Below, in pieces: positions 1-64,000 of a DNA stretch of 64,000 bases. A model generated the notes under the pieces. The model was not told where the DNA came from. It made no database searches and saw nothing but the letters and a program-made list of their open reading frames with translations. A program made the translations under genes and the position numbers. Origin of the DNA: Ramlibacter sp. (GTDB taxonomy: Bacteria; Pseudomonadota; Gammaproteobacteria; Burkholderiales; Burkholderiaceae_C). Within the stretch, counting starts at the first letter, position 1. Every line of letters starts with the position of its first letter. The stretch spans positions 1 through 64,000 of the forward strand of contig JAQGMS010000095.1 of assembly GCA_028292245.1 (NCBI GenBank), written 5' to 3'.

Positions 1-132
1 GCACCCGCACCTGCACCTGCACCTGCACCTGCACCTGCACCTGCACCTGCACCTGCACCTGCACCTGCACCTGCACCTGCACCTGCACCTGCACCTGCAC
101 CTGCACCTGCACCTGCACCTGCACCTGCACCC
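1..132. repeat. Hexanucleotide tandem repeat (GCACCT)n encoding Gly-Ala
   Basis: Bases 7-126 are 20 uninterrupted copies of GCACCT, flanked at 1-6 and 127-132 by the one-base variant GCACCC. The tract starts at the window edge and may continue to the left. It lies inside the minus-strand gene that ends off the left edge and is read there as alternating Gly and Ala codons (GGT GCA). Because the unit is six bases, a change in copy number alters protein length but not reading frame. Confidence 0.97.
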
Positions 133-3017
133 GCTGCCGCGCCTGCCTCTTCGGCCGGGGCTGCCGCAGGAGCTTTCGGCTTGTTGCGCTCCAGCGGCTC
201 GCCGCCGTGCTTCTGCACTTCGGCGTCGACGATCGATTCGGCGCTCACCACGTCGGCGCGTGCGGCGTTGGTCTGCGCCTTCGCGGCTTCGACCTTTTCA
301 AGCGATGCCTCGATGGCGGACTGCCCCTTGTCGCGATGGGCCGTCACCTCGGCCTGGGCTTGGGCGGTCCGCGATGCCACGTCCTGCGACGCGGCCTGCA
401 CCTGCTGGCGCACGGCATCCACCTCGGCCGCGACCGACGACAAGCTCTCCTTCATCTCCGACTCCACCGCGCTGGCGGCTTCACCGGGCGGCGCCACCGC
501 CGCCTTCGCGTCCTCCACCAATTTGTCCAGGCTGGCGCGCGCCGACTCGAGCTTCTCGTTCTGCGCCGCGCTCGCCTCGGCGGCTTGGCGCCCATGTTCC
601 TGCGCGCTGTCGCGGGCGGCTTCGAGTTCTGCCTTCAGTGGATTGGCCGCGCTCTCCAGCGCCGCCAATCCGCCGCGCGCGGCATCGGCCTGGCTCGCAG
701 CGGCCTGCCCCGCCGAACTGAAGTCCGCCTGCGCCGCGGCGGCTTGCTGCGCCGCCGCCTGTAAGCTGGCCTGCGCCTGCTGCAGCGCCGCCTCGGCTTG
801 CGCCTGCGATTGCGCGAGATCGCCGGGCAGTGCCTGCATGCCGGCCGCGGCCTGCTGCGCGGCCGACTGCAGTTGCGCGAGCAGCGGGTCGGCCTGGCTG
901 CTGGCCTGCGCCACCGCGGAATCGACGCCGGCAGTGGAACCCACCGCACCGCCCTCCAGGCTCTGGAGCTGCTGCTCCGCCGCCTGCACGAACTGCCGCA
1001 GCAGCCCCTGCGCCGGCGCCGCCAGTTGGTCGATCAATTGCTTCACTTGCCCGACCGGCGCCAGCATCTGCGCCTTGAGCCCGTCGAGCAGCGATATCTG
1101 CCGGTCCGCCGGCGGATCGAGCTGCGCCAGCAGCGCCGACAGGCTGCTTCGCATGCTGCCCACCCCCGCCTGCAGCGGATTGAGCGGCAACTGGATCTGG
1201 CCCTGAACGCCGTCCAGCGCCTGGCGAACGCTTCCGATTGCGTTGTCGATCTGCTGGCGCACCGGCGCGAGCAGCCGGTCCTTCAATCCGCCGACCTGGG
1301 CCTGCACGGCGTTCACCTTTTCCATCGGCTGCGCGCTGGCCATGAAGCTGTCGTTGGCGCCGCGCACCTGGGCCAGCAGCGCCTTCGGGTTGGCCTTCAG
1401 CGGGTCGGCCTTGTTGCGCATCTCCGTCGCGACGCCGGTCATGCGCTGCTGCGCTCCTTCGAGCGCGGCCCGCACCTGCCCCAGCACCTCGATCACCTTG
1501 GCAATCGCCTGCTTCACCAGGTCAAGGGCCTGCTGCACCGCCGTGCGCAGCGCCTCGACGATGACGATCGCCTGGTCCAGCGCCGTGGTTGCCGTAACAC
1601 CCGCCGCCTTGACGGCGCCGCGCGCGGCCGTGATGGTGAGCTTGATGCCCGGGATCATCGCCTTGACGCCGATGAACAGCATGCGCGCAGCCACCATCGC
1701 GAACGACCGCGTCACGTATTTCGTGCACACCGCGATGGCGTTGTCGCAGCGATCGCTGGCCTGGTCGAGTTCGTCGCTGGCCATCGACAGCGCGCCGTCG
1801 GCCCTCGCGACGAACTGCGGCACGCGCGCCTTGATGTCCTCGATCAGGTTCTTGGCCGCATCCACCTGGCCGAACACCGGGTCGAACTGCCGCGGCAAGG
1901 CCTCCAGCGTCGGCTTCAGCGCCTCGAGCTCGGCGATCACGCCGGCCAGCGCTTCGTTGAGCAGCGTGATGCCCTTGTCCACGCTCGCGATCACGGTGTC
2001 GATGACTTCGTTGATCTTGGCGACGATGCCTTCCATGCGCCCGAGCTGGGAGGTGATGGCGGTGAGAATCTCGTTGATCACCTTGCCCACGGCGCCGATC
2101 TGCTGCCATGCGGCATCGATCGCCGCTTCCACGGCGGCCATCGCGGAGGTGATCGGCGCGGACAGCTGCGGCAACTGGTCCTTGAAGCCCTCGACCTGCG
2201 CCACCAGCGCCTGCACTTCCTTTTCCAGCCCGGCGACCACGCCATCCACCTGTCCGATGATGCCGTTCAGCGCCGCGGCCACTTCGGCGCCCGCCGCCTT
2301 GACTTGCACGCCCACCGCCGTCACGGAAGCGGTCAAGGCCTGCGAGCTGCCGTCGACGCCGGCGTGCAGCGCGCCGACGCTCTGCGTGATGAGTTGGCCC
2401 ACCGCATCGATCTCGCCTTTCAATCCCGCGAAGGCGGCTTGCGCCTGGGCCTTGATCTGCGCTTGCGCCGCTGGTGTGCTCGCCAGCGACAGCTTTTCCT
2501 GCAAGGGGCCTAGCGAGGCCAGGAAGGCGGTGACGCGCGGCTGAACCCCTGTCGCCTGCTGCATCAGGCCCTGCGCGCTCGAGGCCGCGCTTTCCAATTG
2601 GCCCACCAGCCCGGCGAAATCAGGCCGCAGCGCGATCAGCCGTGCCGGCAATCCGCTGACGATGCCGGCCACGCCTTGCACTTGAGCCGGAATCTGCGCC
2701 AGCCCCTGCCCGGCCGCCACGATGCGCGGGCCAACGCCGGCCAGCGACGACACCAAGCCGGTGAGGCCGGATTGCAAATTGCCCAACGCGCCGGCCAGCT
2801 CCCCGACGATCGCCAGCGGATCGATCGGCAGCGACAGCTTGCCGACCTGGCCGGCGACGTCGCCGAGCTTGGCCGCGACGGTGGTGATCGCCGTGCCCGC
2901 CTCGGACACACCCTTGGCGAGTTCCGTCGTCAAGGTGGTGCCCGCGCTCGAAACAGCCGTGGCCACCTGCGTTGCGCCTTCGCCGATCGCGGTGGTGGCC
3001 TTGGTGACGAACTGCAT
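1..3017 (-). CDS. Giant Ala/Gln-rich helical protein of unknown function, C-terminus off the window
   Basis: An open frame reads from an ATG at 3017 to the left edge without a stop, about 1005 codons visible. I do not recognise a family. The first ~550 residues are Ala/Val/Gly/Gln-rich with heptad-like spacing, as in tape-measure-like or apolipoprotein-like helical proteins. Residues ~600-940 look like long coiled coil (many Ala-Gln-Ala, Glu, Lys runs). A short Pro/Ala linker then leads at about residue 960 into a Gly-Ala repeat. No signal peptide is evident, and only a short hydrophobic stretch occurs near residue 440 (around MLFIGVKAMIPGIKL). The ATG follows the stop of the upstream gene by 12 bases, so the two are probably one operon. 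Phage-tail or injection-system tape measure is a possibility I cannot support further. Confidence 0.75.
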   Translation of the reverse strand, partial: MQFVTKATTAIGEGATQVATAVSSAGTTLTTELAKGVSEAGTAITTVAAKLGDVAGQVGKLSLPIDPLAIVGELAGALGNLQSGLTGLVSSLAGVGPRIVAAGQGLAQIPAQVQGVAGIVSGLPARLIALRPDFAGLVGQLESAASSAQGLMQQATGVQPRVTAFLASLGPLQEKLSLASTPAAQAQIKAQAQAAFAGLKGEIDAVGQLITQSVGALHAGVDGSSQALTASVTAVGVQVKAAGAEVAAALNGIIGQVDGVVAGLEKEVQALVAQVEGFKDQLPQLSAPITSAMAAVEAAIDAAWQQIGAVGKVINEILTAITSQLGRMEGIVAKINEVIDTVIASVDKGITLLNEALAGVIAELEALKPTLEALPRQFDPVFGQVDAAKNLIEDIKARVPQFVARADGALSMASDELDQASDRCDNAIAVCTKYVTRSFAMVAARMLFIGVKAMIPGIKLTITAARGAVKAAGVTATTALDQAIVIVEALRTAVQQALDLVKQAIAKVIEVLGQVRAALEGAQQRMTGVATEMRNKADPLKANPKALLAQVRGANDSFMASAQPMEKVNAVQAQVGGLKDRLLAPVRQQIDNAIGSVRQALDGVQGQIQLPLNPLQAGVGSMRSSLSALLAQLDPPADRQISLLDGLKAQMLAPVGQVKQLIDQLAAPAQGLLRQFVQAAEQQLQSLEGGAVGSTAGVDSAVAQASSQADPLLAQLQSAAQQAAAGMQALPGDLAQSQAQAEAALQQAQASLQAAAQQAAAAQADFSSAGQAAASQADAARGGLAALESAANPLKAELEAARDSAQEHGRQAAEASAAQNEKLESARASLDKLVEDAKAAVAPPGEAASAVESEMKESLSSVAAEVDAVRQQVQAASQDVASRTAQAQAEVTAHRDKGQSAIEASLEKVEAAKAQTNAARADVVSAESIVDAEVQKHGGEPLERNKPKAPAAAPAEEAGAAAGAGAGAGAGAGAGAGAGAGAGAGAGAGAGAGAGAGAGAGAGAG

Positions 3018-3029
3018 GACTGGAAAAGG

Positions 3030-3704
3030 TCAGAGCTTGTCGAGCGTGGCAGTGACCGAGGCGCCGGCTTCGGTCATCGCGGTCTCGATCCCCGGCACCT
3101 TCGAAGGCGTCGGCTCCAGCGACACCGGGGCGACCTTGAGTTCGCCGATGGTGATATCCACCTGCGCGAGCGACTGCTCGATCTCGGGCAATACCTCGGC
3201 GCCCTCGATCTGCAGTTCTTCGAGCAGCGGCAGCAGCGGCGGCGGCGGCACCGGGATGCCTGCCAGGATTTGTGCGACCGGCACGGCCGGCGGCTCGACC
3301 ACGGCGGGCGGCGCGGGGGCGAGCGGCAGCACCGCAGGCATGGACGGGCGCGCGCTTTCGATCGCCACCACCGCGCCGCGCGCCAGCCGCGCCCCGAGCT
3401 TGGCCAGCACCTGGTCGTCGGTCCACGAGAACACGGGAGCGGAAGGCTCGCCCTTTTGCAGCGCGCCGCGCAGCGCCATCACGGCACCGACGTCGCTCTT
3501 CCAGAAACACAGCCAGGCCTGCGCGTCTTCTGCATGCCAGAAAGCCACGCGACGGCCGTGCGTCACGTCCAGCGGCGTCATGGCGGTGAAGGTGGCTCCC
3601 GGCTTGGGCAACGGTGCCGCAGGCGGTAAATCCATCGGGTCATGCAGCCACACCAACTGGCTGTGGCGGCGCAGTGTGGCAAGCGGCACGCTCATGAGGG
3701 CCAT
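3030..3704 (-). CDS. Hypothetical protein with proline-rich centre
   Basis: A 224-residue protein from the ATG at 3704; a GTG at 3728 and an ATG at 3695 are alternative starts. The N-terminal ~100 residues look globular, with conserved-looking Trp/His (WHAEDAQAWLCFWKSD), followed by a Pro-rich linker (residues ~125-160, including IPVPPPPLLPLLEEL) and an acidic tail. There is no signal peptide or membrane span. It ends 12 bases before the giant helical gene, so the two are probably co-transcribed and may act together. I do not recognise the family. Confidence 0.7.
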   Translation of the reverse strand: MALMSVPLATLRRHSQLVWLHDPMDLPPAAPLPKPGATFTAMTPLDVTHGRRVAFWHAEDAQAWLCFWKSDVGAVMALRGALQKGEPSAPVFSWTDDQVLAKLGARLARGAVVAIESARPSMPAVLPLAPAPPAVVEPPAVPVAQILAGIPVPPPPLLPLLEELQIEGAEVLPEIEQSLAQVDITIGELKVAPVSLEPTPSKVPGIETAMTEAGASVTATLDKL

Positions 3705-3752
3705 TGTAGGGTTGGCCGCCGGACCCACTCCCTTTACGCCTCAGTCACAACC

Positions 3753-4079
3753 TCATGCCTGCCACACCCCGTACCCCGCCTCGCGCAGCGCGATGCCCAG
3801 TTCCACCTCCATGTCGCGCGCGGCGTCGTAGGGCATGGGGTTGTACATGAGGTACAGGCCGGGCAGCAGCCGCAGGCCGTAGTCGCGCACGTAGGTGTTG
3901 GCCTGGATGCCGGCCTTGTGCTTGTCGAATCGCACGTCCGGGTCCAGCCCCGTCATGCCGACATAGACGAAGGGCTTGCCCAGCTGGTAGTCCGGGTTGG
4001 CGCGCCGGAATCGCGCCACGTTCCAGACCTGGTCGGCCAGTTCGACGACGTAGACGTGATAGTGGTGGCGGCGCGCCAT
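3753..4079 (-). CDS. GIY-YIG-like nuclease-family protein
   Basis: A 108-residue protein. The start HYHVYVVEL followed ~25 residues later by FVYVGMTG resembles the paired GIY...YIG strands of the GIY-YIG fold, with a His/Lys-rich helix after it (RFDKHKAG). Small stand-alone proteins of this type are common; most have no known substrate. The usual catalytic Arg is not clearly placed, so activity is uncertain. It starts 6 bases after the sigma-factor stop, on the same strand, so it is probably the last gene of the DGPF-sigma transcript. Confidence 0.65.
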   Translation of the reverse strand: MARRHHYHVYVVELADQVWNVARFRRANPDYQLGKPFVYVGMTGLDPDVRFDKHKAGIQANTYVRDYGLRLLPGLYLMYNPMPYDAARDMEVELGIALREAGYGVWQA

Positions 4080-4085
4080 GCGGTG

Positions 4086-5330
4086 CTAACGCGCCAGCGC
4101 TTCGCGCTGCCGCTGCAGGAATTGCCGCACCGCCGGGTCGCGCTCCAGGCCGATGGCGCGCTGGTACGCGCCGGCCGCTTCCTGGGTGGCGCCGGTGCGC
4201 GCCAGCAACCCGGCGCGGGCCGCCCAGAAAGGCTGGTAGTCGGCCAGCCGCGCATCGGCGGCCAGCGTGTCCAGCAATTGCAGGCCGGCTTGCGGGCCGG
4301 CGGTTTCGGACATCGCGATGGCGCGATTGATGGTGACCACGGGCGATGCCGTGAGCGCCTCCAGCGCCGCGTACAGCCGCTCGATCGCCGGCCAGTCCGC
4401 TCGCCCGGTGCGCTGGCGCACCACGTGCGCCGATTGCACCGCCGCCTCGAGCTGGAAGCGGCCGATGCCATCCAGGGCGCTCGCCTGCCGCAGCAGCGCT
4501 TCCGCGTCGCCGATCAGTTTGGCGTCCCACAGGGCGACGTCCTGCTGGTCCAGCGGCACATACGCGCCGGCCGCGTCGCGCCGGGCCGCGCGGCGCGCTT
4601 GCGCGTGCAGCATCAGCGAGAGCAGGCCCAGCGCCTCGGGCTCCTGCGGCAACAGCGACGCCACCAGGCTGCCCAGCCAGATCGCTTCCTCGGCCAAGTT
4701 GCGGCGGCGCGCGTCGGTACCCGCCGCGTCGTCCCAGCCTTCGGCATAGGCGGCATAGATCGCGTCGAGCACGGCGCCGAGCCGTTCGCGCAGGTCGGCC
4801 TGGCCCGGCACTCGAAACGGGATGCCGGCCTGGCGGATACGGGTCTTGGCACGCACCAGCCGCTGGCCCATGGTGGCGGGCGCCACCAGGAAGGCTGAGC
4901 CGATCGCCGCCGCGTCGAAGCCCAGGATGGCCTGCAGGATCAAAGGCGCGCGGATGCCCGCGTCGATCGCCGGATGCGCGCAGGCGAACATGAGCGCCAG
5001 CCGGTCGTCGGGAATATGCGCATCGCCGTCCTCGCCTTGCGCCAGTTCGGCCAGCAGCGCCAGGTGCTCCGCCGCGCCCTCGCCGGATTGGCGCAGCCGC
5101 ACTTCGTCGATCATCTTGCGCCGTGCCACCGTCAGCAGCCAGGCCTCGGGGTTGTCCGGCACACCGCGCTCGGGCCAGTTGGCGAGCGCGGACGCGAATG
5201 CTTCGGCCAGTGCATCCTCGGCGCCCGCCACGTCGCGCGTGCGCGCGGCCAGGAAAGCCACCAATTTGCCATAGCTGCGGCGCGCGGCGGCGACGGCGGC
5301 TTCGCGCGCGGGGCCGGGGTCGCTGCCCAT
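4086..5330 (-). CDS. ECF42-type RNA polymerase sigma factor with C-terminal TPR-like extension
   Basis: A 414-residue protein, about twice the length of an ordinary ECF sigma factor. Residues ~15-75 carry a sigma region 2 (SYGKLVAFLAARTRDVAGAED and the following AWLLTVARRK), residues ~110-165 a region 4-like helix-turn-helix, and the rest a long helical region (DUF6596 plus TPR-like) that is the hallmark of group ECF42. In that group the extension is needed for activity and there is no classical anti-sigma factor. The gene starts 6 bases after the stop of a DGPF/YCII gene, exactly the neighbour known for ECF42. The usual target of such sigma factors is the DGPF operon itself. Confidence 0.92.
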   Translation of the reverse strand: MGSDPGPAREAAVAAARRSYGKLVAFLAARTRDVAGAEDALAEAFASALANWPERGVPDNPEAWLLTVARRKMIDEVRLRQSGEGAAEHLALLAELAQGEDGDAHIPDDRLALMFACAHPAIDAGIRAPLILQAILGFDAAAIGSAFLVAPATMGQRLVRAKTRIRQAGIPFRVPGQADLRERLGAVLDAIYAAYAEGWDDAAGTDARRRNLAEEAIWLGSLVASLLPQEPEALGLLSLMLHAQARRAARRDAAGAYVPLDQQDVALWDAKLIGDAEALLRQASALDGIGRFQLEAAVQSAHVVRQRTGRADWPAIERLYAALEALTASPVVTINRAIAMSETAGPQAGLQLLDTLAADARLADYQPFWAARAGLLARTGATQEAAGAYQRAIGLERDPAVRQFLQRQREALAR

Positions 5331-5336
5331 CCGCGG

Positions 5337-5684
5337 CTACATCACCCAGATCGGCCGCACTTCCACGATGCCGTGGCTGGCACCCGGACAGCGCGCCGCC
5401 CACGACAGCGCCGCGTCGAGGTCGGGCGCCTCGATCAGGAAGTAGCCTCCGAGTTGCTCCTTGGTTTCGGCGTACGGGCCGTTGAGCACCTCGGTCTTGC
5501 CACCGGCCACGCGCACGCTCGTGGCCGTAGCGATCGGCTGGAGCCGGTTGGATGAAGCCAGCACTCCGGCCTTCTTTAGCGCGTCGGTGTAGGCGCCGTA
5601 AGCGGCCATGGTTTCGGTGGCCTGGGCCTCGCTCATGGTCTGGAACCCGCCTTCGTTGGCGTAAAGCAGCAGCATGTATTGCAT
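5337..5684 (-). CDS. DGPF (YCII-related) domain protein
   Basis: A 115-residue protein of the YCII/DGPF family, which has a ferredoxin-like fold. It begins MQYMLLLYANE and contains the family's GPYAETKEQLGGYFLIEA segment, the conserved core of DGPF proteins. I start it at the ATG at 5684 because a GGAG ribosome site lies just upstream and the frame further upstream has no such site. It directly precedes the ECF42 sigma gene. DGPF proteins are the usual regulon members of ECF42 factors; their biochemical role is not established. Confidence 0.9.
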   Translation of the reverse strand: MQYMLLLYANEGGFQTMSEAQATETMAAYGAYTDALKKAGVLASSNRLQPIATATSVRVAGGKTEVLNGPYAETKEQLGGYFLIEAPDLDAALSWAARCPGASHGIVEVRPIWVM

Positions 5685-5794
5685 ATCGACTCCTGTTGGG
5701 TTGCCGCGAAGCATCATGCTCCGCTACGACAATGACGTGCAAGCCCGGCCGATTTCGACAGCGGGCGAAGATTTTCCTGGGGCCGCCCCGGGGA

Positions 5795-7219
5795 TCAGCC
5801 TGCGACCAGGCCCTTGGTGTGGCGAAACAGGTTGCCCGGGTCGTATTTGTGCTTCATCGCAGCCAGCCGCTCGAAATTCGCCGCGCCGTAGGCGGCCCGG
5901 GTGCGCTCCGAGCCTTCGTCCTCGGTCAGGAAATTCAGGTACACGCCGCCGGTGGAGAAGGGCTTGATCGCCTGCCAGGCACCACGCGTCCACTCGATGT
6001 TGGCGGCATCGCCGGCCGCGCTTTCCCATGACGACGCGATGTTGCAGTTGAACAGCGCATCGCGGTTGCCGGCCGGCGAATGACCGGCGGGCAACTCGTT
6101 GAGCGCACCGCCGATCTGGAACAGGATGATGGCCGAGTGCGGCGAAGGCATCAGCGCCGCCTGCGCCGCCACGACTTGCAGCGCGCCGGGTTCCAAGTCC
6201 GCCAGGTACTCCGATTTCCAGTAGTAGCGGCGGCCCTTGGGCTGCGTGGCGTCGACCAGGCTTTGCATCTGCGCGTAGGGCCGGCGCACCAGGATGTCGG
6301 CCACCGGCTTGCCGAAAGCCTTGAGCGGCGCGACCGCCCGCGCCCCCTCTTCCACGCTGCCGCTATAGCAGGCAAAGACCGCGATGATCGGTTTGCCATG
6401 GATTTCCTTGGGCAGCCACGGCGCCGGCGGCGCCGTGCGCATCAGCGCGACGCAGGTCAGCTCGCGCGGCGACGCAGCCGTGAACTCACGGAAGAACTCC
6501 AGCACCCGGGGCGCGTCCGCGGCCGGCCAGGCGACGACACCGCCCATGATCTCGGGCCCCACCGGATAGAGCTGGTACTCGAATGAAGTGACGATGCCGA
6601 AATTCCCGCTGCCGCCGCGCAGGCACCAGAACAACTCCTGGTTCTCCGATGCGCTGGCCCGCAGCACCTGGCCTTGCGCCGTGACGACCTCCATCGACAT
6701 GACGTTGTCGCAGGTCCAGCCGTGGCCCCGGGTCAGGTAGCCGTAGCCGCCGCCCGTCGTGAGCCCGGCGATCCCGGTCGCGGAGACGAAACCCAGCACA
6801 GCGGCCAATCCATGGAGCTGCGTCTCGCGGTCCACGTCGCCGAGCGTGCAGCCGGCCTGCGCGCGAGCCGTGCGGCCGGCGGCATCGACCCAGACGCCGC
6901 GCATCAGCGACATGTCGATGACCACGCCGCCCTCGCACACCGCCAGCCCGGCGATGTTGTGGCCGCCGCCTTTCACCGACGAGAGCAGCCCGTGCTCGCG
7001 CACGAACGCGATGGCCGCGATGACGTCGGCAGTGCCGGTGCAGCGCACGATCAGCGCGGGACGCCGGTCGATCATGGCGTTCCAGAGCTGGCGCGCCTCG
7101 TCATAGCCCGGGTCGCCGCTGCGCAGGATCGGCCCGCGGAATGCGGCGCGCAACGCCTGCAATGCTTCAGGCGAAACGGCGCGGGCGCCGTCATCGAGTG
7201 TCCGGATGCGTGTTTCCAT
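5795..7219 (-). CDS. FAD-linked oxidase with PCMH and BBE domains
   Basis: A 474-residue flavoprotein of the berberine-bridge-enzyme-like family. The FAD-binding PCMH domain occupies residues ~45-225, with GGGHNIAG holding the His that attaches FAD covalently in this family, then TTGGGYGYLTR and the Cys-containing WTCDN. The cysteine that makes the second FAD link in bicovalent members is not evident where expected. The C-terminal BBE motif (AANFERLAAMKHKYDPGNLF) is intact. Such enzymes oxidise sugars, alcohols or secondary metabolites; the substrate cannot be told. The start overlaps the end of the upstream helical-protein gene by 29 bases, which suggests coupled translation. Confidence 0.9.
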   Translation of the reverse strand: METRIRTLDDGARAVSPEALQALRAAFRGPILRSGDPGYDEARQLWNAMIDRRPALIVRCTGTADVIAAIAFVREHGLLSSVKGGGHNIAGLAVCEGGVVIDMSLMRGVWVDAAGRTARAQAGCTLGDVDRETQLHGLAAVLGFVSATGIAGLTTGGGYGYLTRGHGWTCDNVMSMEVVTAQGQVLRASASENQELFWCLRGGSGNFGIVTSFEYQLYPVGPEIMGGVVAWPAADAPRVLEFFREFTAASPRELTCVALMRTAPPAPWLPKEIHGKPIIAVFACYSGSVEEGARAVAPLKAFGKPVADILVRRPYAQMQSLVDATQPKGRRYYWKSEYLADLEPGALQVVAAQAALMPSPHSAIILFQIGGALNELPAGHSPAGNRDALFNCNIASSWESAAGDAANIEWTRGAWQAIKPFSTGGVYLNFLTEDEGSERTRAAYGAANFERLAAMKHKYDPGNLFRHTKGLVAG

Positions 7220-7721
7220 GGTGCTGCCTTTTCAACTCCTCGAACTTCCCGGCCTGCCAGTCGAACTCGCCGTCGAACGCCGATGGATCGGTGACGGCGT
7301 AGCCGCCGTACGCATAGACCGACGCATAGGCGGCGTAGCTGGCCGCAGCCAGCGCGCGCCCGGCCAGCGCATTGGCCACCGCGTAGGTGGCAGACACCGC
7401 CGCATGCGCTGCCCCGTCGATCGAGTTGGAACCGCGGTGCCGGTTGGCAACTTCGGCGATGGCATCGCGCGCACGCGCGAGGTCGGTTGCGGCCGCACGG
7501 CCGGCGACAAAATCGCGCAGCACGGCCAGGCACTCGATCGCCTTCGGGTCTTCCAGCAGATGCTGCACCCGTTCCACGCAGGCGAGTCCGAAGGCCAGGC
7601 GCAGCGGCTCCCGGTCCGGCTGGTCCAGGCCGGTTGCGGCGGCCAGTTGCGAGAGCTTCGGGTTCACCGCCCGATCGTAAAGCATGTAAGGCCAGGCGAA
7701 CGGGCGCGACTCACCCGCCAT
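7191..7721 (-). CDS. Ala-rich helical protein, possibly Imm5-like
   Basis: A protein of 176 residues from the ATG at 7721, preceded by an AAGGTG ribosome site; a GTG at 7727 and an ATG at 7685 are alternatives. It is all-helical and rich in Ala and Tyr in its second half (repeated AAYA/YAVA patterns), reminiscent of the small predicted immunity proteins of the Imm5-like group; this is a weak resemblance. No toxin gene is adjacent. The 3' end overlaps the FAD oxidase gene by 29 bases, so these two form an operon. Its start codon overlaps that of the divergent AraC gene. Confidence 0.6.
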   Translation of the reverse strand: MAGESRPFAWPYMLYDRAVNPKLSQLAAATGLDQPDREPLRLAFGLACVERVQHLLEDPKAIECLAVLRDFVAGRAAATDLARARDAIAEVANRHRGSNSIDGAAHAAVSATYAVANALAGRALAAASYAAYASVYAYGGYAVTDPSAFDGEFDWQAGKFEELKRQHHGNTHPDTR

Positions 7722-8538
7722 GAGCACACCTTACGACCTGATCTTCGACAACGCCGTCTTTTCCGCGCAGGTGATCTTCGTGGGCACGCGCTGCGGCCGC
7801 GAGAACCTGCTGCGCAACTACGCGTCGGGCACCCTGCACTTCGTCAAATCGAGCCGCGCCCTGGTCCACCTGGAAGGCGCCGAGCCGGTCGCGATCGAGC
7901 AGCCGTCGCTGGTGTTCTTCCCGCGCACGAGCCGCCACAACGTCACCGGCGTCAACGACGACGGCGTGGACCTCGTCTGCGCCATCGCCAATTTCAGCGA
8001 GGCCTTCCAGCAGAACGTCGCCACATCGCTGCCCGACATGATGGTGCTGCCGCTGCAGGAGCTGGCGCCGATCCGGCATGCGGTCGAGGCTTTCTTCGCC
8101 GAGGCTGCCTGCACCGCACCGGGCAGCAGGCAATTGGCCGACCAGCTGTGCGGCATCGTGCTGGCCTATGTGGTCCGCCATATCCTGCTGGACGAGCGGC
8201 ACCGGCAGGCCGGGCTGGTCGCGGCCGCTAGCGACCAGCGCATCGCCGGCGCCGTCAAGGCAATCCACACCTCGTTCCACGACGGGCTGGACCTGGCGAC
8301 GCTGGCCAAGGTCGCCGGCATGTCGCGCAGCCGCTTCGTCGAGCACTTCAAGCGGCTGGTGGGCACCAGCCCGCACAACTACCTGGTCAATTACCGCATC
8401 GGCGTCGCGCAACAGCTGCTCGCCCGGCGGCTGCCCGTCAAGACCGTCGCCGCGCGCGTCGGTTATGAAACCACCGCGTCCTTCTGCGCCAAGTTCAAGG
8501 AGGTGGTGGGCGTGTCGCCGGGAGCCTGGGCGAAATAG
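7720..8538 (+). CDS. AraC-family transcriptional regulator with N-terminal cupin domain
   Basis: A 272-residue regulator. The N-terminal half (about residues 15-130) is an effector-binding cupin of the type often linked to AraC regulators. The C-terminal ~95 residues hold the two helix-turn-helix units: DLATLAKVAGMSRSRFVEHF, then RLPVKTVAARVGYETTASFC, ending with the usual GVSPGAWAK. It faces the helical-protein/FAD-oxidase pair, which is its likely target. No ribosome site precedes the ATG at 7720, and its start overlaps the start codon of the opposite gene (shared CATG), so the true starts or the promoter arrangement here are unusual. Confidence 0.93.
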   Translation: MSTPYDLIFDNAVFSAQVIFVGTRCGRENLLRNYASGTLHFVKSSRALVHLEGAEPVAIEQPSLVFFPRTSRHNVTGVNDDGVDLVCAIANFSEAFQQNVATSLPDMMVLPLQELAPIRHAVEAFFAEAACTAPGSRQLADQLCGIVLAYVVRHILLDERHRQAGLVAAASDQRIAGAVKAIHTSFHDGLDLATLAKVAGMSRSRFVEHFKRLVGTSPHNYLVNYRIGVAQQLLARRLPVKTVAARVGYETTASFCAKFKEVVGVSPGAWAK

Positions 8539-8666
8539 CCGCCACAGGGACGTTTGCACAACACATCGGGACGAAGCGAAAACTTCTCACCCGGCCTCGC
8601 GGGCACATTACGGCCTGCTGTTCCTTTCCCCTCACGTCATTCACTCACTCACTGGAGATATTCACC

Positions 8667-8954
8667 ATGAAACTGAAACAATTCGCCGGCTCCATCGCCT
8701 TCGCCGCCACCGTGCTGGTTTCCGGAACCGCGTTCGCCGCCGGTCCCGCCAGCGCCGAGTTCTATCCCTTCGCCGAGATCATGTCGATGAAGATGATCGA
8801 CAAGAACAAGGACGGCATGGTGTCGAAGAAGGAATTCATGGACATGATGACGATGGCCTGGGACATGAACGCCAAGAAGATGGGCGGCAAGGCCGACATG
8901 ATGACCGACGTGCAATTCAAGGAACTCCTGATGTACCTGAAGGCCGGCGGCTGA
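8667..8954 (+). CDS. Exported EF-hand protein
   Basis: A 95-residue protein. Residues 1-24 form a Sec signal peptide ending in AFA-AG. The mature part carries one canonical calcium-binding EF-hand loop (DKNKDGMVSKKEF, acidic residues at positions 1, 5 and 12 with Gly at 6) and a Met/Lys-rich remainder. It is likely a small periplasmic protein that binds Ca2+ or another cation. A GGAG site precedes the ATG by about 9 bases. The gene stands alone, with a strong terminator 28 bases downstream. Confidence 0.85.
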   Translation: MKLKQFAGSIAFAATVLVSGTAFAAGPASAEFYPFAEIMSMKMIDKNKDGMVSKKEFMDMMTMAWDMNAKKMGGKADMMTDVQFKELLMYLKAGG

Positions 8955-8981
8955 CCTCCGCCTCGCTTCCCAACTTTCGAC

Positions 8982-9012
8982 AAGGGCCCCACGAGGGGCC
9001 CTTCTTCGTTTT
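8982..9012 (+). terminator. Rho-independent terminator after the EF-hand gene
   Basis: A perfect 9-bp stem (AAGGGCCCC at 8982-8990 with GGGGCCCTT at 8995-9003) with an ACGA loop, followed by CTTCGTTTT. It sits 28 bases past the EF-hand stop codon. Confidence 0.9.
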
Positions 9013-9107
9013 GCCGTGGGACAGCACCGACACCCGCGCGTGCCCGTGTCCGACGGGCGACCAGCCCAGCAGCGCCTAAGGTGCATTGAAACCCAGGAGG
9101 ATCCCCC

Positions 9108-9734
9108 ATGCAGCAAGCAGCGCCCCGCCATTTCTCGATGTTGCGGGGCTTTCATCTGGCCGATTTCTTCACGCTGGGCAATGCGGCCTGCGGGGTGGGC
9201 GCGGTGTTCTTCGCCATGCTCTACATGCAAGGCCAGCTGCTCACGCACTTCTACCTGGCCGCCGCGCTCGCGCCGGCCGCCTTCATCTTCGACGTGCTGG
9301 ACGGCCGGATCGCCCGCGCGCGGCACCAGCACTCTGCGCTGGGCCGCGAACTCGATTCGCTGTCCGACGTGATCTCGTTCGGCGTCGCGCCGGCCGCGCT
9401 GGGTTTCGCCGCGGGCCTGCAGGGCGGCTGGGACGTCGCCGCGCTGATCTATTTCGTCTGCTGCGGCGTGAGCCGGCTGGCCCGCTACAACGTGACCGCC
9501 GAGCAGTTGTCCGGTGACAGCGGCAAGGTGGCCTACTTCGAGGGCACTCCCATCCCGACCAGCGTTCTGTTGACCGGCTTGCTGGCACTCGCGGCCGCGC
9601 TCGGCCACGTGGGACAGAACCTCTACGGCGGAGCGTGGACCTTGGGACCCTGGGACCTGCACGCCTTTGCGCTGCTGTTCATCCTGTCCGGCAGCCTGAT
9701 GATCAGCAAGACGCTCCACATTCCGAAACTCTAG
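9108..9734 (+). CDS. pssA: CDP-diacylglycerol--serine O-phosphatidyltransferase
   Basis: A 208-residue integral membrane enzyme that makes phosphatidylserine, the precursor of phosphatidylethanolamine, from CDP-diacylglycerol and serine. The CDP-alcohol phosphotransferase motif DG-X2-AR-X8-G-X3-D-X3-D is intact at about residues 66-88 (DGRIARARHQHSALGRELD then SLSD). The protein has several hydrophobic spans (~20-40, 48-65, 92-118, 150-172, 188-202). The length fits the short proteobacterial PssA type. A GGAGGA ribosome site lies 8 bases before the ATG. The gene is not next to ilvC or psd as in some relatives. Confidence 0.88.
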   Translation: MQQAAPRHFSMLRGFHLADFFTLGNAACGVGAVFFAMLYMQGQLLTHFYLAAALAPAAFIFDVLDGRIARARHQHSALGRELDSLSDVISFGVAPAALGFAAGLQGGWDVAALIYFVCCGVSRLARYNVTAEQLSGDSGKVAYFEGTPIPTSVLLTGLLALAAALGHVGQNLYGGAWTLGPWDLHAFALLFILSGSLMISKTLHIPKL

Positions 9735-9768
9735 GCCTGCCCGCCAGCGCCACCCGAGGAGAACCACC

Positions 9769-10527
9769 ATGGCAATGATCATCGCCGGTCCCGCCGGCGA
9801 CCTGCACGTCGAAGACGGCGGCGGCGGCAACGTGCCGGTGCTGTTCGCCCATTCGTACGCGGGCAGCGCCCAGCACTGGCGCGCCCAGCTGGCCCATTTG
9901 CGCACGCGCCGGCGCGCTGTGGCGGTGGACCTGCGCGGCCACGGCAACTCCGATGCGCCGACGCCGGCCGACTATTCGGTGCCGGCCCTGGCCGAAGACA
10001 TCGCTGCGGTGGCCGACGCGCTGGAAATGCGCCGTTTCGTGCTGGTGGGCCACAGCATGGGTGGCGCTGCCGCTTCGGCTTATGTCGCGAAGTATCCCGA
10101 GCGTGTCGCCGGCCTGGTGCTGGCCGGTGCTCCCGGCAAGGCGTCGCCCGAACAGGGCAGGCAGATCATGAAGTCGCTCGAAGGCGACTACGAAAAGGTG
10201 ATGGCAAGCTACTGGAATTCGCTGCTCGAAGGCGCGCAGCCGCAAGTGCGCGAGAAGCTGGAGGCCGGCATGCGCGGCATCGGGCGCGAGGCCTCGCTGG
10301 CGATGATCGGCGCCCTCTTTGCGTACGACCCGCTGCCGGCCCTTCGCAAGTACCAGGGTCCCAAGCTGATCATCGACACGCCGCACGGCGACGGCCCCAC
10401 GGCCTTGCACAACCAGTTGCCCGACGTGGCGCGCAAGGTCATCACCGGCACCAGCCACTGGCCCCAGATGGACAAGCCGCAGGAGTTCAACCGTCTGCTC
10501 GACGAGTTCCTGGCCTGGGTGGCTTAG
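9769..10527 (+). CDS. Alpha/beta-fold hydrolase
   Basis: A 252-residue cytoplasmic hydrolase. The nucleophile is Ser96 in GHSMGG, the oxyanion-side HSYAG motif is at residues 28-32, and the catalytic His lies in SHWPQMDKP near residue 228. The acid is probably Asp in the preceding strand. The family includes esterases, haloperoxidase-like and C-C bond hydrolases, so the substrate is open. It begins 34 bases after pssA with a GGAG site, so it may share that transcript. Confidence 0.88.
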   Translation: MAMIIAGPAGDLHVEDGGGGNVPVLFAHSYAGSAQHWRAQLAHLRTRRRAVAVDLRGHGNSDAPTPADYSVPALAEDIAAVADALEMRRFVLVGHSMGGAAASAYVAKYPERVAGLVLAGAPGKASPEQGRQIMKSLEGDYEKVMASYWNSLLEGAQPQVREKLEAGMRGIGREASLAMIGALFAYDPLPALRKYQGPKLIIDTPHGDGPTALHNQLPDVARKVITGTSHWPQMDKPQEFNRLLDEFLAWVA

Positions 10528-10546
10528 CCAACGGCGCAGCCCGCCG

Positions 10547-10807
10547 CTACAGCATCAGGTTTTCGAGAATCACGATCTTGGGCCCGCCGCGGCCCTCGTC
10601 CAGCGCCTTGGCGGCCACCTCGGCGATATGGCTGCGGTGCCGGCTGAACGCCTGCATCAGCGCGTCGTCGGTCTCGAAGAGCTTGTATTCCAGGTCTTCG
10701 AGGCCATCGCGGTACAGCACGAATTTCTGGTCGACACCGCCGCGGGTGCCGATGAATTCGATTCCATCCAGGCTTGCGACAGGGTTCGAGATGCTGAGAC
10801 TAGCCAT
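10547..10807 (-). CDS. DUF1488-like protein
   Basis: An 86-residue protein. The layout (NP-x-S-x-D-G-I-x-F near the start, a VLYRDGLEDL strand-helix, then a basic helix AFSRHRSHIAEVAAKAL) resembles DUF1488, a small alpha/beta family of unknown function that is widespread in Burkholderiales. No signal peptide or metal motif is seen. It is convergent with the upstream hydrolase and separated from it by 19 bases. Confidence 0.7.
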   Translation of the reverse strand: MASLSISNPVASLDGIEFIGTRGGVDQKFVLYRDGLEDLEYKLFETDDALMQAFSRHRSHIAEVAAKALDEGRGGPKIVILENLML

Positions 10808-10891
10808 GTTTGAGATCCGTCGGTAGGAGGCTCCAGTATGGGCAGGAGCCGGCCCAAGTCAATCGGAAATCATCCCAGGGCCGGGCCGCGT

Positions 10892-11545
10892 TCAGGAACG
10901 CCCGGGCCCGCGTTCGCGCGGCTCTTCCGCCTCCGACGGCAGGTCCGCACCCTCGGCCGGCCGGTGCAACGCGGCGTCGCGAATCGCGAACAGCTGCTTC
11001 AGGTCCTCCTCGAGGTCCTCCTCATGGCCTTCCGACGGCTGGCCGTCTTCGGGCGGCCGGGTGTCCTGGGCCATGTCCTGCGGCAGGCGGTCCTCCTCGG
11101 GCGGCAGCGTGTCGCCGTCCCAGCCGTCGAACGAGGGCATGGCGTTGATGTCGGTGCGTGAATTGCCCTCGAATTGCCAGCCCACGCTGAACAGCCAGTC
11201 GCGCGGCCGGGTCTCGTATTTCGCGAGTTCGAGCCAGAAGCTGTCCTGGAACGCGTGCACGTAGTCCAGCAATTGCTCTTCGCCCTTGAGCACGACGAAT
11301 TGCACATGCATGCCCGACCTGCGCTTGCGGGTGAGGACGGAGAGGATGCGGCAGTCGATCCAGTCCGACGGAATGCCGTGCTTGCGCATGGTGTCGCGCA
11401 GCACGACCATCACCATCTCCCGCCGCGGGGCGTTGGCCGACCCCAACTGGCCGATCGTGCTTTCCGTTTCGTGAAACTGGGAGGATGTGCCGGCCGGGGG
11501 GTCGACACGGCCCGCCCCGCCAAAAAGGTTTTTCAACAGTCCCAT
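10892..11545 (-). CDS. Conserved hypothetical protein with acidic C-terminal tail
   Basis: A 217-residue protein. The first ~30 residues are a flexible Gly/Pro-rich start (MGLLKNLFGG). Residues ~35-130 form a mixed alpha/beta domain (REMVMVVLRDTMRKHGIP, then CRILSVLTRKRRSGMHVQFVV) that ends in WLELAKYE. The rest is acidic and disordered with many Glu, Asp and Pro. I do not recognise a function. It lies between the DUF1488-like gene and the FHA gene, all on the minus strand; the 59-base gap to the FHA gene allows co-transcription. Confidence 0.7.
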   Translation of the reverse strand: MGLLKNLFGGAGRVDPPAGTSSQFHETESTIGQLGSANAPRREMVMVVLRDTMRKHGIPSDWIDCRILSVLTRKRRSGMHVQFVVLKGEEQLLDYVHAFQDSFWLELAKYETRPRDWLFSVGWQFEGNSRTDINAMPSFDGWDGDTLPPEEDRLPQDMAQDTRPPEDGQPSEGHEEDLEEDLKQLFAIRDAALHRPAEGADLPSEAEEPRERGPGRS

Positions 11546-11604
11546 GGATTGCCCGCGAAGCCGCTCATGCGGGCATTATGGCGTGCGGCGCGATCAAGGA
11601 CCGG

Positions 11605-12228
11605 CTAGGCCTGCAACTGGAAAAGCATCCGCGTTCCCGCGAGTTCGAGCACGTCGTGGCTGGACAGCATCACGGGCCGTTCGCCCAGCGCGTCGCCATT
11701 GAGCGTGGGCCGCGCGGTTCCGTCCAGGTGCGCGACGTAATAGCCGTCGCGCCGGTGCGACACCGCGACCACCGAGACACCGGGCTTGCCGAAGGTGGTC
11801 ACTGCCTTGACCACCGGCATTTCCAGCCCTTCGGACGAGCCGTTCAGGACCCGGAAGATCGCATGGGGCAGGCGGCCCGGCACACCCTGGGGATCGACCA
11901 TCATCGCAGTCGTTTCCGAGAACCCGCTGGGCCGTTCCGACTCCTGCAGGTACTGGATGCGGAAGTTGCCGATGGCGATCACCTCTCCGTCGCGCAGCTT
12001 CTGGCGCTTGACCATCTGGCCGTTGATGTAGGTGCCGTTGGTGCTGTGCAGGTCCTCGATGAAGACGTCGGCCAGGCCGCGCAGCTCGAACACGCAGTGC
12101 CGGCCGCTGACCACCATGTTGTCGAACACGATGTCGTTGTCCTGGCTGCGGCCCAGCGTCGTGCGGTCCTTCTGCAGGTACACGTGCTTGATCTCGACGC
12201 CCTCGACTGATGCGATGAGTTGCGGCAT
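11605..12228 (-). CDS. FHA-domain protein
   Basis: A 207-residue protein. Residues ~20-90 are a full forkhead-associated domain, with the phosphothreonine-binding motifs LGRSQDNDI, VSGRHCVFE and STNGTYING all present. A second, degenerate FHA-like half (FGKPGVSVVAVSHRRDGYYV ... LNGDAL) fills the C-terminus. It probably reads Ser/Thr phosphorylation of a partner; no Ser/Thr kinase lies in the window. The start at 12228 is set by a GGAAGGTG ribosome site; a longer frame upstream has no site and an unlikely Cys/Pro-rich composition. Confidence 0.9.
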   Translation of the reverse strand: MPQLIASVEGVEIKHVYLQKDRTTLGRSQDNDIVFDNMVVSGRHCVFELRGLADVFIEDLHSTNGTYINGQMVKRQKLRDGEVIAIGNFRIQYLQESERPSGFSETTAMMVDPQGVPGRLPHAIFRVLNGSSEGLEMPVVKAVTTFGKPGVSVVAVSHRRDGYYVAHLDGTARPTLNGDALGERPVMLSSHDVLELAGTRMLFQLQA

Positions 12229-12304
12229 GACACCTTCCCCAAGTTCAGTCGCATGGTAGACCGACTTCCGCCCCAGGCGCAAGGTCCCGCACCGGCCGGC
12301 GGGT

Positions 12305-12757
12305 TCAGGGCAGCGTGCCGTCGGCCACGCGCCGGTACTCCACCTCGCGCTTGCGCACGTTGTCGATGCCGGTGAATTCATTGTGCGAGCGGAACTTCAG
12401 CTCGAAGGTCGCATACGGCATGGCCGGCGCGGCCGGCAGTTTGCCGTCCACGCTGGTGTAGCGGCGCTTGAGGTTGGTGCCGTCGAACAGCCACTCGCCG
12501 GCGTGGCTGTGGTCGGCCTGGGAGGCGCCCAGCTCGGTGATGCGCGACATCTCGCGGAAATGCCCGTCCGCCTCCAGCACCAGCACCCGCCGGACGTTGA
12601 AGCCGTCTTCGGCGTACTCGCGCAGCCAGGTCCCCACCAGGCGGTCCCGGACTTCCTGCAGGTCCGCCGTTTCGGGCGGCGCGTCGCAGCCCGCCACCAG
12701 CGCGCCCGCCAGCAGCACCAGCAGCCGGCGGCGGGGTGCGAAAAATGAGGGCGGCAT
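12305..12757 (-). CDS. Hypothetical lipoprotein
   Basis: A 150-residue protein from the ATG at 12757. The N-terminus is a lipoprotein signal (RRRLLVLLAGALVAGC), with Cys about residue 21 as the lipidation site. The mature domain is beta-rich and resembles small periplasmic lipocalin-like domains (LVGTWLREYAEDGFNVRRV ... GEWLFDGTNLKRRY), which in general measure or hold a small ligand; the family is not certain. It is transcribed away from msrB, starting 67 bases from it. Confidence 0.75.
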   Translation of the reverse strand: MPPSFFAPRRRLLVLLAGALVAGCDAPPETADLQEVRDRLVGTWLREYAEDGFNVRRVLVLEADGHFREMSRITELGASQADHSHAGEWLFDGTNLKRRYTSVDGKLPAAPAMPYATFELKFRSHNEFTGIDNVRKREVEYRRVADGTLP

Positions 12758-12824
12758 GGTGTAAGGATAGCCCCGCGGCGCCGACTCACGTGCAGGTTCA
12801 CAATGGAGCGAAAGGAATCCCGCG

Positions 12825-13322
12825 ATGAGCAATCGACGCAATACTTTGCTGGGGCTGGGCCTGCTGTCGGGGCTGGCGGCCGGGGTGCGTGGCCTGTTCG
12901 GCGCCCCCGCGCAGGCGGCCGCGCCGGTTCATGTGTACGAAGTGACACGCAGCGAAGGCGAATGGCGCAAGCTGCTCACCAACGAGCAATACCAGGTGCT
13001 GCGCAAGGCCGGCACCGAGCGGCCCTTCTCCAGCCCGCTCGACAAGGAAAAGCGCGCCGGCGTCTTCAATTGCGCCGGCTGCGCGCTGCCGCTGTTTTCG
13101 TCGAAGACCAAATTCAACAGCGGCACCGGCTGGCCGAGTTTCTGGCAGCCGCTGGAAAAGGCCGTCGACGAGGACGTGGACACGACGTTCGGCATGCGCC
13201 GCGTCGAGGTGCTGTGCCACCGCTGCGGCGGCCACCTGGGCCATGTATTCGACGACGGCCCCAAGCCCACCGGCCTGCGCTATTGCATGAACGGTGTCGC
13301 GCTCGATTTCAAGCCAGCCTGA
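12825..13322 (+). CDS. msrB: Exported peptide-methionine (R)-S-oxide reductase
   Basis: A 165-residue MsrB that reduces methionine-R-sulfoxide in proteins. The catalytic Cys154 lies in RYCMNGVALDF. The two zinc-binding CxxC pairs (NCAGC and CHRCGG) are intact, and HLGHVFDDGP is the family signature. The N-terminus SNRRNTLLGLGLL...AQAAA reads as a signal peptide with a twin-arginine-like start, so the enzyme probably acts in the periplasm. It is followed 9 bases later by msrA, forming a two-gene repair operon. Confidence 0.93.
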   Translation: MSNRRNTLLGLGLLSGLAAGVRGLFGAPAQAAAPVHVYEVTRSEGEWRKLLTNEQYQVLRKAGTERPFSSPLDKEKRAGVFNCAGCALPLFSSKTKFNSGTGWPSFWQPLEKAVDEDVDTTFGMRRVEVLCHRCGGHLGHVFDDGPKPTGLRYCMNGVALDFKPA

Positions 13323-13331
13323 GGATCATTC

Positions 13332-14033
<702 letters not shown>

Positions 14034-14036
14034 CCG

Positions 14037-14327
14037 TCAAGCCGCGAACCAGACCGACTGGACGTGCAGCGTGTCGAGGTACTCGCGCACGGCGCTGATC
14101 TTGCCGTCCCGCATCGTGATGCGAAAGTGGTATTCCTGGTTGTAGACGCGGCCGTTCTTCAGGTGGCCGAGCGACTCCACCTCCATCGCCACCTGGTCGC
14201 CTTCGGCGATCGCGCAGCGGGCCTTCCAGCTGGCTCGTCATGGCATGGAACAGCCCGGCCATCTGGACCTTGCTGCGACTGCCGATCACCGGCAACTAGC
14301 GGCCTTGTTGCTTGCGGTGTCGCTCAT
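14037..14327 (-). pseudogene. Broken SnoaL-like (NTF2-fold) gene
   Basis: Pieces of one NTF2-fold protein lie in different frames. A good start exists at 14327 (CAGGAG site, then [10 protein letters not shown]), but this frame stops after 13 codons. The next piece, in a second frame and directly after a TAG, reads LPVIGSRSK through [14 protein letters not shown] third frame then reads [16 protein letters not shown] through EYLDTLHVQSVWFAA and stops at 14037. About 35 residues that should lie between the first two pieces are missing and the join between the last two is shifted. The pieces match SnoaL-like/ketosteroid-isomerase-like proteins in order. The gene is almost certainly inactive. Confidence 0.85.
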
Positions 14328-14415
14328 CGGTTGCTCCTGGCTAAGACCCTATTGGGCAGCCCGGAGTGCAACCCGCGTCAAGCACGAAGGCGACGCCCGG
14401 GCAATACTCGCCCGG

Positions 14416-15402
14416 ATGATTCCTTTCTCCGTCCTGGACCTCGCCCCCATCACCGAAGGCGGCGATGCTGCGCAATCGTTTCGCAATACGCTGGACCTGG
14501 CGCAGCACGCCGAGCGCTGGGGCTTCAACCGCTACTGGCTGGCCGAGCACCACGGCATGCCGGGCATCGCCAGTGCCGCCACCGCGATATTGATCGGCCA
14601 CGTGGCCGGCGGCACGAAAACGATCCGTGTCGGCGCCGGCGGCATCATGCTGCCCAACCACTCGCCGCTGGTGATCGCGGAGCAGTTCGCCACGCTCGAA
14701 GCGCTCTATCCGGGCCGCATCGACCTGGGCCTGGGCCGCGCGCCCGGCTCGGACCAGGCGACGGCGCGGGCGCTGCGCCGCAACCTCACATCGGATGCCG
14801 ACGAATTTCCACGCGACGTCGTCGAGCTGATGGACTTCATGTCCGACCAGCCGCGCCAGCACATCCGCGCCGTACCCGGCGCCGGCGCCAAGGTGCCGGT
14901 ATGGATTCTCGGCTCCAGCCTGTTCGGCGCGCAACTGGCGGCGATGCTGGGCCTGCCCTATGCCTTCGCATCGCACTTCGCGCCGCAGCAATTGATGCAG
15001 GCCATCGAGGTTTACCGGGAGGGCTTCAAGCCCTCGGCACAATTGGCCAAGCCATACGTGATGCTGGGTTTCAATGTCTTCGCCGCCGACACCGACGAGG
15101 AAGCGCAATTGCGCGCGACGTCGATGCAGCAATCGTTCGTCAACCTGCGCAGCGGCCGCCCCGGCCGGCTGCCGCCGCCTTTGCCGGGCTACCGCGAGAA
15201 CGCGGGCTCGGCCGAGCGCGCGTTGCTGGACAGCGTGCTGTCCTGCGCCACCATCGGTTCGCCCGGCACCGTGCGCGAAGGGCTGCGGGCCTTCATCGAG
15301 CGCACCGGCGCCGATGAACTGATGATCACGTCCAACATGTTCGACCACCAGGCCCGGCTGCACTCATATGAAATCGCGGCGCAGGTCCGCACACAGCTGT
15401 AA
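14416..15402 (+). CDS. LLM-class flavin-dependent monooxygenase (MsnO8/YhbW type)
   Basis: A 328-residue luciferase-like TIM-barrel enzyme. It begins [12 protein letters not shown], has the family signatures [32 protein letters not shown], and ends with a region for the C-terminal helices. Such enzymes use FMNH2 supplied by a reductase and O2; the substrate is unknown. The ATG at 14416 is chosen because the open frame to the left runs through the remains of the pseudogene and gives no family sequence. It ends 10 bases before the dienelactone hydrolase, so the two are probably co-transcribed. Confidence 0.9.
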
Positions 15403-15412
15403 AGGAAAACCC

Positions 15413-16840
15413 ATGCCGCCACGCCTTACCGCCCAGGATTTCGACCAGGACGTGCTGATCCTCTTCGACGCCTATGTGCACGGCGGGCTGGACCGGCGCG
15501 GCTTCCTGAACCAGGCCGGGAAATACGCCAAGGCGGGCATGACCGCCGCGGGACTGCTCGCCGCACTCAGCCCCGATTTCGCGGCAGGGCAGCAAGTGCG
15601 CAAGGACGATTCGCGGCTGAAGGCTGAAACGGTCATGGTCCCCTCGCCTGCCGGCCACGGCTCCATCAAGGGTTACCTGGTGCGCCCTGCCAACGCCGGT
15701 GCCGGCAAGCTGCCGGCCGTCCTGGTGATCCACGAGAACCGCGGCCTGAATCCGCACATCGAGGACATCGCGCGGCGGCTCGCGCTGGACGGCTTCATGG
15801 CGTTCGCGCCCGATGCGCTGACGCCGGCGGGCGGCTATCCCGGCGACGAGGAAAGAGCCGTGGCGGCGTTCGCCGCGCTGGACCAGGACAAGGTGCAACA
15901 GGATTTCCTGGCCGCCGCCGCGTGGCTGAAAGCGCGCCCGGACGCGACCGGCAAGCTCGGCACGGTCGGCTTTTGCTGGGGCGGCGGCGTGGTTCATACG
16001 CTGGCCACGCTGATGCCGGATCTGAACGCCGCCGTTTCCTTCTACGGCGGCGCGCCGGCGCCGGCGCAAGCAGCCAAGGTCAAGGCCCCGCTGATGGTCC
16101 ATCTCGCCGGGACCGACCCCTGGGTCGATAGCACCTGGCCCGCTTACGAAGCCGCGCTGAAGGCCGCCGGCGCGAAGTACGCGGCCTTCCGCTACACAGG
16201 CACCCAGCACGGCTTCAACAACGACACCACGCCGCGCTACGACACCGCCGCGGCCAAGCTGGCGTGGGAGCGCACGACCGCGTTCTTCAAGACCAACCTC
16301 GCGGCGCGGCCCAACGTGAGGCTGCGCGGCACGCTGCAGTCGGTCACCGGGGACAGCCTTGTCCTGAAGACGCGCGGCGGCGAAGTGATCGAGCTCGCGC
16401 TGCCCGCCAACGCAACGGTGAGCGAGGTCTACCCGGTCGGGCTGGCCGACATCACGGCCGGCAGCTTCGTGGGCGTCGGCGCGATGCCGCAGGCCGACGG
16501 ATCGCAGCGGGCGATCGCGGTGACCGTGTTCCCCGAGAGCGCGCGCGGCACCAACGAGGGTCATTTCCCCTTCGACTTCGCCCCGCAAAGCACCATGACC
16601 AACGCCACGGTGGAAGGCATTGCCTCCGCGCCCGACGGCCGCAGGCTGCACGTGCGCTACAAGGGCGGCGAGAAGATCATCATCGTTCCCGCCGGCGCAC
16701 CGGTCGTCACTTTCCGGCCCGGCGACCGCGCCCTGCTCGTGCCCGGCGCGAGTGTCGCGCTCACCGCGCAGGACGTCGATGGAAAGCTCACGGTGCTGCG
16801 CGCGAGCGCGGGTCGCAACGGATTTGCAGTTCCCTACTAG
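15413..16840 (+). CDS. Tat-exported dienelactone-hydrolase-family protein fused to a C-terminal beta-rich domain
   Basis: A 475-residue protein. After a 26-residue leader comes a twin-arginine signal (DRRGFLNQAG then a hydrophobic run to residue ~58). Residues ~70-295 are a dienelactone hydrolase domain: Glu in IHENRG (~108), nucleophile Cys188 in GFCWGG, Asp near 234-238 and His265 in TQHGFNN. Residues ~299-475 are an extra domain rich in beta strands (RGTLQSVTGDSLVLKTRGGE, later GNTEGHFPFDF-like and VTFRPGDRALL motifs) that resembles DUF5666-type proteins usually found alone. A hydrolase with this tail is about twice the usual length. It follows the LLM gene by 10 bases with an AAAGGAAA site. 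Confidence 0.9.
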   Translation: MPPRLTAQDFDQDVLILFDAYVHGGLDRRGFLNQAGKYAKAGMTAAGLLAALSPDFAAGQQVRKDDSRLKAETVMVPSPAGHGSIKGYLVRPANAGAGKLPAVLVIHENRGLNPHIEDIARRLALDGFMAFAPDALTPAGGYPGDEERAVAAFAALDQDKVQQDFLAAAAWLKARPDATGKLGTVGFCWGGGVVHTLATLMPDLNAAVSFYGGAPAPAQAAKVKAPLMVHLAGTDPWVDSTWPAYEAALKAAGAKYAAFRYTGTQHGFNNDTTPRYDTAAAKLAWERTTAFFKTNLAARPNVRLRGTLQSVTGDSLVLKTRGGEVIELALPANATVSEVYPVGLADITAGSFVGVGAMPQADGSQRAIAVTVFPESARGTNEGHFPFDFAPQSTMTNATVEGIASAPDGRRLHVRYKGGEKIIIVPAGAPVVTFRPGDRALLVPGASVALTAQDVDGKLTVLRASAGRNGFAVPY

Positions 16841-16843
16841 CCC

Positions 16844-18079
16844 ATGACCGGCGCCGTCGGCCCCTGGCGCGCGGTGCTCGCCGGCATGGTTTCCCTCGCG
16901 GTGGCGATGGGCATCGGCCGCTTCGCGTTCACGCCGCTGCTGCCGATAATGCTGTCCGACGGTGTGCTGAACCTCGCCGCCGCCAGCTGGCTGGCCAGCG
17001 CGAACTACCTGGGTTACCTCGCCGGCGCATTGCTGTGTACCTTCCAGCCCTGGCTCTGGCGCAAGCTCCATATCGCCACGCCGCCCAACGGCCCGGCGAT
17101 GGTGCGGGGCGGACTCGTCGCCACCGTCTTGTTGACGTTGGGGATCGCACTGCCGCTGCCCGCCGCCTGGCCCGCGCTGCGCTTCGCCGCCGGCGTCGCC
17201 AGCGCCGTGGTCTTCGTCTTCACTTCGGGCTGGTGCCTGGCGCAGTTCGCGCGGCTCGAATTGCCGGCGATGGGTGCGTTGGTCTACATCGGGCCCGGCG
17301 CGGGCATCGTGATCAGCGGCCTGGCCGCGAGCGTGATGGTGGCCTGGCACGGTTCGGCCCAAGTCGGCTGGGCGGTGTTCGGCTTGCTCGCGGCGTTGCT
17401 CACGGCGTCGATCTGGAGCACCTTCGCGACCGATCGCGTGACCGCGGGGCCGGCGGCGGCTCCGGGTCCGAGCGCCGCGCCGGCGGCCGCGGCTGACCGT
17501 GGCGCCGAGGTCACCCTGCTGGCCGGCGCTTACGGCCTGGCCGGCTTCGGCTACATCATCACGGCCACGTTCTTGCCCGTGATCGCCCGGCAGGCCTTGC
17601 CGGGCTCGCCCTGGCTCGACATGTTCTGGCCGATCTTCGGCGCCGGCGTGATGGCCGGCGCTGCCATCGCGTCGCGCGTGCGCGGCCCGGGCGACCCGCG
17701 CCTGCGCCTGGCCGTCTGCTACCTGTTGCAGGCGTTGGGCATTGCCGCCGGCTTGTGGAGCCCGACCCTCGCGGGCTTCGCGATCGGCAGCCTGCTGCTG
17801 GGCCTGCCCTTCACGGCGATCACGTTCTTTGCGCTGCAGGAAGTTCGCCGGTTGCGCCCCGCGTCGCCCACCGGGCTGACCGGACTGATCACCGCGCTGT
17901 ACGGATCGGGACAGATCGTCGGCCCTCCGCTCGCCACCGCGCTGCTCACGCACAGCGCCCAACCGTCGCGAGGCTTCGCGCCGTCGCTCGAGATCGCGGC
18001 GGGCGCCTTGATGCTGGGTGCGGCCATCTTCGCGGCGATGGCGAAGCTCTATCCGTTGCCTGAAAGATCGCTTCCCTAG
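16844..18079 (+). CDS. MFS transporter, YbfB/YjiJ family
   Basis: A 411-residue protein with about twelve hydrophobic spans. The N-terminus (GMVSLAVAMGIGRFAFTPLLP, then NYLGYLAGALL) is the signature of the YbfB/YjiJ branch of the major facilitator superfamily, whose substrates are largely unknown. It begins 3 bases after the dienelactone hydrolase stop, completing a three-gene transcript with the LLM enzyme; export or uptake of a compound handled by those enzymes is a reasonable guess. Its 3' end overlaps the convergent DUF2721 gene by 4 bases. Confidence 0.92.
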   Translation: MTGAVGPWRAVLAGMVSLAVAMGIGRFAFTPLLPIMLSDGVLNLAAASWLASANYLGYLAGALLCTFQPWLWRKLHIATPPNGPAMVRGGLVATVLLTLGIALPLPAAWPALRFAAGVASAVVFVFTSGWCLAQFARLELPAMGALVYIGPGAGIVISGLAASVMVAWHGSAQVGWAVFGLLAALLTASIWSTFATDRVTAGPAAAPGPSAAPAAAADRGAEVTLLAGAYGLAGFGYIITATFLPVIARQALPGSPWLDMFWPIFGAGVMAGAAIASRVRGPGDPRLRLAVCYLLQALGIAAGLWSPTLAGFAIGSLLLGLPFTAITFFALQEVRRLRPASPTGLTGLITALYGSGQIVGPPLATALLTHSAQPSRGFAPSLEIAAGALMLGAAIFAAMAKLYPLPERSLP

Positions 18080-18522
18080 CGCAGCATGTGAAAGTTGAGC
18101 AGCCGGGTCGCCATCACGGTCTCGGCGAGAAAGCACAGCAGCGCCAGCAGGAAGCAGCCCACGCCCAGCAGGAAACTGGCGATGGCGAATCGGTTGATCT
18201 GGAAGACCGTGGTCTCGCCCAGGAACAGCAGGATGATGGTCAGGCCGATCAGGAACGCGCAAGTGGTCAGCAGCGCGATGCAGCCATTGGCCAGCCGGCC
18301 GCGCTTGCGCAGGTCGCCCAGTTCCGCATGGGCACGCGCCAGAAATTCGCTGTCGGTCGATGCGCGGGCGCGGTCTTCCACCGTGCGCGCCCGGTCGATG
18401 ATGCGGGCCAGCCGCCCCGCCACCGCGCCGATCATTCCCGAAACGGCCGTCAGCAGGAACACCGGTGCGACAGCTAGCTGGATGCCGTGAGTGACGGCGG
18501 CGGCGTCGATGGGGAAGGCCAT
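18076..18522 (-). CDS. DUF2721 membrane protein
   Basis: A 148-residue inner-membrane protein from the ATG at 18522; an in-frame ATG at 18543 is less likely. Three hydrophobic spans are visible (residues ~15-38, 75-97, 105-130), with a charged loop RLARIIDRARTVEDR between the first two, the conserved core of DUF2721. The family has no known function. It is convergent with the MFS gene. Confidence 0.9.
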   Translation of the reverse strand: MAFPIDAAAVTHGIQLAVAPVFLLTAVSGMIGAVAGRLARIIDRARTVEDRARASTDSEFLARAHAELGDLRKRGRLANGCIALLTTCAFLIGLTIILLFLGETTVFQINRFAIASFLLGVGCFLLALLCFLAETVMATRLLNFHMLR

Positions 18523-18602
18523 GAGGGCTCCGGAAGCGGGCAACGAATGATTATCTGCCCTGCTAGGATGAGTTCTTTGCTACTCAAAAAAAAGGGGCGG
18601 AG

Positions 18603-20051
18603 ATGGCGGCGCAAGGCAAACCAGGGTGGCGCTGGACAAAGGCGATCGTGGCGATCGCGGCGACCTGCCTGCTGCTTTCTTGCGGCGGCGGCGGAGAGGA
18701 GCCGGCGGCGCTGCGGGTGCCGCCCCATGCCGCGGCGGCCGCACCCACGCCCACCGCATCGCAATTGATGGACTGGGCGCAAACCGCCTACCCGCTGCTG
18801 TTCCCCGGCCCGCAAGCCGACAACTTTTCAGTGCCGCCCTATGTGTACCGCTACTACCCGCAGACCCGAAACTACCTGGGCGTGAGCGACGGCACGATCT
18901 ACGTGATGGGCCCGGCCACCGGCGGCCCGCTGACGCCGGTTGGCACGCTCGGCCAGTTCGCCTGCAATGTCTTTCCGGATTCGTGCGGCACTGTACTTAC
19001 CTCGGTGACGGCGCACTTGTCCTCGCCCACCAGCATCACCGCCGAACTGCTCAATGGCGGCTACATGCCCAACGCCTACCTTTCCGGCTACGTCACCGGC
19101 GACGTGGCGGCCCTGAACGGGAAGACGCTTTACCTGTTCGTGGAAGATCCCTACGGCCTGTTCGAGCGCGGCACGCTGTACCCGTTCCGGTCGGGCACCA
19201 GCGTGAGCGCGACGCTGTACGGCGTCAAGCAGACCATCGGCGGATCAAAGGTCGGCAACCTCAAGATCCACGCCTGCCTGGATACGCAGTGCGCCACCCG
19301 GCTGGCCGGTTCGCCGCTGACGATCCCCTTCAACGTGAACGTCGGCGACGGCGTCACGCTCGACACGTACAGCGTGGAAGTGACGGCGCCTGCTTACCAG
19401 ACGCCCACCAGCGCCAGCGTGCAGGTGACGATGCCGCGCTATGTGCAGAGCTGGTCCACCCGGCTGGAGCCGGCCGTCAACATGACCGGCGCGATCTTCG
19501 TGCCCAGCGCCGTCAGCAGCGGCCCGACGGCGCCCACCGGCACCGTCGTGGTCAACATGCGCGCGATGGCGCCGGGCACCTATACGCAGACCGTGCGCGT
19601 GCTCGCCGCCACCCTGATGCCCAATGGGCAGTCGCAGACCGTGTATTCCGATTTCGTGATGAAGCTGGTGTCCACCGGCGCCTTCGTGCCGGCCTATACG
19701 GTCACTCCCGCGCAGATCAACGTCACGCGCCACTACGGCTCGCAAGGATTCGAGGCCACCAGCTTCAACTACACCACGAACCGGGCGGGCGTGTCGATGG
19801 GCTTTGCCGGCATCGGCGCCTACACCTACCCGCCGGCCGCGGAGGGCTACACGCAACGGCGATCCTGGTGGAGCAACGCCAACCCGAGCACAGGCAACCA
19901 GTACGGAACGCGAATCTGCAGCACGTTCGTGGGCGACACGCATGCGTGCCTGCCCGTGGGCACCTACACGGCCGTGATGAGCTACGACGTGTACGAGGGC
20001 CTGTCTTACTCGCGCATCGAGGTGCCGGTCACGCTGAACGTCATTCCCTAG
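18603..20051 (+). CDS. Burkholderiales-type lipoprotein with Ig-like C-terminal domains
   Basis: A 482-residue lipoprotein. The signal ends in CLLLSC, Cys about residue 25, followed by a Gly-rich spacer. Residues ~50-105 hold the block QLMDWAQTAYPLLFPG ... YRYYPQTRNYLGV, seen at the start of many secreted lipoproteins of Comamonadaceae and of unknown role. From residue ~135 the protein is beta-rich with Ig-like or BACON-like repeats (SPTSITAELLNGGYMP, VEVTAPAYQTPTSASVQV, PAQINVTRHYGSQG). It is probably surface- or periplasm-facing and adhesive or binding. It overlaps the convergent small gene by 4 bases. Confidence 0.85.
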   Translation: MAAQGKPGWRWTKAIVAIAATCLLLSCGGGGEEPAALRVPPHAAAAAPTPTASQLMDWAQTAYPLLFPGPQADNFSVPPYVYRYYPQTRNYLGVSDGTIYVMGPATGGPLTPVGTLGQFACNVFPDSCGTVLTSVTAHLSSPTSITAELLNGGYMPNAYLSGYVTGDVAALNGKTLYLFVEDPYGLFERGTLYPFRSGTSVSATLYGVKQTIGGSKVGNLKIHACLDTQCATRLAGSPLTIPFNVNVGDGVTLDTYSVEVTAPAYQTPTSASVQVTMPRYVQSWSTRLEPAVNMTGAIFVPSAVSSGPTAPTGTVVVNMRAMAPGTYTQTVRVLAATLMPNGQSQTVYSDFVMKLVSTGAFVPAYTVTPAQINVTRHYGSQGFEATSFNYTTNRAGVSMGFAGIGAYTYPPAAEGYTQRRSWWSNANPSTGNQYGTRICSTFVGDTHACLPVGTYTAVMSYDVYEGLSYSRIEVPVTLNVIP

Positions 20052-20350
20052 GCGATCGCGATCTCGTACATCGCGTCGCCCATGTAGCGGTTGGGGCCGA
20101 AGGCCGCGGACACCGCGGCGGTCTCGGCAGCCCGCCACTGGTCGAAGATGGCTTGCTCCGCATCCGTCAAGGTGTCCGGCTCCGGCGCCTCGCCGTAGGT
20201 CGCGACGATCCGCAGGTAAGCGGCGTAGACCGGTGCCACCAGCGCGCCGTCACCCAGCGTCGCTTCCAGGGCCTGCCGGAAGCGCTGCTGCGCCAGCGAG
20301 CGCTCTTCAGGCGAGACATCGGCTTCGTAAAGGGTGACGGTGTAGCTCAT
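20048..20350 (-). CDS. Hypothetical small protein
   Basis: A 100-residue protein, largely helical, with no signal peptide, cysteine pair or known motif (SYTVTLYEADVSPEERSLAQ ... TDAEQAIFDQWRAAE). Composition and codon bias match the surrounding genes, which supports it being real. It is convergent with the lipoprotein gene (4-base overlap) and divergent from the RNase D-like gene 43 bases away. Function unknown. Confidence 0.65.
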   Translation of the reverse strand: MSYTVTLYEADVSPEERSLAQQRFRQALEATLGDGALVAPVYAAYLRIVATYGEAPEPDTLTDAEQAIFDQWRAAETAAVSAAFGPNRYMGDAMYEIAIA

Positions 20351-20393
20351 CGCGCCCGATTATCGGCCGAGCAGGTATCCTCGCTCATTCCCG

Positions 20394-20990
20394 ATGCACA
20401 CCCACCACGCCACGCCCGACAAAGAGCAGATCGCGCTGCTTGAGCCGTTCGACCGGCTCGGGCTGGACCGCATCCGGCTGGTCGCCACTGCGCGCGACGC
20501 ACTCGAGGCGCGCGCGGAACTGTCCGCCGCAAAGGCGTGGGGATTCGACACGGAATCGAAACCGACGTTCTTCAAGGACCAGGTGTCGGAGGGTCCGCAC
20601 GTAGTGCAGCTGGCAACGCTCGAGGGGGCGTGGGTGTTCCAATTGCACGACCTGGATTGCCGCGCCGTGGTGGCGGGCCTGCTCGCGCAAACCGGCGTCA
20701 CCAAGGCCGGGTTCGGCCTGGGCGACGACAAGAAGCGCATCAGCAGCAAATTGGGGGTCGAGCCCGCGGACGTGCTGGAACTCAACACGGTCTTCCGCGA
20801 GCGCGGCTACCGCAAGGACATGGGCGTCAAGGGCGCCGTCGCGGTGTTGTTCAACCGCCGCTACATCAAGTCGCGCAAGGCGACCACTTCAAACTGGGCC
20901 AACCCTCGGCTGACCGAGGCGCAATTGATCTACGCGGGCAACGACGCGTACGCCGCTGCCCGCGTGTATCACGCTCTCGAGCTGGGCTGA
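20394..20990 (+). CDS. 3'-5' exonuclease, RNase D/DEDDy type
   Basis: A 198-residue single-domain exonuclease. The DEDDy motifs are visible: Asp and Glu in WGFDTESK (Exo I), Asp in KAGFGLGDD (Exo II region), and the Tyr-x3-Asp of Exo III in YAGNDAY. It lacks the HRDC domain of true RNase D and is half its length, so it is a stand-alone nuclease domain. The substrate is probably RNA or DNA 3' ends. It runs convergent with the WXXGXW-repeat gene, 3 bases apart. Confidence 0.87.
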   Translation: MHTHHATPDKEQIALLEPFDRLGLDRIRLVATARDALEARAELSAAKAWGFDTESKPTFFKDQVSEGPHVVQLATLEGAWVFQLHDLDCRAVVAGLLAQTGVTKAGFGLGDDKKRISSKLGVEPADVLELNTVFRERGYRKDMGVKGAVAVLFNRRYIKSRKATTSNWANPRLTEAQLIYAGNDAYAAARVYHALELG

Positions 20991-20993
20991 AGC

Positions 20994-21359
20994 TCAGCTC
21001 TTGTTCGGGTTGTTCGGCGCGCGGTCCATGCGGTTGGGCACGCCGTCGCCATCGCGGTCACCGCGAGCCCAGCGGCCCTGGCGCATTTCCCATTGGCCGT
21101 TGCGCTCGACCCATTGCGGCGCTTCCCAATGCTGGCCGCGGCGGGCGCGCAGCCAGTTGCCGGAAACCCAGACGTGATGGCCGCCGCGCCACTCGTAATG
21201 GCCGGGCGCCCAGGCATAGCCGCGGCGCGGTGCCGGCACGGCTTCTTCGCGCGGTGCGGGCGGTGCCTCGCGGATGACGATGGTGCGCGCGATCGAAGTC
21301 AGCGGAACGGCGGCGAACGACGAGGCGATGACGGCGGCGAGAAGAATTTTCTTGAGCAT
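20994..21359 (-). CDS. Exported WXXGXW-repeat protein with thrombospondin type 3-like tail
   Basis: A 121-residue protein. Residues 1-25 are a Sec signal (LLAAVIASSFAAVPLTSIA). The mature part contains the WXXGXW (YXWQ) repeats: WAPGHYEW, WVSGNW, then degenerate copies. The tail DRDGDGVPNRMDRAPNNP is a thrombospondin type 3-like calcium-binding repeat. Proteins with both elements are found in the envelope of Burkholderiales; function unknown. The ATG at 21359 is chosen because signal-peptide sequence begins exactly there. Confidence 0.87.
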   Translation of the reverse strand: MLKKILLAAVIASSFAAVPLTSIARTIVIREAPPAPREEAVPAPRRGYAWAPGHYEWRGGHHVWVSGNWLRARRGQHWEAPQWVERNGQWEMRQGRWARGDRDGDGVPNRMDRAPNNPNKS

Positions 21360-21521
21360 TGATGTGTCTCCCAGATCAAAGGGTCGAGCTTCGACATGAA
21401 GCTCCCATAACCAACGGCCAGCTTCGCGCGGCGTTGACGGCCGGGCTGTAGGACAAAGACTCTTATCGCCGCGCGCGATGCGGCTGAGGTGGGACAAGCC
21501 CAGCGCCGTTAGACTGCAGCG

Positions 21522-22760
21522 ATGCCTTTTTCCCTGCTCAGGCTCTCTCCGGCGCTGGTACGCGCAGCGCACGAACTCGGCTTCATCACGCCCACGCCGA
21601 TCCAGGCGCAAGCCATTCCCGTGGTGCTGCGCGGCGCGGACCTGCTCGGCTCGGCCCAGACCGGATCGGGCAAGACCGCCGCTTTCGCGCTGCCGCTGTT
21701 GCAACGGCTGGGCCAGGGCCCGCAGCACACGCCCCGGCGCGTGCGCGCGCTGGTGCTGGTGCCCACGCGCGAATTGGCCGCGCAAGTGGGCGAAGTCATC
21801 CGCAGCCTGGCGCAGCACCTGCCTCAGCCGCCGAAGGTGGCCGTCGTGTTCGGTGGGGTCTCGATCAATCCGCAGATGATGGGGCTGCGTGGCGGCGCCG
21901 ACATCGTCGTCGCGACGCCGGGGCGCCTGCTCGACTTGATCGAGCACAACGCGCTGCGGCTGGCGGGCGTCGAGATGCTGGTGCTGGATGAGGCGGACCG
22001 GCTGCTGGACCTGGGCTTCGCGGAAGAATTGAACCGCGTGTTGTGGCTGTTGCCGCCACGCCGGCAGAACCTGTTCTTCTCGGCCACGTTTCCGCCGGCG
22101 GTGCAGGCACTGGCGCAAGGCATGTTGCGCGAGCCGGTGCGGATCGAAGTGGCCGCCGTGCCGGCCAACGAGCCCGCGATCGCGCAACGGGCCATTCGCG
22201 TCGACGACAAGCGCCGCACCGAACTGCTGCGCCATCTCATCAAGGAAAGCGGCTGGGAGCGCGTGCTGGTGTTCGTGGCCACGCGCTATGCGGCCGAACA
22301 CGTGGCGTGGAAGCTCTACAAGAACGGTGTCTTCGCCACGCCCTTCCACGGCGACCTGAGCCAAGGCGCACGCAAGCAGGTGCTGCAGGAATTCAAGGAC
22401 GGCCAATGGGATGTGGTGGTCACGACCGACCTGGCGTCGCGCGGCCTGGACATCGCGCAATTGCCGGTGGTGGTGAACTACGACCTGCCGCGCTCGGCCG
22501 TGGACTATGTGCACCGCATCGGGCGCACCGGACGCGCCGGCGAAAGCGGCCTGGCGGTGACCTTTGTGACGGCGCAAGCCGAGGCGCATTTCCGGCTGAT
22601 CGAGAAACGCCAGAACCTGAGCCTGCCGCGTGAACAGGTACCGGGCTTCGAGCCGCAAGAGGAACCGCCGGAAGGAGCGCCGGGCGCGGGCGGCGTCAAG
22701 GGCAAACGGCCGAGCAAGAAAGACAAGCTGCGGGCGAAGGATTTGTCATTGCGGGCTTGA
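21522..22760 (+). CDS. DEAD-box RNA helicase, RhlE-like
   Basis: A 412-residue ATP-dependent RNA helicase. The order of motifs is complete: Q motif (GFITPTPIQAQAIP), motif I AQTGSGKT, Ia PTRELA, II DEAD, III SAT, and in the second RecA domain TTDLASRGLDI and HRIGRTGRAG. The C-terminal extension is short and basic (KGKRPSKKDKLRAK), which suits RNA binding. Its last six codons lie inside a REP-like hairpin element, so the terminal residues LSLRA come from the repeat. RhlE-type helicases help ribosome assembly and cold growth. Confidence 0.93.
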   Translation: MPFSLLRLSPALVRAAHELGFITPTPIQAQAIPVVLRGADLLGSAQTGSGKTAAFALPLLQRLGQGPQHTPRRVRALVLVPTRELAAQVGEVIRSLAQHLPQPPKVAVVFGGVSINPQMMGLRGGADIVVATPGRLLDLIEHNALRLAGVEMLVLDEADRLLDLGFAEELNRVLWLLPPRRQNLFFSATFPPAVQALAQGMLREPVRIEVAAVPANEPAIAQRAIRVDDKRRTELLRHLIKESGWERVLVFVATRYAAEHVAWKLYKNGVFATPFHGDLSQGARKQVLQEFKDGQWDVVVTTDLASRGLDIAQLPVVVNYDLPRSAVDYVHRIGRTGRAGESGLAVTFVTAQAEAHFRLIEKRQNLSLPREQVPGFEPQEEPPEGAPGAGGVKGKRPSKKDKLRAKDLSLRA

Positions 22761-22770
22761 CCCGCAATCC
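22743..22770. repeat. REP-like hairpin element, copy A
   Basis: Read on the minus strand this is GGATTGCGGGTC-AAG-CCCGCAATGACAA, with an 8-bp stem (ATTGCGGG/CCCGCAAT, 22748-22755 and 22761-22768) and a 5-base loop. A close copy lies at 59360-59388 in the opposite orientation. It covers the helicase stop codon and lies 2 bases from the convergent DUF6172 stop, so it may also end both transcripts. Confidence 0.85.
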
Positions 22771-22771
22771 A

Positions 22772-23107
22772 CTACGACTCGTCGTTGGCGGCCGGAGTGG
22801 TGGCGAGATCCTGTTCGCCGGCCGGCCGCGCCTTGCGGTGGCCCGGCTTGGCCAGTATCTCCACATAGAACTTCTCGCCGCCTTCCTTGGCGACACCATC
22901 GATCAACCCGGTCAGGCTGTTCAGGTGCACCGGCTCGGCGGTTTCCGGCGCCAGCCCGAACTTGCAATCGAAGTCCCAATAGTCGGCGCCCGCCGGCACG
23001 TCGCGCCTGCGTTCGCGCTTGATGTATTTGCGAATCTCGTGCTTCACGGCGTCCAGGACCCGGTCGCGGTTCTTGCCCTCGACGTTGAGCGGGAAGGTTT
23101 TCTTCAT
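22772..23107 (-). CDS. DUF6172-family protein
   Basis: A 111-residue protein that starts MKKTFPLNVEGKNRDRVLDA and continues with a basic stretch (EIRKYIKRERRR) and DYWDFDCKFG, the pattern of DUF6172, a small family of unknown function common in Burkholderiales and Pseudomonas. The C-terminal ~25 residues are Ala/Pro-rich and probably disordered. It is convergent with the helicase and divergent from the aldo/keto reductase, 50 bases away. Confidence 0.82.
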   Translation of the reverse strand: MKKTFPLNVEGKNRDRVLDAVKHEIRKYIKRERRRDVPAGADYWDFDCKFGLAPETAEPVHLNSLTGLIDGVAKEGGEKFYVEILAKPGHRKARPAGEQDLATTPAANDES

Positions 23108-23157
23108 GCGCGATGGTACCTTGCGGCGCCCCGGGTGCCCGGTTATCGTCGCCGTTC

Positions 23158-23979
23158 ATGCACACCCGCCCCATCCCCTCCACCGGCGCCGCGTTGCCGG
23201 TCATCGGCTGCGGAACCTGGCTGGGTTTCGACGTGGCTGGCACGCCCGGGGAAAAACCGCAGCGCGGCGAGGTGCTGGCCGCGTTGTTCGGGAGCGCGGG
23301 CCGCGTGATCGACAGCTCACCGATGTACGGCTCCGCCGAACAGGTCGTGGGCGACCTGCTGCATGAAAGCGGTTGGCGCGACAAGGCGTTCCTGGCCACC
23401 AAGGTCTGGACCACCGGCAAGAAAGCCGGCATCGCGCAGATGGAACGGTCGATGATGTTGCTGCGCACCCGGCACATCGAGCTGATGCAGGTGCACAACC
23501 TGGTCGATTGGCGCACCCATCTGGCGACGCTGCGGTCGTGGAAGGACGAAGGACGCATCTCGTACATCGGGGTCACGCACTACACCGAAGCGGGCCACCC
23601 TGAACTCGAGCAGGTGATGCGCAGCGAGCCGCTGGACTTCGCGCAGTTCAACTATTCGATCGCGAGCCGCGGCGCCGAAAAGCGGCTGTTGCCGCTGGCG
23701 GCGGAGCGCGGCATCGGGGTGCTGGTCAATCTGCCTCTGGGCGGCGGCAAGGCCTTGAATGCGCTGCGGCACAAGGCCTTGCCGGGCTGGGCTGCCGAGA
23801 TCGGCTGCACCAGCTGGAACCAGGTGCTGCTGAAATTCGTGTTGTCGCATCCGGCGGTGACCTGCACCATTCCCGGCACCTCGAGGCCGGAACACATGCG
23901 AGAGAACGCGCTGGCCGGGACGGGCGAATTGCCGGGGCCGGAATTCTGGAAGGCCAGGTCCGCAGACCTGGCTGTCTAG
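23158..23979 (+). CDS. Aldo/keto reductase
   Basis: A 273-residue NAD(P)H-dependent oxidoreductase. The catalytic tetrad is present: Asp52, Tyr57 (SSPMYG), Lys82 (LATKVW) and His113 (MQVHN). The cofactor-phosphate region IPGTSRPEHMREN near the C-terminus fits the family. The protein is somewhat short (usual ~280-330) and has no signal peptide, although close relatives sometimes carry one. The substrate is not predictable. The ATG at 23158 is chosen over an upstream one because the family sequence begins there. Confidence 0.9.
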   Translation: MHTRPIPSTGAALPVIGCGTWLGFDVAGTPGEKPQRGEVLAALFGSAGRVIDSSPMYGSAEQVVGDLLHESGWRDKAFLATKVWTTGKKAGIAQMERSMMLLRTRHIELMQVHNLVDWRTHLATLRSWKDEGRISYIGVTHYTEAGHPELEQVMRSEPLDFAQFNYSIASRGAEKRLLPLAAERGIGVLVNLPLGGGKALNALRHKALPGWAAEIGCTSWNQVLLKFVLSHPAVTCTIPGTSRPEHMRENALAGTGELPGPEFWKARSADLAV

Positions 23980-24410
23980 GCGGCAAGCCCCCGAAGCCTC
24001 GCGATTTGCAGGGCGGCCAACGCTTCCGCCTGTTCCAACGCGCCGAATCCGGTCGACTCGCTGTGCTTGCAGCAACCGGCCAGCATTGCGTCGGCATCCC
24101 AATAGCTGCCCGGCTTGGCCTGGCATATCTTGTACTCGCCGACGAAGTTGCTGCCCCAATCGCCCGTGGCGCGTGCGTAGGCCGCAACGTAGTAGTTCTC
24201 GAAAGGCCCGCTCACCCGCGCGTGCAGTTCGCCACGCTCCACCGCAAGGGCCTGCACCTGGTTGCCGTGGGTCAGGCGAGCCCGCGCGTTGTCCGCGGAG
24301 AGTGTCTCGATGGCGCCCTCGATCCACTCCTCGTGCAGCGGGTAGGTGTCTTCCATCCACGAGATATCGCGTTGGGCCCGCAAGCCTGCGGCAGGGCGGT
24401 GTGAGGTCAT
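23976..24410 (-). CDS. Hypothetical protein
   Basis: A 144-residue protein from the ATG at 24410; the frame extends to 24548 but the extra part overlaps the next gene and is low-complexity. It has an NTF2- or PAS-like pattern (GAIETLSADNARARLTHGNQV ... GPFENYYVAAYAR) with three cysteines near the end (ICQAKPGS and GCCKHSE). No signal peptide is present in the shorter form. I do not recognise the family. It overlaps the aldo/keto reductase stop by 4 bases. Confidence 0.6.
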   Translation of the reverse strand: MTSHRPAAGLRAQRDISWMEDTYPLHEEWIEGAIETLSADNARARLTHGNQVQALAVERGELHARVSGPFENYYVAAYARATGDWGSNFVGEYKICQAKPGSYWDADAMLAGCCKHSESTGFGALEQAEALAALQIARLRGLAA

Positions 24411-24483
24411 GAAGCGACCATGCACCTCGAATGCATGCTCAACCGTAGGCTGAGGGCCTGCTTTCACGTCAGGCTTGGACGGC

Positions 24484-25257
24484 TCAGCTGCCGCTGGACG
24501 ATGCCTCGAGCAGCGCGGCTTCCTGTGCGCCGATGCGGGCGTTGACAATGTGACGCTGTGTTTCGGCGGGCAACTGGCCGGTGTTGCGGCCGTTCCAGGC
24601 GGCGCGGCCGCGGCTGGACAGGTTGTAGTAGATCGACACGCCTTCGCGCAATTTGGTGGCGCGCTCCACCGAGCCGAGTTTCAGGCCCGCGATGCGATCG
24701 GCGCTCCACAGCGCTGCTTCCTTCATGTGCCTGGCCGCCGCGTGCACCGCCTCCACCATGTCTTCGGGATTGCGCACACCCAGCGCCCTCGCGGTCGCCG
24801 GCTCGAACTGCGCGATGCCCAGGTTGGGGGTGCCATTGCGGCTCTGGCCGGTGCGCGGTACCCACGATGTTTCGGCATTGATGATGCCGTAGACGTCGCG
24901 ATAGCTCAGCCCCACTTCGTCCAGCCGGGCGCGCTGCGCCGCCGACTTGGCCAGCGCCAGCCGCGTCTCGTTGTCGGGCGTGATGTGCTCCGCGTTGCCC
25001 AGGCGAGTCTGCACCCAGCGCACGCTGGCACGCATCTTCTCGTAGTAGCCGTCTTCCGTTTCGGCCGCGGGAGCCGGCTCGACCTGCGCAACCGCGGGCG
25101 CGGCTGCGATGCTGAGCTGCAGGACCACCGGGGGCCGGTCAACCAGCTGGACAGGGACATGCCGCGGACCGCGAATCTCACGCGCGATCAGGCAAGCCAG
25201 CCCGACCGTGACGAAGCCCGCGATGCCCCACAGGACGGGCCAATATTGGCGTCGCAT
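24484..25257 (-). CDS. Lytic transglycosylase with N-terminal membrane anchor
   Basis: A 257-residue protein. Residues ~5-25 form a single membrane span (WPVLWGIAGFVTVGLACLIA), followed by a Pro/Ala-rich linker and an SLT lysozyme-like domain from ~95: catalytic Glu in GIINAETSW and the family's NLGIAQFEPATARALG. It cleaves peptidoglycan glycan strands in the periplasm to 1,6-anhydro-muropeptides. The ATG at 25257 has a GGGGA site; a TTG at 25275 is less likely. Confidence 0.87.
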   Translation of the reverse strand: MRRQYWPVLWGIAGFVTVGLACLIAREIRGPRHVPVQLVDRPPVVLQLSIAAAPAVAQVEPAPAAETEDGYYEKMRASVRWVQTRLGNAEHITPDNETRLALAKSAAQRARLDEVGLSYRDVYGIINAETSWVPRTGQSRNGTPNLGIAQFEPATARALGVRNPEDMVEAVHAAARHMKEAALWSADRIAGLKLGSVERATKLREGVSIYYNLSSRGRAAWNGRNTGQLPAETQRHIVNARIGAQEAALLEASSSGS

Positions 25258-25365
25258 GTAGTCCCCTTCTGACAAAGAACAAGGGACCGGGCCTACAGCG
25301 CAAAGTTCACCGATGTTTCAATTCAACTTGTTGCTGAGCGGCGCAACGCCAACTATTTACAGGCC

Positions 25366-25932
25366 TCAGGGGCGCGACTGCGGCTTGCTCACCACGCCCT
25401 CGCGGATCAGCCGCGCCACGGGTTCGGTGGCTTCGTTCACCGGAACGACCTTCCGCACCGGTTCGGTCCACGGCTGGATGGCCGGAACCGGTGCCAGCGG
25501 CGTTGCGTCGGCCACCGGCGCCGTGGGCGACGTGGAAGCCGGCGCACGGAACGTGGGCTGCGGCGGCGCCACCGTCTTGAGCAGCACGAAGCCCAAGGTC
25601 AGCACGGCGATCGATGCAACGCCGAACAGCAGCCAGCCCGCCCAGCCGATGCGATCCTGCACGAAGGCAGCCATCGCGGCGCCGCGGCTTCGCGCCTGCG
25701 GCCGCGAGCCAGCCAGCGATTGGTCGTAAGCCGCCCGCTGCACGGGGTCGGACAACACTCCATACGCGAGGTTGATCTGCGCCATCAGGTTGGCGGAGTC
25801 GCCCTTGCCCTGGTACTTGTCGGGGTGGAACTTCTGCGCCATGCGCCGGTAGGCCAGCCGCACGCGCTGTGGCGTCGCGTGCGGGTCCAGCCGCAGGATT
25901 TCGTAGTGGTTCTGGGTGCGATGCCGCTTCAT
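25366..25932 (-). CDS. J-domain (DnaJ-like) membrane protein
   Basis: A 188-residue protein. Residues ~8-70 are a complete J domain with the HPD motif (KFHPDKYQG) that stimulates Hsp70 ATPase. A single membrane span follows at ~98-120 (WLLFGVASIAVLTLGFVLL), and then a Pro/Ala-rich tail outside the membrane. This makes it a membrane-tethered co-chaperone that recruits DnaK to the inner face. It starts 11 bases after the glutathione transferase stop, on the same strand. Confidence 0.9.
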   Translation of the reverse strand: MKRHRTQNHYEILRLDPHATPQRVRLAYRRMAQKFHPDKYQGKGDSANLMAQINLAYGVLSDPVQRAAYDQSLAGSRPQARSRGAAMAAFVQDRIGWAGWLLFGVASIAVLTLGFVLLKTVAPPQPTFRAPASTSPTAPVADATPLAPVPAIQPWTEPVRKVVPVNEATEPVARLIREGVVSKPQSRP

Positions 25933-25943
25933 CGGACCGGGCC

Positions 25944-26591
25944 TTACAGCTTCGCCTGCGCCGCCTTGCGGTCGGCCACCACCTTTTGCGCGGCGGGCCG
26001 CTCCGCGATGAATTTCGTGTAAGCCTTGTGATCGACGCCGCCTGCCTGCAACAGGTCTTCGCCATAGATCGCCCGGGTGGCCATGGCAACCAGCGGCAGG
26101 TGGTTGAAGGCGGCGCAGTCGGCCTGGGTGAAACTGCCGCCGGCGACGAACGGCGCGAATTTGGCGAGGCGCTTGAACCCCGCGATGTTCGCCTCGAGCT
26201 GCGTGCGGATGCGCGCGGCGTTGGCTTCGCTCAAGGGCGCGCCGCCGAAGAACGCCGGCCCGTACAACTGGCGCGCCACGATCTCCAGGTGCCAGTCGAT
26301 GAAGGTGGTGAGCTCGCGCACCTTGGCCGCGGCCAGCGTGTCGGCGGGCAACAGGGCGGGCTGGGGCCAGGTGGCTTCTATCCATTCCAGGATCGGCTGG
26401 CTCTCGCACAGCCGCACGCCCTGGTTGGTGGTGATGAAGGGGATCTTGCCGAGCGGGGACGCGCTCAGGATCGCCTCGTCGGTGCTGTGCGTGTCCGCGT
26501 GCGCCTCGGTGAAAGGAACGCCCTTTTCCAGCAGCGCGAGCTTGACCTTGTTGTAGTAGTTCGAGTGCGAGGAGCCGTGAAGCGTCAGCAT
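25944..26591 (-). CDS. Glutathione S-transferase family protein
   Basis: A 215-residue cytosolic GST. The N-terminal thioredoxin-like domain (LTLHGSSHSNYYNKVKLALLE, with ITTNQGVRLCESQPI holding the cis-Pro and the Glu-Ser that binds glutathione) covers residues 1-80, and the helical domain the rest. The catalytic residue is probably Ser in the SNYYNK region. Such enzymes detoxify electrophiles or isomerise ring-cleavage products. It is close to the J-domain gene (11 bases) and to the Bug receptor gene (37 bases). Confidence 0.9.
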   Translation of the reverse strand: MLTLHGSSHSNYYNKVKLALLEKGVPFTEAHADTHSTDEAILSASPLGKIPFITTNQGVRLCESQPILEWIEATWPQPALLPADTLAAAKVRELTTFIDWHLEIVARQLYGPAFFGGAPLSEANAARIRTQLEANIAGFKRLAKFAPFVAGGSFTQADCAAFNHLPLVAMATRAIYGEDLLQAGGVDHKAYTKFIAERPAAQKVVADRKAAQAKL

Positions 26592-26628
26592 GGGATGTCT
26601 CCGTTGTTTGCAGGAGTTTAGGCTCGCC

Positions 26629-27630
26629 TCAATCCGGCTTGGCCCCCGACTCCTTCACCACCTTCGCCCACTTCGCGGTTTCCACCTGCATGAAAGCCGC
26701 CAGCGCATCCGGCGTGCCGGTTGCGATGTCCAGGCCGAGCGCGGACAATTTTTCCTTGACGTCCGGCAGCGCCATCACGCGCAGCGTCTCGGCGTTGATG
26801 CGGGCCAGCACGTCCCTGGGCAGGCCGGCCGGCGCGTAGAGCGCGAACCAGGAAGTCGCCTCGAAGCCCGGCAGGCCCGACTCGGCGATGGTGGGAATGT
26901 TGGGCGCCGCCGGCGAGCGGTTCGCGCTGGTCACGCCGATGGCCCGCACTTCCCCGCCCTTGACCAGCGGCAACGCGGAGGGCATGTTGTCGAAGATCAT
27001 GGTGATGCGACCGCCCAGCAGGTCGGGCACGGCCTGCGCGCGGCCCTTGTAGGGGATGTGCTGCATCTTGACCCCGGCCATCGTGTTGAACAGCTCGCCC
27101 GAAAGATGGATCGAGGTGCCACTGCCCGACGAGCCGAACGAAAGCGGCGTCTTCTTCGCCAGGTCAATCAGCTCCTTGACGGTTGCTGCGGGCACGCTGT
27201 TGTTGACCACCAGCAGGTTGGGCGTGGAGGCCAGGAAGCTGATCGGCGTGAAGTCCCTGGCGGCGTTGTAGGGCATCTTGTCGTACAGCGCCGCGTTGAT
27301 GGCGTGGGTGCCCACGGTGCCGACGATCAGCGTCGCGCCGTCGGGCGCGCTCTTGGCCACGAAATCGGCGCCGATGTTGCCGCCCGCGCCGGGCTTGTTG
27401 TCCACCGTGAAGGTCTGGCCCAGCGACTGGCCCCACTTGTCGGCCAGCACGCGCGCCAGCGTGTCCGGCGCGCCGCCCGGCGGGAAAGTGACGACGATGT
27501 GAACGGGCTTGGCGGGCCAGGGCGCGGTCTGGGCCTTGGCGGCGAAGGCCAGTGCTGCACCCACCAGCAGTACGCTGGTGGCGACGAACAGCCTGCGCAA
27601 GCTGGCGCGGGTGAGAGAACGGGTAGGCAT
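26629..27630 (-). CDS. Bug-family periplasmic solute receptor
   Basis: A 333-residue tripartite-tricarboxylate-type (TctC/Bug) receptor. Signal peptide at residues ~1-34 (LVGAALAFAAKAQ). The mature start WPAKPVHIVVTFPPGG, then VDNKPGAGGNIGADFVA and YKGRAQAVPDLLGGRI, are classic Bug signatures. Members bind carboxylates such as nicotinate, glutamate or citrate. No TctA/TctB membrane genes are in the window. The ATG at 27630 is chosen because the signal peptide begins there. Its neighbours DUF2889, GST and CoA-transferase genes suggest organic-acid use. Confidence 0.92.
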   Translation of the reverse strand: MPTRSLTRASLRRLFVATSVLLVGAALAFAAKAQTAPWPAKPVHIVVTFPPGGAPDTLARVLADKWGQSLGQTFTVDNKPGAGGNIGADFVAKSAPDGATLIVGTVGTHAINAALYDKMPYNAARDFTPISFLASTPNLLVVNNSVPAATVKELIDLAKKTPLSFGSSGSGTSIHLSGELFNTMAGVKMQHIPYKGRAQAVPDLLGGRITMIFDNMPSALPLVKGGEVRAIGVTSANRSPAAPNIPTIAESGLPGFEATSWFALYAPAGLPRDVLARINAETLRVMALPDVKEKLSALGLDIATGTPDALAAFMQVETAKWAKVVKESGAKPD

Positions 27631-27662
27631 GGCAACGTCTCCTTTGCGCCGAAGCGCCTGAC

Positions 27663-28265
27663 TCAATCCTTTTTCGCCGGTGCGTCGACCTTCCGCTTGA
27701 GCGGCTGCCAGCCGGCAAATTCGGGATAGTGGCGCTGCACCACCGGCCCGTCGAAATCCCAGGCGATGCACTTGCCCAGGTGATACGGCGGCTCGTTGCC
27801 CGGATGGGCCGGCAGCCCGGCCTGGCGGCGCAGCCGTTGCTGGTAGCCGGGAATGGTCTGGTAGGCGGCGGTCGCCATGTTGAACAGCAGCTCACGCAGG
27901 TGCGTGCAGCCGCGGATGCCGCCCAGCGCCCGCTCGATCGCCACGCGCCAGCCCGGGCCCAGGGTCACGCCCACCATCTTCTGCATCGGCGCATTGCCCT
28001 GCTGGCATTCGTCGAACGGTGTGTGGTCCCCGGCGCTGGAGATTTCGCGAATGGTCATGTTGTCGTCCACCGTGAGGCGGATCGCCATGCCGTGGATCGG
28101 CGTGCCCGGCGGCATCAGGCCGCGTTCGGAACGTTCTATCGGATAGGCCTTGGTGTCGGACAGCTCGGCCTCGATGTCCCACAGGCCGTCTTCGCGGTGA
28201 TAGCCGCGAAAGACCACGGCCCGGGTGTGCAGGTGTTTGCGGGGTTGGGAGGGCGGCAGGGGCAT
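27663..28265 (-). CDS. DUF2889 protein
   Basis: A 200-residue cytoplasmic protein matching DUF2889 along its length: HTRAVVFRGYHREDGLWDIEAEL, then IHGMAIRLTVDD and the conserved CTHLRELL. In Burkholderiales DUF2889 genes usually lie in catabolic clusters for aromatic or carboxylic acids beside Bug receptors and CoA transferases, as here, but the function is unknown. It lies between the CaiB-type gene (49 bases upstream) and the first Bug gene (32 bases downstream). Confidence 0.92.
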   Translation of the reverse strand: MPLPPSQPRKHLHTRAVVFRGYHREDGLWDIEAELSDTKAYPIERSERGLMPPGTPIHGMAIRLTVDDNMTIREISSAGDHTPFDECQQGNAPMQKMVGVTLGPGWRVAIERALGGIRGCTHLRELLFNMATAAYQTIPGYQQRLRRQAGLPAHPGNEPPYHLGKCIAWDFDGPVVQRHYPEFAGWQPLKRKVDAPAKKD

Positions 28266-28314
28266 GGGCGGCTTCGAAACGAACGAGGTGCGCCCATTTT
28301 CTCAGTATTCCTGG

Positions 28315-29529
28315 CTAGATCACCCCTGCGCGCCGCAGCGCGCCCATATCGCCCGCCGTCATCGACAGCAACTGCCCGAAGATCTCGTCGTTGTGCGCTC
28401 CCAGCGCGGGCCCGAGCCGGTCCAGCGAGCCGGGCGTGCGCGACAGGCGCGGCACCACATTGGGCGCGTGGAACTCACCGACCCGCTCGTCGTCCATCTG
28501 CTTGATGTTTTCGCGCGCCTGGTATTGCGGGTCCTCGAAGATGTCCTTGATGTCGTAGATCAGGCCGCAGGCCATCTCCGCGGCTTCGCAACGGTCCAGC
28601 ACCTCCTGCGCGGCCATCGAGCCGACCCACTGCGACACCATCGCGTTCAGCTCATCGCGCCGCTTGTCGCGCTCGCCCATGGTCTTGTAGCGCACATCGG
28701 CCGACAGTTCGGGGCGCTCCATCGCCAGGGCGAGGCGCTCGAACATCTTGTCGCTGGAACAGGCGATGGCCACCCAGCGGCCGTCCGATGACAGGTAGTG
28801 GCTGTGCGGCACGATGTTCACGGTGTCCGCGCCCATCGGCTGGCGCACGAAGCCGCTGCGCCCATACGCCGGCGCGAGTTCGTCCATGATCCGGAAGATC
28901 GATTCGTACAGGCCGATGTCGATGAACTGGCCCTTGCCGGTCTTGTCGCGCGAGCGCAGCGCCAGCAGCACGCCCACCGCGCCGTACAGACCGGAGAAGT
29001 AGTCGGCCAGCGAGGTCGACCCCGGCATCACCGGCCTGGCGCCCGGCTCGCGTGCCAGGAACGACAAGCCGCTGAAGGCATGCGCGATGCGCGCATAGCC
29101 GGGGCGGTCCTTGTACGGTCCGGTCTGCCCGTAGGCGCTGACGCGCAGCATCACCAGCCCGGGGTTGATCTGCTGCAGTTCCTCGTAGCCCAGGCCCCAT
29201 TTTTCCAATGTGCCGGGGCGGAAGTTCTCCAGCACCACGTCGGATTGCGCCACCAGCTTGCGAAAGATCTCCTTGCCCTCTTCCAGGCGCAAGTCCAGCG
29301 TGATGGACTTCTTGTTGCGCGCTTCGCTCAGCCACACCAGCGAGTCGCCGCATTCGGTCTGCGTGCCCCAATAGCGCAGCGGATCGCCGACGCCTGGCTG
29401 TTCCACCTTGATCACCTCGGCGCCGAACTCGCCCAGCGTGGCGCCGCAAAACGGCGCGGCGATGAAAGTGGCGATGTCCAGCACACGGATGCCGGCCAGC
29501 GGTTTTTCGGTTTCGGTTTCGGTGCTCAT
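28315..29529 (-). CDS. CaiB/BaiF-family CoA transferase
   Basis: A 404-residue family III CoA transferase, which moves CoA between acyl groups without free acid release. Signatures: GIRVLDIATFIAAPFCGATLGEFGAEVIKVEQPG at the N-terminus (given here only in part), the nucleotide-pocket NFRPGTLEKWG, and TSLADYFSG with the Asp that forms the acyl-anhydride. The start ATG overlaps the lyase stop (ATGA). Together with the upstream CitE-like lyase it likely activates a hydroxy-dicarboxylate and then splits it. Confidence 0.92.
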   Translation of the reverse strand: MSTETETEKPLAGIRVLDIATFIAAPFCGATLGEFGAEVIKVEQPGVGDPLRYWGTQTECGDSLVWLSEARNKKSITLDLRLEEGKEIFRKLVAQSDVVLENFRPGTLEKWGLGYEELQQINPGLVMLRVSAYGQTGPYKDRPGYARIAHAFSGLSFLAREPGARPVMPGSTSLADYFSGLYGAVGVLLALRSRDKTGKGQFIDIGLYESIFRIMDELAPAYGRSGFVRQPMGADTVNIVPHSHYLSSDGRWVAIACSSDKMFERLALAMERPELSADVRYKTMGERDKRRDELNAMVSQWVGSMAAQEVLDRCEAAEMACGLIYDIKDIFEDPQYQARENIKQMDDERVGEFHAPNVVPRLSRTPGSLDRLGPALGAHNDEIFGQLLSMTAGDMGALRRAGVI

Positions 29530-30512
29530 GCTTGGCGCTTTCGTGACGTGATGGCGCGCGAGCGCTCCAGGATGTTGTGGGTCATCTTCAGGTGCGCCAG
29601 GTCGATCAGCTCGCCGTCGATGCTGATGGCGCCGCGGCCTTCGGCCGCCGCACGGGTCATGGCCGATGAAACCTTTTCGGCCCAGGCCACGACTTCGGGC
29701 GCCGGCGTGAAGACCTCGTTGGCCCAGGCGACCTGGTTCGGGTGGATCGCCCACTTGCCGTCGAACCCCAGCGCGCGGGCCCGCAGCGCCGATGCCTTGA
29801 AGCCTTCTTCGTCGCGGAAGTTGGTATACGGCCCGTCCACCGGCCGCAGGCCATAGGCGCGGCACGCGGTTGCGATGCGTGCCATGGCGTGATGCCACTG
29901 GTCGTTGTAGTGCCGCTGCCGCTTGCCGTCGGCGCCCGAATCGGTCAGCACCGCGTAGTCCGGGTTGATCGCGCCCACCATCCGGTCGGGCGCCTGCATG
30001 CTGATGATGAAGTCGCCCACGCCGAAGATCAGCGCTTCCAGGCGTGTCGACGAGCGCGCGATTTCCTCGACGTTGGCCAGGCCCAGCGCGGTTTCCACCA
30101 GCGCCTCGATGCCGATGGGCTGCGCCCGGCCGGTCGAGCGCTCGATGCCCGCCAACAGCGTCTCCACGAATTCGATGTCACGCGCGCCGCCGGCCTTGGG
30201 CAACAGCACCAGGTCCAGGCGCGGGCATTTTTCGGCGACTTCGGCGATGTCGCGCCAGCCCCATTCGGTGTCCAGGCCATTGACCCGCACCGCCATGGTC
30301 TTGTCGCCCCAATCGAGGTCGTTGAGCGCGGCGATGGCCAGCTCGCGGCCCCGGGCCTTGTGGCTGGGGGCCACCGCGTCTTCGAGGTCCAGGAAGATCA
30401 CGTCGGCGCCGCCGCGGGCGGCCTTCTCAAAAAAATGTTCCGAAGTCGCCGGCACCGCCAGCTCCGAGCGTTGCAGCCGGAACCGGCGCGGCGGGATTGC
30501 GATGGAAGTCAT
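29526..30512 (-). CDS. CitE-like acyl-CoA (malyl-CoA-type) lyase
   Basis: A 328-residue TIM-barrel lyase of the HpcH/CitE family, closest by motif to L-malyl-CoA/beta-methylmalyl-CoA lyases: SELAVPATSEHFFEKAA, FLDLEDAVAPSHK (metal-binding Glu/Asp), VRVNGLDTEWG, and GVGDFIISM. The start matches the family (MTSIAIPPRRFRLQRSEL). These enzymes cleave beta-hydroxyacyl-CoA to acetyl-CoA or propionyl-CoA plus glyoxylate or a keto acid. It follows the Bug gene by 4 bases and overlaps the CoA transferase by 4 bases, so it is inside a tight operon. Confidence 0.9.
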   Translation of the reverse strand: MTSIAIPPRRFRLQRSELAVPATSEHFFEKAARGGADVIFLDLEDAVAPSHKARGRELAIAALNDLDWGDKTMAVRVNGLDTEWGWRDIAEVAEKCPRLDLVLLPKAGGARDIEFVETLLAGIERSTGRAQPIGIEALVETALGLANVEEIARSSTRLEALIFGVGDFIISMQAPDRMVGAINPDYAVLTDSGADGKRQRHYNDQWHHAMARIATACRAYGLRPVDGPYTNFRDEEGFKASALRARALGFDGKWAIHPNQVAWANEVFTPAPEVVAWAEKVSSAMTRAAAEGRGAISIDGELIDLAHLKMTHNILERSRAITSRKRQA

Positions 30513-30516
30513 GCCG

Positions 30517-31488
30517 TCACTCGGGCTCGATGCCCGCCGCCTTGATCGACTTGCTCCACTGGATCAGCTCGATGCGGTTGAACTCGCGCATCTCGTCCGA
30601 GGTCGTGGCGAACGCGTCCATGCCCACGCTCTTGAAGAAGGTGGCCGCCGAATCGGACCGCACACCTTCCGTCAGCAGGCGATTGAGCGTGGCCACCACG
30701 TCGGGCGGCGTTCCGGCGGGTGCGTACGCGGCGAACCAGTAGCCAGCCTCGTAGCCGCGCACGCCGGATTCGTCGATTGTCGGCACATCGGGCAGGTAGA
30801 CCGACCGGGTCTTGCTGGTGACTCCCAGTGCCCGCACCTTGCCGCTTCGCACCAGCGGCAACGCAGTCGTCATGTCGGTGAACAGGATATGGATCTGCCC
30901 GGCCATGACGTCGGTGAGCGCCAGTGGATTGCCCTTGTAGGGAACGTGCAGCAGCTTGACGCCCGCCATCTGGGCAAAGCCCTCGGTGGCGACGCGCGCC
31001 GATGCGCCGCCGCTGCCGAACGTGTACTTGCCGGGGTTGGCCTTGGCCAGCGCGATGAATTCGCCCACGGTCTTCGCGGGCAGGTCGTTGTTCACCACCA
31101 TCACCTGCGAGCCGCGGCCCAGGCCCGTCAGCGGAACGAAGTCCTTGTCCGCGCTGTACGGCAATTTCTTGTACAGGTACGGGTTGGCCGCGTTGGTCGT
31201 GACGTTGCCGATCAGGACCGTGTAGCCGTCTGCCGGTGCCTTGGCCACGAATTCGGCGGCGATGATGCCGTTGGCGCCGGCCTTGTTGTCGATCACCACC
31301 GCCTGGCCGGAGCGCTGCTGCACCGTGAGGCCGACGGTCCGGGCGAGCTGGTCGGTCGCGCTGCCTGCGGTGTTCGGCACGACGAAGCGGATCGGCTTGT
31401 CCGGGAAGGCGGCCAGTGCCTGGGCCGAGGCCAGCAGGCCGGCCGCGATGGCTGACGCCGCGGCAAGGCCGCGCAAGAATTTTTTCAT
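30517..31488 (-). CDS. Bug-family periplasmic solute receptor
   Basis: A 323-residue TctC/Bug receptor. Signal peptide at residues 1-27 (GLLASAQALA-AFPDKPIRFVV). Typical core: VIDNKAGANGIIAAEFVA, VPYKGNPLALTDVMAGQI. It is translated 11 bases after the TauD-type dioxygenase and 4 bases before the lyase, so the operon couples binding of an acid in the periplasm to oxidation, CoA activation and cleavage inside. No TctAB subunits are nearby; receptor may use distant ones or act in sensing. Confidence 0.93.
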   Translation of the reverse strand: MKKFLRGLAAASAIAAGLLASAQALAAFPDKPIRFVVPNTAGSATDQLARTVGLTVQQRSGQAVVIDNKAGANGIIAAEFVAKAPADGYTVLIGNVTTNAANPYLYKKLPYSADKDFVPLTGLGRGSQVMVVNNDLPAKTVGEFIALAKANPGKYTFGSGGASARVATEGFAQMAGVKLLHVPYKGNPLALTDVMAGQIHILFTDMTTALPLVRSGKVRALGVTSKTRSVYLPDVPTIDESGVRGYEAGYWFAAYAPAGTPPDVVATLNRLLTEGVRSDSAATFFKSVGMDAFATTSDEMREFNRIELIQWSKSIKAAGIEPE

Positions 31489-31499
31489 CGGGAGTCTCC

Positions 31500-32378
31500 T
31501 TATTGCGGAACGGTGCCCTGCACCACGGTACGGTGCAGCACGCGCGCGCAGTTGTTCATGTCGAAATCGTCGGAAGCCTTGTGCAGCAGGCTGCGGTTGT
31601 CCCAGATCACGATGTCGCCCGGTTGCCACTTGTGGCGGTAGACGAATTGCGGCTGGGTTGCGTGCGCCAGCAACTGCTGCAGCAGCGCACGCCCTTCATC
31701 GACGTCCATACCTTCGATGTGCGACGTGTGGTTGCCCAGGTACAGCCCCTTGCGCCCGGTCTCGGGGTGGGTGCGCACCAGCGGGTGGGCGACCGGCGGG
31801 GCCTGAAGCTTCTCTTCTTCCGAGGCCGGACGGCTGCCCGAGTTGTGGCGCGACTGCTCCCAGCTGTGGACGGCCCGCAGCGACGCGATGCGCTGTTGCA
31901 TCGCTGCCGGCAGGGCGTCATAGGCGGCATGCATGTTCGCGAAATTCGTGTCGCCGCCGCTGGCGGGGATCTCGATCGCATAGAGCAAGGTGGTCGACGC
32001 CGGCCGCTTCATGTAGGAGGCGTCGGTGTGCCAGAAAAAGTTGCCGGGATTCTCCAGCCCCTTGGTGTTGTTGGGCTTGCCGTCGGCACCGATGTTGCTG
32101 ACCACGTGCAGCGCGGCGAAGTCCTTGCCGACATAGTCCTTGCGGATCGGCAGTTCCAGTTCGCCGAAGCGCTCGCTGAAGGCGATCTGCGCGTCTTTCG
32201 CCAGCTTCTGGTCGCGCACCACCAGCAGCGAAGACTGGTGGTAGGCCTCGACCAGCCGTTCCCACTCGCCCTCCTTCAGCTGCGCGAGATCCACGCCCGT
32301 GCATTCGGCACCGGTGGTCGCGGAAAGAGGTGCTATGCGCAGCGTGGTCTGCGTGCGTTCCAAAGCGGCTGGGTTCAT
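31500..32378 (-). CDS. TauD/TfdA-family 2-oxoglutarate-dependent dioxygenase
   Basis: A 292-residue Fe(II)/2-oxoglutarate dioxygenase. The iron ligands are His117 and Asp119 (FFWHTDASYM) and His266 (NRSLLHKA); Arg283 or Arg279 near the C-terminus should bind 2-oxoglutarate. The N-terminal domain with VDLAQLKEGEWERL is of the TauD/TfdA type, which hydroxylates and splits sulfonates, aryloxy-acids or carboxylates. It opens the four-gene operon that continues with Bug, lyase and CoA transferase, and faces the LysR gene across a 100-base region with a palindrome. Confidence 0.93.
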   Translation of the reverse strand: MNPAALERTQTTLRIAPLSATTGAECTGVDLAQLKEGEWERLVEAYHQSSLLVVRDQKLAKDAQIAFSERFGELELPIRKDYVGKDFAALHVVSNIGADGKPNNTKGLENPGNFFWHTDASYMKRPASTTLLYAIEIPASGGDTNFANMHAAYDALPAAMQQRIASLRAVHSWEQSRHNSGSRPASEEEKLQAPPVAHPLVRTHPETGRKGLYLGNHTSHIEGMDVDEGRALLQQLLAHATQPQFVYRHKWQPGDIVIWDNRSLLHKASDDFDMNNCARVLHRTVVQGTVPQ

Positions 32379-32439
32379 GTCTCGATGTCTCCTGATGGGG
32401 GGCTTGCCTGGATTGCATCATGGGGCGTGCTCCCGCACA

Positions 32440-32469
32440 ATCGGTATTATTGAAATGATTGATACCGAT
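32440..32469. promoter_or_regulatory. Candidate LysR operator: inverted repeat ATCGGTAT-N14-ATACCGAT
   Basis: A perfect 8-bp inverted repeat (32440-32447 and 32462-32469) with a 14-base spacer lies in the region between the divergent TauD-type and LysR genes, 9 bases from the LysR start and about 61 bases from the dioxygenase start. LysR-type regulators commonly bind and autoregulate from such sites. The assignment is by position and symmetry only. Confidence 0.7.
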
Positions 32470-32478
32470 AAACGATCA

Positions 32479-33384
32479 ATGAACATCCGCCAGATCGAAA
32501 CCTTTCTTTGCGTGGCCGACTGCGGCAGCTTCCGGCGCGCGGCTGAGCAATTGCACCGCTCGCAGTCGGCGGTGAGCGTGCACGTGCAGCAACTCGAAGA
32601 AGAACTCGGCGTTCCGCTGCTGGAAAGAACCACGCGGCGGGTGAGCCTCACGGCGGAAGGCAGGACGCTGCTGATCCGCTGCAAGAGCGTGATCGCCGAC
32701 CTGAAGGGCGTGGCCCAGGAATTGCGCGATGAGTCGAGCCTGCGCCGTGGCCGCGTTTCCATCGGCACCGCGCCGTCGATCTCCACCCACCGGCTGCCGC
32801 CGATCATTGCCGCCTACCAGGCCAGCTATCCCGGAGTGACGCTCGAGTTGCACGAGGCCTTTGCCAAGGGCATGTACGACGACGTCCTCAATCGCGTGAC
32901 GGATTTCGCGATCGGGCCGAAGCTGGAAGGCCTGAAGGACTTTGACATCCGGCCGCTGATCAAGGACCCCATCGTCGCCGTGCTGCCCGCGGCCTACCCG
33001 CTGAACGGCCGCAAGAGCATCAGCCTGGAAGAGATCGCCGGCCTGCCCCACCTGAGCATGCCCAAGGGAACAGCGATCCGCACGGTGATCGAGGACGCCT
33101 TCAAGGCGGGGCGCCACGCCTTCTCGCCCAAGTTCGAAATCATCCACCAGCAGACCTTGTTCAGCCTGGTGGAAGCGGGCCTGGGGGTGACGATTCTTCC
33201 GCTGATGAGCGTGCCGCAGGAACGCAGCCCGAAGTACCAGGTGGCGCACCTGCTCGCGCCTGCGATCGTGCGCGAAATCTGCCTGGTGACCCTCAAGGGC
33301 AAGACCTTGTCACCCGCTGCGAGGCAATGCGCGGAGCTGATCGTCCAGGGCCTGAAGGGGCAATTGCAGATGCTGAAAGAGTGA
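32479..33384 (+). CDS. LysR-family transcriptional regulator
   Basis: A 301-residue regulator. Residues 1-60 are the winged helix-turn-helix (MNIRQIETFLCVADCGSFRR, then RSQSAVSVHVQQLEEELGV) and residues ~90-300 the effector-binding domain with two lobes. It is divergent from the TauD-Bug-lyase-CoA-transferase operon and most likely activates it in response to the growth substrate. The ATG at 32479 starts the family sequence; upstream frame has no homology. Palindrome at 32440-32469 is its probable site. Confidence 0.95.
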   Translation: MNIRQIETFLCVADCGSFRRAAEQLHRSQSAVSVHVQQLEEELGVPLLERTTRRVSLTAEGRTLLIRCKSVIADLKGVAQELRDESSLRRGRVSIGTAPSISTHRLPPIIAAYQASYPGVTLELHEAFAKGMYDDVLNRVTDFAIGPKLEGLKDFDIRPLIKDPIVAVLPAAYPLNGRKSISLEEIAGLPHLSMPKGTAIRTVIEDAFKAGRHAFSPKFEIIHQQTLFSLVEAGLGVTILPLMSVPQERSPKYQVAHLLAPAIVREICLVTLKGKTLSPAARQCAELIVQGLKGQLQMLKE

Positions 33385-33400
33385 GGCCGCGATGCGGCGG

Positions 33401-33832
33401 CTACTCGCCCAGCCGCTGTGCCGCTTCGCGCTTGCCCATGCCACGCAGGGCCGCTATCGCCTCGATCTGCTTGGCCCGTGGGCGCACCTTGCCGCTTTCC
33501 CACTTGTAGATCGACAGCGCCGACACCCCCAATATCTTCGCCACCGACGCGGCCGACAGCCCGAGGCGCTTGCGCTGGGCCGCGAGGCCCTTGGCGCTGA
33601 AGCGCAGGTTGCCGCCCGGCTCCTCGGCCGCGGGGGCGCGCGCCCCGGCCTTGCCGGCGGCCTTGCCGAGCCGCTTGACCTCCTGTTCGAGCGCCTGCAT
33701 GCGGCGCTTGAGATCGGCGATCTGGGCACGGTATTGGGCGACCGATTTCTTGAGGGATTGGGTATCGCCGCGCGTCTGCTTGCGCGCCAGCCGGGCGATT
33801 TCTTCCTTGAGGACCGTACCGATGTTGGGCAT
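33401..33832 (-). CDS. Helix-turn-helix (XRE-type) protein with coiled-coil N-terminus
   Basis: A 143-residue protein. Residues ~5-65 are a charged helix or coiled coil (LKEEIARLARKQTRGD ... RMQALEQEVKRLGK), then an Ala/Pro linker, then a C-terminal XRE-like helix-turn-helix (KRLGLSAASVAKILGVSALS, IYKWESGKVRPR). The layout suggests a DNA-binding protein that oligomerises through its N-terminus. Targets unknown. The ATG at 33832 is chosen over a longer frame without family sequence. Its 5' region is shared with the divergent lysozyme-like gene. Confidence 0.85.
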   Translation of the reverse strand: MPNIGTVLKEEIARLARKQTRGDTQSLKKSVAQYRAQIADLKRRMQALEQEVKRLGKAAGKAGARAPAAEEPGGNLRFSAKGLAAQRKRLGLSAASVAKILGVSALSIYKWESGKVRPRAKQIEAIAALRGMGKREAAQRLGE

Positions 33833-34020
33833 GAACTTGTTTGATCTCGTGGCCGGAGCCGCCCCGGTTTCTGCGCCGGCGCTCTGCTCTCCTGGTGAGC
33901 CTCCAAGAGTGCATCTTAGCGGCATGACACGCGGCCGTCGCCGCATCCTGCGATGTGAGGAGGCCAGCCCGGCCTGATCCGGGGATGATCTGCGCAGTGC
34001 CAACCCCTCTGGAGCCTGCC

Positions 34021-34824
34021 ATGCCCACCTTGACCACCGCGCTGCGCACCGAATACCAGGCCCTGTTCGACACCTGCCAGATCCGCGCCGACCGCCAGCC
34101 GGAAGTCCACAAGACTGTCGCCCGGATCGTGGGCGCTCGGCAGCGGTACGCCGATGTCGCGGCGCAGGTCGGTGTGCCCTGGCACGTGGTGGGCATCATC
34201 CATTGCATGGAGGGGAGCCTGAACTTCAACACCCACCTGCACAACGGCGACCCGCTGTCGCAGCGCACGGTGCAGGTGCCGGCCGGCCGGCCGAAAAAGG
34301 GCAGCCCGCCCTTCTCGTGGGAAGACAGCGCCGTCGATGCGCTCACGTTCGAGAAATACGACGCCTGGGACGACTGGTCGCTCCCCGGCACCTTGTACAA
34401 GTGGGAGACCTACAACGGCTGGGGATACCGCAGGGACCACCCGGATGTGAAGAGCCCCTACCTGTGGAGCTTCACCAACCAATACACGCGTGGCAAGTAC
34501 ATCGCCGACGGCACCTGGTCGCCCACCACTGTTTCCAAACAGGCCGGCGCGGCGGCGCTGCTGCGGCGGCTGGCCGAGATCGGCGGGCTGGACACCGATT
34601 TCGACACCGACCAGCCCGAACTCGCGCAAGCGCTGACCGGAAGCGCGAAGGGCGCCTTGCGCTACGCGCCCAAGGTAGTGACGCCCGGCGGCGCGGAGTT
34701 GCAGCGGTACCTCAATACATTCCCCGGCATCTTCCTGCGGGAGGACGGCAAGCTCGGGCCGCGAACCTCGGACGCCTACAAACAGGTGTTCGGGCAGTAC
34801 CTGAAGGGCGACCCGAGGGCGTGA
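34021..34824 (+). CDS. Lysozyme-like/peptidoglycan-binding protein
   Basis: A 267-residue protein. Residues ~35-180 resemble a lysozyme-like glycosidase domain found in bacterial and phage-type endolysins: VVGIIHCMEGSLNFNTHLHN, then FSWEDSAVDALTFEKYDAWDDW, with Glu in CMEGS as the likely catalytic acid. The C-terminal ~55 residues (LQRYLNTFPGIFLREDGKLG) look like a peptidoglycan-binding repeat. No signal peptide is seen, so it may need help to reach the wall or act in the cytoplasm. There are no phage genes around it. Confidence 0.75.
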   Translation: MPTLTTALRTEYQALFDTCQIRADRQPEVHKTVARIVGARQRYADVAAQVGVPWHVVGIIHCMEGSLNFNTHLHNGDPLSQRTVQVPAGRPKKGSPPFSWEDSAVDALTFEKYDAWDDWSLPGTLYKWETYNGWGYRRDHPDVKSPYLWSFTNQYTRGKYIADGTWSPTTVSKQAGAAALLRRLAEIGGLDTDFDTDQPELAQALTGSAKGALRYAPKVVTPGGAELQRYLNTFPGIFLREDGKLGPRTSDAYKQVFGQYLKGDPRA

Positions 34825-34828
34825 GGAG

Positions 34829-35083
34829 TCAATCCGGCACGAACTTCGCCGTGAACGCCGCGGCGTCGGCCTCGAGCTCGAACGTCACCAACTGGCCGTT
34901 CTTGCGGTCGGCCAGCCGGTGCGCGGCGAACAGGCTGTACTTGCCTTTCAGGTTGAAGCTGGGCAAATCGATCAGCGCGTAGGGATAGGGCACGAACACC
35001 TCGTGCAGAAACACTTCGCGGTGCACGTTGCGCGGCGACGGGAACAACTTGTAGTCGTCGGTGGTGATGGTGGTCTGGGCCAT
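34829..35083 (-). CDS. Hypothetical small protein
   Basis: An 84-residue protein with a basic and aromatic composition (DYKLFPSPRNVHREVFLHE, then PSFNLKGKYSLFAAHRLADRK). It has no signal peptide and no motif I recognise. It is convergent with the lysozyme-like gene, 4 bases apart, and divides that gene from the RuBisCO-like operon, which starts 91 bases further on. Coding potential fits the high-GC codon bias of the window. Confidence 0.6.
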   Translation of the reverse strand: MAQTTITTDDYKLFPSPRNVHREVFLHEVFVPYPYALIDLPSFNLKGKYSLFAAHRLADRKNGQLVTFELEADAAAFTAKFVPD

Positions 35084-35174
35084 GGCGGGTCGGGAAGGGA
35101 TGGCCCATTTTGCGGCACCGGCCGATCACCATCAACCTGGGCCACGTTGCATCGCGGATCGTCGCCGCCGAGGC

Positions 35175-36527
35175 TCAGGCATAGGCACTCCCCGAGCGCG
35201 CTTTCAACAGGAATTCATCGCCGCCCACCTGCCCGCCCTTGAGCAGCACCTCGGCACCATCCATAGCCGGCGTGTGGGCGTGCAAGCGGCATAAATGGGC
35301 GTTCTCTTGAAAGTCGCTTGCCACGATGGAGAGCGCATAAGCTCCACATGCCCGCATTGCATGACTCGACGTGTCCCCCCCAGCGAAGACCGCACGACGC
35401 ACCGCCCCACTGCCGATCAGCGCAGCGAAGACGCCGGCGAATGCGTGGCCGATGCGGCGCACCACCTCCTCGCCTGGCAGGCCTGCGGCTTTCGCCTGCG
35501 CTTTCGACTCGGCAATGGATGGATCGTCCGGCCCGAGTGCAGTGTGGATGATCACGCCGTCCGCCTTGTCGAATGCCTGCGTAGCGGCTTCGACAAGCCG
35601 CCCCACCACACGTGGCTCGCCACCGGAGCGCAGCAGCTGCGGCACGTCGAGCTGCAAGGCAGCAAAGCCCGCTGCTGCGGCCACGGCGATCTGGCTTGCC
35701 GTCCTCGGCGCGCAGCTGCCGGAGAGGACGAGGAGCTTTTCGACGCCTGCCAGCGCCTGGCCTGTCGCCTGCGCACGCCCGAGGAGCTGTCCCAGGCCGT
35801 GCGCCAGCCCCTGTGCGGCCAGCGCGAAGACGGGCCGCCGGCCGGAAAGCTCCCACAGCAGCGTCGAGCCGAGCGCAAGGTGCTCGGGTGTGAGCGTGTC
35901 CAGGACGAACAAGTCGTGCCCGGCGGCCAGCAGTTCATCGAGCCGCCGCTGCGCCGCCTCGCGTCCCATCCCGAGCGCCAGCACGTCCAGCAGGCGCGCG
36001 TCGCCGTGACCCAACGATGCAAGATGCGCCATCAGGTCCGACTCCCCCATCGGCGTCACCGGATGCCGGGACATCGAGGGATGGCGGTCGAGTCGCGACA
36101 CGGTGCCCCGGTAGTCGGCGAAGTGGTTGCCGAACACCGTATACCGGCCGAAATGCGGAACCGCTGCGTAGACCGGAACGACGCAGCCGGGCCACTGCCG
36201 GCGCGCCTCGTCGATGACGGTGCCGAAGTTGCCGCAGTCAGGGCCCGAATCGAACGTGGAGCAGATCTTGTACTGAACGAAGCGCGGACGCAGTTCGGCA
36301 AGGGCCTCGAAGCCGGGCCGCAACTCCTGAATCATTTGCTGCGGCGGCAACGAGCGTGAAATGCCCGCGATGCCCAAGACGTCCAGCTGTTCGGAGTGCC
36401 TGCGCAGGGCGTCCCGGTCTGTCGCGTCGAAAAACAGCATCGCCCGCAGGCCATGGCGATGGAACTGGGCCAGATTGTCGGATGAACCCGTGAAGTCGTC
36501 GCCGTAGAAAGCGATCTGCAAAGTCAT
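35175..36527 (-). CDS. DUF1537 four-carbon acid sugar kinase-type protein (OiaK-like candidate)
   Basis: A 450-residue kinase of the DUF1537 family, which phosphorylates C4-C5 sugar acids (tetronates, 3-oxo-isoapionate). N-terminal ATP/substrate motif YGDDFTGSSDN (residues 6-16) and the C-terminal FAGGDTSSHAM (near residue 398) are both intact. ATG at 36527 overlaps the RuBisCO-like stop (ATGA). It is the last gene of the eleven-gene operon. In D-apiose catabolism the same pair, a DUF1537 kinase (OiaK) and a RuBisCO-like decarboxylase (OiaX), occurs; whether the substrate is the same is unknown. Confidence 0.88.
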   Translation of the reverse strand: MTLQIAFYGDDFTGSSDNLAQFHRHGLRAMLFFDATDRDALRRHSEQLDVLGIAGISRSLPPQQMIQELRPGFEALAELRPRFVQYKICSTFDSGPDCGNFGTVIDEARRQWPGCVVPVYAAVPHFGRYTVFGNHFADYRGTVSRLDRHPSMSRHPVTPMGESDLMAHLASLGHGDARLLDVLALGMGREAAQRRLDELLAAGHDLFVLDTLTPEHLALGSTLLWELSGRRPVFALAAQGLAHGLGQLLGRAQATGQALAGVEKLLVLSGSCAPRTASQIAVAAAAGFAALQLDVPQLLRSGGEPRVVGRLVEAATQAFDKADGVIIHTALGPDDPSIAESKAQAKAAGLPGEEVVRRIGHAFAGVFAALIGSGAVRRAVFAGGDTSSHAMRACGAYALSIVASDFQENAHLCRLHAHTPAMDGAEVLLKGGQVGGDEFLLKARSGSAYA

Positions 36528-37792
36528 GTTCCGAAAGCCTCGACCGCGCGCGCCAGTGCGCGGTGGGTGGCGGCGAATTGCGGAAGCGGCACGCCCGAGC
36601 GTGCCGCTTCCCACGCATCACGCAGGCTCTGCACGCCGGCGGCAATGCCATCCGGGTGCGCCGCGATGCCGCCGCCGCAGGCATGGATCAGGTCGACGCT
36701 GCCGAGCGCCTCGTACGTGTCGACGGCTTGGCCCGCCCACTGCCCCGAGGAGAACACCGGCATGATGCGGAAGTCCTTGGCCGGGGCTTCGAACATCGGC
36801 GTGAGGCAGGAGCGTGCGGAAGCGACACACGAATCGTCGGGTTCGCAGAACTTGTTGCGGATGCCGTTGACGTGGATGTGGTCGATGCCGGCCAGGCGCC
36901 AGAACTTCTGCCAGGCGGGCGTGCTGAAGCCGAGTTGCGGGGAGCGCGACAAGGCGCCCCAGCCGTTGCGGTGCCCGTGGATCGCAAGCTGCGAATGGCG
37001 CCGCAGCTCGGTGATGCCGACGAGTCCGCAGCTTTGCACGCTTGCCATCACGCATGTGCCACCGCGGGCCAGAACGTGGTCATGCCGTGAGCGCATCTGG
37101 TCGAGATCGCCCGTTATGTTGAAGGCATACATCACCTTGCGGCCCGACCGCTGCGCGTGGTCGAGGATCACTTGCATGACCTGGTCGACGCGTTCCTCGA
37201 AGGGGCAATCCACGCCATCCGACTGCAGTTCATCGTCCTTGATGAAGTCGATGCCGCCTTCGCAGAGGTCGCGCACCCGCCTGGCGGTCTCTTCCGGCGA
37301 AAGCCCGATGCTGGGCTTGATGATGGTGCCGATCAGCGGCCGGCCGTGGACGCCCGAAAGCCGCCGCGTGCCCTCGATGCCGAATTGCGGGCCCGCGAAT
37401 GCGTCGGCAAAGACGCGCGGTACCTCGAAGTCGAGCAGCCGCATGCCCGAAAACTGCGCCAGCTCATAGAGGTTTCCCGCCAGGGTCGTCATCAGGTTGG
37501 GCAGCGACGGCCCGATGTTGCGCAGCGGCCAGGAGAGATGCACTTCCGCTTGCCGCCAGCGCGGCGCACCGGCGCCCTTGGGGGAGCGCGCCCCCGGCAG
37601 GCTGGGGCTGTCCGCCCAACCCAGTTCGACCACGCGCTCGACCACGGCGCCGTTGCGCTGCTTCAGCTGCGCCGTCTCGCCCGGTACTGCAACGAAGGTG
37701 CCCGTGGACTGCTCCCCCGCCATGACTGCCGCGGCCTCATCGAGCGGAAATGCCGTTTCGATCAGGTAGCTGGCGCTGATGCGCTCGTCCAT
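36524..37792 (-). CDS. RuBisCO-like protein (form IV)
   Basis: A 422-residue RuBisCO-like protein. Residues matching RuBisCO's active site are mostly kept: Glu27 (E60), Asn107 (N123), Lys159 (K175, in IIKPSIGL), Lys185/Asp187/Glu188 (K201/D203/E204, in IDFIKDDE), His274-Arg275, His307, Lys314 (K334), Ser348-Gly350 and GGG 373-375. Ser161 replaces K177 and an Ile replaces T173. So it can probably enolise a phosphorylated keto-sugar acid and decarboxylate it, but is unlikely to fix CO2. It lies between the racemase-like gene (3-base gap) and the DUF1537 kinase (4-base overlap). Confidence 0.9.
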   Translation of the reverse strand: MDERISASYLIETAFPLDEAAAVMAGEQSTGTFVAVPGETAQLKQRNGAVVERVVELGWADSPSLPGARSPKGAGAPRWRQAEVHLSWPLRNIGPSLPNLMTTLAGNLYELAQFSGMRLLDFEVPRVFADAFAGPQFGIEGTRRLSGVHGRPLIGTIIKPSIGLSPEETARRVRDLCEGGIDFIKDDELQSDGVDCPFEERVDQVMQVILDHAQRSGRKVMYAFNITGDLDQMRSRHDHVLARGGTCVMASVQSCGLVGITELRRHSQLAIHGHRNGWGALSRSPQLGFSTPAWQKFWRLAGIDHIHVNGIRNKFCEPDDSCVASARSCLTPMFEAPAKDFRIMPVFSSGQWAGQAVDTYEALGSVDLIHACGGGIAAHPDGIAAGVQSLRDAWEAARSGVPLPQFAATHRALARAVEAFGT

Positions 37793-37795
37793 GGC

Positions 37796-38470
37796 TCAGT
37801 TCGGCAGCAAGCCGCGCGCCTGCAGCTGCTCGCGCACGCGGGTGATGCCCAGCAGCGGGCTCGTCAGGACCGGTGTCGCGAAACTGGATTGCCGTCCCTC
37901 GAGCAGGCGCGCCATCGAGGCCTGCGCCAGGACGATCACGTCCTGCGTGCCGGCCATGCGTTCGATGGCGTCGCGCAGGATCCGGTCGTGGGCCTCGGTA
38001 TTGCCGCGGGACAGCTCGTCGAACGCATCCTGGCAAAGCTCGCGGTGCAGCGTCACGGCCTTCCCGATTTCGCGCGCCTTCTGCTCCAGCAGGCGGCAGG
38101 TGGGCAGCATCGTGGTGGGCAACGTGGCAATGACACCGATGCGCGCCCCGCGCCGCACCGCCTCTTCGGCCATGCCTTCGTCGATCTTGTAGACCGGCAG
38201 TCCGGTCGCTTCGGCCAGCGGGCCCGCCATTTCGGAGATGGACGAACAGGTGACCACGATGGCTTGCGCCTTCGCCGCGACGGCGGATTGCGCCATGTGA
38301 TCGAGCCGCTCGCGGACCGCCGACGTCATCCCGTTTTCACGGAAGATCTCGGACACGATGCTGTCGTCCATGAGGTTCACCACGCGCAGGCTGGGCATCA
38401 GCGACCGCACGATGTTGTGGATGGGGGCTATCACGACCGGGCCGGTGTGCAGCAGGGCAAGGGTTTGCAT
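37796..38470 (-). CDS. Asp/Glu/hydantoin-racemase-superfamily protein
   Basis: A 224-residue protein of the Asp/Glu racemase fold. The N-terminal-half catalytic Cys is in VTCSSISEM (near residue 75), preceded by the substrate loop HTGPVVIAPIHN. The second catalytic Cys of true racemases is absent, with Ala in VLAQASMARL. A one-cysteine member may act as a decarboxylase or isomerase rather than a racemase, as AMDase-type enzymes in this superfamily do. It lies 3 bases from the RuBisCO-like gene and 19 bases from the GH127-like gene in the operon. Confidence 0.85.
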   Translation of the reverse strand: MQTLALLHTGPVVIAPIHNIVRSLMPSLRVVNLMDDSIVSEIFRENGMTSAVRERLDHMAQSAVAAKAQAIVVTCSSISEMAGPLAEATGLPVYKIDEGMAEEAVRRGARIGVIATLPTTMLPTCRLLEQKAREIGKAVTLHRELCQDAFDELSRGNTEAHDRILRDAIERMAGTQDVIVLAQASMARLLEGRQSSFATPVLTSPLLGITRVREQLQARGLLPN

Positions 38471-38489
38471 GCTCGGAATTTCCTGTGGA

Positions 38490-40184
38490 TCAAAGGTGAA
38501 ATGCGGCGACCGAGAAGGTCTTCTCGACCATTTCCGGCGGTGTCGTCGCGCCGGGCTGCCGCTGGTAGAGCGGCACGCGCGTGCCGCCGGGTGAAATTCC
38601 CACCACGGTGTCGCCGCGCCATTCGACCTCGTAGGTGGTGTCGAGCACGGTCTCCCGGGTGGTTGCGGCCGCGACCGGAAACGAGGCCTCGACGACGGTG
38701 CCGGCGGCAAGCGGGCCTGTGCGCACGAACACGGTGTCACTGAAACGGTGGGGGGTCTCCCTGGAGGCAGGCTCCTTTCCGTTGATCTTCAGCACGAGGT
38801 TGCGCGGATCGACCCAGGAGGGGACGCGGATGCGAAGTTCGGTGTGGCGGTGCAGGGTGACCTCGACGCGCCCCTCGGCAGGCAGCCAGCTTCTGACCGT
38901 CGCATGCTCGCTCGCGCTATTGATCAACAGGTTGACGCTCACGGCCTGCTTGTCGATCGTCGTCGCGTGGCTCCACGCATTGAACAGGCCCCGCACACCC
39001 TGCGCGCTGCAGCACGTGTACAGGTCCCAGCGGTGCATGACCTTGGAAACCAGGTCGTTCGGCTGCGACCAGCCGGCGAAGCCGCCGAGCGAGCGCTGCG
39101 CCACGTTCTCGGTGGTCTCCCACTCGCTGTCCTCGGTCGGCTGCGTCGACGGCTTGACCCAGTCGATGCGCGTGACCTGGCTTTCGAGCAGCTGGTTGCG
39201 CAGGAACCGCTCGGCGTGTTCCCAGTATTGCGAGTGCCCGCACTTGGCGAGCCAGATGGCCGATTCCATCATGTCCACGATCGCGCAGGTTTCGCAGCCG
39301 TGCGCGCGCGACTTCACGAGCCGCTCCGGGAACCAGCCGAAGCTGGTGCCGTATTGCAGGGCACGGTCGAACACCCGGCGGCCCCACTCGATGGCGCTTG
39401 CATCGCGCTGCGCATGGCCGTAGCGGATCACGCCCAGCATCGTGACGGCGCGGCTGTGGAAATGGCCTTCCCGGAATTCCATGCCGGTGGCAAAACTGCC
39501 GTCGGACGCGAACGCGCTGCTCGCATGCATCACATGGCGCGCGTACGCACCGGCCAGCTCACCGGCTTCCGAATCCGGCAGCAGTTCCGCCAGCCGCGAA
39601 AGCCCGAAGATCAGGCGGCCGTTGGTGTTCGCCGGGTCCACGCCGGACCCGAGGATGGACCAGTCGCCCCGGGGCCATCCCTCGGGCGAGCGTTCGACCG
39701 CGGGAAAGTAGGCGTAGCCTTCGCGATGGATGGAGATCTCGGTCAAGGCCCGCGCCAGTTTGTTGCCCTGGCGCCGTGCCGTATCGGAGCCTTCCACCAG
39801 CGCGAGCGACAGCAACGCATTGAGCACCGAGCGCTGGTAGTGCATGTTGGCGTGATGGAAGCTCCACGGGTTTTCCGGCGTGTAGTGCAGGCCGTCGGTA
39901 CCGAACCCGCTGTCGAACAGCTGCGTCAGCGCGGGCAGGTGCGTCGATGCAGCGGCGTCGCCGGTCATCGCCTTCGCCAGCAGCAGCGCATCGATCACGC
40001 GCGAGGTGTGGTCGCTCCAGTCGAACTGGGTGTGCGCCATCCGCGGCGGGTCGCCGGTCAGGTCCGTCAGGCAGAACGGCAGGTGGTTGTGCTTGGTGTT
40101 GACGCAACCGTTCAGGCAGTTGATGGCAAGGCGGGCGCGGTCGGGCAGGAAAACGGTGTCCGGAAAACGATCGGTTTTGGTCAT
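38490..40184 (-). CDS. GH127-like (beta-L-arabinofuranosidase/DUF1680-type) protein
   Basis: A 564-residue protein with an (alpha/alpha)6 barrel and beta C-terminal domains. The zinc-cysteine active site of GH127 appears conserved: Glu298 and Cys300 (HGCETCA) and Cys391-Cys392 (YTCCSAQG), matching Glu338/Cys340/Cys417/Cys418 of HypBA1. There is no signal peptide, so it acts in the cytoplasm on an imported glycoside or ester. Usual GH127 substrates are beta-L-arabinofuranosides; here the substrate is unknown. It lies in the middle of the operon, 3 bases after the GntR gene. Confidence 0.72.
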   Translation of the reverse strand: MTKTDRFPDTVFLPDRARLAINCLNGCVNTKHNHLPFCLTDLTGDPPRMAHTQFDWSDHTSRVIDALLLAKAMTGDAAASTHLPALTQLFDSGFGTDGLHYTPENPWSFHHANMHYQRSVLNALLSLALVEGSDTARRQGNKLARALTEISIHREGYAYFPAVERSPEGWPRGDWSILGSGVDPANTNGRLIFGLSRLAELLPDSEAGELAGAYARHVMHASSAFASDGSFATGMEFREGHFHSRAVTMLGVIRYGHAQRDASAIEWGRRVFDRALQYGTSFGWFPERLVKSRAHGCETCAIVDMMESAIWLAKCGHSQYWEHAERFLRNQLLESQVTRIDWVKPSTQPTEDSEWETTENVAQRSLGGFAGWSQPNDLVSKVMHRWDLYTCCSAQGVRGLFNAWSHATTIDKQAVSVNLLINSASEHATVRSWLPAEGRVEVTLHRHTELRIRVPSWVDPRNLVLKINGKEPASRETPHRFSDTVFVRTGPLAAGTVVEASFPVAAATTRETVLDTTYEVEWRGDTVVGISPGGTRVPLYQRQPGATTPPEMVEKTFSVAAFHL

Positions 40185-40187
40185 GTG

Positions 40188-40958
40188 TCAGTTCGGTTCG
40201 GTGTCGAGGTGGTCCATCCATGTCGCGAGGCTGCGCTTCACGAGGACGAGGTAGTCGGCGACGCTGCGGCGCCGCAGTGCATCCAGCATTTCCCGGTGGT
40301 CCTGCAAGGCGATCGCGTCGACGTCGGCGCTGGCCAGCGCATGCTGCATGGTCGAGGCAAACGCCGCCATCGCTGCCCTGGCGAGGCGCGCGAACATCGG
40401 GTTGTGCGTTGCGTCGAACAGCATGTCGTGAAATTCCTGGTCGAGCTTCCTGAGCACAGCCGCGGGCTCATGCGCGTGCACCGCCTGCGCGAAGCGCTCC
40501 ACCTGCGCCTCGATCGCCGCGAAATCCTGCTCGGTCGCGTTCTTCACCACCAGCTCGCCACCGGCGTACTCGAACACCTGGCGCAGCTCGATCAGCCTCG
40601 CCTTCGTGGTCTTGGCAAGCACCAGCGACAGCGCGAGCAGCTCCACCGGCGCTTCCATGTTGCCGGTCGCGATGTAAGTGCCGTTGCCCCGCCGGATTTC
40701 GACCAGGCCGACCGCCGAGAGTGTCTTGATGGCCTCACGCACGGCGGTACGGCTCACGCCCAACTGGCTGCAAAGCACCGGTTCGGGGGGAATCCGGTCG
40801 CCGGGCTGCAAGTCGCCGCTGATCAGGTTTTCCTTGAACTGCTCGACCACCTGGGCGACCAGGTCCTGGCGCGCGTTGACGGGCCGCAGTGCGAGCTTGC
40901 GGACCGGCGTCTCGGGCGCCGGCACGAACCCGGAAGGGGAATTGGCGGACTCAAGCAT
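40188..40958 (-). CDS. FadR-type GntR transcriptional regulator
   Basis: A 256-residue regulator. Residues ~30-95 are the GntR winged helix (QLGVSRTAVREAIKTLSAVG, EIRRGNGTYI) and residues ~105-250 the all-helical FCD ligand domain (LIELRQVFEYAGGELVV ... DQEFHDMLF) that binds carboxylates or metals. It is encoded inside the operon, overlapping the ABC ATPase gene by 8 bases, so it is co-expressed with its likely targets. The ATG at 40958 is chosen because family sequence starts after it. Candidate sites are in 45751-45818. Confidence 0.93.
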   Translation of the reverse strand: MLESANSPSGFVPAPETPVRKLALRPVNARQDLVAQVVEQFKENLISGDLQPGDRIPPEPVLCSQLGVSRTAVREAIKTLSAVGLVEIRRGNGTYIATGNMEAPVELLALSLVLAKTTKARLIELRQVFEYAGGELVVKNATEQDFAAIEAQVERFAQAVHAHEPAAVLRKLDQEFHDMLFDATHNPMFARLARAAMAAFASTMQHALASADVDAIALQDHREMLDALRRRSVADYLVLVKRSLATWMDHLDTEPN

Positions 40959-41682
40959 GGGCGGCTGCCAAAAACTGGCGCAGCTCGGAGCTTTGCTGCT
41001 CGGTGAACAGCTCCGCCGGTGCGCCCGACTCACAGACCTTTCCGTTGTGCATGAACACGATGTTGTTCGCCACCCGGCGGGCGAACGCCATTTCGTGCGT
41101 CACCAGCAGCATCGTCATGCCGTCGGCGGCAAGCCGTTCGATCACTCGCAGCACCTCGCCGGTGAGTTCCGGATCGAGGGCGGAGGTCACTTCGTCGAAC
41201 AGCATCACCTTGGGCTTGAGCGCCAGCGACCGGGCGATCGCCACGCGTTGCTGCTGGCCGCCGGACAATTGCTCCGGGTACGCGTCGCGTTTGTCGACCA
41301 GGCCGACCTGGGCCAGCACGGTTGCGGCAATCTCGCGCGCCTGCGCCGGGCGCATCCGCTTGACGGCCGTGAGCGCCAGCGTGATGTTGCGCTCGACGGT
41401 GAAATGCGGGAAAAGGTTGTAGCCCTGGAAGACGATCCCGACATCCTGGCGCAGGCGCCGCAAGGCGTCGTGGTTGCCGCTGATGGTGTGGCCGGCCACC
41501 TCGATGCTGCCGGAGTCGACGCGCTCGAGTCCGTTGAGGCAGCGCAGCAGGGTGCTCTTGCCCGAGCCGCTGCGGCCGATGAGCGCAACGACACCGCCGC
41601 CCTCGACCGTGAGGGACACGCCCTTCAGGACCTCGAGGTCCCCGTAACGCTTATGAATGTTGGAGACTTGAACGACCGGCAT
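40951..41682 (-). CDS. Polar amino-acid-type ABC transporter ATP-binding protein
   Basis: A 243-residue ABC ATPase. Walker A GRSGSGKST, signature LSGGQQQR, Walker B VMLFDEVTS and the switch His are all in place. It is of the GlnQ/HisP type that drives uptake of polar amino acids and related charged solutes. It overlaps the upstream permease gene by 32 bases and the GntR gene by 8 bases. It completes a four-protein importer with the two permeases and binding protein of this operon. Confidence 0.95.
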   Translation of the reverse strand: MPVVQVSNIHKRYGDLEVLKGVSLTVEGGGVVALIGRSGSGKSTLLRCLNGLERVDSGSIEVAGHTISGNHDALRRLRQDVGIVFQGYNLFPHFTVERNITLALTAVKRMRPAQAREIAATVLAQVGLVDKRDAYPEQLSGGQQQRVAIARSLALKPKVMLFDEVTSALDPELTGEVLRVIERLAADGMTMLLVTHEMAFARRVANNIVFMHNGKVCESGAPAELFTEQQSSELRQFLAAAHA

Positions 41683-42319
41683 TGAGTTTGACCTCGAGTT
41701 TCTGGCTGAGCGCCGACAGCGGGAAGCAGATGGCGAAATAGAGAGCGCCCACGCAAAGGAACACCACCGCGGGCTGGAATGTAATGTTGTTCAGGAGTTG
41801 GCCCGCGCGCGCCAGTTCGATGAAACCGACCAGCGCGGTCAGGGACGTGTTCTTCACGATCTGCACCATGAAGCCCACGGTGGGCGGTGTGGCGATGCGC
41901 GCCGCCTGCGGCACGATAACGTAGTAGAGCTGCTGCGTGCGGGTCAGGCCGAGCGAATCGGCACCCACCCATTGCGCACGGGGCACCGATTCCAGGCATC
42001 CGCGCCAGATCTCACCGAGGAAGGCCGATGCGTAGATCGTCAGCGCCAGGCCGGCGGCGAACAGTGCGGGCAATGTCGCGCCCAGCAGCGTGAGGCCGAA
42101 ATAGGCGATGAAGAGCTGGATCAGCAGCGGCGTGCCCTGCACCATCTGCACATATGCCGTGGCGGCCAGCCGCACGGCCTTGAAGCGCGAAATGCGTGCG
42201 AACGCGATGACCAGGCCCAGCAGGCCGCCGCAGGTGAACGCGATCAGCGACAGCATGATCGTCCACTGCGCCCCCGTCAGGAGGTACTGGAATTCCGTGA
42301 GTCCGAAGCTGCGGTTCAT
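41651..42319 (-). CDS. Polar amino-acid-type ABC permease (second)
   Basis: A 222-residue inner-membrane permease of the His/Gln/Arg/opine class with about five spans. The conserved EAA loop (GADSLGLTRTQQLYYVIVPQA) contacts the ATPase. It is 4 bases downstream of the first permease gene and overlaps the ATPase. The pair forms a heterodimer with the first permease, as usual for this importer type. Confidence 0.93.
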   Translation of the reverse strand: MNRSFGLTEFQYLLTGAQWTIMLSLIAFTCGGLLGLVIAFARISRFKAVRLAATAYVQMVQGTPLLIQLFIAYFGLTLLGATLPALFAAGLALTIYASAFLGEIWRGCLESVPRAQWVGADSLGLTRTQQLYYVIVPQAARIATPPTVGFMVQIVKNTSLTALVGFIELARAGQLLNNITFQPAVVFLCVGALYFAICFPLSALSQKLEVKLNAGRSSLQHS

Positions 42320-42323
42320 GATG

Positions 42324-43013
42324 TCAGGCCCACACGGCTTTGCCCTGCCGGCGACGGTGCGGGAAGAGCAGGATGCTCAGCCCGGCGAACAGAGCCCGGT
42401 ACAGGAGCGTCAGGAAGAAGTAGATGATCCCGATGACGATGAAGACTTCGAGGGCGCGGAACGTCTCCGACTGGATCACGTTGGCCATCGATGTCAGGTC
42501 GTCGGCCCCGATGGCGGAGATGATGCTGGTGCCCAGCGCGATCAGGATGAACTGGCTGACCAGCGCAGGGTAAACATTCTCGATGGCCGGCAGGAGGACC
42601 ACGCTCATGAACACCCGTGTCCGTGACAGGCCCAGCGACAGGCCCGCCTCGATCTGGCTTGGATGCACGCTGGCGATCCCCCCGCGCACGATCTCGGTCA
42701 CGTAGGCGCCGTTGTTCAGCACCACGGCAACCAGCGCCGCCTCGGTGGTGGAAAGCTTGATGCCGATGGTGGGCAACACGAAGAAGATGATGAACAGCTG
42801 GATCAGCATCGGCGTATTGCGGATAATCTCGACGTAGGCCGTCACCGCATAGCGGATCGCGCGGGAGCGCGCACGGCGGCCGAGGGCGCCGAAGACGCCG
42901 ATGACCAGGCCGAAGATGATGGCCGCCGCCGAGAACAGCAATGTTCTCCAGAGCCCTTCCAGCAGCAGGGGCCAGCGGGCCAGGACGTCGCCGAATTGAA
43001 GTGTGTAGTCCAT
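42324..43013 (-). CDS. Polar amino-acid-type ABC permease (first)
   Basis: A 229-residue permease of the same class, with spans at ~20-45, 55-80, 90-110 and 150-210 and the EAA loop GLSLGLSRTRVFMSVVLLPA. The ATG at 43013 follows the TIM-barrel stop at 43016 by 2 bases, and a longer frame to the right has no family sequence. It works with the second permease. Confidence 0.93.
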   Translation of the reverse strand: MDYTLQFGDVLARWPLLLEGLWRTLLFSAAAIIFGLVIGVFGALGRRARSRAIRYAVTAYVEIIRNTPMLIQLFIIFFVLPTIGIKLSTTEAALVAVVLNNGAYVTEIVRGGIASVHPSQIEAGLSLGLSRTRVFMSVVLLPAIENVYPALVSQFILIALGTSIISAIGADDLTSMANVIQSETFRALEVFIVIGIIYFFLTLLYRALFAGLSILLFPHRRRQGKAVWA

Positions 43014-43015
43014 GT

Positions 43016-44083
43016 CTATTGAACGGTGAGGCCGAGGGCCGGCGCAGCTTGCTGCGCGGACTGCCACTGTTGCCTGAGCCAGCGCGAGCATGCGATCGCC
43101 TGTTCGAACACGGAGTACTTCGCCCCGCCCGCGTAGTCGATGAAAGGAAGGAACTCCGTCGAGATCTGGCCCAGGCGGCTGTCGGCGCGGGAGGCGTGGA
43201 AGCGCAGCAGGCGGCGCACCACTTCTTTCCACGGCTCGAGCCGGTCCTGCGCCCATTCCGAGTGCCACTCGCCCGGCTCCGGCCGGGCGAACGGATACTC
43301 GATGCCCCGCCCGGGTGTGCCGTCCGGATGCCGGGCCCAGATGTTGACCGGATTCGCTGGGGCCGCCGAACGCGCGTGCGCATGCCGGACCCAGTTGCGC
43401 TCGATCCATTCCGTGCAGACGTCATCCTCGTGGAACGGATCGAGTTGCAGGCGGCCGGACACGACATCCTTGCGCAGGCCCTGCACTTCCTGCTCGGACG
43501 GGTTGTCGATCTTGAAGATCACGTGCGAGTGGTCGAGTGTGAGGTTGAACTCCACGCCGCGCCGCTCCACCAGCTCCCCCACCGCGGCCACCCGGCCGAA
43601 ATGCTCCGACCAGGTATTCACGTGGGTTTCCAGGCAGGGCGCCACGCCATGGCGTTCGCCGAGCTCCGCCGCCCACACGAAGGCGCGCGCGACCTGTTCG
43701 TTGCTCACCAGTGCCCCATGCACGTCGTGCGTCATGATCTTGATGTTGTGCGCATCGCTGCCGAGTTCGCTCGCGATCCGCAAGTGCCACTCGAGCAGGG
43801 GTTCGTCGCGGCCCAGCACATAGGAGAAGCCGCCGGCGCGCACGGGGATGCCATATGTCTGGCTCGCCCGCTGATACAGCTCCAGTTCGCCGGGGAGCGG
43901 CGTCTTGTCGATGTAGTCGAAAGCGCCGGCTTCCCGCACCATGCGGAACTTCGTGTCCACGTCGAACCCGTCCACCGTGTGGGCGATGTTGGCCGCGGCA
44001 ATGCCGATGGGGAGCTGTTTCACGGGCTTGGGCGGGGAAATCTTCAGAAGACGGGCAGGTCCGCCATCGCGTTGCCGAGCCAC
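43016..44083 (-). CDS. Xylose-isomerase-like TIM-barrel protein (sugar isomerase/epimerase family)
   Basis: A 355-residue protein of the AP endonuclease 2/xylose-isomerase-like TIM-barrel superfamily. Probable metal ligands: Glu in CLETHVNTW, Asp/His in LTLDHSHV, and Glu in STEFLPFID. Members isomerise or epimerise sugars or act as decarboxylases (for example OiaC in apionate catabolism). The longest start (44083) overlaps the binding-protein gene by 40 bases; a GTG at 44023 fits better because the conserved start KQLPIGIAAANIAHTVDG follows it. It sits between binding protein and permeases, which is unusual and implies close functional linkage. Confidence 0.82.
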   Translation of the reverse strand: MARQRDGGPARLLKISPPKPVKQLPIGIAAANIAHTVDGFDVDTKFRMVREAGAFDYIDKTPLPGELELYQRASQTYGIPVRAGGFSYVLGRDEPLLEWHLRIASELGSDAHNIKIMTHDVHGALVSNEQVARAFVWAAELGERHGVAPCLETHVNTWSEHFGRVAAVGELVERRGVEFNLTLDHSHVIFKIDNPSEQEVQGLRKDVVSGRLQLDPFHEDDVCTEWIERNWVRHAHARSAAPANPVNIWARHPDGTPGRGIEYPFARPEPGEWHSEWAQDRLEPWKEVVRRLLRFHASRADSRLGQISTEFLPFIDYAGGAKYSVFEQAIACSRWLRQQWQSAQQAAPALGLTVQ

Positions 44084-44841
44084 TTCTGGTAGATCTTCGA
44101 GAAGGCGCCGTTCGACTTGTTCGACATCACCCAGATGTCGATCCAGCGGGCCATGTCGGGGTCGCCGCGGCGCATGCCCACCGCGAAGTACACGTTGCGC
44201 AGGGTGAGTTTCGGCTCGAGCTTCAGGCCTGGGTTGCGATCGGAGAATGCCTTGGTCATGATCTCGCCGGTGGCATAGCCGTCGGTCTGGCCGCTGAGCA
44301 TGGCCGCCTGCGCCGAAGCTTCGTCGTCGAACCGGATGATCTGCGCGCCGGCCGGCGCCATGGTGGCTAGGTCGGTCTCGTTGGTGGTGCCACGCGCGAT
44401 GCCGATCTTCTTGCCCTCGAGGTCGGCGAAGGCGCCGATCTTCTTGTCCTTGGGCGCGACCACCACGGCGCGCATGCCGCCATAGGGGATCGAGAACGTG
44501 ATGCTCTTCGCGCGCTCAGGCGTCACGGCGAAGGCGGAGATGACGAAGTCCACGCGCTTGGTCATCAGGTAAGGGATGCGGTTGGCGCCGTTCACCTGGA
44601 CGATCTCGAGCTTGACCCCGAGGTCTTTCGCCAGCATCTGGGCGACTTCGACGTCGGCCCCGGCCGGCTTCATCTCCTTGTCCTGGAGGCCGAATGGCGG
44701 GGCGGACAGGTCGATGGCGACCTTGACCGTGCCGCTCTTGATGATGCGGTCCAGAGCTGTAATGTCCTCGGCCTGTGCCGGGAGGGATGCCGCGATGGCC
44801 GTGACCGTGATGACGGCCAGCCGCTTAAATTGAGTGAACAT
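44044..44841 (-). CDS. Polar amino-acid-type ABC substrate-binding protein
   Basis: A 265-residue SBP_bac_3-family binding protein. Signal peptide at residues 1-24 (VTAIAASLPAQAED). The mature part has the expected lobes: VKVAIDLSAPPFG, VDFVISAFAVTPERA, GIARGTTNETDLA. Its family binds polar amino acids and opines rather than plain sugars, so the imported solute is probably charged or amino-acid-like. It is the periplasmic part of the importer encoded next to it. Confidence 0.93.
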   Translation of the reverse strand: MFTQFKRLAVITVTAIAASLPAQAEDITALDRIIKSGTVKVAIDLSAPPFGLQDKEMKPAGADVEVAQMLAKDLGVKLEIVQVNGANRIPYLMTKRVDFVISAFAVTPERAKSITFSIPYGGMRAVVVAPKDKKIGAFADLEGKKIGIARGTTNETDLATMAPAGAQIIRFDDEASAQAAMLSGQTDGYATGEIMTKAFSDRNPGLKLEPKLTLRNVYFAVGMRRGDPDMARWIDIWVMSNKSNGAFSKIYQKWLGNAMADLPVF

Positions 44842-44893
44842 GAAGTCTCCTGCGTTGATGCTCGAACTGTGGTGAAAAGGTGAAATGCCCCGC

Positions 44894-45736
44894 TCAGGCG
44901 GTTTGCACCGGATGCCCTCGACTGAAATCGTTCAGGCCGCAGCGGTCCACGCCGCGGACCAGCATGAGCGGCCTGTTCTGGTGCGCCGCGCCCGGATACT
45001 GGCGCGCATGCTCCAGGTCGGCCGCGTCATGGTCGAAATGGGAGGCGGAGGGGATGTAGCGAATCGACACCCCCGCGCGCGGACGCGTGCCGTTGTTGTG
45101 CTCTGCGCCGTGGATGGTGTACACGTCGAAGATCACCATCTCGCCGGCCTTCAATTCGACGCTCTTGGCCTGGCTCTCGTCGAACTCGTCCTCGGCGAGG
45201 TATTGCGGAAACACGGTGTCCTCGCGGTCCGCCTTGAGGTGGCGCCCGATTTCCTTCTTCTGGTGGGAGCCGGGAATGACGCGCAAGCAACCGTTCTCGA
45301 TCACGCTGTCGTACACGGCGATCCACACGCTCGTCGTGGCCAGCGGCTTGATGGGCCAGTAGCGCCCGTCGCGATGCCACGGCGTGGCCGGCCCGCCACC
45401 GGACCGCTTGTAGAACATCTGGCAATCCCACAGGATGAGGTCCGGCCCGATCAGCTGCGACACCATGTCCAGGATGTCGGGGTCGGTCGCGACCTCAACC
45501 CAGTCTTTCGTTGTCTTCAGGCCTTGCGGCCCGGCACCCGGAACATGCAATCCGACGATCGCCTTGTTCAGCAGGGTCGGGTTGTCCGCCACCAGTTGCT
45601 CCGTCAGCTGTTGCAGCTTTGCCAAGCGCTCGCCGCTCAGTCTGTAGTCAGGGACAAGGTAGCCATCACGCTTGTAATGGCTGATCTCCTGAGGCGAGAG
45701 GATCTCTCGCACCGCCGTCTCCTCGGACAAATGCAC
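44894..45736 (-). CDS. PhyH-family 2-oxoglutarate-dependent dioxygenase
   Basis: A 280-residue Fe(II)/2-oxoglutarate dioxygenase of the phytanoyl-CoA dioxygenase type, the first gene of the operon. Iron ligands: His121 and Asp123 (PWHRDGRYW) and a distal His about residue 209-213 (TIHGAEHNN), with Arg downstream (GVSIRYIP) for 2-oxoglutarate. Such bacterial enzymes hydroxylate small amines, ectoine or phosphonates. It starts with GTG after an AAGGGA site. Being first suggests it makes the first oxidation of the imported solute. Confidence 0.9.
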   Translation of the reverse strand: MHLSEETAVREILSPQEISHYKRDGYLVPDYRLSGERLAKLQQLTEQLVADNPTLLNKAIVGLHVPGAGPQGLKTTKDWVEVATDPDILDMVSQLIGPDLILWDCQMFYKRSGGGPATPWHRDGRYWPIKPLATTSVWIAVYDSVIENGCLRVIPGSHQKKEIGRHLKADREDTVFPQYLAEDEFDESQAKSVELKAGEMVIFDVYTIHGAEHNNGTRPRAGVSIRYIPSASHFDHDAADLEHARQYPGAAHQNRPLMLVRGVDRCGLNDFSRGHPVQTA

Positions 45737-45750
45737 TACTTTTCCCTTAC

Positions 45751-45818
45751 TTCAGCTAGTACGACGCATGCTGAAGCGGCAGGTGAATCGGAATTGAAAG
45801 CGTCGTATGTCGTATGAC
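45751..45818. promoter_or_regulatory. Candidate GntR operator region upstream of the PhyH/RuBisCO-like operon
   Basis: Several symmetric elements lie here. CTTCAGC (45751-45757) pairs with GCTGAAG (45771-45777). TACGACGC (45761-45768) pairs with GCGTCGTA (45800-45807). GTCGTATG at 45802 is repeated directly at 45809, giving TCGTATGACGT, close to the FadR-type consensus TNGTNNNACNA. The region lies 15-82 bases upstream of the first gene, where a FadR-type GntR repressor would act. No assay supports it. Confidence 0.55.
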
Positions 45819-45909
45819 GTCTCATGACTGAATGATCAACCGGAAGGCTGGGCACCGCAATCAGGGTTTCCCCGGTTCGCTGCCGCCGTGCGGTTTCGCA
45901 GGGGGATGA

Positions 45910-45929
45910 CACCATCCACTTAGATGGTG
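45910..45929. promoter_or_regulatory. Candidate RHH operator CACCATC-N6-GATGGTG
   Basis: A perfect 7-bp inverted repeat (45910-45916 and 45923-45929) with a 6-base spacer lies 13 bases before the ribbon-helix-helix gene; a further half-site GATGG follows. Ribbon-helix-helix repressors usually bind such short paired sites in their own promoter. Confidence 0.65.
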
Positions 45930-45942
45930 CTAAGATGGCCCC

Positions 45943-46368
45943 ATGCCCAGAGCCAGCACCAAGTCCCTCACCGCGTCGGTCAAGCCGGTCGACGAGAAGA
46001 TCACCATCAACCTGGGCTGCGTCGACCTGGGCCAGATCGACCTGCTGGTGCAGGAAGGCTTCTACGCCAACCGCACCGACCTGATCCGCACGGCCATCCG
46101 CAACCAGCTGGTCACGCACGGCGAGGCGGTGCGGCAGGCGGTCTCGCGCAAGACGCTGACCCTCGGCATCCACCACTTGACCAAGGCCGACCTGCTAGCG
46201 GCGCAGAAGGCCGGCGAAAAACTGCAGGTGCGGGTGCTGGGGTTGGCTTCCATCGCACAAGACGTGACGCCGGCGCTCGCGCTGGCCACCATCGAATCCA
46301 TCACCGTGCTGGGCACGCTACAGGCCAGCCCCGCCGTCAAGGCCGCGCTCGCCAAGCGAACGCGCTGA
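45943..46368 (+). CDS. Ribbon-helix-helix (CopG-like) transcriptional regulator
   Basis: A 141-residue protein. Residues ~18-65 form the ribbon-helix-helix: a beta strand KITINLGCVDLGQIDLLV and the helices FYANRTDLIRTAIRNQLV. The C-terminal half (KTLTLGIHHLTKADL ... RVLGLASIAQ) is an additional domain. It is followed 22 bases later by a PHA depolymerase gene, an arrangement common in Comamonadaceae, so it probably regulates that gene and itself through the palindrome at 45910-45929. Confidence 0.88.
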   Translation: MPRASTKSLTASVKPVDEKITINLGCVDLGQIDLLVQEGFYANRTDLIRTAIRNQLVTHGEAVRQAVSRKTLTLGIHHLTKADLLAAQKAGEKLQVRVLGLASIAQDVTPALALATIESITVLGTLQASPAVKAALAKRTR

Positions 46369-46390
46369 CACACAACATTCCGAAAGCAGT

Positions 46391-47494
46391 ATGAATCCCC
46401 TCTTCCAACGCCTGATGCAAAGCGCGGCACGACTCACGCACCGGGGCGACCTGAAGGCCGCTACAGCGGTGATCCAGGCCGCCCTGGGCGGCAAGCCCGA
46501 CATGCCACCGGCGCGCCATGAACCGCAAGACGAAGTGATCGACGTCGTCGCACGCGAGATCGCAGCGCCGGTGCAGCAACCGCTACCTGACCCACTGCCG
46601 CAAGCGGACCCGCAACCCCAAAGCCAACCGGCACGTCCGGCCAAGGGCCGCTTCGTGGCCGGCAGCTATGCCGAAACGGCGGGGCAGCGTGACTACAAGC
46701 TCTACATCCCGCCTGGCGCCGGCGAGCGTCCGATGCCGCTGGTGGTGATGCTGCACGGCTGCACCCAGGGCGCCGATGATTTCGCGGCCGGCACGGCGAT
46801 GAACGAGCTGGCCCGCGCGCAAGGCTTCTTCGTGCTCTACCCCGAGCAGTCGCAGCAAGCCAACCCGCAGCGCTGCTGGAACTGGTTCAAGCACAGCCAC
46901 CAGCAGCGCGGCCGCGGCGAGCCGGCGCTGCTGGCCGGCATGACGCGCGAGGTGATGCAGGGCCAGTCGATCGACGCGGCGCGGGTCTACGTGGCGGGCC
47001 TGTCCGCCGGCGGTGCGATGGCGGCCATCCTGGGCGATGCCTATCCCGACCTGTACGCAGCCGTCGGCGTCCACTCGGGGCTGGCCACCGGCGCCGCCAA
47101 GGACTTGCCTTCGGCGTTCGGCGCCATGCGAAGCGGGCCGCAGATCGTCGTGCCCGCCGCCGCCAGCGGCATCCCCACCATCGTCTTCCACGGCGACGCC
47201 GACAGCACCGTGCACCCGGGCAACGGCGGCCACGTGATCGCGGCCAGCGTGCACAAGGAGGCGGACGTCGAGGCGGCCCAGGGCGTCGCCGCGGGCGGGC
47301 GCCACTACACGCGCGAGCTGCACCGCGCCCCGGGCGGCGGGCCGGTGGTGGCGGAGCATTGGGTCGTACACGGCGCGCCGCACGCGTGGTCGGGCGGCAG
47401 CGCCAAAGGCTCGTACACCGACCCGCAAGGCCCGGACGCCAGCGCCGAAATGGTTCGTTTCTTTCTGGGACAGTTGCTGCGGCCGGTGCATTGA
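46391..47494 (+). CDS. PHB depolymerase-family esterase
   Basis: A 367-residue protein with a cytosolic-looking N-terminus and a Pro-rich linker (residues ~57-85), then an alpha/beta hydrolase domain: HGCTQGADDF, lipase box GLSAGGA with Ser205, and His in HAWSGG. The family hydrolyses polyhydroxyalkanoate or acts as a feruloyl-type esterase. No signal peptide is clear, so it may act on intracellular PHB granules. It is probably co-transcribed with the upstream regulator. Confidence 0.9.
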   Translation: MNPLFQRLMQSAARLTHRGDLKAATAVIQAALGGKPDMPPARHEPQDEVIDVVAREIAAPVQQPLPDPLPQADPQPQSQPARPAKGRFVAGSYAETAGQRDYKLYIPPGAGERPMPLVVMLHGCTQGADDFAAGTAMNELARAQGFFVLYPEQSQQANPQRCWNWFKHSHQQRGRGEPALLAGMTREVMQGQSIDAARVYVAGLSAGGAMAAILGDAYPDLYAAVGVHSGLATGAAKDLPSAFGAMRSGPQIVVPAAASGIPTIVFHGDADSTVHPGNGGHVIAASVHKEADVEAAQGVAAGGRHYTRELHRAPGGGPVVAEHWVVHGAPHAWSGGSAKGSYTDPQGPDASAEMVRFFLGQLLRPVH

Positions 47495-47530
47495 GGGTAG
47501 GCTGTCGGCCAACGAGGAGCGGCGCAACCG

Positions 47531-48793
47531 ATGGATGCATCTTTATGGACGGGGCTTTCCATCAGCATCGTGGTGGTGCTGGTGCTGGTCATCTGGTCGA
47601 TCAAGCGGGTGCGCGCGCCGATGCTCAATATCGAGTGCGACTACCCGATCGATGAACTGATTCCCTCGCTGTCCGGCCTGACGCTGGGCACCGCGGTGCC
47701 GGGCAACTCGGTCGAGGTCCACGAAAACGGCGCCTTCTTCGAGGTGCTGGTCGAGCGCATCCGCGCAGCCAGGTGCTCGGTCCACTTCGAAACCTTCCTG
47801 TGGAAGGACGGCGCGCTGGGCCGGCGTGTCGCCGACGCGCTGTCGGCCCAGGCGCGTAACGGCCTGCAGGTGCGGGTGATGCTGGACGCCACGGGCTCCA
47901 ACGGCGTGGGCCAGGACGTGGTGCGGCAGATGCGTGACGCCGGCTGCAAGGTCAGGTTCTTCCACAAGCGGGGCTTGCGCAACCTGGGCGTGCTGAACGA
48001 CCGCGACCACCGCAAGATGGTCGTCATCGACGGCCGCGAAGCCTTCGTCGGCGGCCACTGCATCGTGGACGACTGGCTGGGCAACGCGGAAGACGGCAAG
48101 CACTTCTCCGACGTCAGCGTGCACCTGCGCGGGCCCATCGTCCACAGCATCCAGGGCGCGTTCAGCGAGAACTGGGGCGGCGAGACGGGCGAGCTGTTCG
48201 TCGGGGCCGACGTGTTCCCGCAGCTCGAGCCGGCCGGTGACGCGGTGATCCACGCGGCCTTCCTGAAGCCGCAAGGATCGACCCCGGCGGTGAAGATCCT
48301 GCACCACACCGCCATCTGCCTGGCACGCACGCGCATCTGGATCCAGAACCCCTATTTCATCCCCGAGCCCGAGGCGATCGACGCGTTCGGCGCCGCCGTC
48401 AAGCGCGGCGCGGACGTGCGCGTGCTGATGCCCTCGACCAGCGGCTCGGACAACCCGATGGTGCAGCACGCCGGGCACCGCAACTTCGAGAAGCTGCTGG
48501 AAAACGGCGTGCGCCTGTTCGAGTACCCGCACACCCTGCTGCACCAGAAGATCATGACCGTGGACAAGGTCTGGAGCGCGATCGGCTCCAGCAACTTCGA
48601 CGACCGCTCGTTCGAGACCAACGACGAGATCACGCTGGCCATCAAGGACGCGGCGCTGGCCCAGCGGCTCGACGCGATCTTCGAGAAGTACGTGGCCCGC
48701 GCCAACGAGATTCACCTGGAAGCCTGGCGCAAGCGCGGCGCCTGGCACAAGCTCAAGGACAACGCGGTCTACCTGCTCAAGGAGTTCCTCTAG
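47531..48793 (+). CDS. Phospholipase D-family cardiolipin synthase
   Basis: A 420-residue protein. One N-terminal membrane span (residues ~6-24) is followed by two HKD motifs, HRKMVVID at ~158-165 and HQKIMTVD at ~337-344, each followed by the GSSNF/GGH-type segments of the family. It likely condenses phosphatidylglycerol with another lipid to make cardiolipin (ClsB-like). The gene ends in a terminator. Length and layout match bacterial cardiolipin synthases. Confidence 0.9.
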   Translation: MDASLWTGLSISIVVVLVLVIWSIKRVRAPMLNIECDYPIDELIPSLSGLTLGTAVPGNSVEVHENGAFFEVLVERIRAARCSVHFETFLWKDGALGRRVADALSAQARNGLQVRVMLDATGSNGVGQDVVRQMRDAGCKVRFFHKRGLRNLGVLNDRDHRKMVVIDGREAFVGGHCIVDDWLGNAEDGKHFSDVSVHLRGPIVHSIQGAFSENWGGETGELFVGADVFPQLEPAGDAVIHAAFLKPQGSTPAVKILHHTAICLARTRIWIQNPYFIPEPEAIDAFGAAVKRGADVRVLMPSTSGSDNPMVQHAGHRNFEKLLENGVRLFEYPHTLLHQKIMTVDKVWSAIGSSNFDDRSFETNDEITLAIKDAALAQRLDAIFEKYVARANEIHLEAWRKRGAWHKLKDNAVYLLKEFL

Positions 48794-48794
48794 G

Positions 48795-48827
48795 GCCGGC
48801 CGACCTGTGGCCGGCATTGAATTTTTT
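48795..48827 (+). terminator. Rho-independent terminator after the cardiolipin synthase gene
   Basis: A 7-bp stem GCCGGCC (48795-48801) with GGCCGGC (48809-48815), 7-base loop, followed by ATTGAATTTTTT. It begins right after the stop codon. Confidence 0.82.
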
Positions 48828-48905
48828 GCAATGGTGCATGCGAATTGCGCTCCTCGCTTTCCGCGGCGCGGCGCCCAAAATGGGTTCATTGAAAGGACAC
48901 ACGCA

Positions 48906-49706
48906 ATGAACCGCATGCCTTCACTCTTCGTCTCCCACGGCGCCCCCACCTTCGCCATCGAGCCCGCCCTGGCCGGCCCGCTGCTGAACCAGCTCGGCCG
49001 TGAGCTGCCCACCCCCAAGGCCATCGTGGTGCTCTCGCCGCATTGGGTCACGCCCAACGTGCGGGTCGGCTTCGCGGCGGCCCCGGAAACCATCCACGAC
49101 TTCGGCGGCTTTCCTGCCGAGCTGTATCGCATCCAATACCCCGCCCCCGGCAGCCCCGCCGTGGCCGCCCGCGCGCTCGAATTGTTGAACGCCGCCGGCT
49201 GGAATGCCACCGCCGACGCGCAGCGCGGCCTGGACCATGGGGCCTGGGTGCCGGTGCGCCATCTCTACCCCGACGCCAATGTGCCGGTGCTGCAGGTTTC
49301 CATGCCGCGCAGCCTCGACGCCGCCGGCGCCGTGCGCCTGGGCCGCGCGCTGGCGCCCCTGGCCGACGAGGGCGTGCTGCTATTGGGCTCCGGCAGCATC
49401 ACGCACAACCTGTACGAGTTCCGCCAGGACATCGACGCGCAAGGCGCGTCGTACGCCAGCGAATTCGTGGACTGGGCAAGGGCGGCCGTGCGCGGCGGCG
49501 ATGAAGCAGCCCTCATCCACTACCTCGACGTCGCGCCGCACGCGCAACGCGCCCATCCGACGCCCGATCACTACCTGCCGCTGCCGTTCGCGTTCGGCGC
49601 GGCCGCGCCGGGGGCTGACGTGGAGGTGCTCGACGGTGGCATGACCTATGGCGTGCTGGCGATGGATTCGTACCTGTTCAAGGACGGACACATCCCAGCC
49701 CGCTGA
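48906..49706 (+). CDS. LigB-type extradiol dioxygenase (YgiD/DODA-like)
   Basis: A 266-residue class III extradiol dioxygenase of the 4,5-DOPA dioxygenase type. Metal ligands are seen in FVSHGAPT (His13 region) and SPHW (near residue 46), with a third His in LLGSGSITHNLYEF, and the family's DHGAWVPVRHLYP segment. It cleaves catechols such as DOPA; the natural substrate in bacteria is often unknown. The ATG at 48906 is preceded by GAAAGGA. It stands alone, after the PLD terminator. Confidence 0.92.
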   Translation: MNRMPSLFVSHGAPTFAIEPALAGPLLNQLGRELPTPKAIVVLSPHWVTPNVRVGFAAAPETIHDFGGFPAELYRIQYPAPGSPAVAARALELLNAAGWNATADAQRGLDHGAWVPVRHLYPDANVPVLQVSMPRSLDAAGAVRLGRALAPLADEGVLLLGSGSITHNLYEFRQDIDAQGASYASEFVDWARAAVRGGDEAALIHYLDVAPHAQRAHPTPDHYLPLPFAFGAAAPGADVEVLDGGMTYGVLAMDSYLFKDGHIPAR

Positions 49707-49727
49707 CCGCGCGCTCGACCAGGCCGG

Positions 49728-50378
49728 TCAGACCCTGCGCCGTCGCGGCACCACCGTGAGGTGGACGACGGCCTTGGCCGGCGAATCGGTCAGCGTGAGT
49801 TGCTGCGCCGGCACGTCGATCAGTTGGTCGGCCTGCCAGACCCGGACGAAGACGGGGCCGGACGGCACTGCCTCGAACGCAGTCGTGCCCTCCGCCCCCG
49901 TCAACGCGGCCCACGGCGAGTCGCTGACGTAGACGTGACCGCGCATGGAGGCATGCAGATGGCATCCCAGCAGCATGGCGCCGGGCTTGTCGAACGTGGA
50001 CTCCGCCGTCTTCGCCGGCTTGCCATCGGGCTTGCCGTCCAGCAGCACCTCGAACCCGCCCGCCGAGCTGTTGAACTCCATCGCGCCGGCCGGCGACACG
50101 CGCACGTGGTGGGCCCAGGGATCGTTGTTGACGAAATTCCCCCGCGCCCCGAGGGCGACGACCGACACGGCCGGCACAAAGCGCATCTTTTCCTGGCTGA
50201 TCGTCACCTGCGTGGCAAGCGGCGTCTTGGGCGCGCCCCGGGTGGAAGTCACCAGCACGACCACCGCGTCCTGCACCGGCTTGCCTTCCTTGTCCACCAC
50301 CGATACCTGCAGCGTGCCGGCGTGTACGGCCAACGGGGCCAGCGCGCACAGCGCCAGCCAGATCATGGAACGGGTCAT
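49728..50378 (-). CDS. Exported cupredoxin-like (methylamine-utilisation-type) protein
   Basis: A 216-residue protein. Signal peptide at residues 1-20 (ALCALAPLAVHA-GTLQVSV). The mature protein has a Transthyretin-like start and a cupredoxin-like region with GCHLHASMRGHVYV, whose Cys/His/Met pattern matches a type 1 copper site (Cys-x-x-His-x-x-Met). It resembles plastocyanin-like proteins found by methylamine-utilisation clusters; no such cluster is here. It follows the lipoprotein gene by 11 bases on the same strand. Confidence 0.82.
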   Translation of the reverse strand: MTRSMIWLALCALAPLAVHAGTLQVSVVDKEGKPVQDAVVVLVTSTRGAPKTPLATQVTISQEKMRFVPAVSVVALGARGNFVNNDPWAHHVRVSPAGAMEFNSSAGGFEVLLDGKPDGKPAKTAESTFDKPGAMLLGCHLHASMRGHVYVSDSPWAALTGAEGTTAFEAVPSGPVFVRVWQADQLIDVPAQQLTLTDSPAKAVVHLTVVPRRRRV

Positions 50379-50389
50379 GCTTGGCTTTC

Positions 50390-50767
50390 TCAGTTCACGA
50401 CGTGCCAGACCTTGAGGTAGTTGTCCCCGTACTTGTCGCCGGGCTCCTGGTCTTCGGGCCAGGTGTACAGGGGCTTGCCGCGATAAGCCCACTGGCGCCG
50501 CCCGTCGTCGCGCATCACGATGGTGTAGTCGCCACGCGGGCCATCCGAGGCAGTGGCAAGAAGCGGCGGCCACTTGACCGCGCAGTCGCCGTTGCAGGCG
50601 GACTTGCCGCTGTTGGCCGCGTCGCGGTCGAAGGTGTACACGGTGATTCCCTTGCTGTTGACCAGCATGCCGTTTTTCATCATCGCCGGGGGCTGGCCAC
50701 CGGACATCGACGCGCAGCCCGCCAACAGGGCCAGCGGGAGGACGGCAGCGAGGATCAGTTTCTTCAT
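50390..50767 (-). CDS. Lipoprotein of the secreted-repeat (COG4315) family
   Basis: A 125-residue lipoprotein. Signal with lipobox LALLAGC (Cys ~18). The mature part contains the repeat of COG4315: MLVNSKGITVYTFDRDAANS with CNGDCAVKWPPLLA, and a second copy (GKPLYTWPEDQEPGD). Function is unknown; such proteins occur in envelope-stress and redox contexts. ATG at 50767 starts the signal peptide. It lies immediately upstream of the cupredoxin-like gene. Confidence 0.87.
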   Translation of the reverse strand: MKKLILAAVLPLALLAGCASMSGGQPPAMMKNGMLVNSKGITVYTFDRDAANSGKSACNGDCAVKWPPLLATASDGPRGDYTIVMRDDGRRQWAYRGKPLYTWPEDQEPGDKYGDNYLKVWHVVN

Positions 50768-50875
50768 TCGGGTCTCCATGAGGTTTGCAGACAGCCTGCA
50801 ATCGCATGAACACCGCAAAGTCCCGGTTTATTCCAGAGCTTGTAAAAAAAGAGAATGGATGGGCTTGCGCCGCGC

Positions 50876-52945
50876 CTAGCGCCCGCCGCCGAACAGCCGT
50901 CCCAGAAACTTCGCCAACCCCTCCAGGGGGTTCCGGCCGAACGGCTCCGCGTCGTGCCTGGGCTGCGGCCGCGGACGGGGAATGGCGAACTCCGCCTGCG
51001 GGTCGATCCACTTGTTGCGCAGCGACTGCTGGAACACGTCGCCCACGATCGGCAGCGCGCTGCGCGCTCCCGGGCCCCAGGCGTCGCCCATCGTCATGCT
51101 GCTGTCGTTGAAGCCGACCCAGGCCCCGCCTACCAATTGCGGGTGCATCAGGATGAACCAGCCGTCGGTGTTGTCCTGCGTGGTGCCGGTCTTGCCGGCC
51201 ACGTCGGCCTGGATGCCGTGGCGTGTGCGGATGGCCGTGCCGGTGCCCTCGTCAATCACGCCGCGCATCGCGTTCACCAGTTGCAGCGCCTGCGGGCGCG
51301 ACATGGCCTGCTCGGGAGCCGTCCACTCGAACGTCTGCAGCACGTTGCCGTCGCGGTCCTCCACCTGCGTGACCATTGCCGGCTCGATGTAGCGGCCCTC
51401 GTTGGCGATGGTGCCGTAGGCGGCCACCATCTCGCGCAGCGTGACCGGGCTGGTGCCCAGCGCCAGTGAAGGCACTTCGTCCAATTTGCTCAGGCGCACG
51501 CCCATGTTGCGGGCCAGTTGGGCCACGCGCTGCGGTCCCACCTGCATCATCAATTGCGCCGTGATGGTGTTCTTGGAATAAGCCAGGCCATCGCGCAGCG
51601 TCATCGGAGCGCCGCTGGGCGGTGTGCCGTCGCTCGGCCGCCAGATTTCGCCGCCGGGCAGGCGGATGGCCAGCGGCTGGTCGATCAATTGGTCCTGCGG
51701 GCTCATGCCCATCTCGAACGCCGCGCCATAGACGAAGGGCTTGAACGTGGAGCCGGGCTGCCGGCGCGCCTGGCTGACGTGGTCGAACTGCTCCTGCGCG
51801 AAATCGCGGCTGCCCACCCACGCCAGCACGTGGCCGTTGCGCGGGTCGATCGCCATGAAGCCGGCTTGCAGCAGCACTCTTTCCTCGCCGCGCTTGCGCC
51901 TGCGGTCGGCCAGCAGTTGCAGCGCATCCAACTGCCTGGCCACCGCCTGGTTCGCGGCCTTCTGCAATTTGGTGTGCAGCGTGGTGCGGACCACCAGCCC
52001 GTCGGAATAGATGTTGTAGCCGCGGGCGTCGGCCCAGGCGATCAGCCACTTGCGCACCCATTGCGCCACGTGCGGCGTGGGCCCCAGCGGCGCGTCCTGC
52101 CGCTCGAAGTCGAGCTTCAGCGGCAATTTGGCCAGCGCCTCGGCGCGCGCCGCATCCAGCTTGCCGTTGCGGGCCATCTGCACCAGCACCACGTTGCGCC
52201 GGTCGCGCGCCCGCTCGGGATTGAGCACCGGGTTGTAGTAGCTGGTGCCCTTGAGCATGCCGATCAGCGTGGCGGCTTCCAGCACGTTCAACTTGTCGGC
52301 GGATTTGTCGAAGTAGGTGCGCGCCGCCATCTCGATGCCGAAGGCGTTGTAGAGAAAGGGCACCGTGTTCAGGTAGGTCTCGAGGATCTCGTCCTTGGAG
52401 TACAGCGCCTCGATCTTGAACGCCGTGAGCGCCTCCTTGACCTTGCGGTGGATGCTGATCGAACGGCCGATCTCCTCCGGGTACAGGTTGCGCGCCAACT
52501 GCTGCGTGATGGTGGAGCCGCCCTGCACGTTGCCGCGCAGCGTGCTGATGACGGCCCCGGCGATGCGCCGCAGGTCCAGCCCGTGGTGGCTGTAGAAGCG
52601 CTGGTCTTCGGTGGCGATCAGCGCCTGCACGACGAAAGGCGAGATGCGCGACAGCGGCACCCATTCGCGGTTCAGCCGCTTGAATTCCGCCAGCACCACG
52701 TCGTCGGCCGCCATGACCACCGACGGCACCTCGGATTTGGCCTTCTTCAGGTCGGAGATGCTGGGCGTGAACGGCAGCAGGGCCAGCACGTAGAGCAGCA
52801 CCAGCCCGGGCAACACCAGGCTCGCGCGCCAGGGATGGCGGCGCGCGAGGGCCCACAGGCGCTGCGATGCGTCGGCGACCCGCGCCCAAAGGCGGCGCAG
52901 GAAATCGGCCACCCACGCCTGGGCGCGGGCGAGTTGAGGTGGCAT
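50876..52945 (-). CDS. Class A penicillin-binding protein (bifunctional transglycosylase/transpeptidase)
   Basis: A 689-residue inner-membrane enzyme that polymerises and crosslinks peptidoglycan. After a basic N-terminus and a span (~42-60), the GT51 domain has EDQRFYSHHGLD with the catalytic Glu, GGSTITQQLARNLYP and a further motif. The transpeptidase domain has Ser-x-x-Lys in PGSTFKP, SKN in YSKNT and KTG in AGKTGTT. Length fits PBP1A-type proteins without the OB insertion domain of some. A Pro/Arg-rich tail ends it. Confidence 0.93.
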   Translation of the reverse strand: MPPQLARAQAWVADFLRRLWARVADASQRLWALARRHPWRASLVLPGLVLLYVLALLPFTPSISDLKKAKSEVPSVVMAADDVVLAEFKRLNREWVPLSRISPFVVQALIATEDQRFYSHHGLDLRRIAGAVISTLRGNVQGGSTITQQLARNLYPEEIGRSISIHRKVKEALTAFKIEALYSKDEILETYLNTVPFLYNAFGIEMAARTYFDKSADKLNVLEAATLIGMLKGTSYYNPVLNPERARDRRNVVLVQMARNGKLDAARAEALAKLPLKLDFERQDAPLGPTPHVAQWVRKWLIAWADARGYNIYSDGLVVRTTLHTKLQKAANQAVARQLDALQLLADRRRKRGEERVLLQAGFMAIDPRNGHVLAWVGSRDFAQEQFDHVSQARRQPGSTFKPFVYGAAFEMGMSPQDQLIDQPLAIRLPGGEIWRPSDGTPPSGAPMTLRDGLAYSKNTITAQLMMQVGPQRVAQLARNMGVRLSKLDEVPSLALGTSPVTLREMVAAYGTIANEGRYIEPAMVTQVEDRDGNVLQTFEWTAPEQAMSRPQALQLVNAMRGVIDEGTGTAIRTRHGIQADVAGKTGTTQDNTDGWFILMHPQLVGGAWVGFNDSSMTMGDAWGPGARSALPIVGDVFQQSLRNKWIDPQAEFAIPRPRPQPRHDAEPFGRNPLEGLAKFLGRLFGGGR

Positions 52946-53034
52946 GCCAGCGAATTTACTGCTGGGCTAGCGCGCCGGCTGTAGGACTGGCGCGAATTAA
53001 ATCCCCGCCATGCCCTCGAATTCCAGCACCGCGT

Positions 53035-53667
53035 TCAGCAGGCGATCCCGACCGTGCTGCCCTTGTCGATGGGCAGGGGAATGTCCAGCCCGGCGGTGAA
53101 CGTCAGGCCCTTCTGTTCGATCTTCCTGCGCACTTCCGGCCCGAACTCGCGTTCGACCCGCTCGGCCACCTCGGGGATGTTGTCGACATCGCGGAAGCGG
53201 TCGCGGTTGCCCTGGACGGTCACCAGCAGACTCGCCTCCGCATCCGAGACGTTGGTGAAATTGCGGGTCACGCCCGGTGGCACCGCGATCATGTCGAACG
53301 GCTCGAGGATGATGTTGTGCTCGCCGCGATCACCCCAGCACACCTTGAAGCGGCCATTCAGGCAGAAGAACGTCTCGCACGTGTAGTGATGGGCGTGCAA
53401 TGGCGATCCGTTGCCAGGCGGGCAAGTCGCGATGTTCAGCGTGAAGACTTCGCCGCCGTCGCCGCCGATCACCGGTGGGTCCTCGCCGGTCGCGCTCAGC
53501 AGGCCCTTGGGGCCCATCAGGATGAAGGTGCGGTCCGCGGCGATGGCGGCGTAGGCGCCGGCCGGGATGCCGTCCTTTTCCATGAACTGGTCCTTCACGG
53601 GCTTGAGGTCGCGGTAGCGCACGACGCGCTTCATCATCACTTCGGGGGTGGGGGTATGGGTTTTCAT
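53035..53667 (-). CDS. Cupin-domain protein
   Basis: A 210-residue protein with a cupin barrel: metal-ligand motif 1 GNGSPLHAHHYTCETFFCLNG (here shortened), and motif 2 PFDMIAVPPGVTRNFTNVSD. Two His and a Glu in the first motif and a possible ligand in the second suggest a metal site, so it is probably a dioxygenase, isomerase or binding protein for an organic acid. It is the last gene after the Bug receptor (34 bases) and hydrolase genes, probably one operon. Confidence 0.88.
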   Translation of the reverse strand: MKTHTPTPEVMMKRVVRYRDLKPVKDQFMEKDGIPAGAYAAIAADRTFILMGPKGLLSATGEDPPVIGGDGGEVFTLNIATCPPGNGSPLHAHHYTCETFFCLNGRFKVCWGDRGEHNIILEPFDMIAVPPGVTRNFTNVSDAEASLLVTVQGNRDRFRDVDNIPEVAERVEREFGPEVRRKIEQKGLTFTAGLDIPLPIDKGSTVGIAC

Positions 53668-53701
53668 GGTTCCTGTTGTTTGAAGTGGAAAGGGAATCGG
53701 A

Positions 53702-54673
53702 TCAATCCAGCTTGATGTTCAGTGGCGGGATCAGCTTGCGCCATTTGTCGGCGTCCGCCTTGTAGAACTCGGCGAATTGCTCGAGGGTGGTCGGCGCCAG
53801 CGTGGTGCCCATCGTCTCGACCAGTGTTCCGAAGGCCGGCGTGGCCATGATCTTGTTGATCTCCTCGTTCATTCGGCGCTGGATCGCGATCGGCGTGCCC
53901 TTGGGTGCCAGCACACCCACCCAGGAATAGCACTCGTAGCCCGATACGCTCTCGGACAGGGCCGGTACGCCGGGCAATTGCGTCATGCGCTTGTACGAAA
54001 GCGCGAGCGGTGTCAGTTTCTTGGCGTTGACGTTGGGAATGGTCGAGCCGAGGTTGTCGAAACCCATGTCGATCACGCCCGACATCATGTCGCCCGCAAA
54101 CAGGTTCTTGTAAGGCACGTGGCGGAAGCGCGCGCCGGTGGCCGCCTCGAGCTGCTCCATGCAGATGTGGGTCATGCTGCCGAAACCGTGCGACGCGAAC
54201 GTGATCGTGTCGGGCTTCTGCTTGCCCGCGGCAATCAGGTCGGCCAGCGTCTTGTAGGGCGTATTGTTGTTGGCGACCAGGATGTACCCGCCCAGGATCA
54301 GGTTGGCAATGGGAACGAAGTCGGCCGTGTTGTACCTGAGCTTTTCGTAGATCATCGGGTTGATCGTGAGCGGGCTGTGCACGGTCACGAGGAAAGTGCT
54401 GCCGTCGGGCGGGGCGCCGGCCACGTACTCGGTGCCGATGTTGCCGCCGGCGCCGGCGCGGTTTTCCACGATGATCGGCCGCCCGAGCACCGCCGGCAGC
54501 TTCACGCTCAGGTCCCGCGCCAGGACATCGATGGTGGTGCCGGCCGGAAACGGCACGACGAACTTGATCGGTCCGGTCTGGCCCTGCTGCGCGAAGCCGG
54601 CAGGACAGAACGCGCCCAGCGCGACCGCGAGCGGCAAGGCCGCAAAGCCCGCCCATTTTTTCCAGAACTTCAT
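53702..54673 (-). CDS. Bug-family periplasmic solute receptor
   Basis: A 323-residue TctC/Bug receptor. Signal peptide to about residue 30 (CPAGFAQQGQTGP). Core: IKFVVPFPAGTTIDVLARD, VENRAGAGGNIGTEYVAG, VPYKNLFAGDMMSGVI. It lies between the alpha/beta hydrolase and cupin genes, all minus-strand, so the three may take up and process one carboxylate or ester. Third such receptor in the window without TctAB partners. ATG at 54673 starts the signal peptide. Confidence 0.93.
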   Translation of the reverse strand: MKFWKKWAGFAALPLAVALGAFCPAGFAQQGQTGPIKFVVPFPAGTTIDVLARDLSVKLPAVLGRPIIVENRAGAGGNIGTEYVAGAPPDGSTFLVTVHSPLTINPMIYEKLRYNTADFVPIANLILGGYILVANNNTPYKTLADLIAAGKQKPDTITFASHGFGSMTHICMEQLEAATGARFRHVPYKNLFAGDMMSGVIDMGFDNLGSTIPNVNAKKLTPLALSYKRMTQLPGVPALSESVSGYECYSWVGVLAPKGTPIAIQRRMNEEINKIMATPAFGTLVETMGTTLAPTTLEQFAEFYKADADKWRKLIPPLNIKLD

Positions 54674-54716
54674 GTTGTCTCCTAGGGGTTTCACTAAAAA
54701 GCGAGTCAGGCGGTCA

Positions 54717-55472
54717 TCATTGGCGCAGCCGGGCGGCGAGGAAGTCCTCGACGTCGTCCAGCTGCACGCCCTCTACGGGCGTGTGGCCGCCCATGTAGAC
54801 CTTGCACCATTTCTCCGTGCTGCCCAGGCGATCGAAGAGGTCGAGTTGGCCCTCGCGCGCGAAGAACTGGTCGTCCCACTTCATCTGGAACAGCACCGGG
54901 CAGCGCACCGCGGGCGCGTCTCGCGCCAGCCGCTCGCTGTTCGGGTAGTCGGTTCCCCACATGCCCAGCAACGCCACGCGCAGGCGCGGCTCCGCTGCGA
55001 TCAGCGGAAGACCGTATGCGGTGCCCATGGATACGCCGTACCAACCGATTGCCGACGCGTCGATGCCGTCCATGCGGGCGAGCACGTCGATCGTGGCGCG
55101 CCAGTCGGCCACCATGGAATCGATGTGCGTGTCCTTCTCCCACATTTCGCGGAACGCCTGCTGCATCGCCGCTCCGATCAGCCCGTCGCCGCGCCGCGCG
55201 CCGTGGATCGGGCCATCGATCGCCGCCGCCGCGATACCGTGGGCGCGCACGAAGCGGGCGGCCAGTTCGGCGACGCCGGGCGCGCTCTTGGATTGCGAAC
55301 CGCCGTGGCCGATCAGAAGAAGCGGAAGCGGTCCGCGCGCCTGCGCCGGTGACCAAAGGATGGCCGGGACCACCTTGCCGTCGCGCACAACGTCGAACTC
55401 GCGCGCAACCACGCCCCACTCTTCGCTTTCCTCGCGGTTCCAGCGCACTTCGGGTTCCCTGGCCTGGGTCAC
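54717..55472 (-). CDS. Alpha/beta hydrolase (dienelactone-hydrolase-like)
   Basis: A 251-residue hydrolase. Nucleophile Ser in WYGVSMGTAYG (~residue 147), GHGGSQSK oxyanion-side loop, and a C-terminal His in YMGGHTPVE. The annotated start is a GTG at 55472, but a strong AAAGGAGA ribosome site lies upstream of an ATG at 55495 in another frame, which opens an 8-codon frame ending in TGA that overlaps this GTG. So either translation is coupled to a short leader or the N-terminus has a frameshift. It heads the Bug/cupin group. Confidence 0.82.
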   Translation of the reverse strand: MTQAREPEVRWNREESEEWGVVAREFDVVRDGKVVPAILWSPAQARGPLPLLLIGHGGSQSKSAPGVAELAARFVRAHGIAAAAIDGPIHGARRGDGLIGAAMQQAFREMWEKDTHIDSMVADWRATIDVLARMDGIDASAIGWYGVSMGTAYGLPLIAAEPRLRVALLGMWGTDYPNSERLARDAPAVRCPVLFQMKWDDQFFAREGQLDLFDRLGSTEKWCKVYMGGHTPVEGVQLDDVEDFLAARLRQ

Positions 55473-55495
55473 TCGGTCTCGACAGGAATGTTCAT
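55469..55495 (-). other. Possible 8-codon leader frame overlapping the hydrolase start
   Basis: ATG at 55495, with AAAGGAGA about 8 bases before it, reads MNIPVETE and stops at 55469; the stop overlaps the GTG start of the hydrolase (GTGA). The site gives a better ribosome binding signal than the GTG has on its own. Confidence 0.5.
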
Positions 55496-55597
55496 CGACT
55501 TGTCTCCTTTATGGAGAGCATCGTAGGTTTCCGTCGGCCGGTTCGCCATGCCTGGGCCGTGATGTGCCCATAGCGGCGCAGTATGGGCGCGCCAGGC

Positions 55598-56584
55598 TCA
55601 GCGCGCCGCGGAAGCGCGCGGGCGCCTGGGTTTCGGCTGCGGCTTCGGCTGGCGTGTGGCCGGCGGTGACAAGCCGGCCGCCACCTCGCGGAATTTCTGG
55701 CGCAGCCACCGATGCGCTGCGTCGTGGTGGGTGAGCTCGTGCCAGACCATCGAAAGCCTCATGTCCGGCACTTCGAACGGCAGGTCGAGCACCTGCAGCT
55801 GCGAGCGGAACTGGCTGCGGCGCGCCAGCTCTGTCGGCACGGTCGCGATCAGGTCGCTGCTGGCCACCAGTGCCGGCAACGTGAGCTGGTTGGGCATCCA
55901 CATGACGATGTTGCGAGACTGGCCCAGCTCCTTCAGCGCCGCGTCGGTCTTGGCCTCCACGGTGGTGGTGTGCGTGCCGCCCACCATGAGGATATGCGGC
56001 TGCTTCACGTAGTCGCCGAGCTCGATGCTTCCTTTGAAGACCGGATGCCCGGCTCTTGCGATGCAGCTGATCGTGTCGGTGAAGATGTCGCTGACGTGCA
56101 GGTCCTCGGGCATCTCCGTGTAGTAGCCGATGCACAGGTTGAACCCATCCTCTTCCAGGCGCTCACGCAGCCGAAGCGCATCGGAGGGGCCAAGGACGAC
56201 ACGCATGCTCGGTGCCTCCCGCACGATCGTGTCCATGATCGAGGGCATGAACAGCATCGACACGTAGTCGGACATCGCGATCTTGAACGTGTTGCGCGCG
56301 GTGGCGGGATCGAATGTCGACTGGGCCGCGAAGGCCGCGTCCACGTGGCGCAGCGCGGCCCGCACGGAAGCCTGCAATTGCATCGCGCGCTCGGTGGGGA
56401 CCATGCCGTGGGCGGTGCGCACCAGCAGGGGATCGTCCAGCTTCTGCCGCAGCCGCGCGAGCGCGTTGCTCATGCCCGGCTGGCTCATGTTCATGCGTTC
56501 CGCCGCCCGCGTGACCTGCCGCTCCTGCAGCAACGCGTCCAGGCACGCCAGCAAGTGCAGTTCGACGTTGCGGTTGGAACTCAT
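55598..56584 (-). CDS. LysR-family transcriptional regulator
   Basis: A 328-residue regulator. Residues ~8-68 are the winged helix (LHLLACLDALLQERQVTRAAER, then MSQPGMSNALARLRQKLDDPLLVR), and the rest the effector domain (FKIAMSDYVSMLFMP). The C-terminal ~30 residues are an unusual Pro/Arg/Lys-rich tail. It is of the NodD/NahR-like branch. It faces the NtaA-type monooxygenase gene (54 bases apart) and lies upstream of the hydrolase-Bug-cupin group; it could control both. ATG at 56584. Confidence 0.93.
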   Translation of the reverse strand: MSSNRNVELHLLACLDALLQERQVTRAAERMNMSQPGMSNALARLRQKLDDPLLVRTAHGMVPTERAMQLQASVRAALRHVDAAFAAQSTFDPATARNTFKIAMSDYVSMLFMPSIMDTIVREAPSMRVVLGPSDALRLRERLEEDGFNLCIGYYTEMPEDLHVSDIFTDTISCIARAGHPVFKGSIELGDYVKQPHILMVGGTHTTTVEAKTDAALKELGQSRNIVMWMPNQLTLPALVASSDLIATVPTELARRSQFRSQLQVLDLPFEVPDMRLSMVWHELTHHDAAHRWLRQKFREVAAGLSPPATRQPKPQPKPRRPRASAAR

Positions 56585-56638
56585 GAAGCGCCTTGCGACC
56601 GGATGACACAGTCGATGTCGGGAGTATAGGATGCGTCC

Positions 56639-57994
56639 ATGCCACGTGAAATCCGCGTCAACGCCTTCGACATGAACTGCGTGGGCCACATCCAGCAGGG
56701 ACTGTGGACGCACCCGCGCGACGAGTCGATGCGCTACACCGACATCCACTATTGGACCGGCTACGCGCGCCGGCTCGAGGCCGGCCTGTTCGACGGGATC
56801 TTCTTCGCCGACGTGGTGGGCGTGTACGACGTGCTGGGCGCCAGCCCCGACGCGGCGGTGCGCCGCGCGGTGCAGGTGCCGGTGAACGACCCGACGCTGT
56901 TGATCCCGGCGATGGCGGCGGCCACGCAGAACCTGGGCTTCGGCGTGACGGCCAACCTCACCTACGAATCGCCCTTCCTGTTCGCGCGGCGGATGTCGAC
57001 GCTGGACCACCTGACCGGCGGGCGCATCGGCTGGAACATCGTCACCGGCTATCTCGACAGCGCGGCCCGCGCCGTCGGCCTGACCGGCCAGACCGCGCAC
57101 GACGACCGCTACGACCTCGCCGACGAATACATGCAGTTGGTCTACCAGTTGTGGGAAGGCAGCTGGGAGGACGGCGCCGTGCTGCGCGACCGCACCAACG
57201 GCGTCTATGCCGACGCGGCGAAGGTGCGCCTGGTGCACCACCAGGGCAAGCAATACAAGGTGGACGCGATGCATTTGAGCGAGCCGTCGCCGCAGCGCAC
57301 GCCGGTGCTGTACCAGGCGGGATCGTCGGCACGCGGCTCGCGTTTCGCGGCCACCCATGCGGAATGCGTCTTCCTCAACGGCCAGAGCCAGCCGGGCGTG
57401 AAGAAGATCGTCGACGGCATCCGCGCCCAGGCGTTGGAGCAGGGGCGTTCGGGCGACGACATCAAGGTGTTCCTGGGTGCGACCATCGTCACCGGCAAGA
57501 CCGACGCGCAGGCGCAGGAGAAATTCGAAGAGTACAAACGGTACGCCAGTTCCGAGGCGGCGCTGGTCCACGCCGCCGCCTCCATGGGCATCGACTTCGC
57601 CAAGTACGACATCGACGAGCCGATCGAAACCGGCAAGAGCCAGGCGATCGTCTCCAACGTCGAAGCCATGACGCGCAGCGCCGGGCGGCAATGGACGCGT
57701 CGCAAGTTGCTGGAGCAGATGGTGCTGGGCAGCCGCCAGGCGCCCTGGGTCGGTTCGGCCGAGAAGATCGCCGAGACCCTGATCGCCTGGAGCAACGAGG
57801 CCGGCGTCGACGGCTTCAACCTGTCGCGCACCGTCGTGCCGGAGTGCTTCGACGATTTCATCGCGTTGGTGGTGCCGCAGCTGCAGGAGCGCGGTGCGTA
57901 CAAGACCCGGTACGCGCCGGGCACGCTGCGCGGCAAATTGTTCGGCCACGACCGGTTGCCGGCCACGCATCCGGTCGCGCAGTACCGCAAATGA
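56639..57994 (+). CDS. NtaA/SnaA/DmoA-family FMN-dependent monooxygenase
   Basis: A 451-residue luciferase-like monooxygenase of the NtaA/SoxA/DmoA branch that uses FMNH2 from a separate reductase. Signatures: IRVNAFDMNCVGHIQQGLW, HYWTGYARRLEAGLFDGIFF, HLTGGRIGWNIVTGYLDS. Members oxidise nitrilotriacetate, dibenzothiophene sulfone or dimethylsulfide-type compounds. Its stop overlaps the start of the MFS gene (ATGA). No flavin reductase is adjacent. Confidence 0.93.
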   Translation: MPREIRVNAFDMNCVGHIQQGLWTHPRDESMRYTDIHYWTGYARRLEAGLFDGIFFADVVGVYDVLGASPDAAVRRAVQVPVNDPTLLIPAMAAATQNLGFGVTANLTYESPFLFARRMSTLDHLTGGRIGWNIVTGYLDSAARAVGLTGQTAHDDRYDLADEYMQLVYQLWEGSWEDGAVLRDRTNGVYADAAKVRLVHHQGKQYKVDAMHLSEPSPQRTPVLYQAGSSARGSRFAATHAECVFLNGQSQPGVKKIVDGIRAQALEQGRSGDDIKVFLGATIVTGKTDAQAQEKFEEYKRYASSEAALVHAAASMGIDFAKYDIDEPIETGKSQAIVSNVEAMTRSAGRQWTRRKLLEQMVLGSRQAPWVGSAEKIAETLIAWSNEAGVDGFNLSRTVVPECFDDFIALVVPQLQERGAYKTRYAPGTLRGKLFGHDRLPATHPVAQYRK

Positions 57995-59196
57995 GCGCCA
58001 GCAAGCGCGCGTCGCTGGCGATCCTGCTCGCCTGCGAAGTGGGCGCGATGACGGTGTGGTTCTCTTCGGCGTCGGTGGTGGCGACCGTACAGCAGACGCA
58101 GGCCGTCAGCGCGCAGCAGGCGGCGCTTCTCACCAGCGCCATCCAGGCGGGCTTCGTGCTGGGCACCTTGCTCAGCGCCCTGCTCTCGCTGCCCGATCGC
58201 TATGACCCGCGCCGCCTGTTCATGATGAGCGCCCTGACCGCCGCGGCCGCCACCGCGTTGCTGGCGTTCCTGCCGCCCACCGGCCCGATGGTCTACGCGC
58301 TGCGCTTCGTCACCGGCATGTGCATGGCCGGCGTCTACCCGGTGGGTATGCGGCTGGCGGCTACCTGGGCCAAAGGCGACCTGGGCCTGTTGATCGGCCT
58401 GCTGGTGGGCGCGCTCACCTTCGGCTCGGCCAGCCCGCACCTGCTGGCCGCCAGCGGCGGCGCCGATTGGCGGCTGGTGTACGGCGTGGCGGCGGCGTGC
58501 GCGGCAGCCTCGGGCTGCGCGATCTTGCTGTGCGGCGTCGGGCCGAACATCCGGCCCGCGGCAGCATTGGACTTGCGCAAGTTCACGCAGGCCTGGCGCC
58601 AGCCCGCCGTGCGCCTGGCCAACCTCGGTTACCTCGGCCACATGTGGGAGCTGTATGCGATGTGGGCGTGGCTCGCGGTGTTCCTGCAGGCCAGTTTCAC
58701 GGCCAGCGGCATGACCGCGCCCGCGCACAAGGCCAGCTTGCTGACTTTCGCGGCCATCGCCGCCGGTGCGCTGGGGGCATGGGGCGGCGGCGCGCTCGCC
58801 GACCGCGTCGGCCGCACCGCCGTCACGATCGGCGCGATGGCGGCAAGCGCGGCTTGCGCGCTGGCGATGGGTTGGCTGCTTGGCGCCTCGCCATGGATCG
58901 TCGGCGTCGTCGCGATCGTATGGGGCATCACCGTCATCGCCGATTCGGCGCAGTTCTCGGCCAGCATCGCGGAGCTGAGCGAGCCCAGCTCGGTCGGCAC
59001 CTTGCTCACGGTGCAGACCTGCGCGGGCTTTCTGCTGACGCTGGCCAGCATTCATTTGGTTCCGCATGTGGTCGCCGCCGCCGGCTGGACCGGCGCATTC
59101 AGCATGCTGGCCGTGGGACCGCTGCTGGGATGCGTGGCGATGTGGCGGCTGAGGGGCCGGCCTGAGGCGGCAAAGTTGGCGGGCGGGCGGCGCTAG
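57991..59196 (+). CDS. MFS transporter
   Basis: A 401-residue major-facilitator protein with about twelve spans. Its start MSASKRASLAILLACEVGAMTVWFSS and the later AVSAQQAALLTSAIQAGFVLGTLL resemble the nitrate/sulfate-type or CynX-like MFS members. It overlaps the monooxygenase gene by 4 bases and so is co-translated, which suggests it imports the substrate of that enzyme or exports its product. The gene ends just before a region of small repeats. Confidence 0.9.
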   Translation: MSASKRASLAILLACEVGAMTVWFSSASVVATVQQTQAVSAQQAALLTSAIQAGFVLGTLLSALLSLPDRYDPRRLFMMSALTAAAATALLAFLPPTGPMVYALRFVTGMCMAGVYPVGMRLAATWAKGDLGLLIGLLVGALTFGSASPHLLAASGGADWRLVYGVAAACAAASGCAILLCGVGPNIRPAAALDLRKFTQAWRQPAVRLANLGYLGHMWELYAMWAWLAVFLQASFTASGMTAPAHKASLLTFAAIAAGALGAWGGGALADRVGRTAVTIGAMAASAACALAMGWLLGASPWIVGVVAIVWGITVIADSAQFSASIAELSEPSSVGTLLTVQTCAGFLLTLASIHLVPHVVAAAGWTGAFSMLAVGPLLGCVAMWRLRGRPEAAKLAGGRR

Positions 59197-59221
59197 GCGG
59201 CCGCGCACGCGCATCGGTTCC

Positions 59222-59328
59222 TTGAACGCAGAGAGCGCAGAGACTTCGCAGAGAACGCAGAGGAATTCAAGAGCCTCTTGGCTGTTTTCTCTGCGACCTC
59301 TGCGTAACCTTTGCGCCCTCTGCGTTCA
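59222..59328. repeat. Extended inverted repeat of CGCAGAG units
   Basis: TTGAACGCAGAGAGCGCA (59222-59239) pairs with the complement of 59311-59328 with one mismatch, and further CGCAGAG/CTCTGCG units within pair partly, giving a stem of over 40 bp with a central AAGAGCCTCTTGG. It lies between the MFS stop and a REP-like element, so it is a non-coding structured repeat, possibly a terminator. Confidence 0.8.
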
Positions 59329-59359
59329 AAAATACGCCCCGCGATCGAGTGCGGCGCAT

Positions 59360-59388
59360 GGATGCCGGGTCGGAGCCCGGCATGACAA
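59360..59388. repeat. REP-like hairpin element, copy B
   Basis: GGATGCCGGGTC-GGAG-CCCGGCATGACAA with an 8-bp stem (59362-59369 and 59376-59383). It shares the ends GGAT and ATGACAA and the central CGGGTC/CCCG with copy A at 22743-22770. It lies just downstream of the glutaredoxin-like stop. Confidence 0.82.
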
Positions 59389-59394
59389 GTTCCG

Positions 59395-59763
59395 CTAGCG
59401 CGCCAGCATCGTCTTCAGCTCGCCGCTGTCGATCAGCGCGTTCAGATCGTTGAATCCGCCGACGAGCGTCCCCTTGACGAACACCATCGGGAACGTCGGC
59501 CAGCCGGTCCACATCTTCAGCGCGCTGCGCGGCCGCCACATGCCCAGGTAGCTGCCGTACTCGAGGTATTTGTACGGCTGGCCGGCCGCTTCGAGCGTCT
59601 TGCGGGCCTTGCCCGGGAACGGGTTCAGGCGCATGCCGACGACGACCACGTCGTTGGCCTGCACGGCGGCCTTGACCTCGTCGACGATGGCGTGCTGCCA
59701 GCCGCTGATCTTGGCGCGAATCGCGGGATGGATCGAGGATTCGTCGAGGATGGGACGCGGCAT
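59395..59763 (-). CDS. Glutaredoxin-like protein lacking the active-site cysteines
   Basis: A 122-residue protein of the monothiol-glutaredoxin/thioredoxin-fold shape: VVVVGMRLNPFPGKARK at the redox position, then TGWPTFPMVFVKGTLVGGFND with the cis-Pro and GSH-binding GG. The usual CPxC/CGFS cysteine is replaced by Asn-Pro-Phe-Pro; no cysteine occurs in the whole protein. It therefore cannot act as a standard glutaredoxin and may be a binding or structural derivative. Confidence 0.8.
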   Translation of the reverse strand: MPRPILDESSIHPAIRAKISGWQHAIVDEVKAAVQANDVVVVGMRLNPFPGKARKTLEAAGQPYKYLEYGSYLGMWRPRSALKMWTGWPTFPMVFVKGTLVGGFNDLNALIDSGELKTMLAR

Positions 59764-59812
59764 GGAAGGCTCCTGTTCGGGAGCGGGTACGGTACCACGG
59801 CCCGCGCCGTCA

Positions 59813-60343
59813 CTAGTTCGGCCACATACGGCGGAAAACCTCGTCGCGGTCCACCAGCAGGTGCTTCAGGCCGCCCAGCACATGCAGGACCACCAGCGCG
59901 ACCAGCACCCAGACGGTGAAGGAGTGAATCGTGAAAAAGAGCTTCGAGGTAGCGCGGCTGGTCGCCGCCCACATGGGCACCTGCATCCCGAAGAACGCCA
60001 GGCCGGGGCGTGAGTACGAGGCGCCAAGAATTCCCGTGACCGGCAGCACCACCATGCAGGCGTACAGCAGCCATTGCGTGGCCTTCGCCGATTGCACTTG
60101 CCATCGCGGCGTGTTGGGCGGCAAGGGCTCCGGCGCATGAAAGGCGCGCCAGACGATGCGCAGCAACACCAGCACGAACACCACCAGCCCGACCGACTTG
60201 TGCAGGTTCATGTACCAGTCGCCGCCCGGCTCGTGCTCCACGGTCATCATGTACCAGCCCAAGCCCGCCATGAAAGAGATCAACACGGCCAATAGCCAGT
60301 GCAGCGCGATGGCCGGCGCGCCGTACTGCCAGGCGATTGGCAT
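59813..60343 (-). CDS. Cytochrome b561-family protein
   Basis: A 176-residue inner-membrane di-haem cytochrome b. Four spans hold the haem histidines: AIALHWLLAV, MNLHKSVGLV, FFTIHSFTVW and VLHVLGGLKH. Such proteins move electrons from quinol to periplasmic acceptors (for example oxygen or superoxide oxidoreductase, CybB). No partner gene is adjacent. The ATG at 60343 is preferred over 60370 because family sequence begins there (MPIAWQYGAPAIALHW). Confidence 0.92.
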   Translation of the reverse strand: MPIAWQYGAPAIALHWLLAVLISFMAGLGWYMMTVEHEPGGDWYMNLHKSVGLVVFVLVLLRIVWRAFHAPEPLPPNTPRWQVQSAKATQWLLYACMVVLPVTGILGASYSRPGLAFFGMQVPMWAATSRATSKLFFTIHSFTVWVLVALVVLHVLGGLKHLLVDRDEVFRRMWPN

Positions 60344-60504
60344 TCTTTGAACTCGAGGGGCTGACCGCATCGGTTATTGGCGAAATGATCCGGATCACAT
60401 GGTGGCACGGCGGTGCCGCGATTGCATCGGCCGATTTCTTGTGCGACTGTAGGACACAGTAAGGTTGGCCCCACGACCCCGCGGATTGATTTATCGTCGG
60501 CGCC

Positions 60505-61176
60505 ATGAGCCGCCCCACTCCGCTGACGATCGCGCTGCCTGAGGGCGGCACCACCTCCGGGCTGCTCGACGCCCCTGCCAATGCGCGGGCTTGCTTCGTG
60601 TTCGCCCATGGCGCGGGAGCAGACATGAACCACGCCTTCATGCAAGCCGTGGCGAGCGGACTGGCCGAACGCGACGTGGCCACGTTACGCTTCCAGTTCC
60701 CGTACATGGAGCAAGGTTCCAAGCGGCCCGACTCGCCCAGAGTTGCGCACGCTGCCGTACGAGCGGCCGTCGATGAAGCCACCAGGCAGTTGCCCAAGAT
60801 GCCGCTTTTTGCGGGCGGCAAGTCGTTCGGCGGCCGCATGACATCGCAGGCGCAGGCAACGGAGCCGCTGCCGAACGTGCGCGGACTCGTCTTCGTCGGC
60901 TTTCCACTTCATCCGGCCGGCAAACCCTCCACCGAACGCGCCGGCCACCTCGCCGACGTGAAGGTGCCGATGCTCTTTCTGCAGGGAACGCGCGACGCCC
61001 TGGCTGATCTGGCCCTTATCAAGCAAACAGCGAAAAAGCTCGGCAGCGGCGCTGCACTGCACATCGTCGACGGCGCGGATCACTCCTTCCACGTGCTCGT
61101 GCGGTCCGGGCGCAACGACGAGGATGTGCTGGACGAACTGCTGGGCACCATGGCCGGCTGGATGAAGAAGAACTAG
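60505..61176 (+). CDS. Alpha/beta hydrolase of the KANL3/Tex30-like family
   Basis: A 223-residue protein. Ser107 in GGKSFGGRM is the nucleophile, HGAGADM near residue 35 the oxyanion-side motif, and His in DGADHSFHV the base. The family (COG3571-type) has no proven bacterial substrate. It is followed 11 bases later by a small membrane protein gene, and MarR gene, so they may form a transcript. ATG at 60505. Confidence 0.88.
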   Translation: MSRPTPLTIALPEGGTTSGLLDAPANARACFVFAHGAGADMNHAFMQAVASGLAERDVATLRFQFPYMEQGSKRPDSPRVAHAAVRAAVDEATRQLPKMPLFAGGKSFGGRMTSQAQATEPLPNVRGLVFVGFPLHPAGKPSTERAGHLADVKVPMLFLQGTRDALADLALIKQTAKKLGSGAALHIVDGADHSFHVLVRSGRNDEDVLDELLGTMAGWMKKN

Positions 61177-61187
61177 GAGTCACCTCG

Positions 61188-61478
61188 ATGCCGGACTTTT
61201 CTTCTTCCTGGATCGACCTCGTTCAATGGCCCGCCATGGCGGCCACGCTGCTGGCGGCGTGGCTGGTCGGCTCCAACGCGCCGGCGCGCCGCGAAATCGG
61301 CTTCTGGGTTTTCCTGGCGAGCAACGCCTTGTGGATCTTGTGGGGTTGGCACGACGGCGCCTTCGCGCTGATCGGGCTGCAGGTGGGATTGGCGGCGCTG
61401 AACATTCGCGGCGTGTTCAAGACCGAAGACGCGGAGAAGAAGCAGGAGGATGGGCAAGGCGCCAACCTTCCCCGATAG
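61188..61478 (+). CDS. Small membrane protein
   Basis: A 96-residue protein with three hydrophobic spans (residues ~12-28, 38-55, 60-75: LASNALWILWGWHDGAFALI) and a charged cytoplasmic tail (KTEDAEKKQED). It resembles small PnuC-like or SemiSWEET-like membrane proteins only in size and topology. It starts 11 bases after the hydrolase and ends 11 bases before the MarR gene. Function unknown. Confidence 0.75.
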   Translation: MPDFSSSWIDLVQWPAMAATLLAAWLVGSNAPARREIGFWVFLASNALWILWGWHDGAFALIGLQVGLAALNIRGVFKTEDAEKKQEDGQGANLPR

Positions 61479-61489
61479 AATCCGCCGAC

Positions 61490-61966
61490 ATGACCCGCCC
61501 GGCCAAGGCCACACCCCACAAGGCGCTGCTGTCGACCCACGACTCGCCGTTCTACCAACTCTGGGTGGTGACCAACCTCACGGCCAAGCCGTTCGCCGCC
61601 AACTTCGGCCGGCGCTTTCACCTGAACCTGTCCGACTGGCGGATCTTGTTGACCGTGGCGGATACACCGGGCATCACGGCGCAGGCGCTCGCCGACTACT
61701 GCGGCCTCGACAAGATGAGTGTTTCGCGCGCGGTGCGCAATCTCGAATCGCAGGGGCGGATGGCGCGCGAGGGCAACGAAGCCGACCGCCGCCTGCGCCA
61801 TCTCTACCTCACCGACGATGGCTGGGTGGTCTACCGCGAAATCGTCACCGCGGCCGTGCAGCGGGAAAAGCAGCTGTACGACGCACTGACCCCCGCGGAG
61901 CTGCAGCGGTTCAAGGCCCTGCTGCTCAAATTGTCCACGCAGGCGCGCAACGCCGCCGGCGGCTAG
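61490..61966 (+). CDS. MarR-family transcriptional regulator
   Basis: A 158-residue regulator. The winged helix occupies residues ~45-115 (LSDWRILLTVADTPGITAQA, ADYCGLDKMSVSRAVRNLES, then the wing EADRRLRHLYLTDDG). It is convergent with the bicupin gene (4-base overlap) and may bind the perfect palindrome at 62805-62822 between the bicupin and SDR genes. The usual role is derepression by a phenolic or other small acid. ATG at 61490. Confidence 0.93.
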   Translation: MTRPAKATPHKALLSTHDSPFYQLWVVTNLTAKPFAANFGRRFHLNLSDWRILLTVADTPGITAQALADYCGLDKMSVSRAVRNLESQGRMAREGNEADRRLRHLYLTDDGWVVYREIVTAAVQREKQLYDALTPAELQRFKALLLKLSTQARNAAGG

Positions 61967-62760
61967 TTGAACCCGTAGAGCTCGCCGTCGCCGTCCACTG
62001 CACGGGCCGGCCCTTCGGCCCAGGCCAGCAACGAGCATCCGTACTCGCTCGACATTTCCACCGTGGCGCCGGGCTCGATGATCACGAAGGCCGGGCCCGA
62101 AACGCTCTTGCCGCCGACACGCAAATCGCCCGCCATCACGAACAGGTCGGTGAGCGCACTGTGCTCCACCACGAACCGCGGCGTGCGCGGCCAGAGCGTC
62201 AGGGCGCACATGCGCCGGTCGTCACCGGTGCCCGCGTAGTCGAACAGCGGCCTGCGCCCCACCCCGCCGAAACGGGTGGCCACGGGAACCGCGCGTTCCA
62301 ATTCGATGGTGATGTCCGGTGGCGTTTCGGGCCGCGCATTGCGCACCGCCGCCTGGCCGGCATGCGGATGGATGGCCAGCCCGCCGTCCGGGATGATCAC
62401 CGGCCCCTCCAGCCGCGAAACCAGCATGCAGCCGGGATAAGTGACCGCGTCGTGGGTGGCGCCCGCCAGGTTCACGCCGACGAATCCTTCGCGGGTGGTG
62501 GCCTGGTGATCGGTCAGCGAGCCGGAAAGGAAGTAGCTGGTGGCAGTGCCCAGGTGCTGGTGCAAGCCTGAGCGGCTGAGCGGATCGAAACTGATCATCC
62601 CCAGGAAATGACCGGCGGCGTTGTCGCGGCGCACCGCCTTTTCGCGCGCGGTGCCGCGCGGCGTCTCGCGCCAGGGCAGGCTCTCCAGGTCGTAGGCATA
62701 CACCGCGGGTGCGAGCTGATTGCGGCCGGGCTCGGCCAGATGCAGGATGGCGGTACTCAT
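61963..62760 (-). CDS. Bicupin protein (ChrR-like)
   Basis: A 265-residue protein with two cupin domains. The first (residues ~40-125) has the metal motif RSGLHQHLGTATSYFLSG and a ChrR-like order; the second (residues ~175-255) has weaker motifs (MCALTLWPRTPRFVVEHSA). Such proteins often act as 2,4-diketone or aromatic dioxygenases or as sensors. It is divergent from the SDR gene across the palindromic operator and convergent with the MarR gene, so all three likely belong to one catabolic unit. Confidence 0.82.
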   Translation of the reverse strand: MSTAILHLAEPGRNQLAPAVYAYDLESLPWRETPRGTAREKAVRRDNAAGHFLGMISFDPLSRSGLHQHLGTATSYFLSGSLTDHQATTREGFVGVNLAGATHDAVTYPGCMLVSRLEGPVIIPDGGLAIHPHAGQAAVRNARPETPPDITIELERAVPVATRFGGVGRRPLFDYAGTGDDRRMCALTLWPRTPRFVVEHSALTDLFVMAGDLRVGGKSVSGPAFVIIEPGATVEMSSEYGCSLLAWAEGPARAVDGDGELYGFN

Positions 62761-62804
62761 GGTCTTCCCCTATGCGATCGGGTGAAAAAGCGCTTGCGGC
62801 CTGT

Positions 62805-62822
62805 TAGTAACGATCGTTACTA
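62805..62822. promoter_or_regulatory. Perfect 18-bp palindrome TAGTAACGATCGTTACTA
   Basis: Every base pairs with its complement in the other half. It lies between the divergent bicupin (start 62760) and SDR (start 62849) genes, 45 and 26 bases from the two starts, as expected for a repressor operator that controls both directions. The MarR-family regulator encoded at 61490-61966 is the nearest candidate. Confidence 0.85.
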
Positions 62823-62848
62823 TACAGCCATTAACCCCAGGAGCGGCA

Positions 62849-63625
62849 ATGGCCACACCCACAGGCCGGATAGTGGCGGTCACCGGCGGCGCCAACGGCA
62901 TCGGTTCCGCTTGCGCGCGGCTGTTCGCTTCGCGCGGCGACACCGTGTACGTGCTGGACCGCGACGCGGAGGCGGCCCGGCCGCTGGTGGCGCAATGCGC
63001 GGGCAGCCGCTTCATCGCGATCGACGTTTCCGTGAAGGCCTCGGTAGAGGCAGCCTTTGCCGAGATCGCGCGCCAATCACAGCGGCTCGACGTCCTGGTC
63101 AACAGCGCCGGCGTCGAATCGCGCGCCCTGCTGGCCAACCTGGAAGAGGAAGCCTGGGACCGGGTGCTGGACATCAACCTGAAGGGCACCATGCTGTGCA
63201 CCCAGGCCGCGGCGCGCCTGATGAAACCCGGCGGCGGCAGCGTGGTGAACATCGCCTCGGTTGCCGGCAAGCGGATTTCGTATTCCGGCGACGTGGCCTA
63301 TACCGCCTCCAAGGGCGGCGTATTGGGCTTCACGCGGCATGCGGCTTTCGAGCTGGCGGTGGACGGCATCCGCGTCACCGCGGTATGCCCTGGCCCGACG
63401 CTCACGCCGATGATCCTGCGCAACCTGTCGCAGCAGCGAATGGATGCGGTCGTCGAAACGGTGCCGCTGGGCCGCTGGGTGCAGCCCGAGGACATCGCCA
63501 GCGCGGTGGAATTCCTGGCCGGCCCGGGCGCCGCGATGTGCACCGGTACCTCCATCGACGTCGACGGCGGCGTCATGGTGTCCAACGGCAGCCGCTACCA
63601 GGACTACTTCGCGGCCCGCACCTGA
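62849..63625 (+). CDS. Short-chain dehydrogenase/reductase
   Basis: A 258-residue classical SDR. Cofactor motif TGGANGIGSA (residues ~10-19), NSAG near 87, catalytic Ser (~140), Tyr-x3-Lys in YTASKGG, and C-terminal PGPTLTPM. It probably interconverts an alcohol and a ketone with NAD(H), the substrate being the compound that the TRAP transporter downstream brings in. The TRAP gene begins 28 bases after its stop. ATG at 62849. Confidence 0.95.
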   Translation: MATPTGRIVAVTGGANGIGSACARLFASRGDTVYVLDRDAEAARPLVAQCAGSRFIAIDVSVKASVEAAFAEIARQSQRLDVLVNSAGVESRALLANLEEEAWDRVLDINLKGTMLCTQAAARLMKPGGGSVVNIASVAGKRISYSGDVAYTASKGGVLGFTRHAAFELAVDGIRVTAVCPGPTLTPMILRNLSQQRMDAVVETVPLGRWVQPEDIASAVEFLAGPGAAMCTGTSIDVDGGVMVSNGSRYQDYFAART

Positions 63626-63653
63626 CCCTTACGAATTCCACAAGGAGACTCCC

Positions 63654-64000
63654 ATGACACCGAGCAAGACACTCCGCGCCGCGGCCGCCGTACTGGCGCT
63701 CGCCACGCCCCTGTGTTGGGGCCAGGCCAACCTGCGCATGGCCTATGTCGCGCCGCCACCGGTGTGGGGCCCGATCGCCGACCGCTTCGCGCAGGAAGTG
63801 AGCGAGCGGACCAAGGGCGAAGTCAAGGTGCAGTCCTTCGGCGCCGGCCAGTTGGGCAGCCTGCCGCAGAACTACGCAGGCCTGCGCACCGGGCAGATCG
63901 ACATGATTCTGGCCGACAGCGGCACGCTGGCCATCGCCAAGGGCGGCAAGGACTTCAACGCCCTCTTCGCGCCCTATGTGTTCCGCGACCAGCCGCACTT
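63654..64000 (+). CDS. TRAP transporter substrate-binding protein (DctP type), 3' end off the window
   Basis: The frame opens at ATG 63654 after an AAGGAGA ribosome site and is still open at the right edge, 115 codons visible. Signal peptide at about residues 1-23 (AAVLALATPLCWGQA). The mature start LRMAYVAPPPVWGPIADRFAQ and the later GAGQLGSLPQ are typical of DctP-family receptors that bind carboxylates such as C4-acids or sugar acids. The DctM/DctQ genes are presumably just downstream, outside the window. Confidence 0.88.
   Translation, partial: MTPSKTLRAAAAVLALATPLCWGQANLRMAYVAPPPVWGPIADRFAQEVSERTKGEVKVQSFGAGQLGSLPQNYAGLRTGQIDMILADSGTLAIAKGGKDFNALFAPYVFRDQPH

Follow-up and report, generated by a model that had tools for sequence, protein, structure and literature searches.

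What does an operon that pairs a RuBisCO-like protein (RLP) with a DUF1537 kinase degrade, in a genome with no match to ApnO? In the D-apiose pathway ApnO, a PGDH_C oxido-isomerase, makes 3-oxo-isoapionate; to our knowledge, few reactions are known for RLPs. We analysed a stretch of 64,000 nucleotides from Ramlibacter sp. (contig JAQGMS010000095.1), referred to here as the window. Eleven open reading frames, each with G+C-rich third positions, lie on the minus strand between 35175 and 45736, and were named on the basis of Pfam and NCBIfam scores:

45737..45942, no strand: divergent intergenic region, presumed to contain the operon promoter (from gene positions)
44894..45736, minus strand: PhyH-family Fe(II)/2-oxoglutarate dioxygenase, first gene (PF05721, 111.1 bits; HxD...H iron motif by eye)
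44044..44841, minus strand: SBP_bac_3 amino-acid-type solute-binding protein, periplasmic (PF00497, 118.1 bits; apparent signal peptide by eye)
43016..44083, minus strand: divergent xylose-isomerase-like TIM barrel (PF01261, 23.0 bits, cut-off 31.1; start probably GTG at 44023)
42324..43013, minus strand: ABC permease A, amino-acid type (TIGR01726, 105.5 bits, cut-off 42.2; scanned as the longer frame 42324-43409)
41651..42319, minus strand: ABC permease B, amino-acid type (TIGR01726, 93.0 bits, cut-off 42.2)
40951..41682, minus strand: importer ABC ATPase (PF00005, 128.1 bits)
40188..40958, minus strand: GntR/FCD transcriptional regulator (PF00392, 69.2 bits; PF07729, 64.3 bits)
38490..40184, minus strand: divergent GH127-like protein (GHl) carrying the ETCA and CC motif (PF20736, 21.8 bits, below the cut-off of 24.2)
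37796..38470, minus strand: one-cysteine Asp/Glu-racemase-fold protein (Rac; PF01177, 67.5 bits)
36524..37792, minus strand: RLP with a putative OiaT-type active site (RuBisCO_large, 231.7 bits)
35175..36527, minus strand: DUF1537 sugar-acid kinase (PF07005, 169 bits; PF17042, 91.3 bits)

Measured from the start candidates, neighbouring genes are separated by gaps of 52 (PhyH/binding protein), 20 (binding protein/TIM barrel), 2, 4, 3, 19 and 3 bases, or overlap by 32, 8 and 4 bases. The gap of 20 assumes the GTG start at 44023 for the TIM barrel; the longer frame from 44083 gives an overlap of 40 bases. These positions agree with the preliminary description of eleven tightly spaced genes on one strand (gaps of at most 52 bases, or overlaps), and the spacing suggests that they form a single transcript. 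The G+C content of the operon is 0.660, compared with 0.674 for the remainder of the window. The GntR/FCD protein, which went unnamed in the text of the preliminary description, would be the regulator of the operon. The full eleven-gene set had no second occurrence among the loci compared and, as had been proposed, no known pathway was found to match the combination.

The RLP and the kinase had been ascribed to the 3-oxo-isoapionate family, and their best NCBIfam models bear this out. The RLP matched the OiaX model NF042437 over nearly its full length, scoring 467.5 bits (cut-off 700), and the kinase was closest to the OiaK model NF042436, at 348.1 bits against 700; by these scores neither is a member of the modelled family. 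In a 28-row alignment, the equivalents of H327 and S379 (which we take to be the numbering of these active-site positions) are kept by the window RLP and by all 21 other non-OiaX RLPs, whereas both are lost in all four rows above the OiaX cut-off. The window RLP also keeps the equivalents of K175, K201-D-E and H294; its loop-6 lysine lies one column off and the K177 position is serine. Since H327 and S379 are retained here and lost in four true OiaX proteins, the RLP looks like a transcarboxylase/hydrolase of the OiaT type rather than a decarboxylase. The family ascription of the preliminary description is corrected in one respect, the RLP being unlike OiaX at these two positions. If this operon and other ApnO-free RLP-kinase loci act on branched sugar acids that are not apiose-derived, many RLPs with OiaX as their nearest model would not be decarboxylases of that kind. 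According to PMC6302742, OiaT is the transcarboxylase/hydrolase RLP of D-apiose catabolism in Xanthobacter autotrophicus (Carter et al., 2018, as cited there), and the OiaX decarboxylase is that of Agrobacterium radiobacter K84.

One rival case is an ordinary D-apiose operon, in which unlinked or missed enzymes turn imported apiose or apionate into 3-oxo-isoapionate and the kinase and RLP finish the pathway. The window RLP is 60-67% identical to many RLPs from ApnO/ApnL loci (64-66% to those of Xanthobacteraceae loci, mostly Ancylobacter) and falls inside a large tree clade rich in apiose loci; none of the starred sets that span at most half of the tree's rows takes it in (end branch 0.58). 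Of 117 loci, 4 contain Rac together with an RLP and ApnO, and ApnO occurs elsewhere in the genome in six of the seven sphingomonad genomes tested with Rac/GH127-type loci, some 14-26 kb from the RLP by coordinates, if the contigs correspond. This whole-genome result rules out that Rac/GH127-type RLP loci work without ApnO as a class, an argument based on roughly 10 kb to each side of the RLP. Besides the window's own genome, 5 of 15 Rac-type genomes had no ApnO match (G411, G412, G420, G427 and G635). The own genome likewise gave no ApnO match at E 1e-10, in a search in which 12 of 19 genomes were positive; as it is 85.6% complete, the gene could sit in the missing part, and its absence is unproven. 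ApnL lactonase also had no match there, in a search that found none in the control genomes either. Among 34 different genomes carrying RLPs of this kind, selected in part because no ApnO lay nearby, 20 had no ApnO match, suggesting that ApnO-free RLP-kinase pairs are not rare.

The kinase tree also speaks against apiose, if not uniformly. The window kinase groups with L190 and with L141, a Streptomyces kinase that adjoins a GHl homologue (SH-aLRT 99; 96 without L190), and its link to four kinases of ApnO-free genomes (L121, L128, L131 and L133) is only moderate (86, 79 and 74). The closest kinases with good support do not come from ApnO/ApnL loci, though the next well-supported set (98-99) also includes the apiose-type L071, L074, L090 and L124. 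FastTree flagged a meeting of long branches in this tree, and the near neighbours were unchanged when it was rebuilt without L190 or without L141; all trees were short searches with no bootstrap, on rows that held no characterised OiaT or OiaK sequence. Overall, we regard an ordinary apiose operon as rather unlikely.

From the gene content, the retained RLP residues and the lack of an ApnO match, we infer instead a substrate class and an order of steps. Our reading, put forward tentatively and with slightly more doubt than confidence, is that the operon serves to break down a branched sugar with a 2-C-carboxy group, or one of its small glycosides, without ApnO. The ABC importer would take up the carboxylated substrate and the GH127-fold protein, probably cytoplasmic, would free the sugar. 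The PhyH, TIM-barrel and Rac proteins may then convert it to a 3-oxo form, HOOC-C(OH)(R)-CO-CH2OH, in place of ApnO. Phosphorylation of a terminal CH2OH is the role of the DUF1537 family, and would be the kinase step here. Finally, on the strength of OiaT chemistry and the retained residues, the RLP would shift the carboxyl group and then carry out the hydrolysis that gives 3-phosphoglycerate and R-COOH. An operon with an RLP but without ApnO suggests an undescribed catabolic route; if this and the other ApnO-free RLP-kinase loci do serve branched sugar acids other than those from apiose, the RuBisCO fold would have at least one catabolic role not yet described.

The importer comprises an SBP_bac_3 binding protein, HEQRo-type permeases and an ATPase, which defines it as amino-acid type (PAAT). 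No substrate-specific NCBIfam importer model reached its cut-off, the best for permease B being cystine (159.8 bits, cut-off 300). Amino-acid-type ABC importers take more than amino acids; the proposal that the importer implies a charged or amino-acid-like substrate therefore holds in so far as a carboxylated substrate fits, but not as a restriction to amino acids. An opine-like substrate, also suggested, finds no support as a specific claim: among ten proteins (ATPase excluded) the sole rhizopine model was MocR, matched through the GntR domain at 30.3 of 650 bits. Ectoine was considered as well, with the permeases at 129.3 of 205.2 bits to EhuD and PhyH at 51.1 of 336.5 bits to ectoine hydroxylase, all below cut-off. 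Importer homologues adjoin an RLP-kinase pair in L131, a complete genome with no ApnO match (identities of 38% for the binding protein, 62% for permease B and 66% for the ATPase).

GHl appears to be a very divergent GH127 relative that carries the GH127 Zn/Cys motif. On comparison with 4qjy and 5mqo, GHl and its homologue have an E-T-C ... C-C motif of one glutamate and three cysteines; a Cys3-Glu site is described in PMC10850190. The structural model of GHl has a pLDDT of 42.7, and its top Foldseek hits were five GH146 chains, the input alignment having contained GH127/146 proteins. We therefore treat the GH127 fold as a prediction from weak scores, the motif and this low-confidence model. 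No signal peptide was seen by eye, so the protein is probably cytoplasmic. GHl had no match among PDB sequences or in 398 other genomes of the same order, none in 40 RLP-bearing genomes (a search with no positive control), and a search of viral contigs gave nothing useful. The only relatives found lie beside an RLP-kinase pair in two Streptomyces plasmid loci which, being near-identical, count as one independent case, giving two independent cases of GHl-RLP-kinase linkage in total. The preliminary description had seen the GH127-like protein as an unfamiliar addition; its link to the RLP-kinase pair recurs in another phylum. The counter-case raised there, of tight grouping with OiaX/OiaK and other genes unlinked in all relatives, does not describe the locus, since the RLP and kinase score as given above and homologues of the importer, Rac and GHl are each linked to RLP-kinase pairs elsewhere.

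The Streptomyces locus bears on a specific substrate: L-aceric acid, the rhamnogalacturonan-II sugar 3-C-carboxy-5-deoxy-L-xylose, either free or as a small glycoside. Isomerisation would directly give the 3-oxo-isoapionate homologue with R = CH(OH)CH3, so no ApnO would be needed, and the kinase and RLP would turn this ketose isomer into 3-phosphoglycerate and lactate. According to PMC10850190 and PMC5698469, the GH127 enzyme BT1003 acts as an aceric acid hydrolase. In Streptomyces sp. NBC_00184 (identities to the window of 36% for GHl, 48% for the RLP and 41% for the kinase), the GHl homologue sits in a pectin locus, with GH28 genes on one side and an ADH-RLP-kinase operon on the other. Annotations in the surrounding region include pectinesterase, GH78, GH2, beta-galactosidase, fucosidase and sialidase-family genes. 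About 30 kb off, a TIM isomerase, a split transketolase and an FGGY kinase resemble the apiose transketolase route, which would leave the RLP-kinase pair for another sugar; these proteins, however, match only general isomerase, transketolase and glycerol-kinase-like NCBIfam models, all below cut-off, and their apiose specificity is presumed. Against aceric acid, the window's own genome has no match to GH28 or PF07944, so the sugar would have to be scavenged; the role of PhyH is left unexplained; and the Streptomyces support is a single independent case. We therefore hold aceric acid to be distinctly unlikely as the substrate. A broader form, in which RLP-DUF1537 pairs have a further use besides the two apiose branches already known and generally cut 2-C-carboxy branched sugars to 3-phosphoglycerate and a variable acid, the substrate here being L-aceric acid or a closely related sugar, seems to us improbable. 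Among the matches listed from open-licence literature, titles and abstract starts described no bacterial aceric acid pathway; to that extent the route would be the first, with a GH127-fold protein, an isomerase and an RLP in ApnO's stead. The idea would let what becomes of a rare pectin sugar be tested directly with three or four purified proteins.

The PhyH and TIM-barrel proteins admit another role, oxidative O- or N-demethylation of a methylated sugar acid or cyclitol-like substrate, which could be combined with the other readings. The best NCBIfam model for PhyH was 'chlorinating enzyme' (63.6 bits, cut-off 226.3). The TIM barrel, with no match among PDB sequences, belongs to a family of 10 aligned rows, the window included, and its homologues lie near oxygenases in five of ten other loci: Rieske-type in L142, L143 and L156, a desaturase-ferredoxin-reductase type in L140 and a PhyH homologue in L151. 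However, no oxygenase was annotated within the stretch of L139 or among the few genes examined in L152, L153 and L154, and L155 had only reductases; demethylation at the TIM loci is itself inferred, and we consider it a long shot here. In Rac, the cysteine of TCSS is present in 14 of 14 rows, while at LAQxS, presumably the second catalytic-cysteine site of the racemase family, L, A, Q and S are invariant. Its model (pLDDT 93.3) aligned with 2ohg (Z 22.1, rmsd 2.8, 215 aligned) and 3s81_D (Z 21.9, rmsd 2.7, 216 aligned); matches to PDB sequences were weak and by profile only, to hydantoin and glutamate racemases.

The preferred reading, a 2-C-carboxy branched sugar degraded without ApnO, can be set beside known systems. 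Rac has the predicted fold of the Asp/Glu racemase superfamily, but one cysteine in place of the typical two catalytic cysteines. GHl shares the ETCA and CC motif with GH127/GH146 (clan GH-P), from which a Zn site is predicted. The fold of that clan is an (alpha/alpha)6 barrel plus a beta-sandwich; the low-confidence GHl model has helices in its N-terminal part and beta strands after them. GHl differs from these cysteine glycosidases in having no match to the catalytic-domain model PF07944 and in showing no signal peptide by eye. The Streptomyces set likewise holds GHl, RLP and kinase together, the kinases grouping in the tree, but has a zinc ADH, unlike the window operon, and its 49-kb stretch has no match to Rac, the window-type TIM barrel, PhyH or the window binding protein. 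With the OiaK-OiaT branch of apiose catabolism the operon shares an RLP adjoining a DUF1537 kinase, the window RLP keeping the H327 and S379 equivalents. The window differs from that branch in its RLP and kinase, which lie far below the OiaX and OiaK cut-offs, in a genome with no ApnO or ApnL match, and in nine further genes: the importer of four, the regulator, PhyH, the TIM barrel, Rac and GHl.

The preliminary description had proposed an operon of eleven same-strand genes, and this was borne out by eleven open reading frames that overlap or are separated by gaps of at most 52 bases.

45736 to 35175, minus strand: in order, PhyH dioxygenase, periplasmic binding protein, xylose-isomerase-like TIM barrel (TIM), two ABC permeases, ABC ATPase, GntR/FCD regulator, divergent GH127-like protein (GHl), one-cysteine Asp/Glu-racemase-fold protein (Rac), RuBisCO-like protein (RLP) and DUF1537 kinase
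45943-46368, plus strand: upstream neighbour gene, in opposite orientation to the operon

The operon is real and of the RLP–DUF1537 type, and a general catabolic scheme for it is moderately supported. The host assembly (558 contigs, 85.59% complete, 4.27% contaminated) contains one RuBisCO_large match. Elsewhere in the window (29526-33384), a likely further catabolic cluster comprises adjoining TauD-type dioxygenase, TctC-type binding protein and HpcH/HpaI aldolase genes and a divergently transcribed LysR regulator gene.

The top curated models for the RLP and the kinase were those of D-apiose catabolism, OiaX (3-oxo-isoapionate-4-phosphate decarboxylase; 467.5 bits) and OiaK (3-oxo-isoapionate kinase; 348.1 bits), each below its cut-off of 700; the first solved structure found with the RLP was 3nwr, ‘a rubisco-like protein’ (423.5 bits). 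We compared 117 RLP loci, consisting of the best 80 of at least 446 relatives from a genome scan, 26 from a search of the order (all near matches except the window, with distant RuBisCO matches excluded), nine around OiaX-model matches, one Streptomyces plasmid and the window itself. A kinase match spanning at least 45% of the query was present in 107; several of the other ten are contig ends, with the kinase partial or missing. In a tree of all 117 RLPs, supported by SH-aLRT only, the window protein is a solitary long branch within a large, mainly apiose-locus clade, and the four OiaX proteins scoring over the cut-off form a separate branch.

To describe the active site we aligned 26 RLPs with two RuBisCOs, positions being named by spinach RuBisCO numbering. 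The window RLP retains the equivalents of K175, K201-D203-E204, H294, H327 and S379, and has serine at the K177 position. Its loop 6 lysine is offset by one column from K334, as in the OiaX rows. All four OiaX rows carry Q in place of H327 and G or C in place of S379; H and S occupy these positions in the 22 other RLP rows, the window among them. Since these two residues are kept and the protein is 64-66% identical to RLPs of Xanthobacteraceae loci (mostly Ancylobacter), we infer chemistry of the OiaT (transcarboxylase/hydrolase) type. We read PMC6302742 as making the RLP of K84 the decarboxylase and that of Xanthobacter the transcarboxylase. The RLP step would convert HOOC-C(OH)(R)-CO-CH2OP to 3-phosphoglycerate and R-COOH.

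A PGDH_C protein lies near the RLP-kinase pair in 67 of the 117 loci, and fewer have a nearby match to the D-apionate lactonase (ApnL) model (313 bits, cut-off 750) or a Gfo/Idh/MocA oxidoreductase. By position and family we take the PGDH_C protein to be ApnO, the oxido-isomerase making 3-oxo-isoapionate; no NCBIfam model matched it. Whole-genome searches with one such protein as query found ApnO in 14 of 34 distinct genomes, part of them picked because ApnO was missing nearby, and gave no match in 20. One genome, G377, was in both searches. The host genome (85.59% complete) gave no match, nor did any of the nine genomes of one RLP clade (L121 and L128-L135). Because 20 of the 34, including the host, lacked a match, RLP-kinase pairs without ApnO are not rare, unless an unrelated protein substitutes. 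Counting against an ApnO-free reading, six of seven sphingomonads tested lack ApnO near the RLP but have it elsewhere in the genome.

In kinase trees, the window protein grouped with those of L141 (Streptomyces, adjoining GHl) and L190 (Rhizobium etli plasmid) at SH-aLRT 99 (41 rows), with L141 at 96 when L190 was omitted (40 rows) and with L190 at 99 when L141 was omitted (40 rows). On these trees the window kinase is close to the Streptomyces kinase. Its membership of an ApnO-free class is only suggested, since widening the set by L121, L128, L131 and L133, from genomes without an ApnO match, gave only 86, 79 and 74, and the next well-supported set (98, 99, 98) also contains L071, L074, L090 and L124 of apiose-type loci. 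FastTree (105 rows), with a long-branch warning, placed the three kinases with eight others in an 11-row set (support 96); those eight loci have neither ApnO nor ApnL nearby. The L190 kinase, the nearest found to that of the window, lies ~6 kb from an annotated OiaX on plasmid pRetIE4771a (L190 10010-18319), a locus in which aldo/keto reductases and a gene of the 3-keto-5-aminohexanoate cleavage type are also present.

L131 lies in G377, a genome of the same family (single contig, 100% complete, no ApnO match), and runs permease A, permease B, ATPase, binding protein, VOC protein, RLP and kinase, the importer components being 44%, 62%, 66% and 38% identical to those of the window. That the same importer type adjoins a distant RLP (49% identity) argues for a role in taking up the substrate on which the RLP-kinase pathway acts. 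A VOC (glyoxalase-like) protein is immediately beside the RLP in L128, L129, L131, L133, L041 and L053; several of these loci also contain SDR genes and importers of the TRAP or amino-acid type. The genomes of the four order members among them gave no ApnO match, and these loci look like a separate type of RLP-kinase pathway.

Conserved H, D and E residues were found in the TIM family (ten aligned rows). An oxygenase lies near the homologue in 5 of 10 other loci, including a PhyH homologue adjoining the nearest relative (L151, 63%, with stops in its reading frame), which suggests that PhyH and TIM act together in an oxidation or demethylation. This unnamed family (L139, L140, L142, L143, L151-L156), whose neighbouring oxygenases are of Rieske, desaturase or PhyH type, also occurs on 53 plasmid records, 38 from Acinetobacter.

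Rac homologues occur in 19 of the 117 RLP loci, window included. They accompany GH127 or GHl in 12, with Rac alone in seven and GH127/GHl alone in three (Fisher p 2.5e-9), and ApnO in four (p 7e-4), in tests that ignore relatedness and cover only the fetched stretches. Several of the sphingomonad and acidobacterial Rac/GH127-type loci also hold GH78, GH42, GDSL or apiosidase genes. The structure model (pLDDT 93.3) adopts the fold of the racemases, matching 2ohg with Z 22.1 and rmsd 2.8 over 215 aligned positions. The TCSS cysteine is invariant (14 of 14 rows), and LAQxS is found at what is presumably the usual second cysteine site of racemases.

GHl did not match the GH127 catalytic-domain model and matched the middle-domain model below threshold. 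It carries E-T-C-A and C-C motifs like those of 4qjy and 5mqo; zinc in GH127/146 enzymes is bound by Cys3-Glu (PMC10850190). Its profile matched ten GH127-family proteins of RLP loci (E 8e-6, probability 83.7%); a structure prediction reached pLDDT 42.7, and the GH146 structures that it matched do not count as independent evidence. The GH127/146-family proteins of ten sphingomonad and acidobacterial loci (L044, L063, L066, L081, L084, L088, L089, L091, L095, L104) mostly lie immediately before the RLP gene and are apparently exported in most.

A search of 398 further genomes from the order gave no GHl match, and the only relatives in the collections searched were on two Streptomyces plasmids (36% identity), themselves 92-99% identical gene by gene across almost the entire shared region. 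There GHl is divergent from an ADH-RLP-kinase operon, amid genes annotated as GH28, pectinesterase, GH127-type, GH78, GH2, beta-galactosidase, fucosidase and sialidase-family. A TIM isomerase, a split transketolase and an FGGY kinase lie ~30 kb away. On the plasmid of Streptomyces sp. NBC_00184 (NZ_CP108139.1; L186-L188), a large pectin-degradation region at about 94-161 kb contains, besides the RLP-kinase operon and the isomerase-transketolase-FGGY set, another DUF1537 kinase together with PdxA.

Aceric acid is a branched carboxylated sugar of rhamnogalacturonan II, and is our boldest candidate for the operon's substrate. By chemical reasoning, its aldose-ketose isomerization would lead directly to the RLP scaffold. 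BT1003 (GH127) is an aceric acid hydrolase (PMC5698469). Since searches of the host genome (85.59% complete) gave no GH28 or PF07944 matches, the host would be a scavenger of aceric acid. Apiose clusters, as described in PMC13001218, comprise the kinase aplK and transketolases aptA and aptB, with the isomerase apsI in Pectobacterium. The Streptomyces isomerase-transketolase-FGGY set shows no more than a resemblance to these clusters; if it is the apiose route, the RLP-kinase pair there would serve another sugar.
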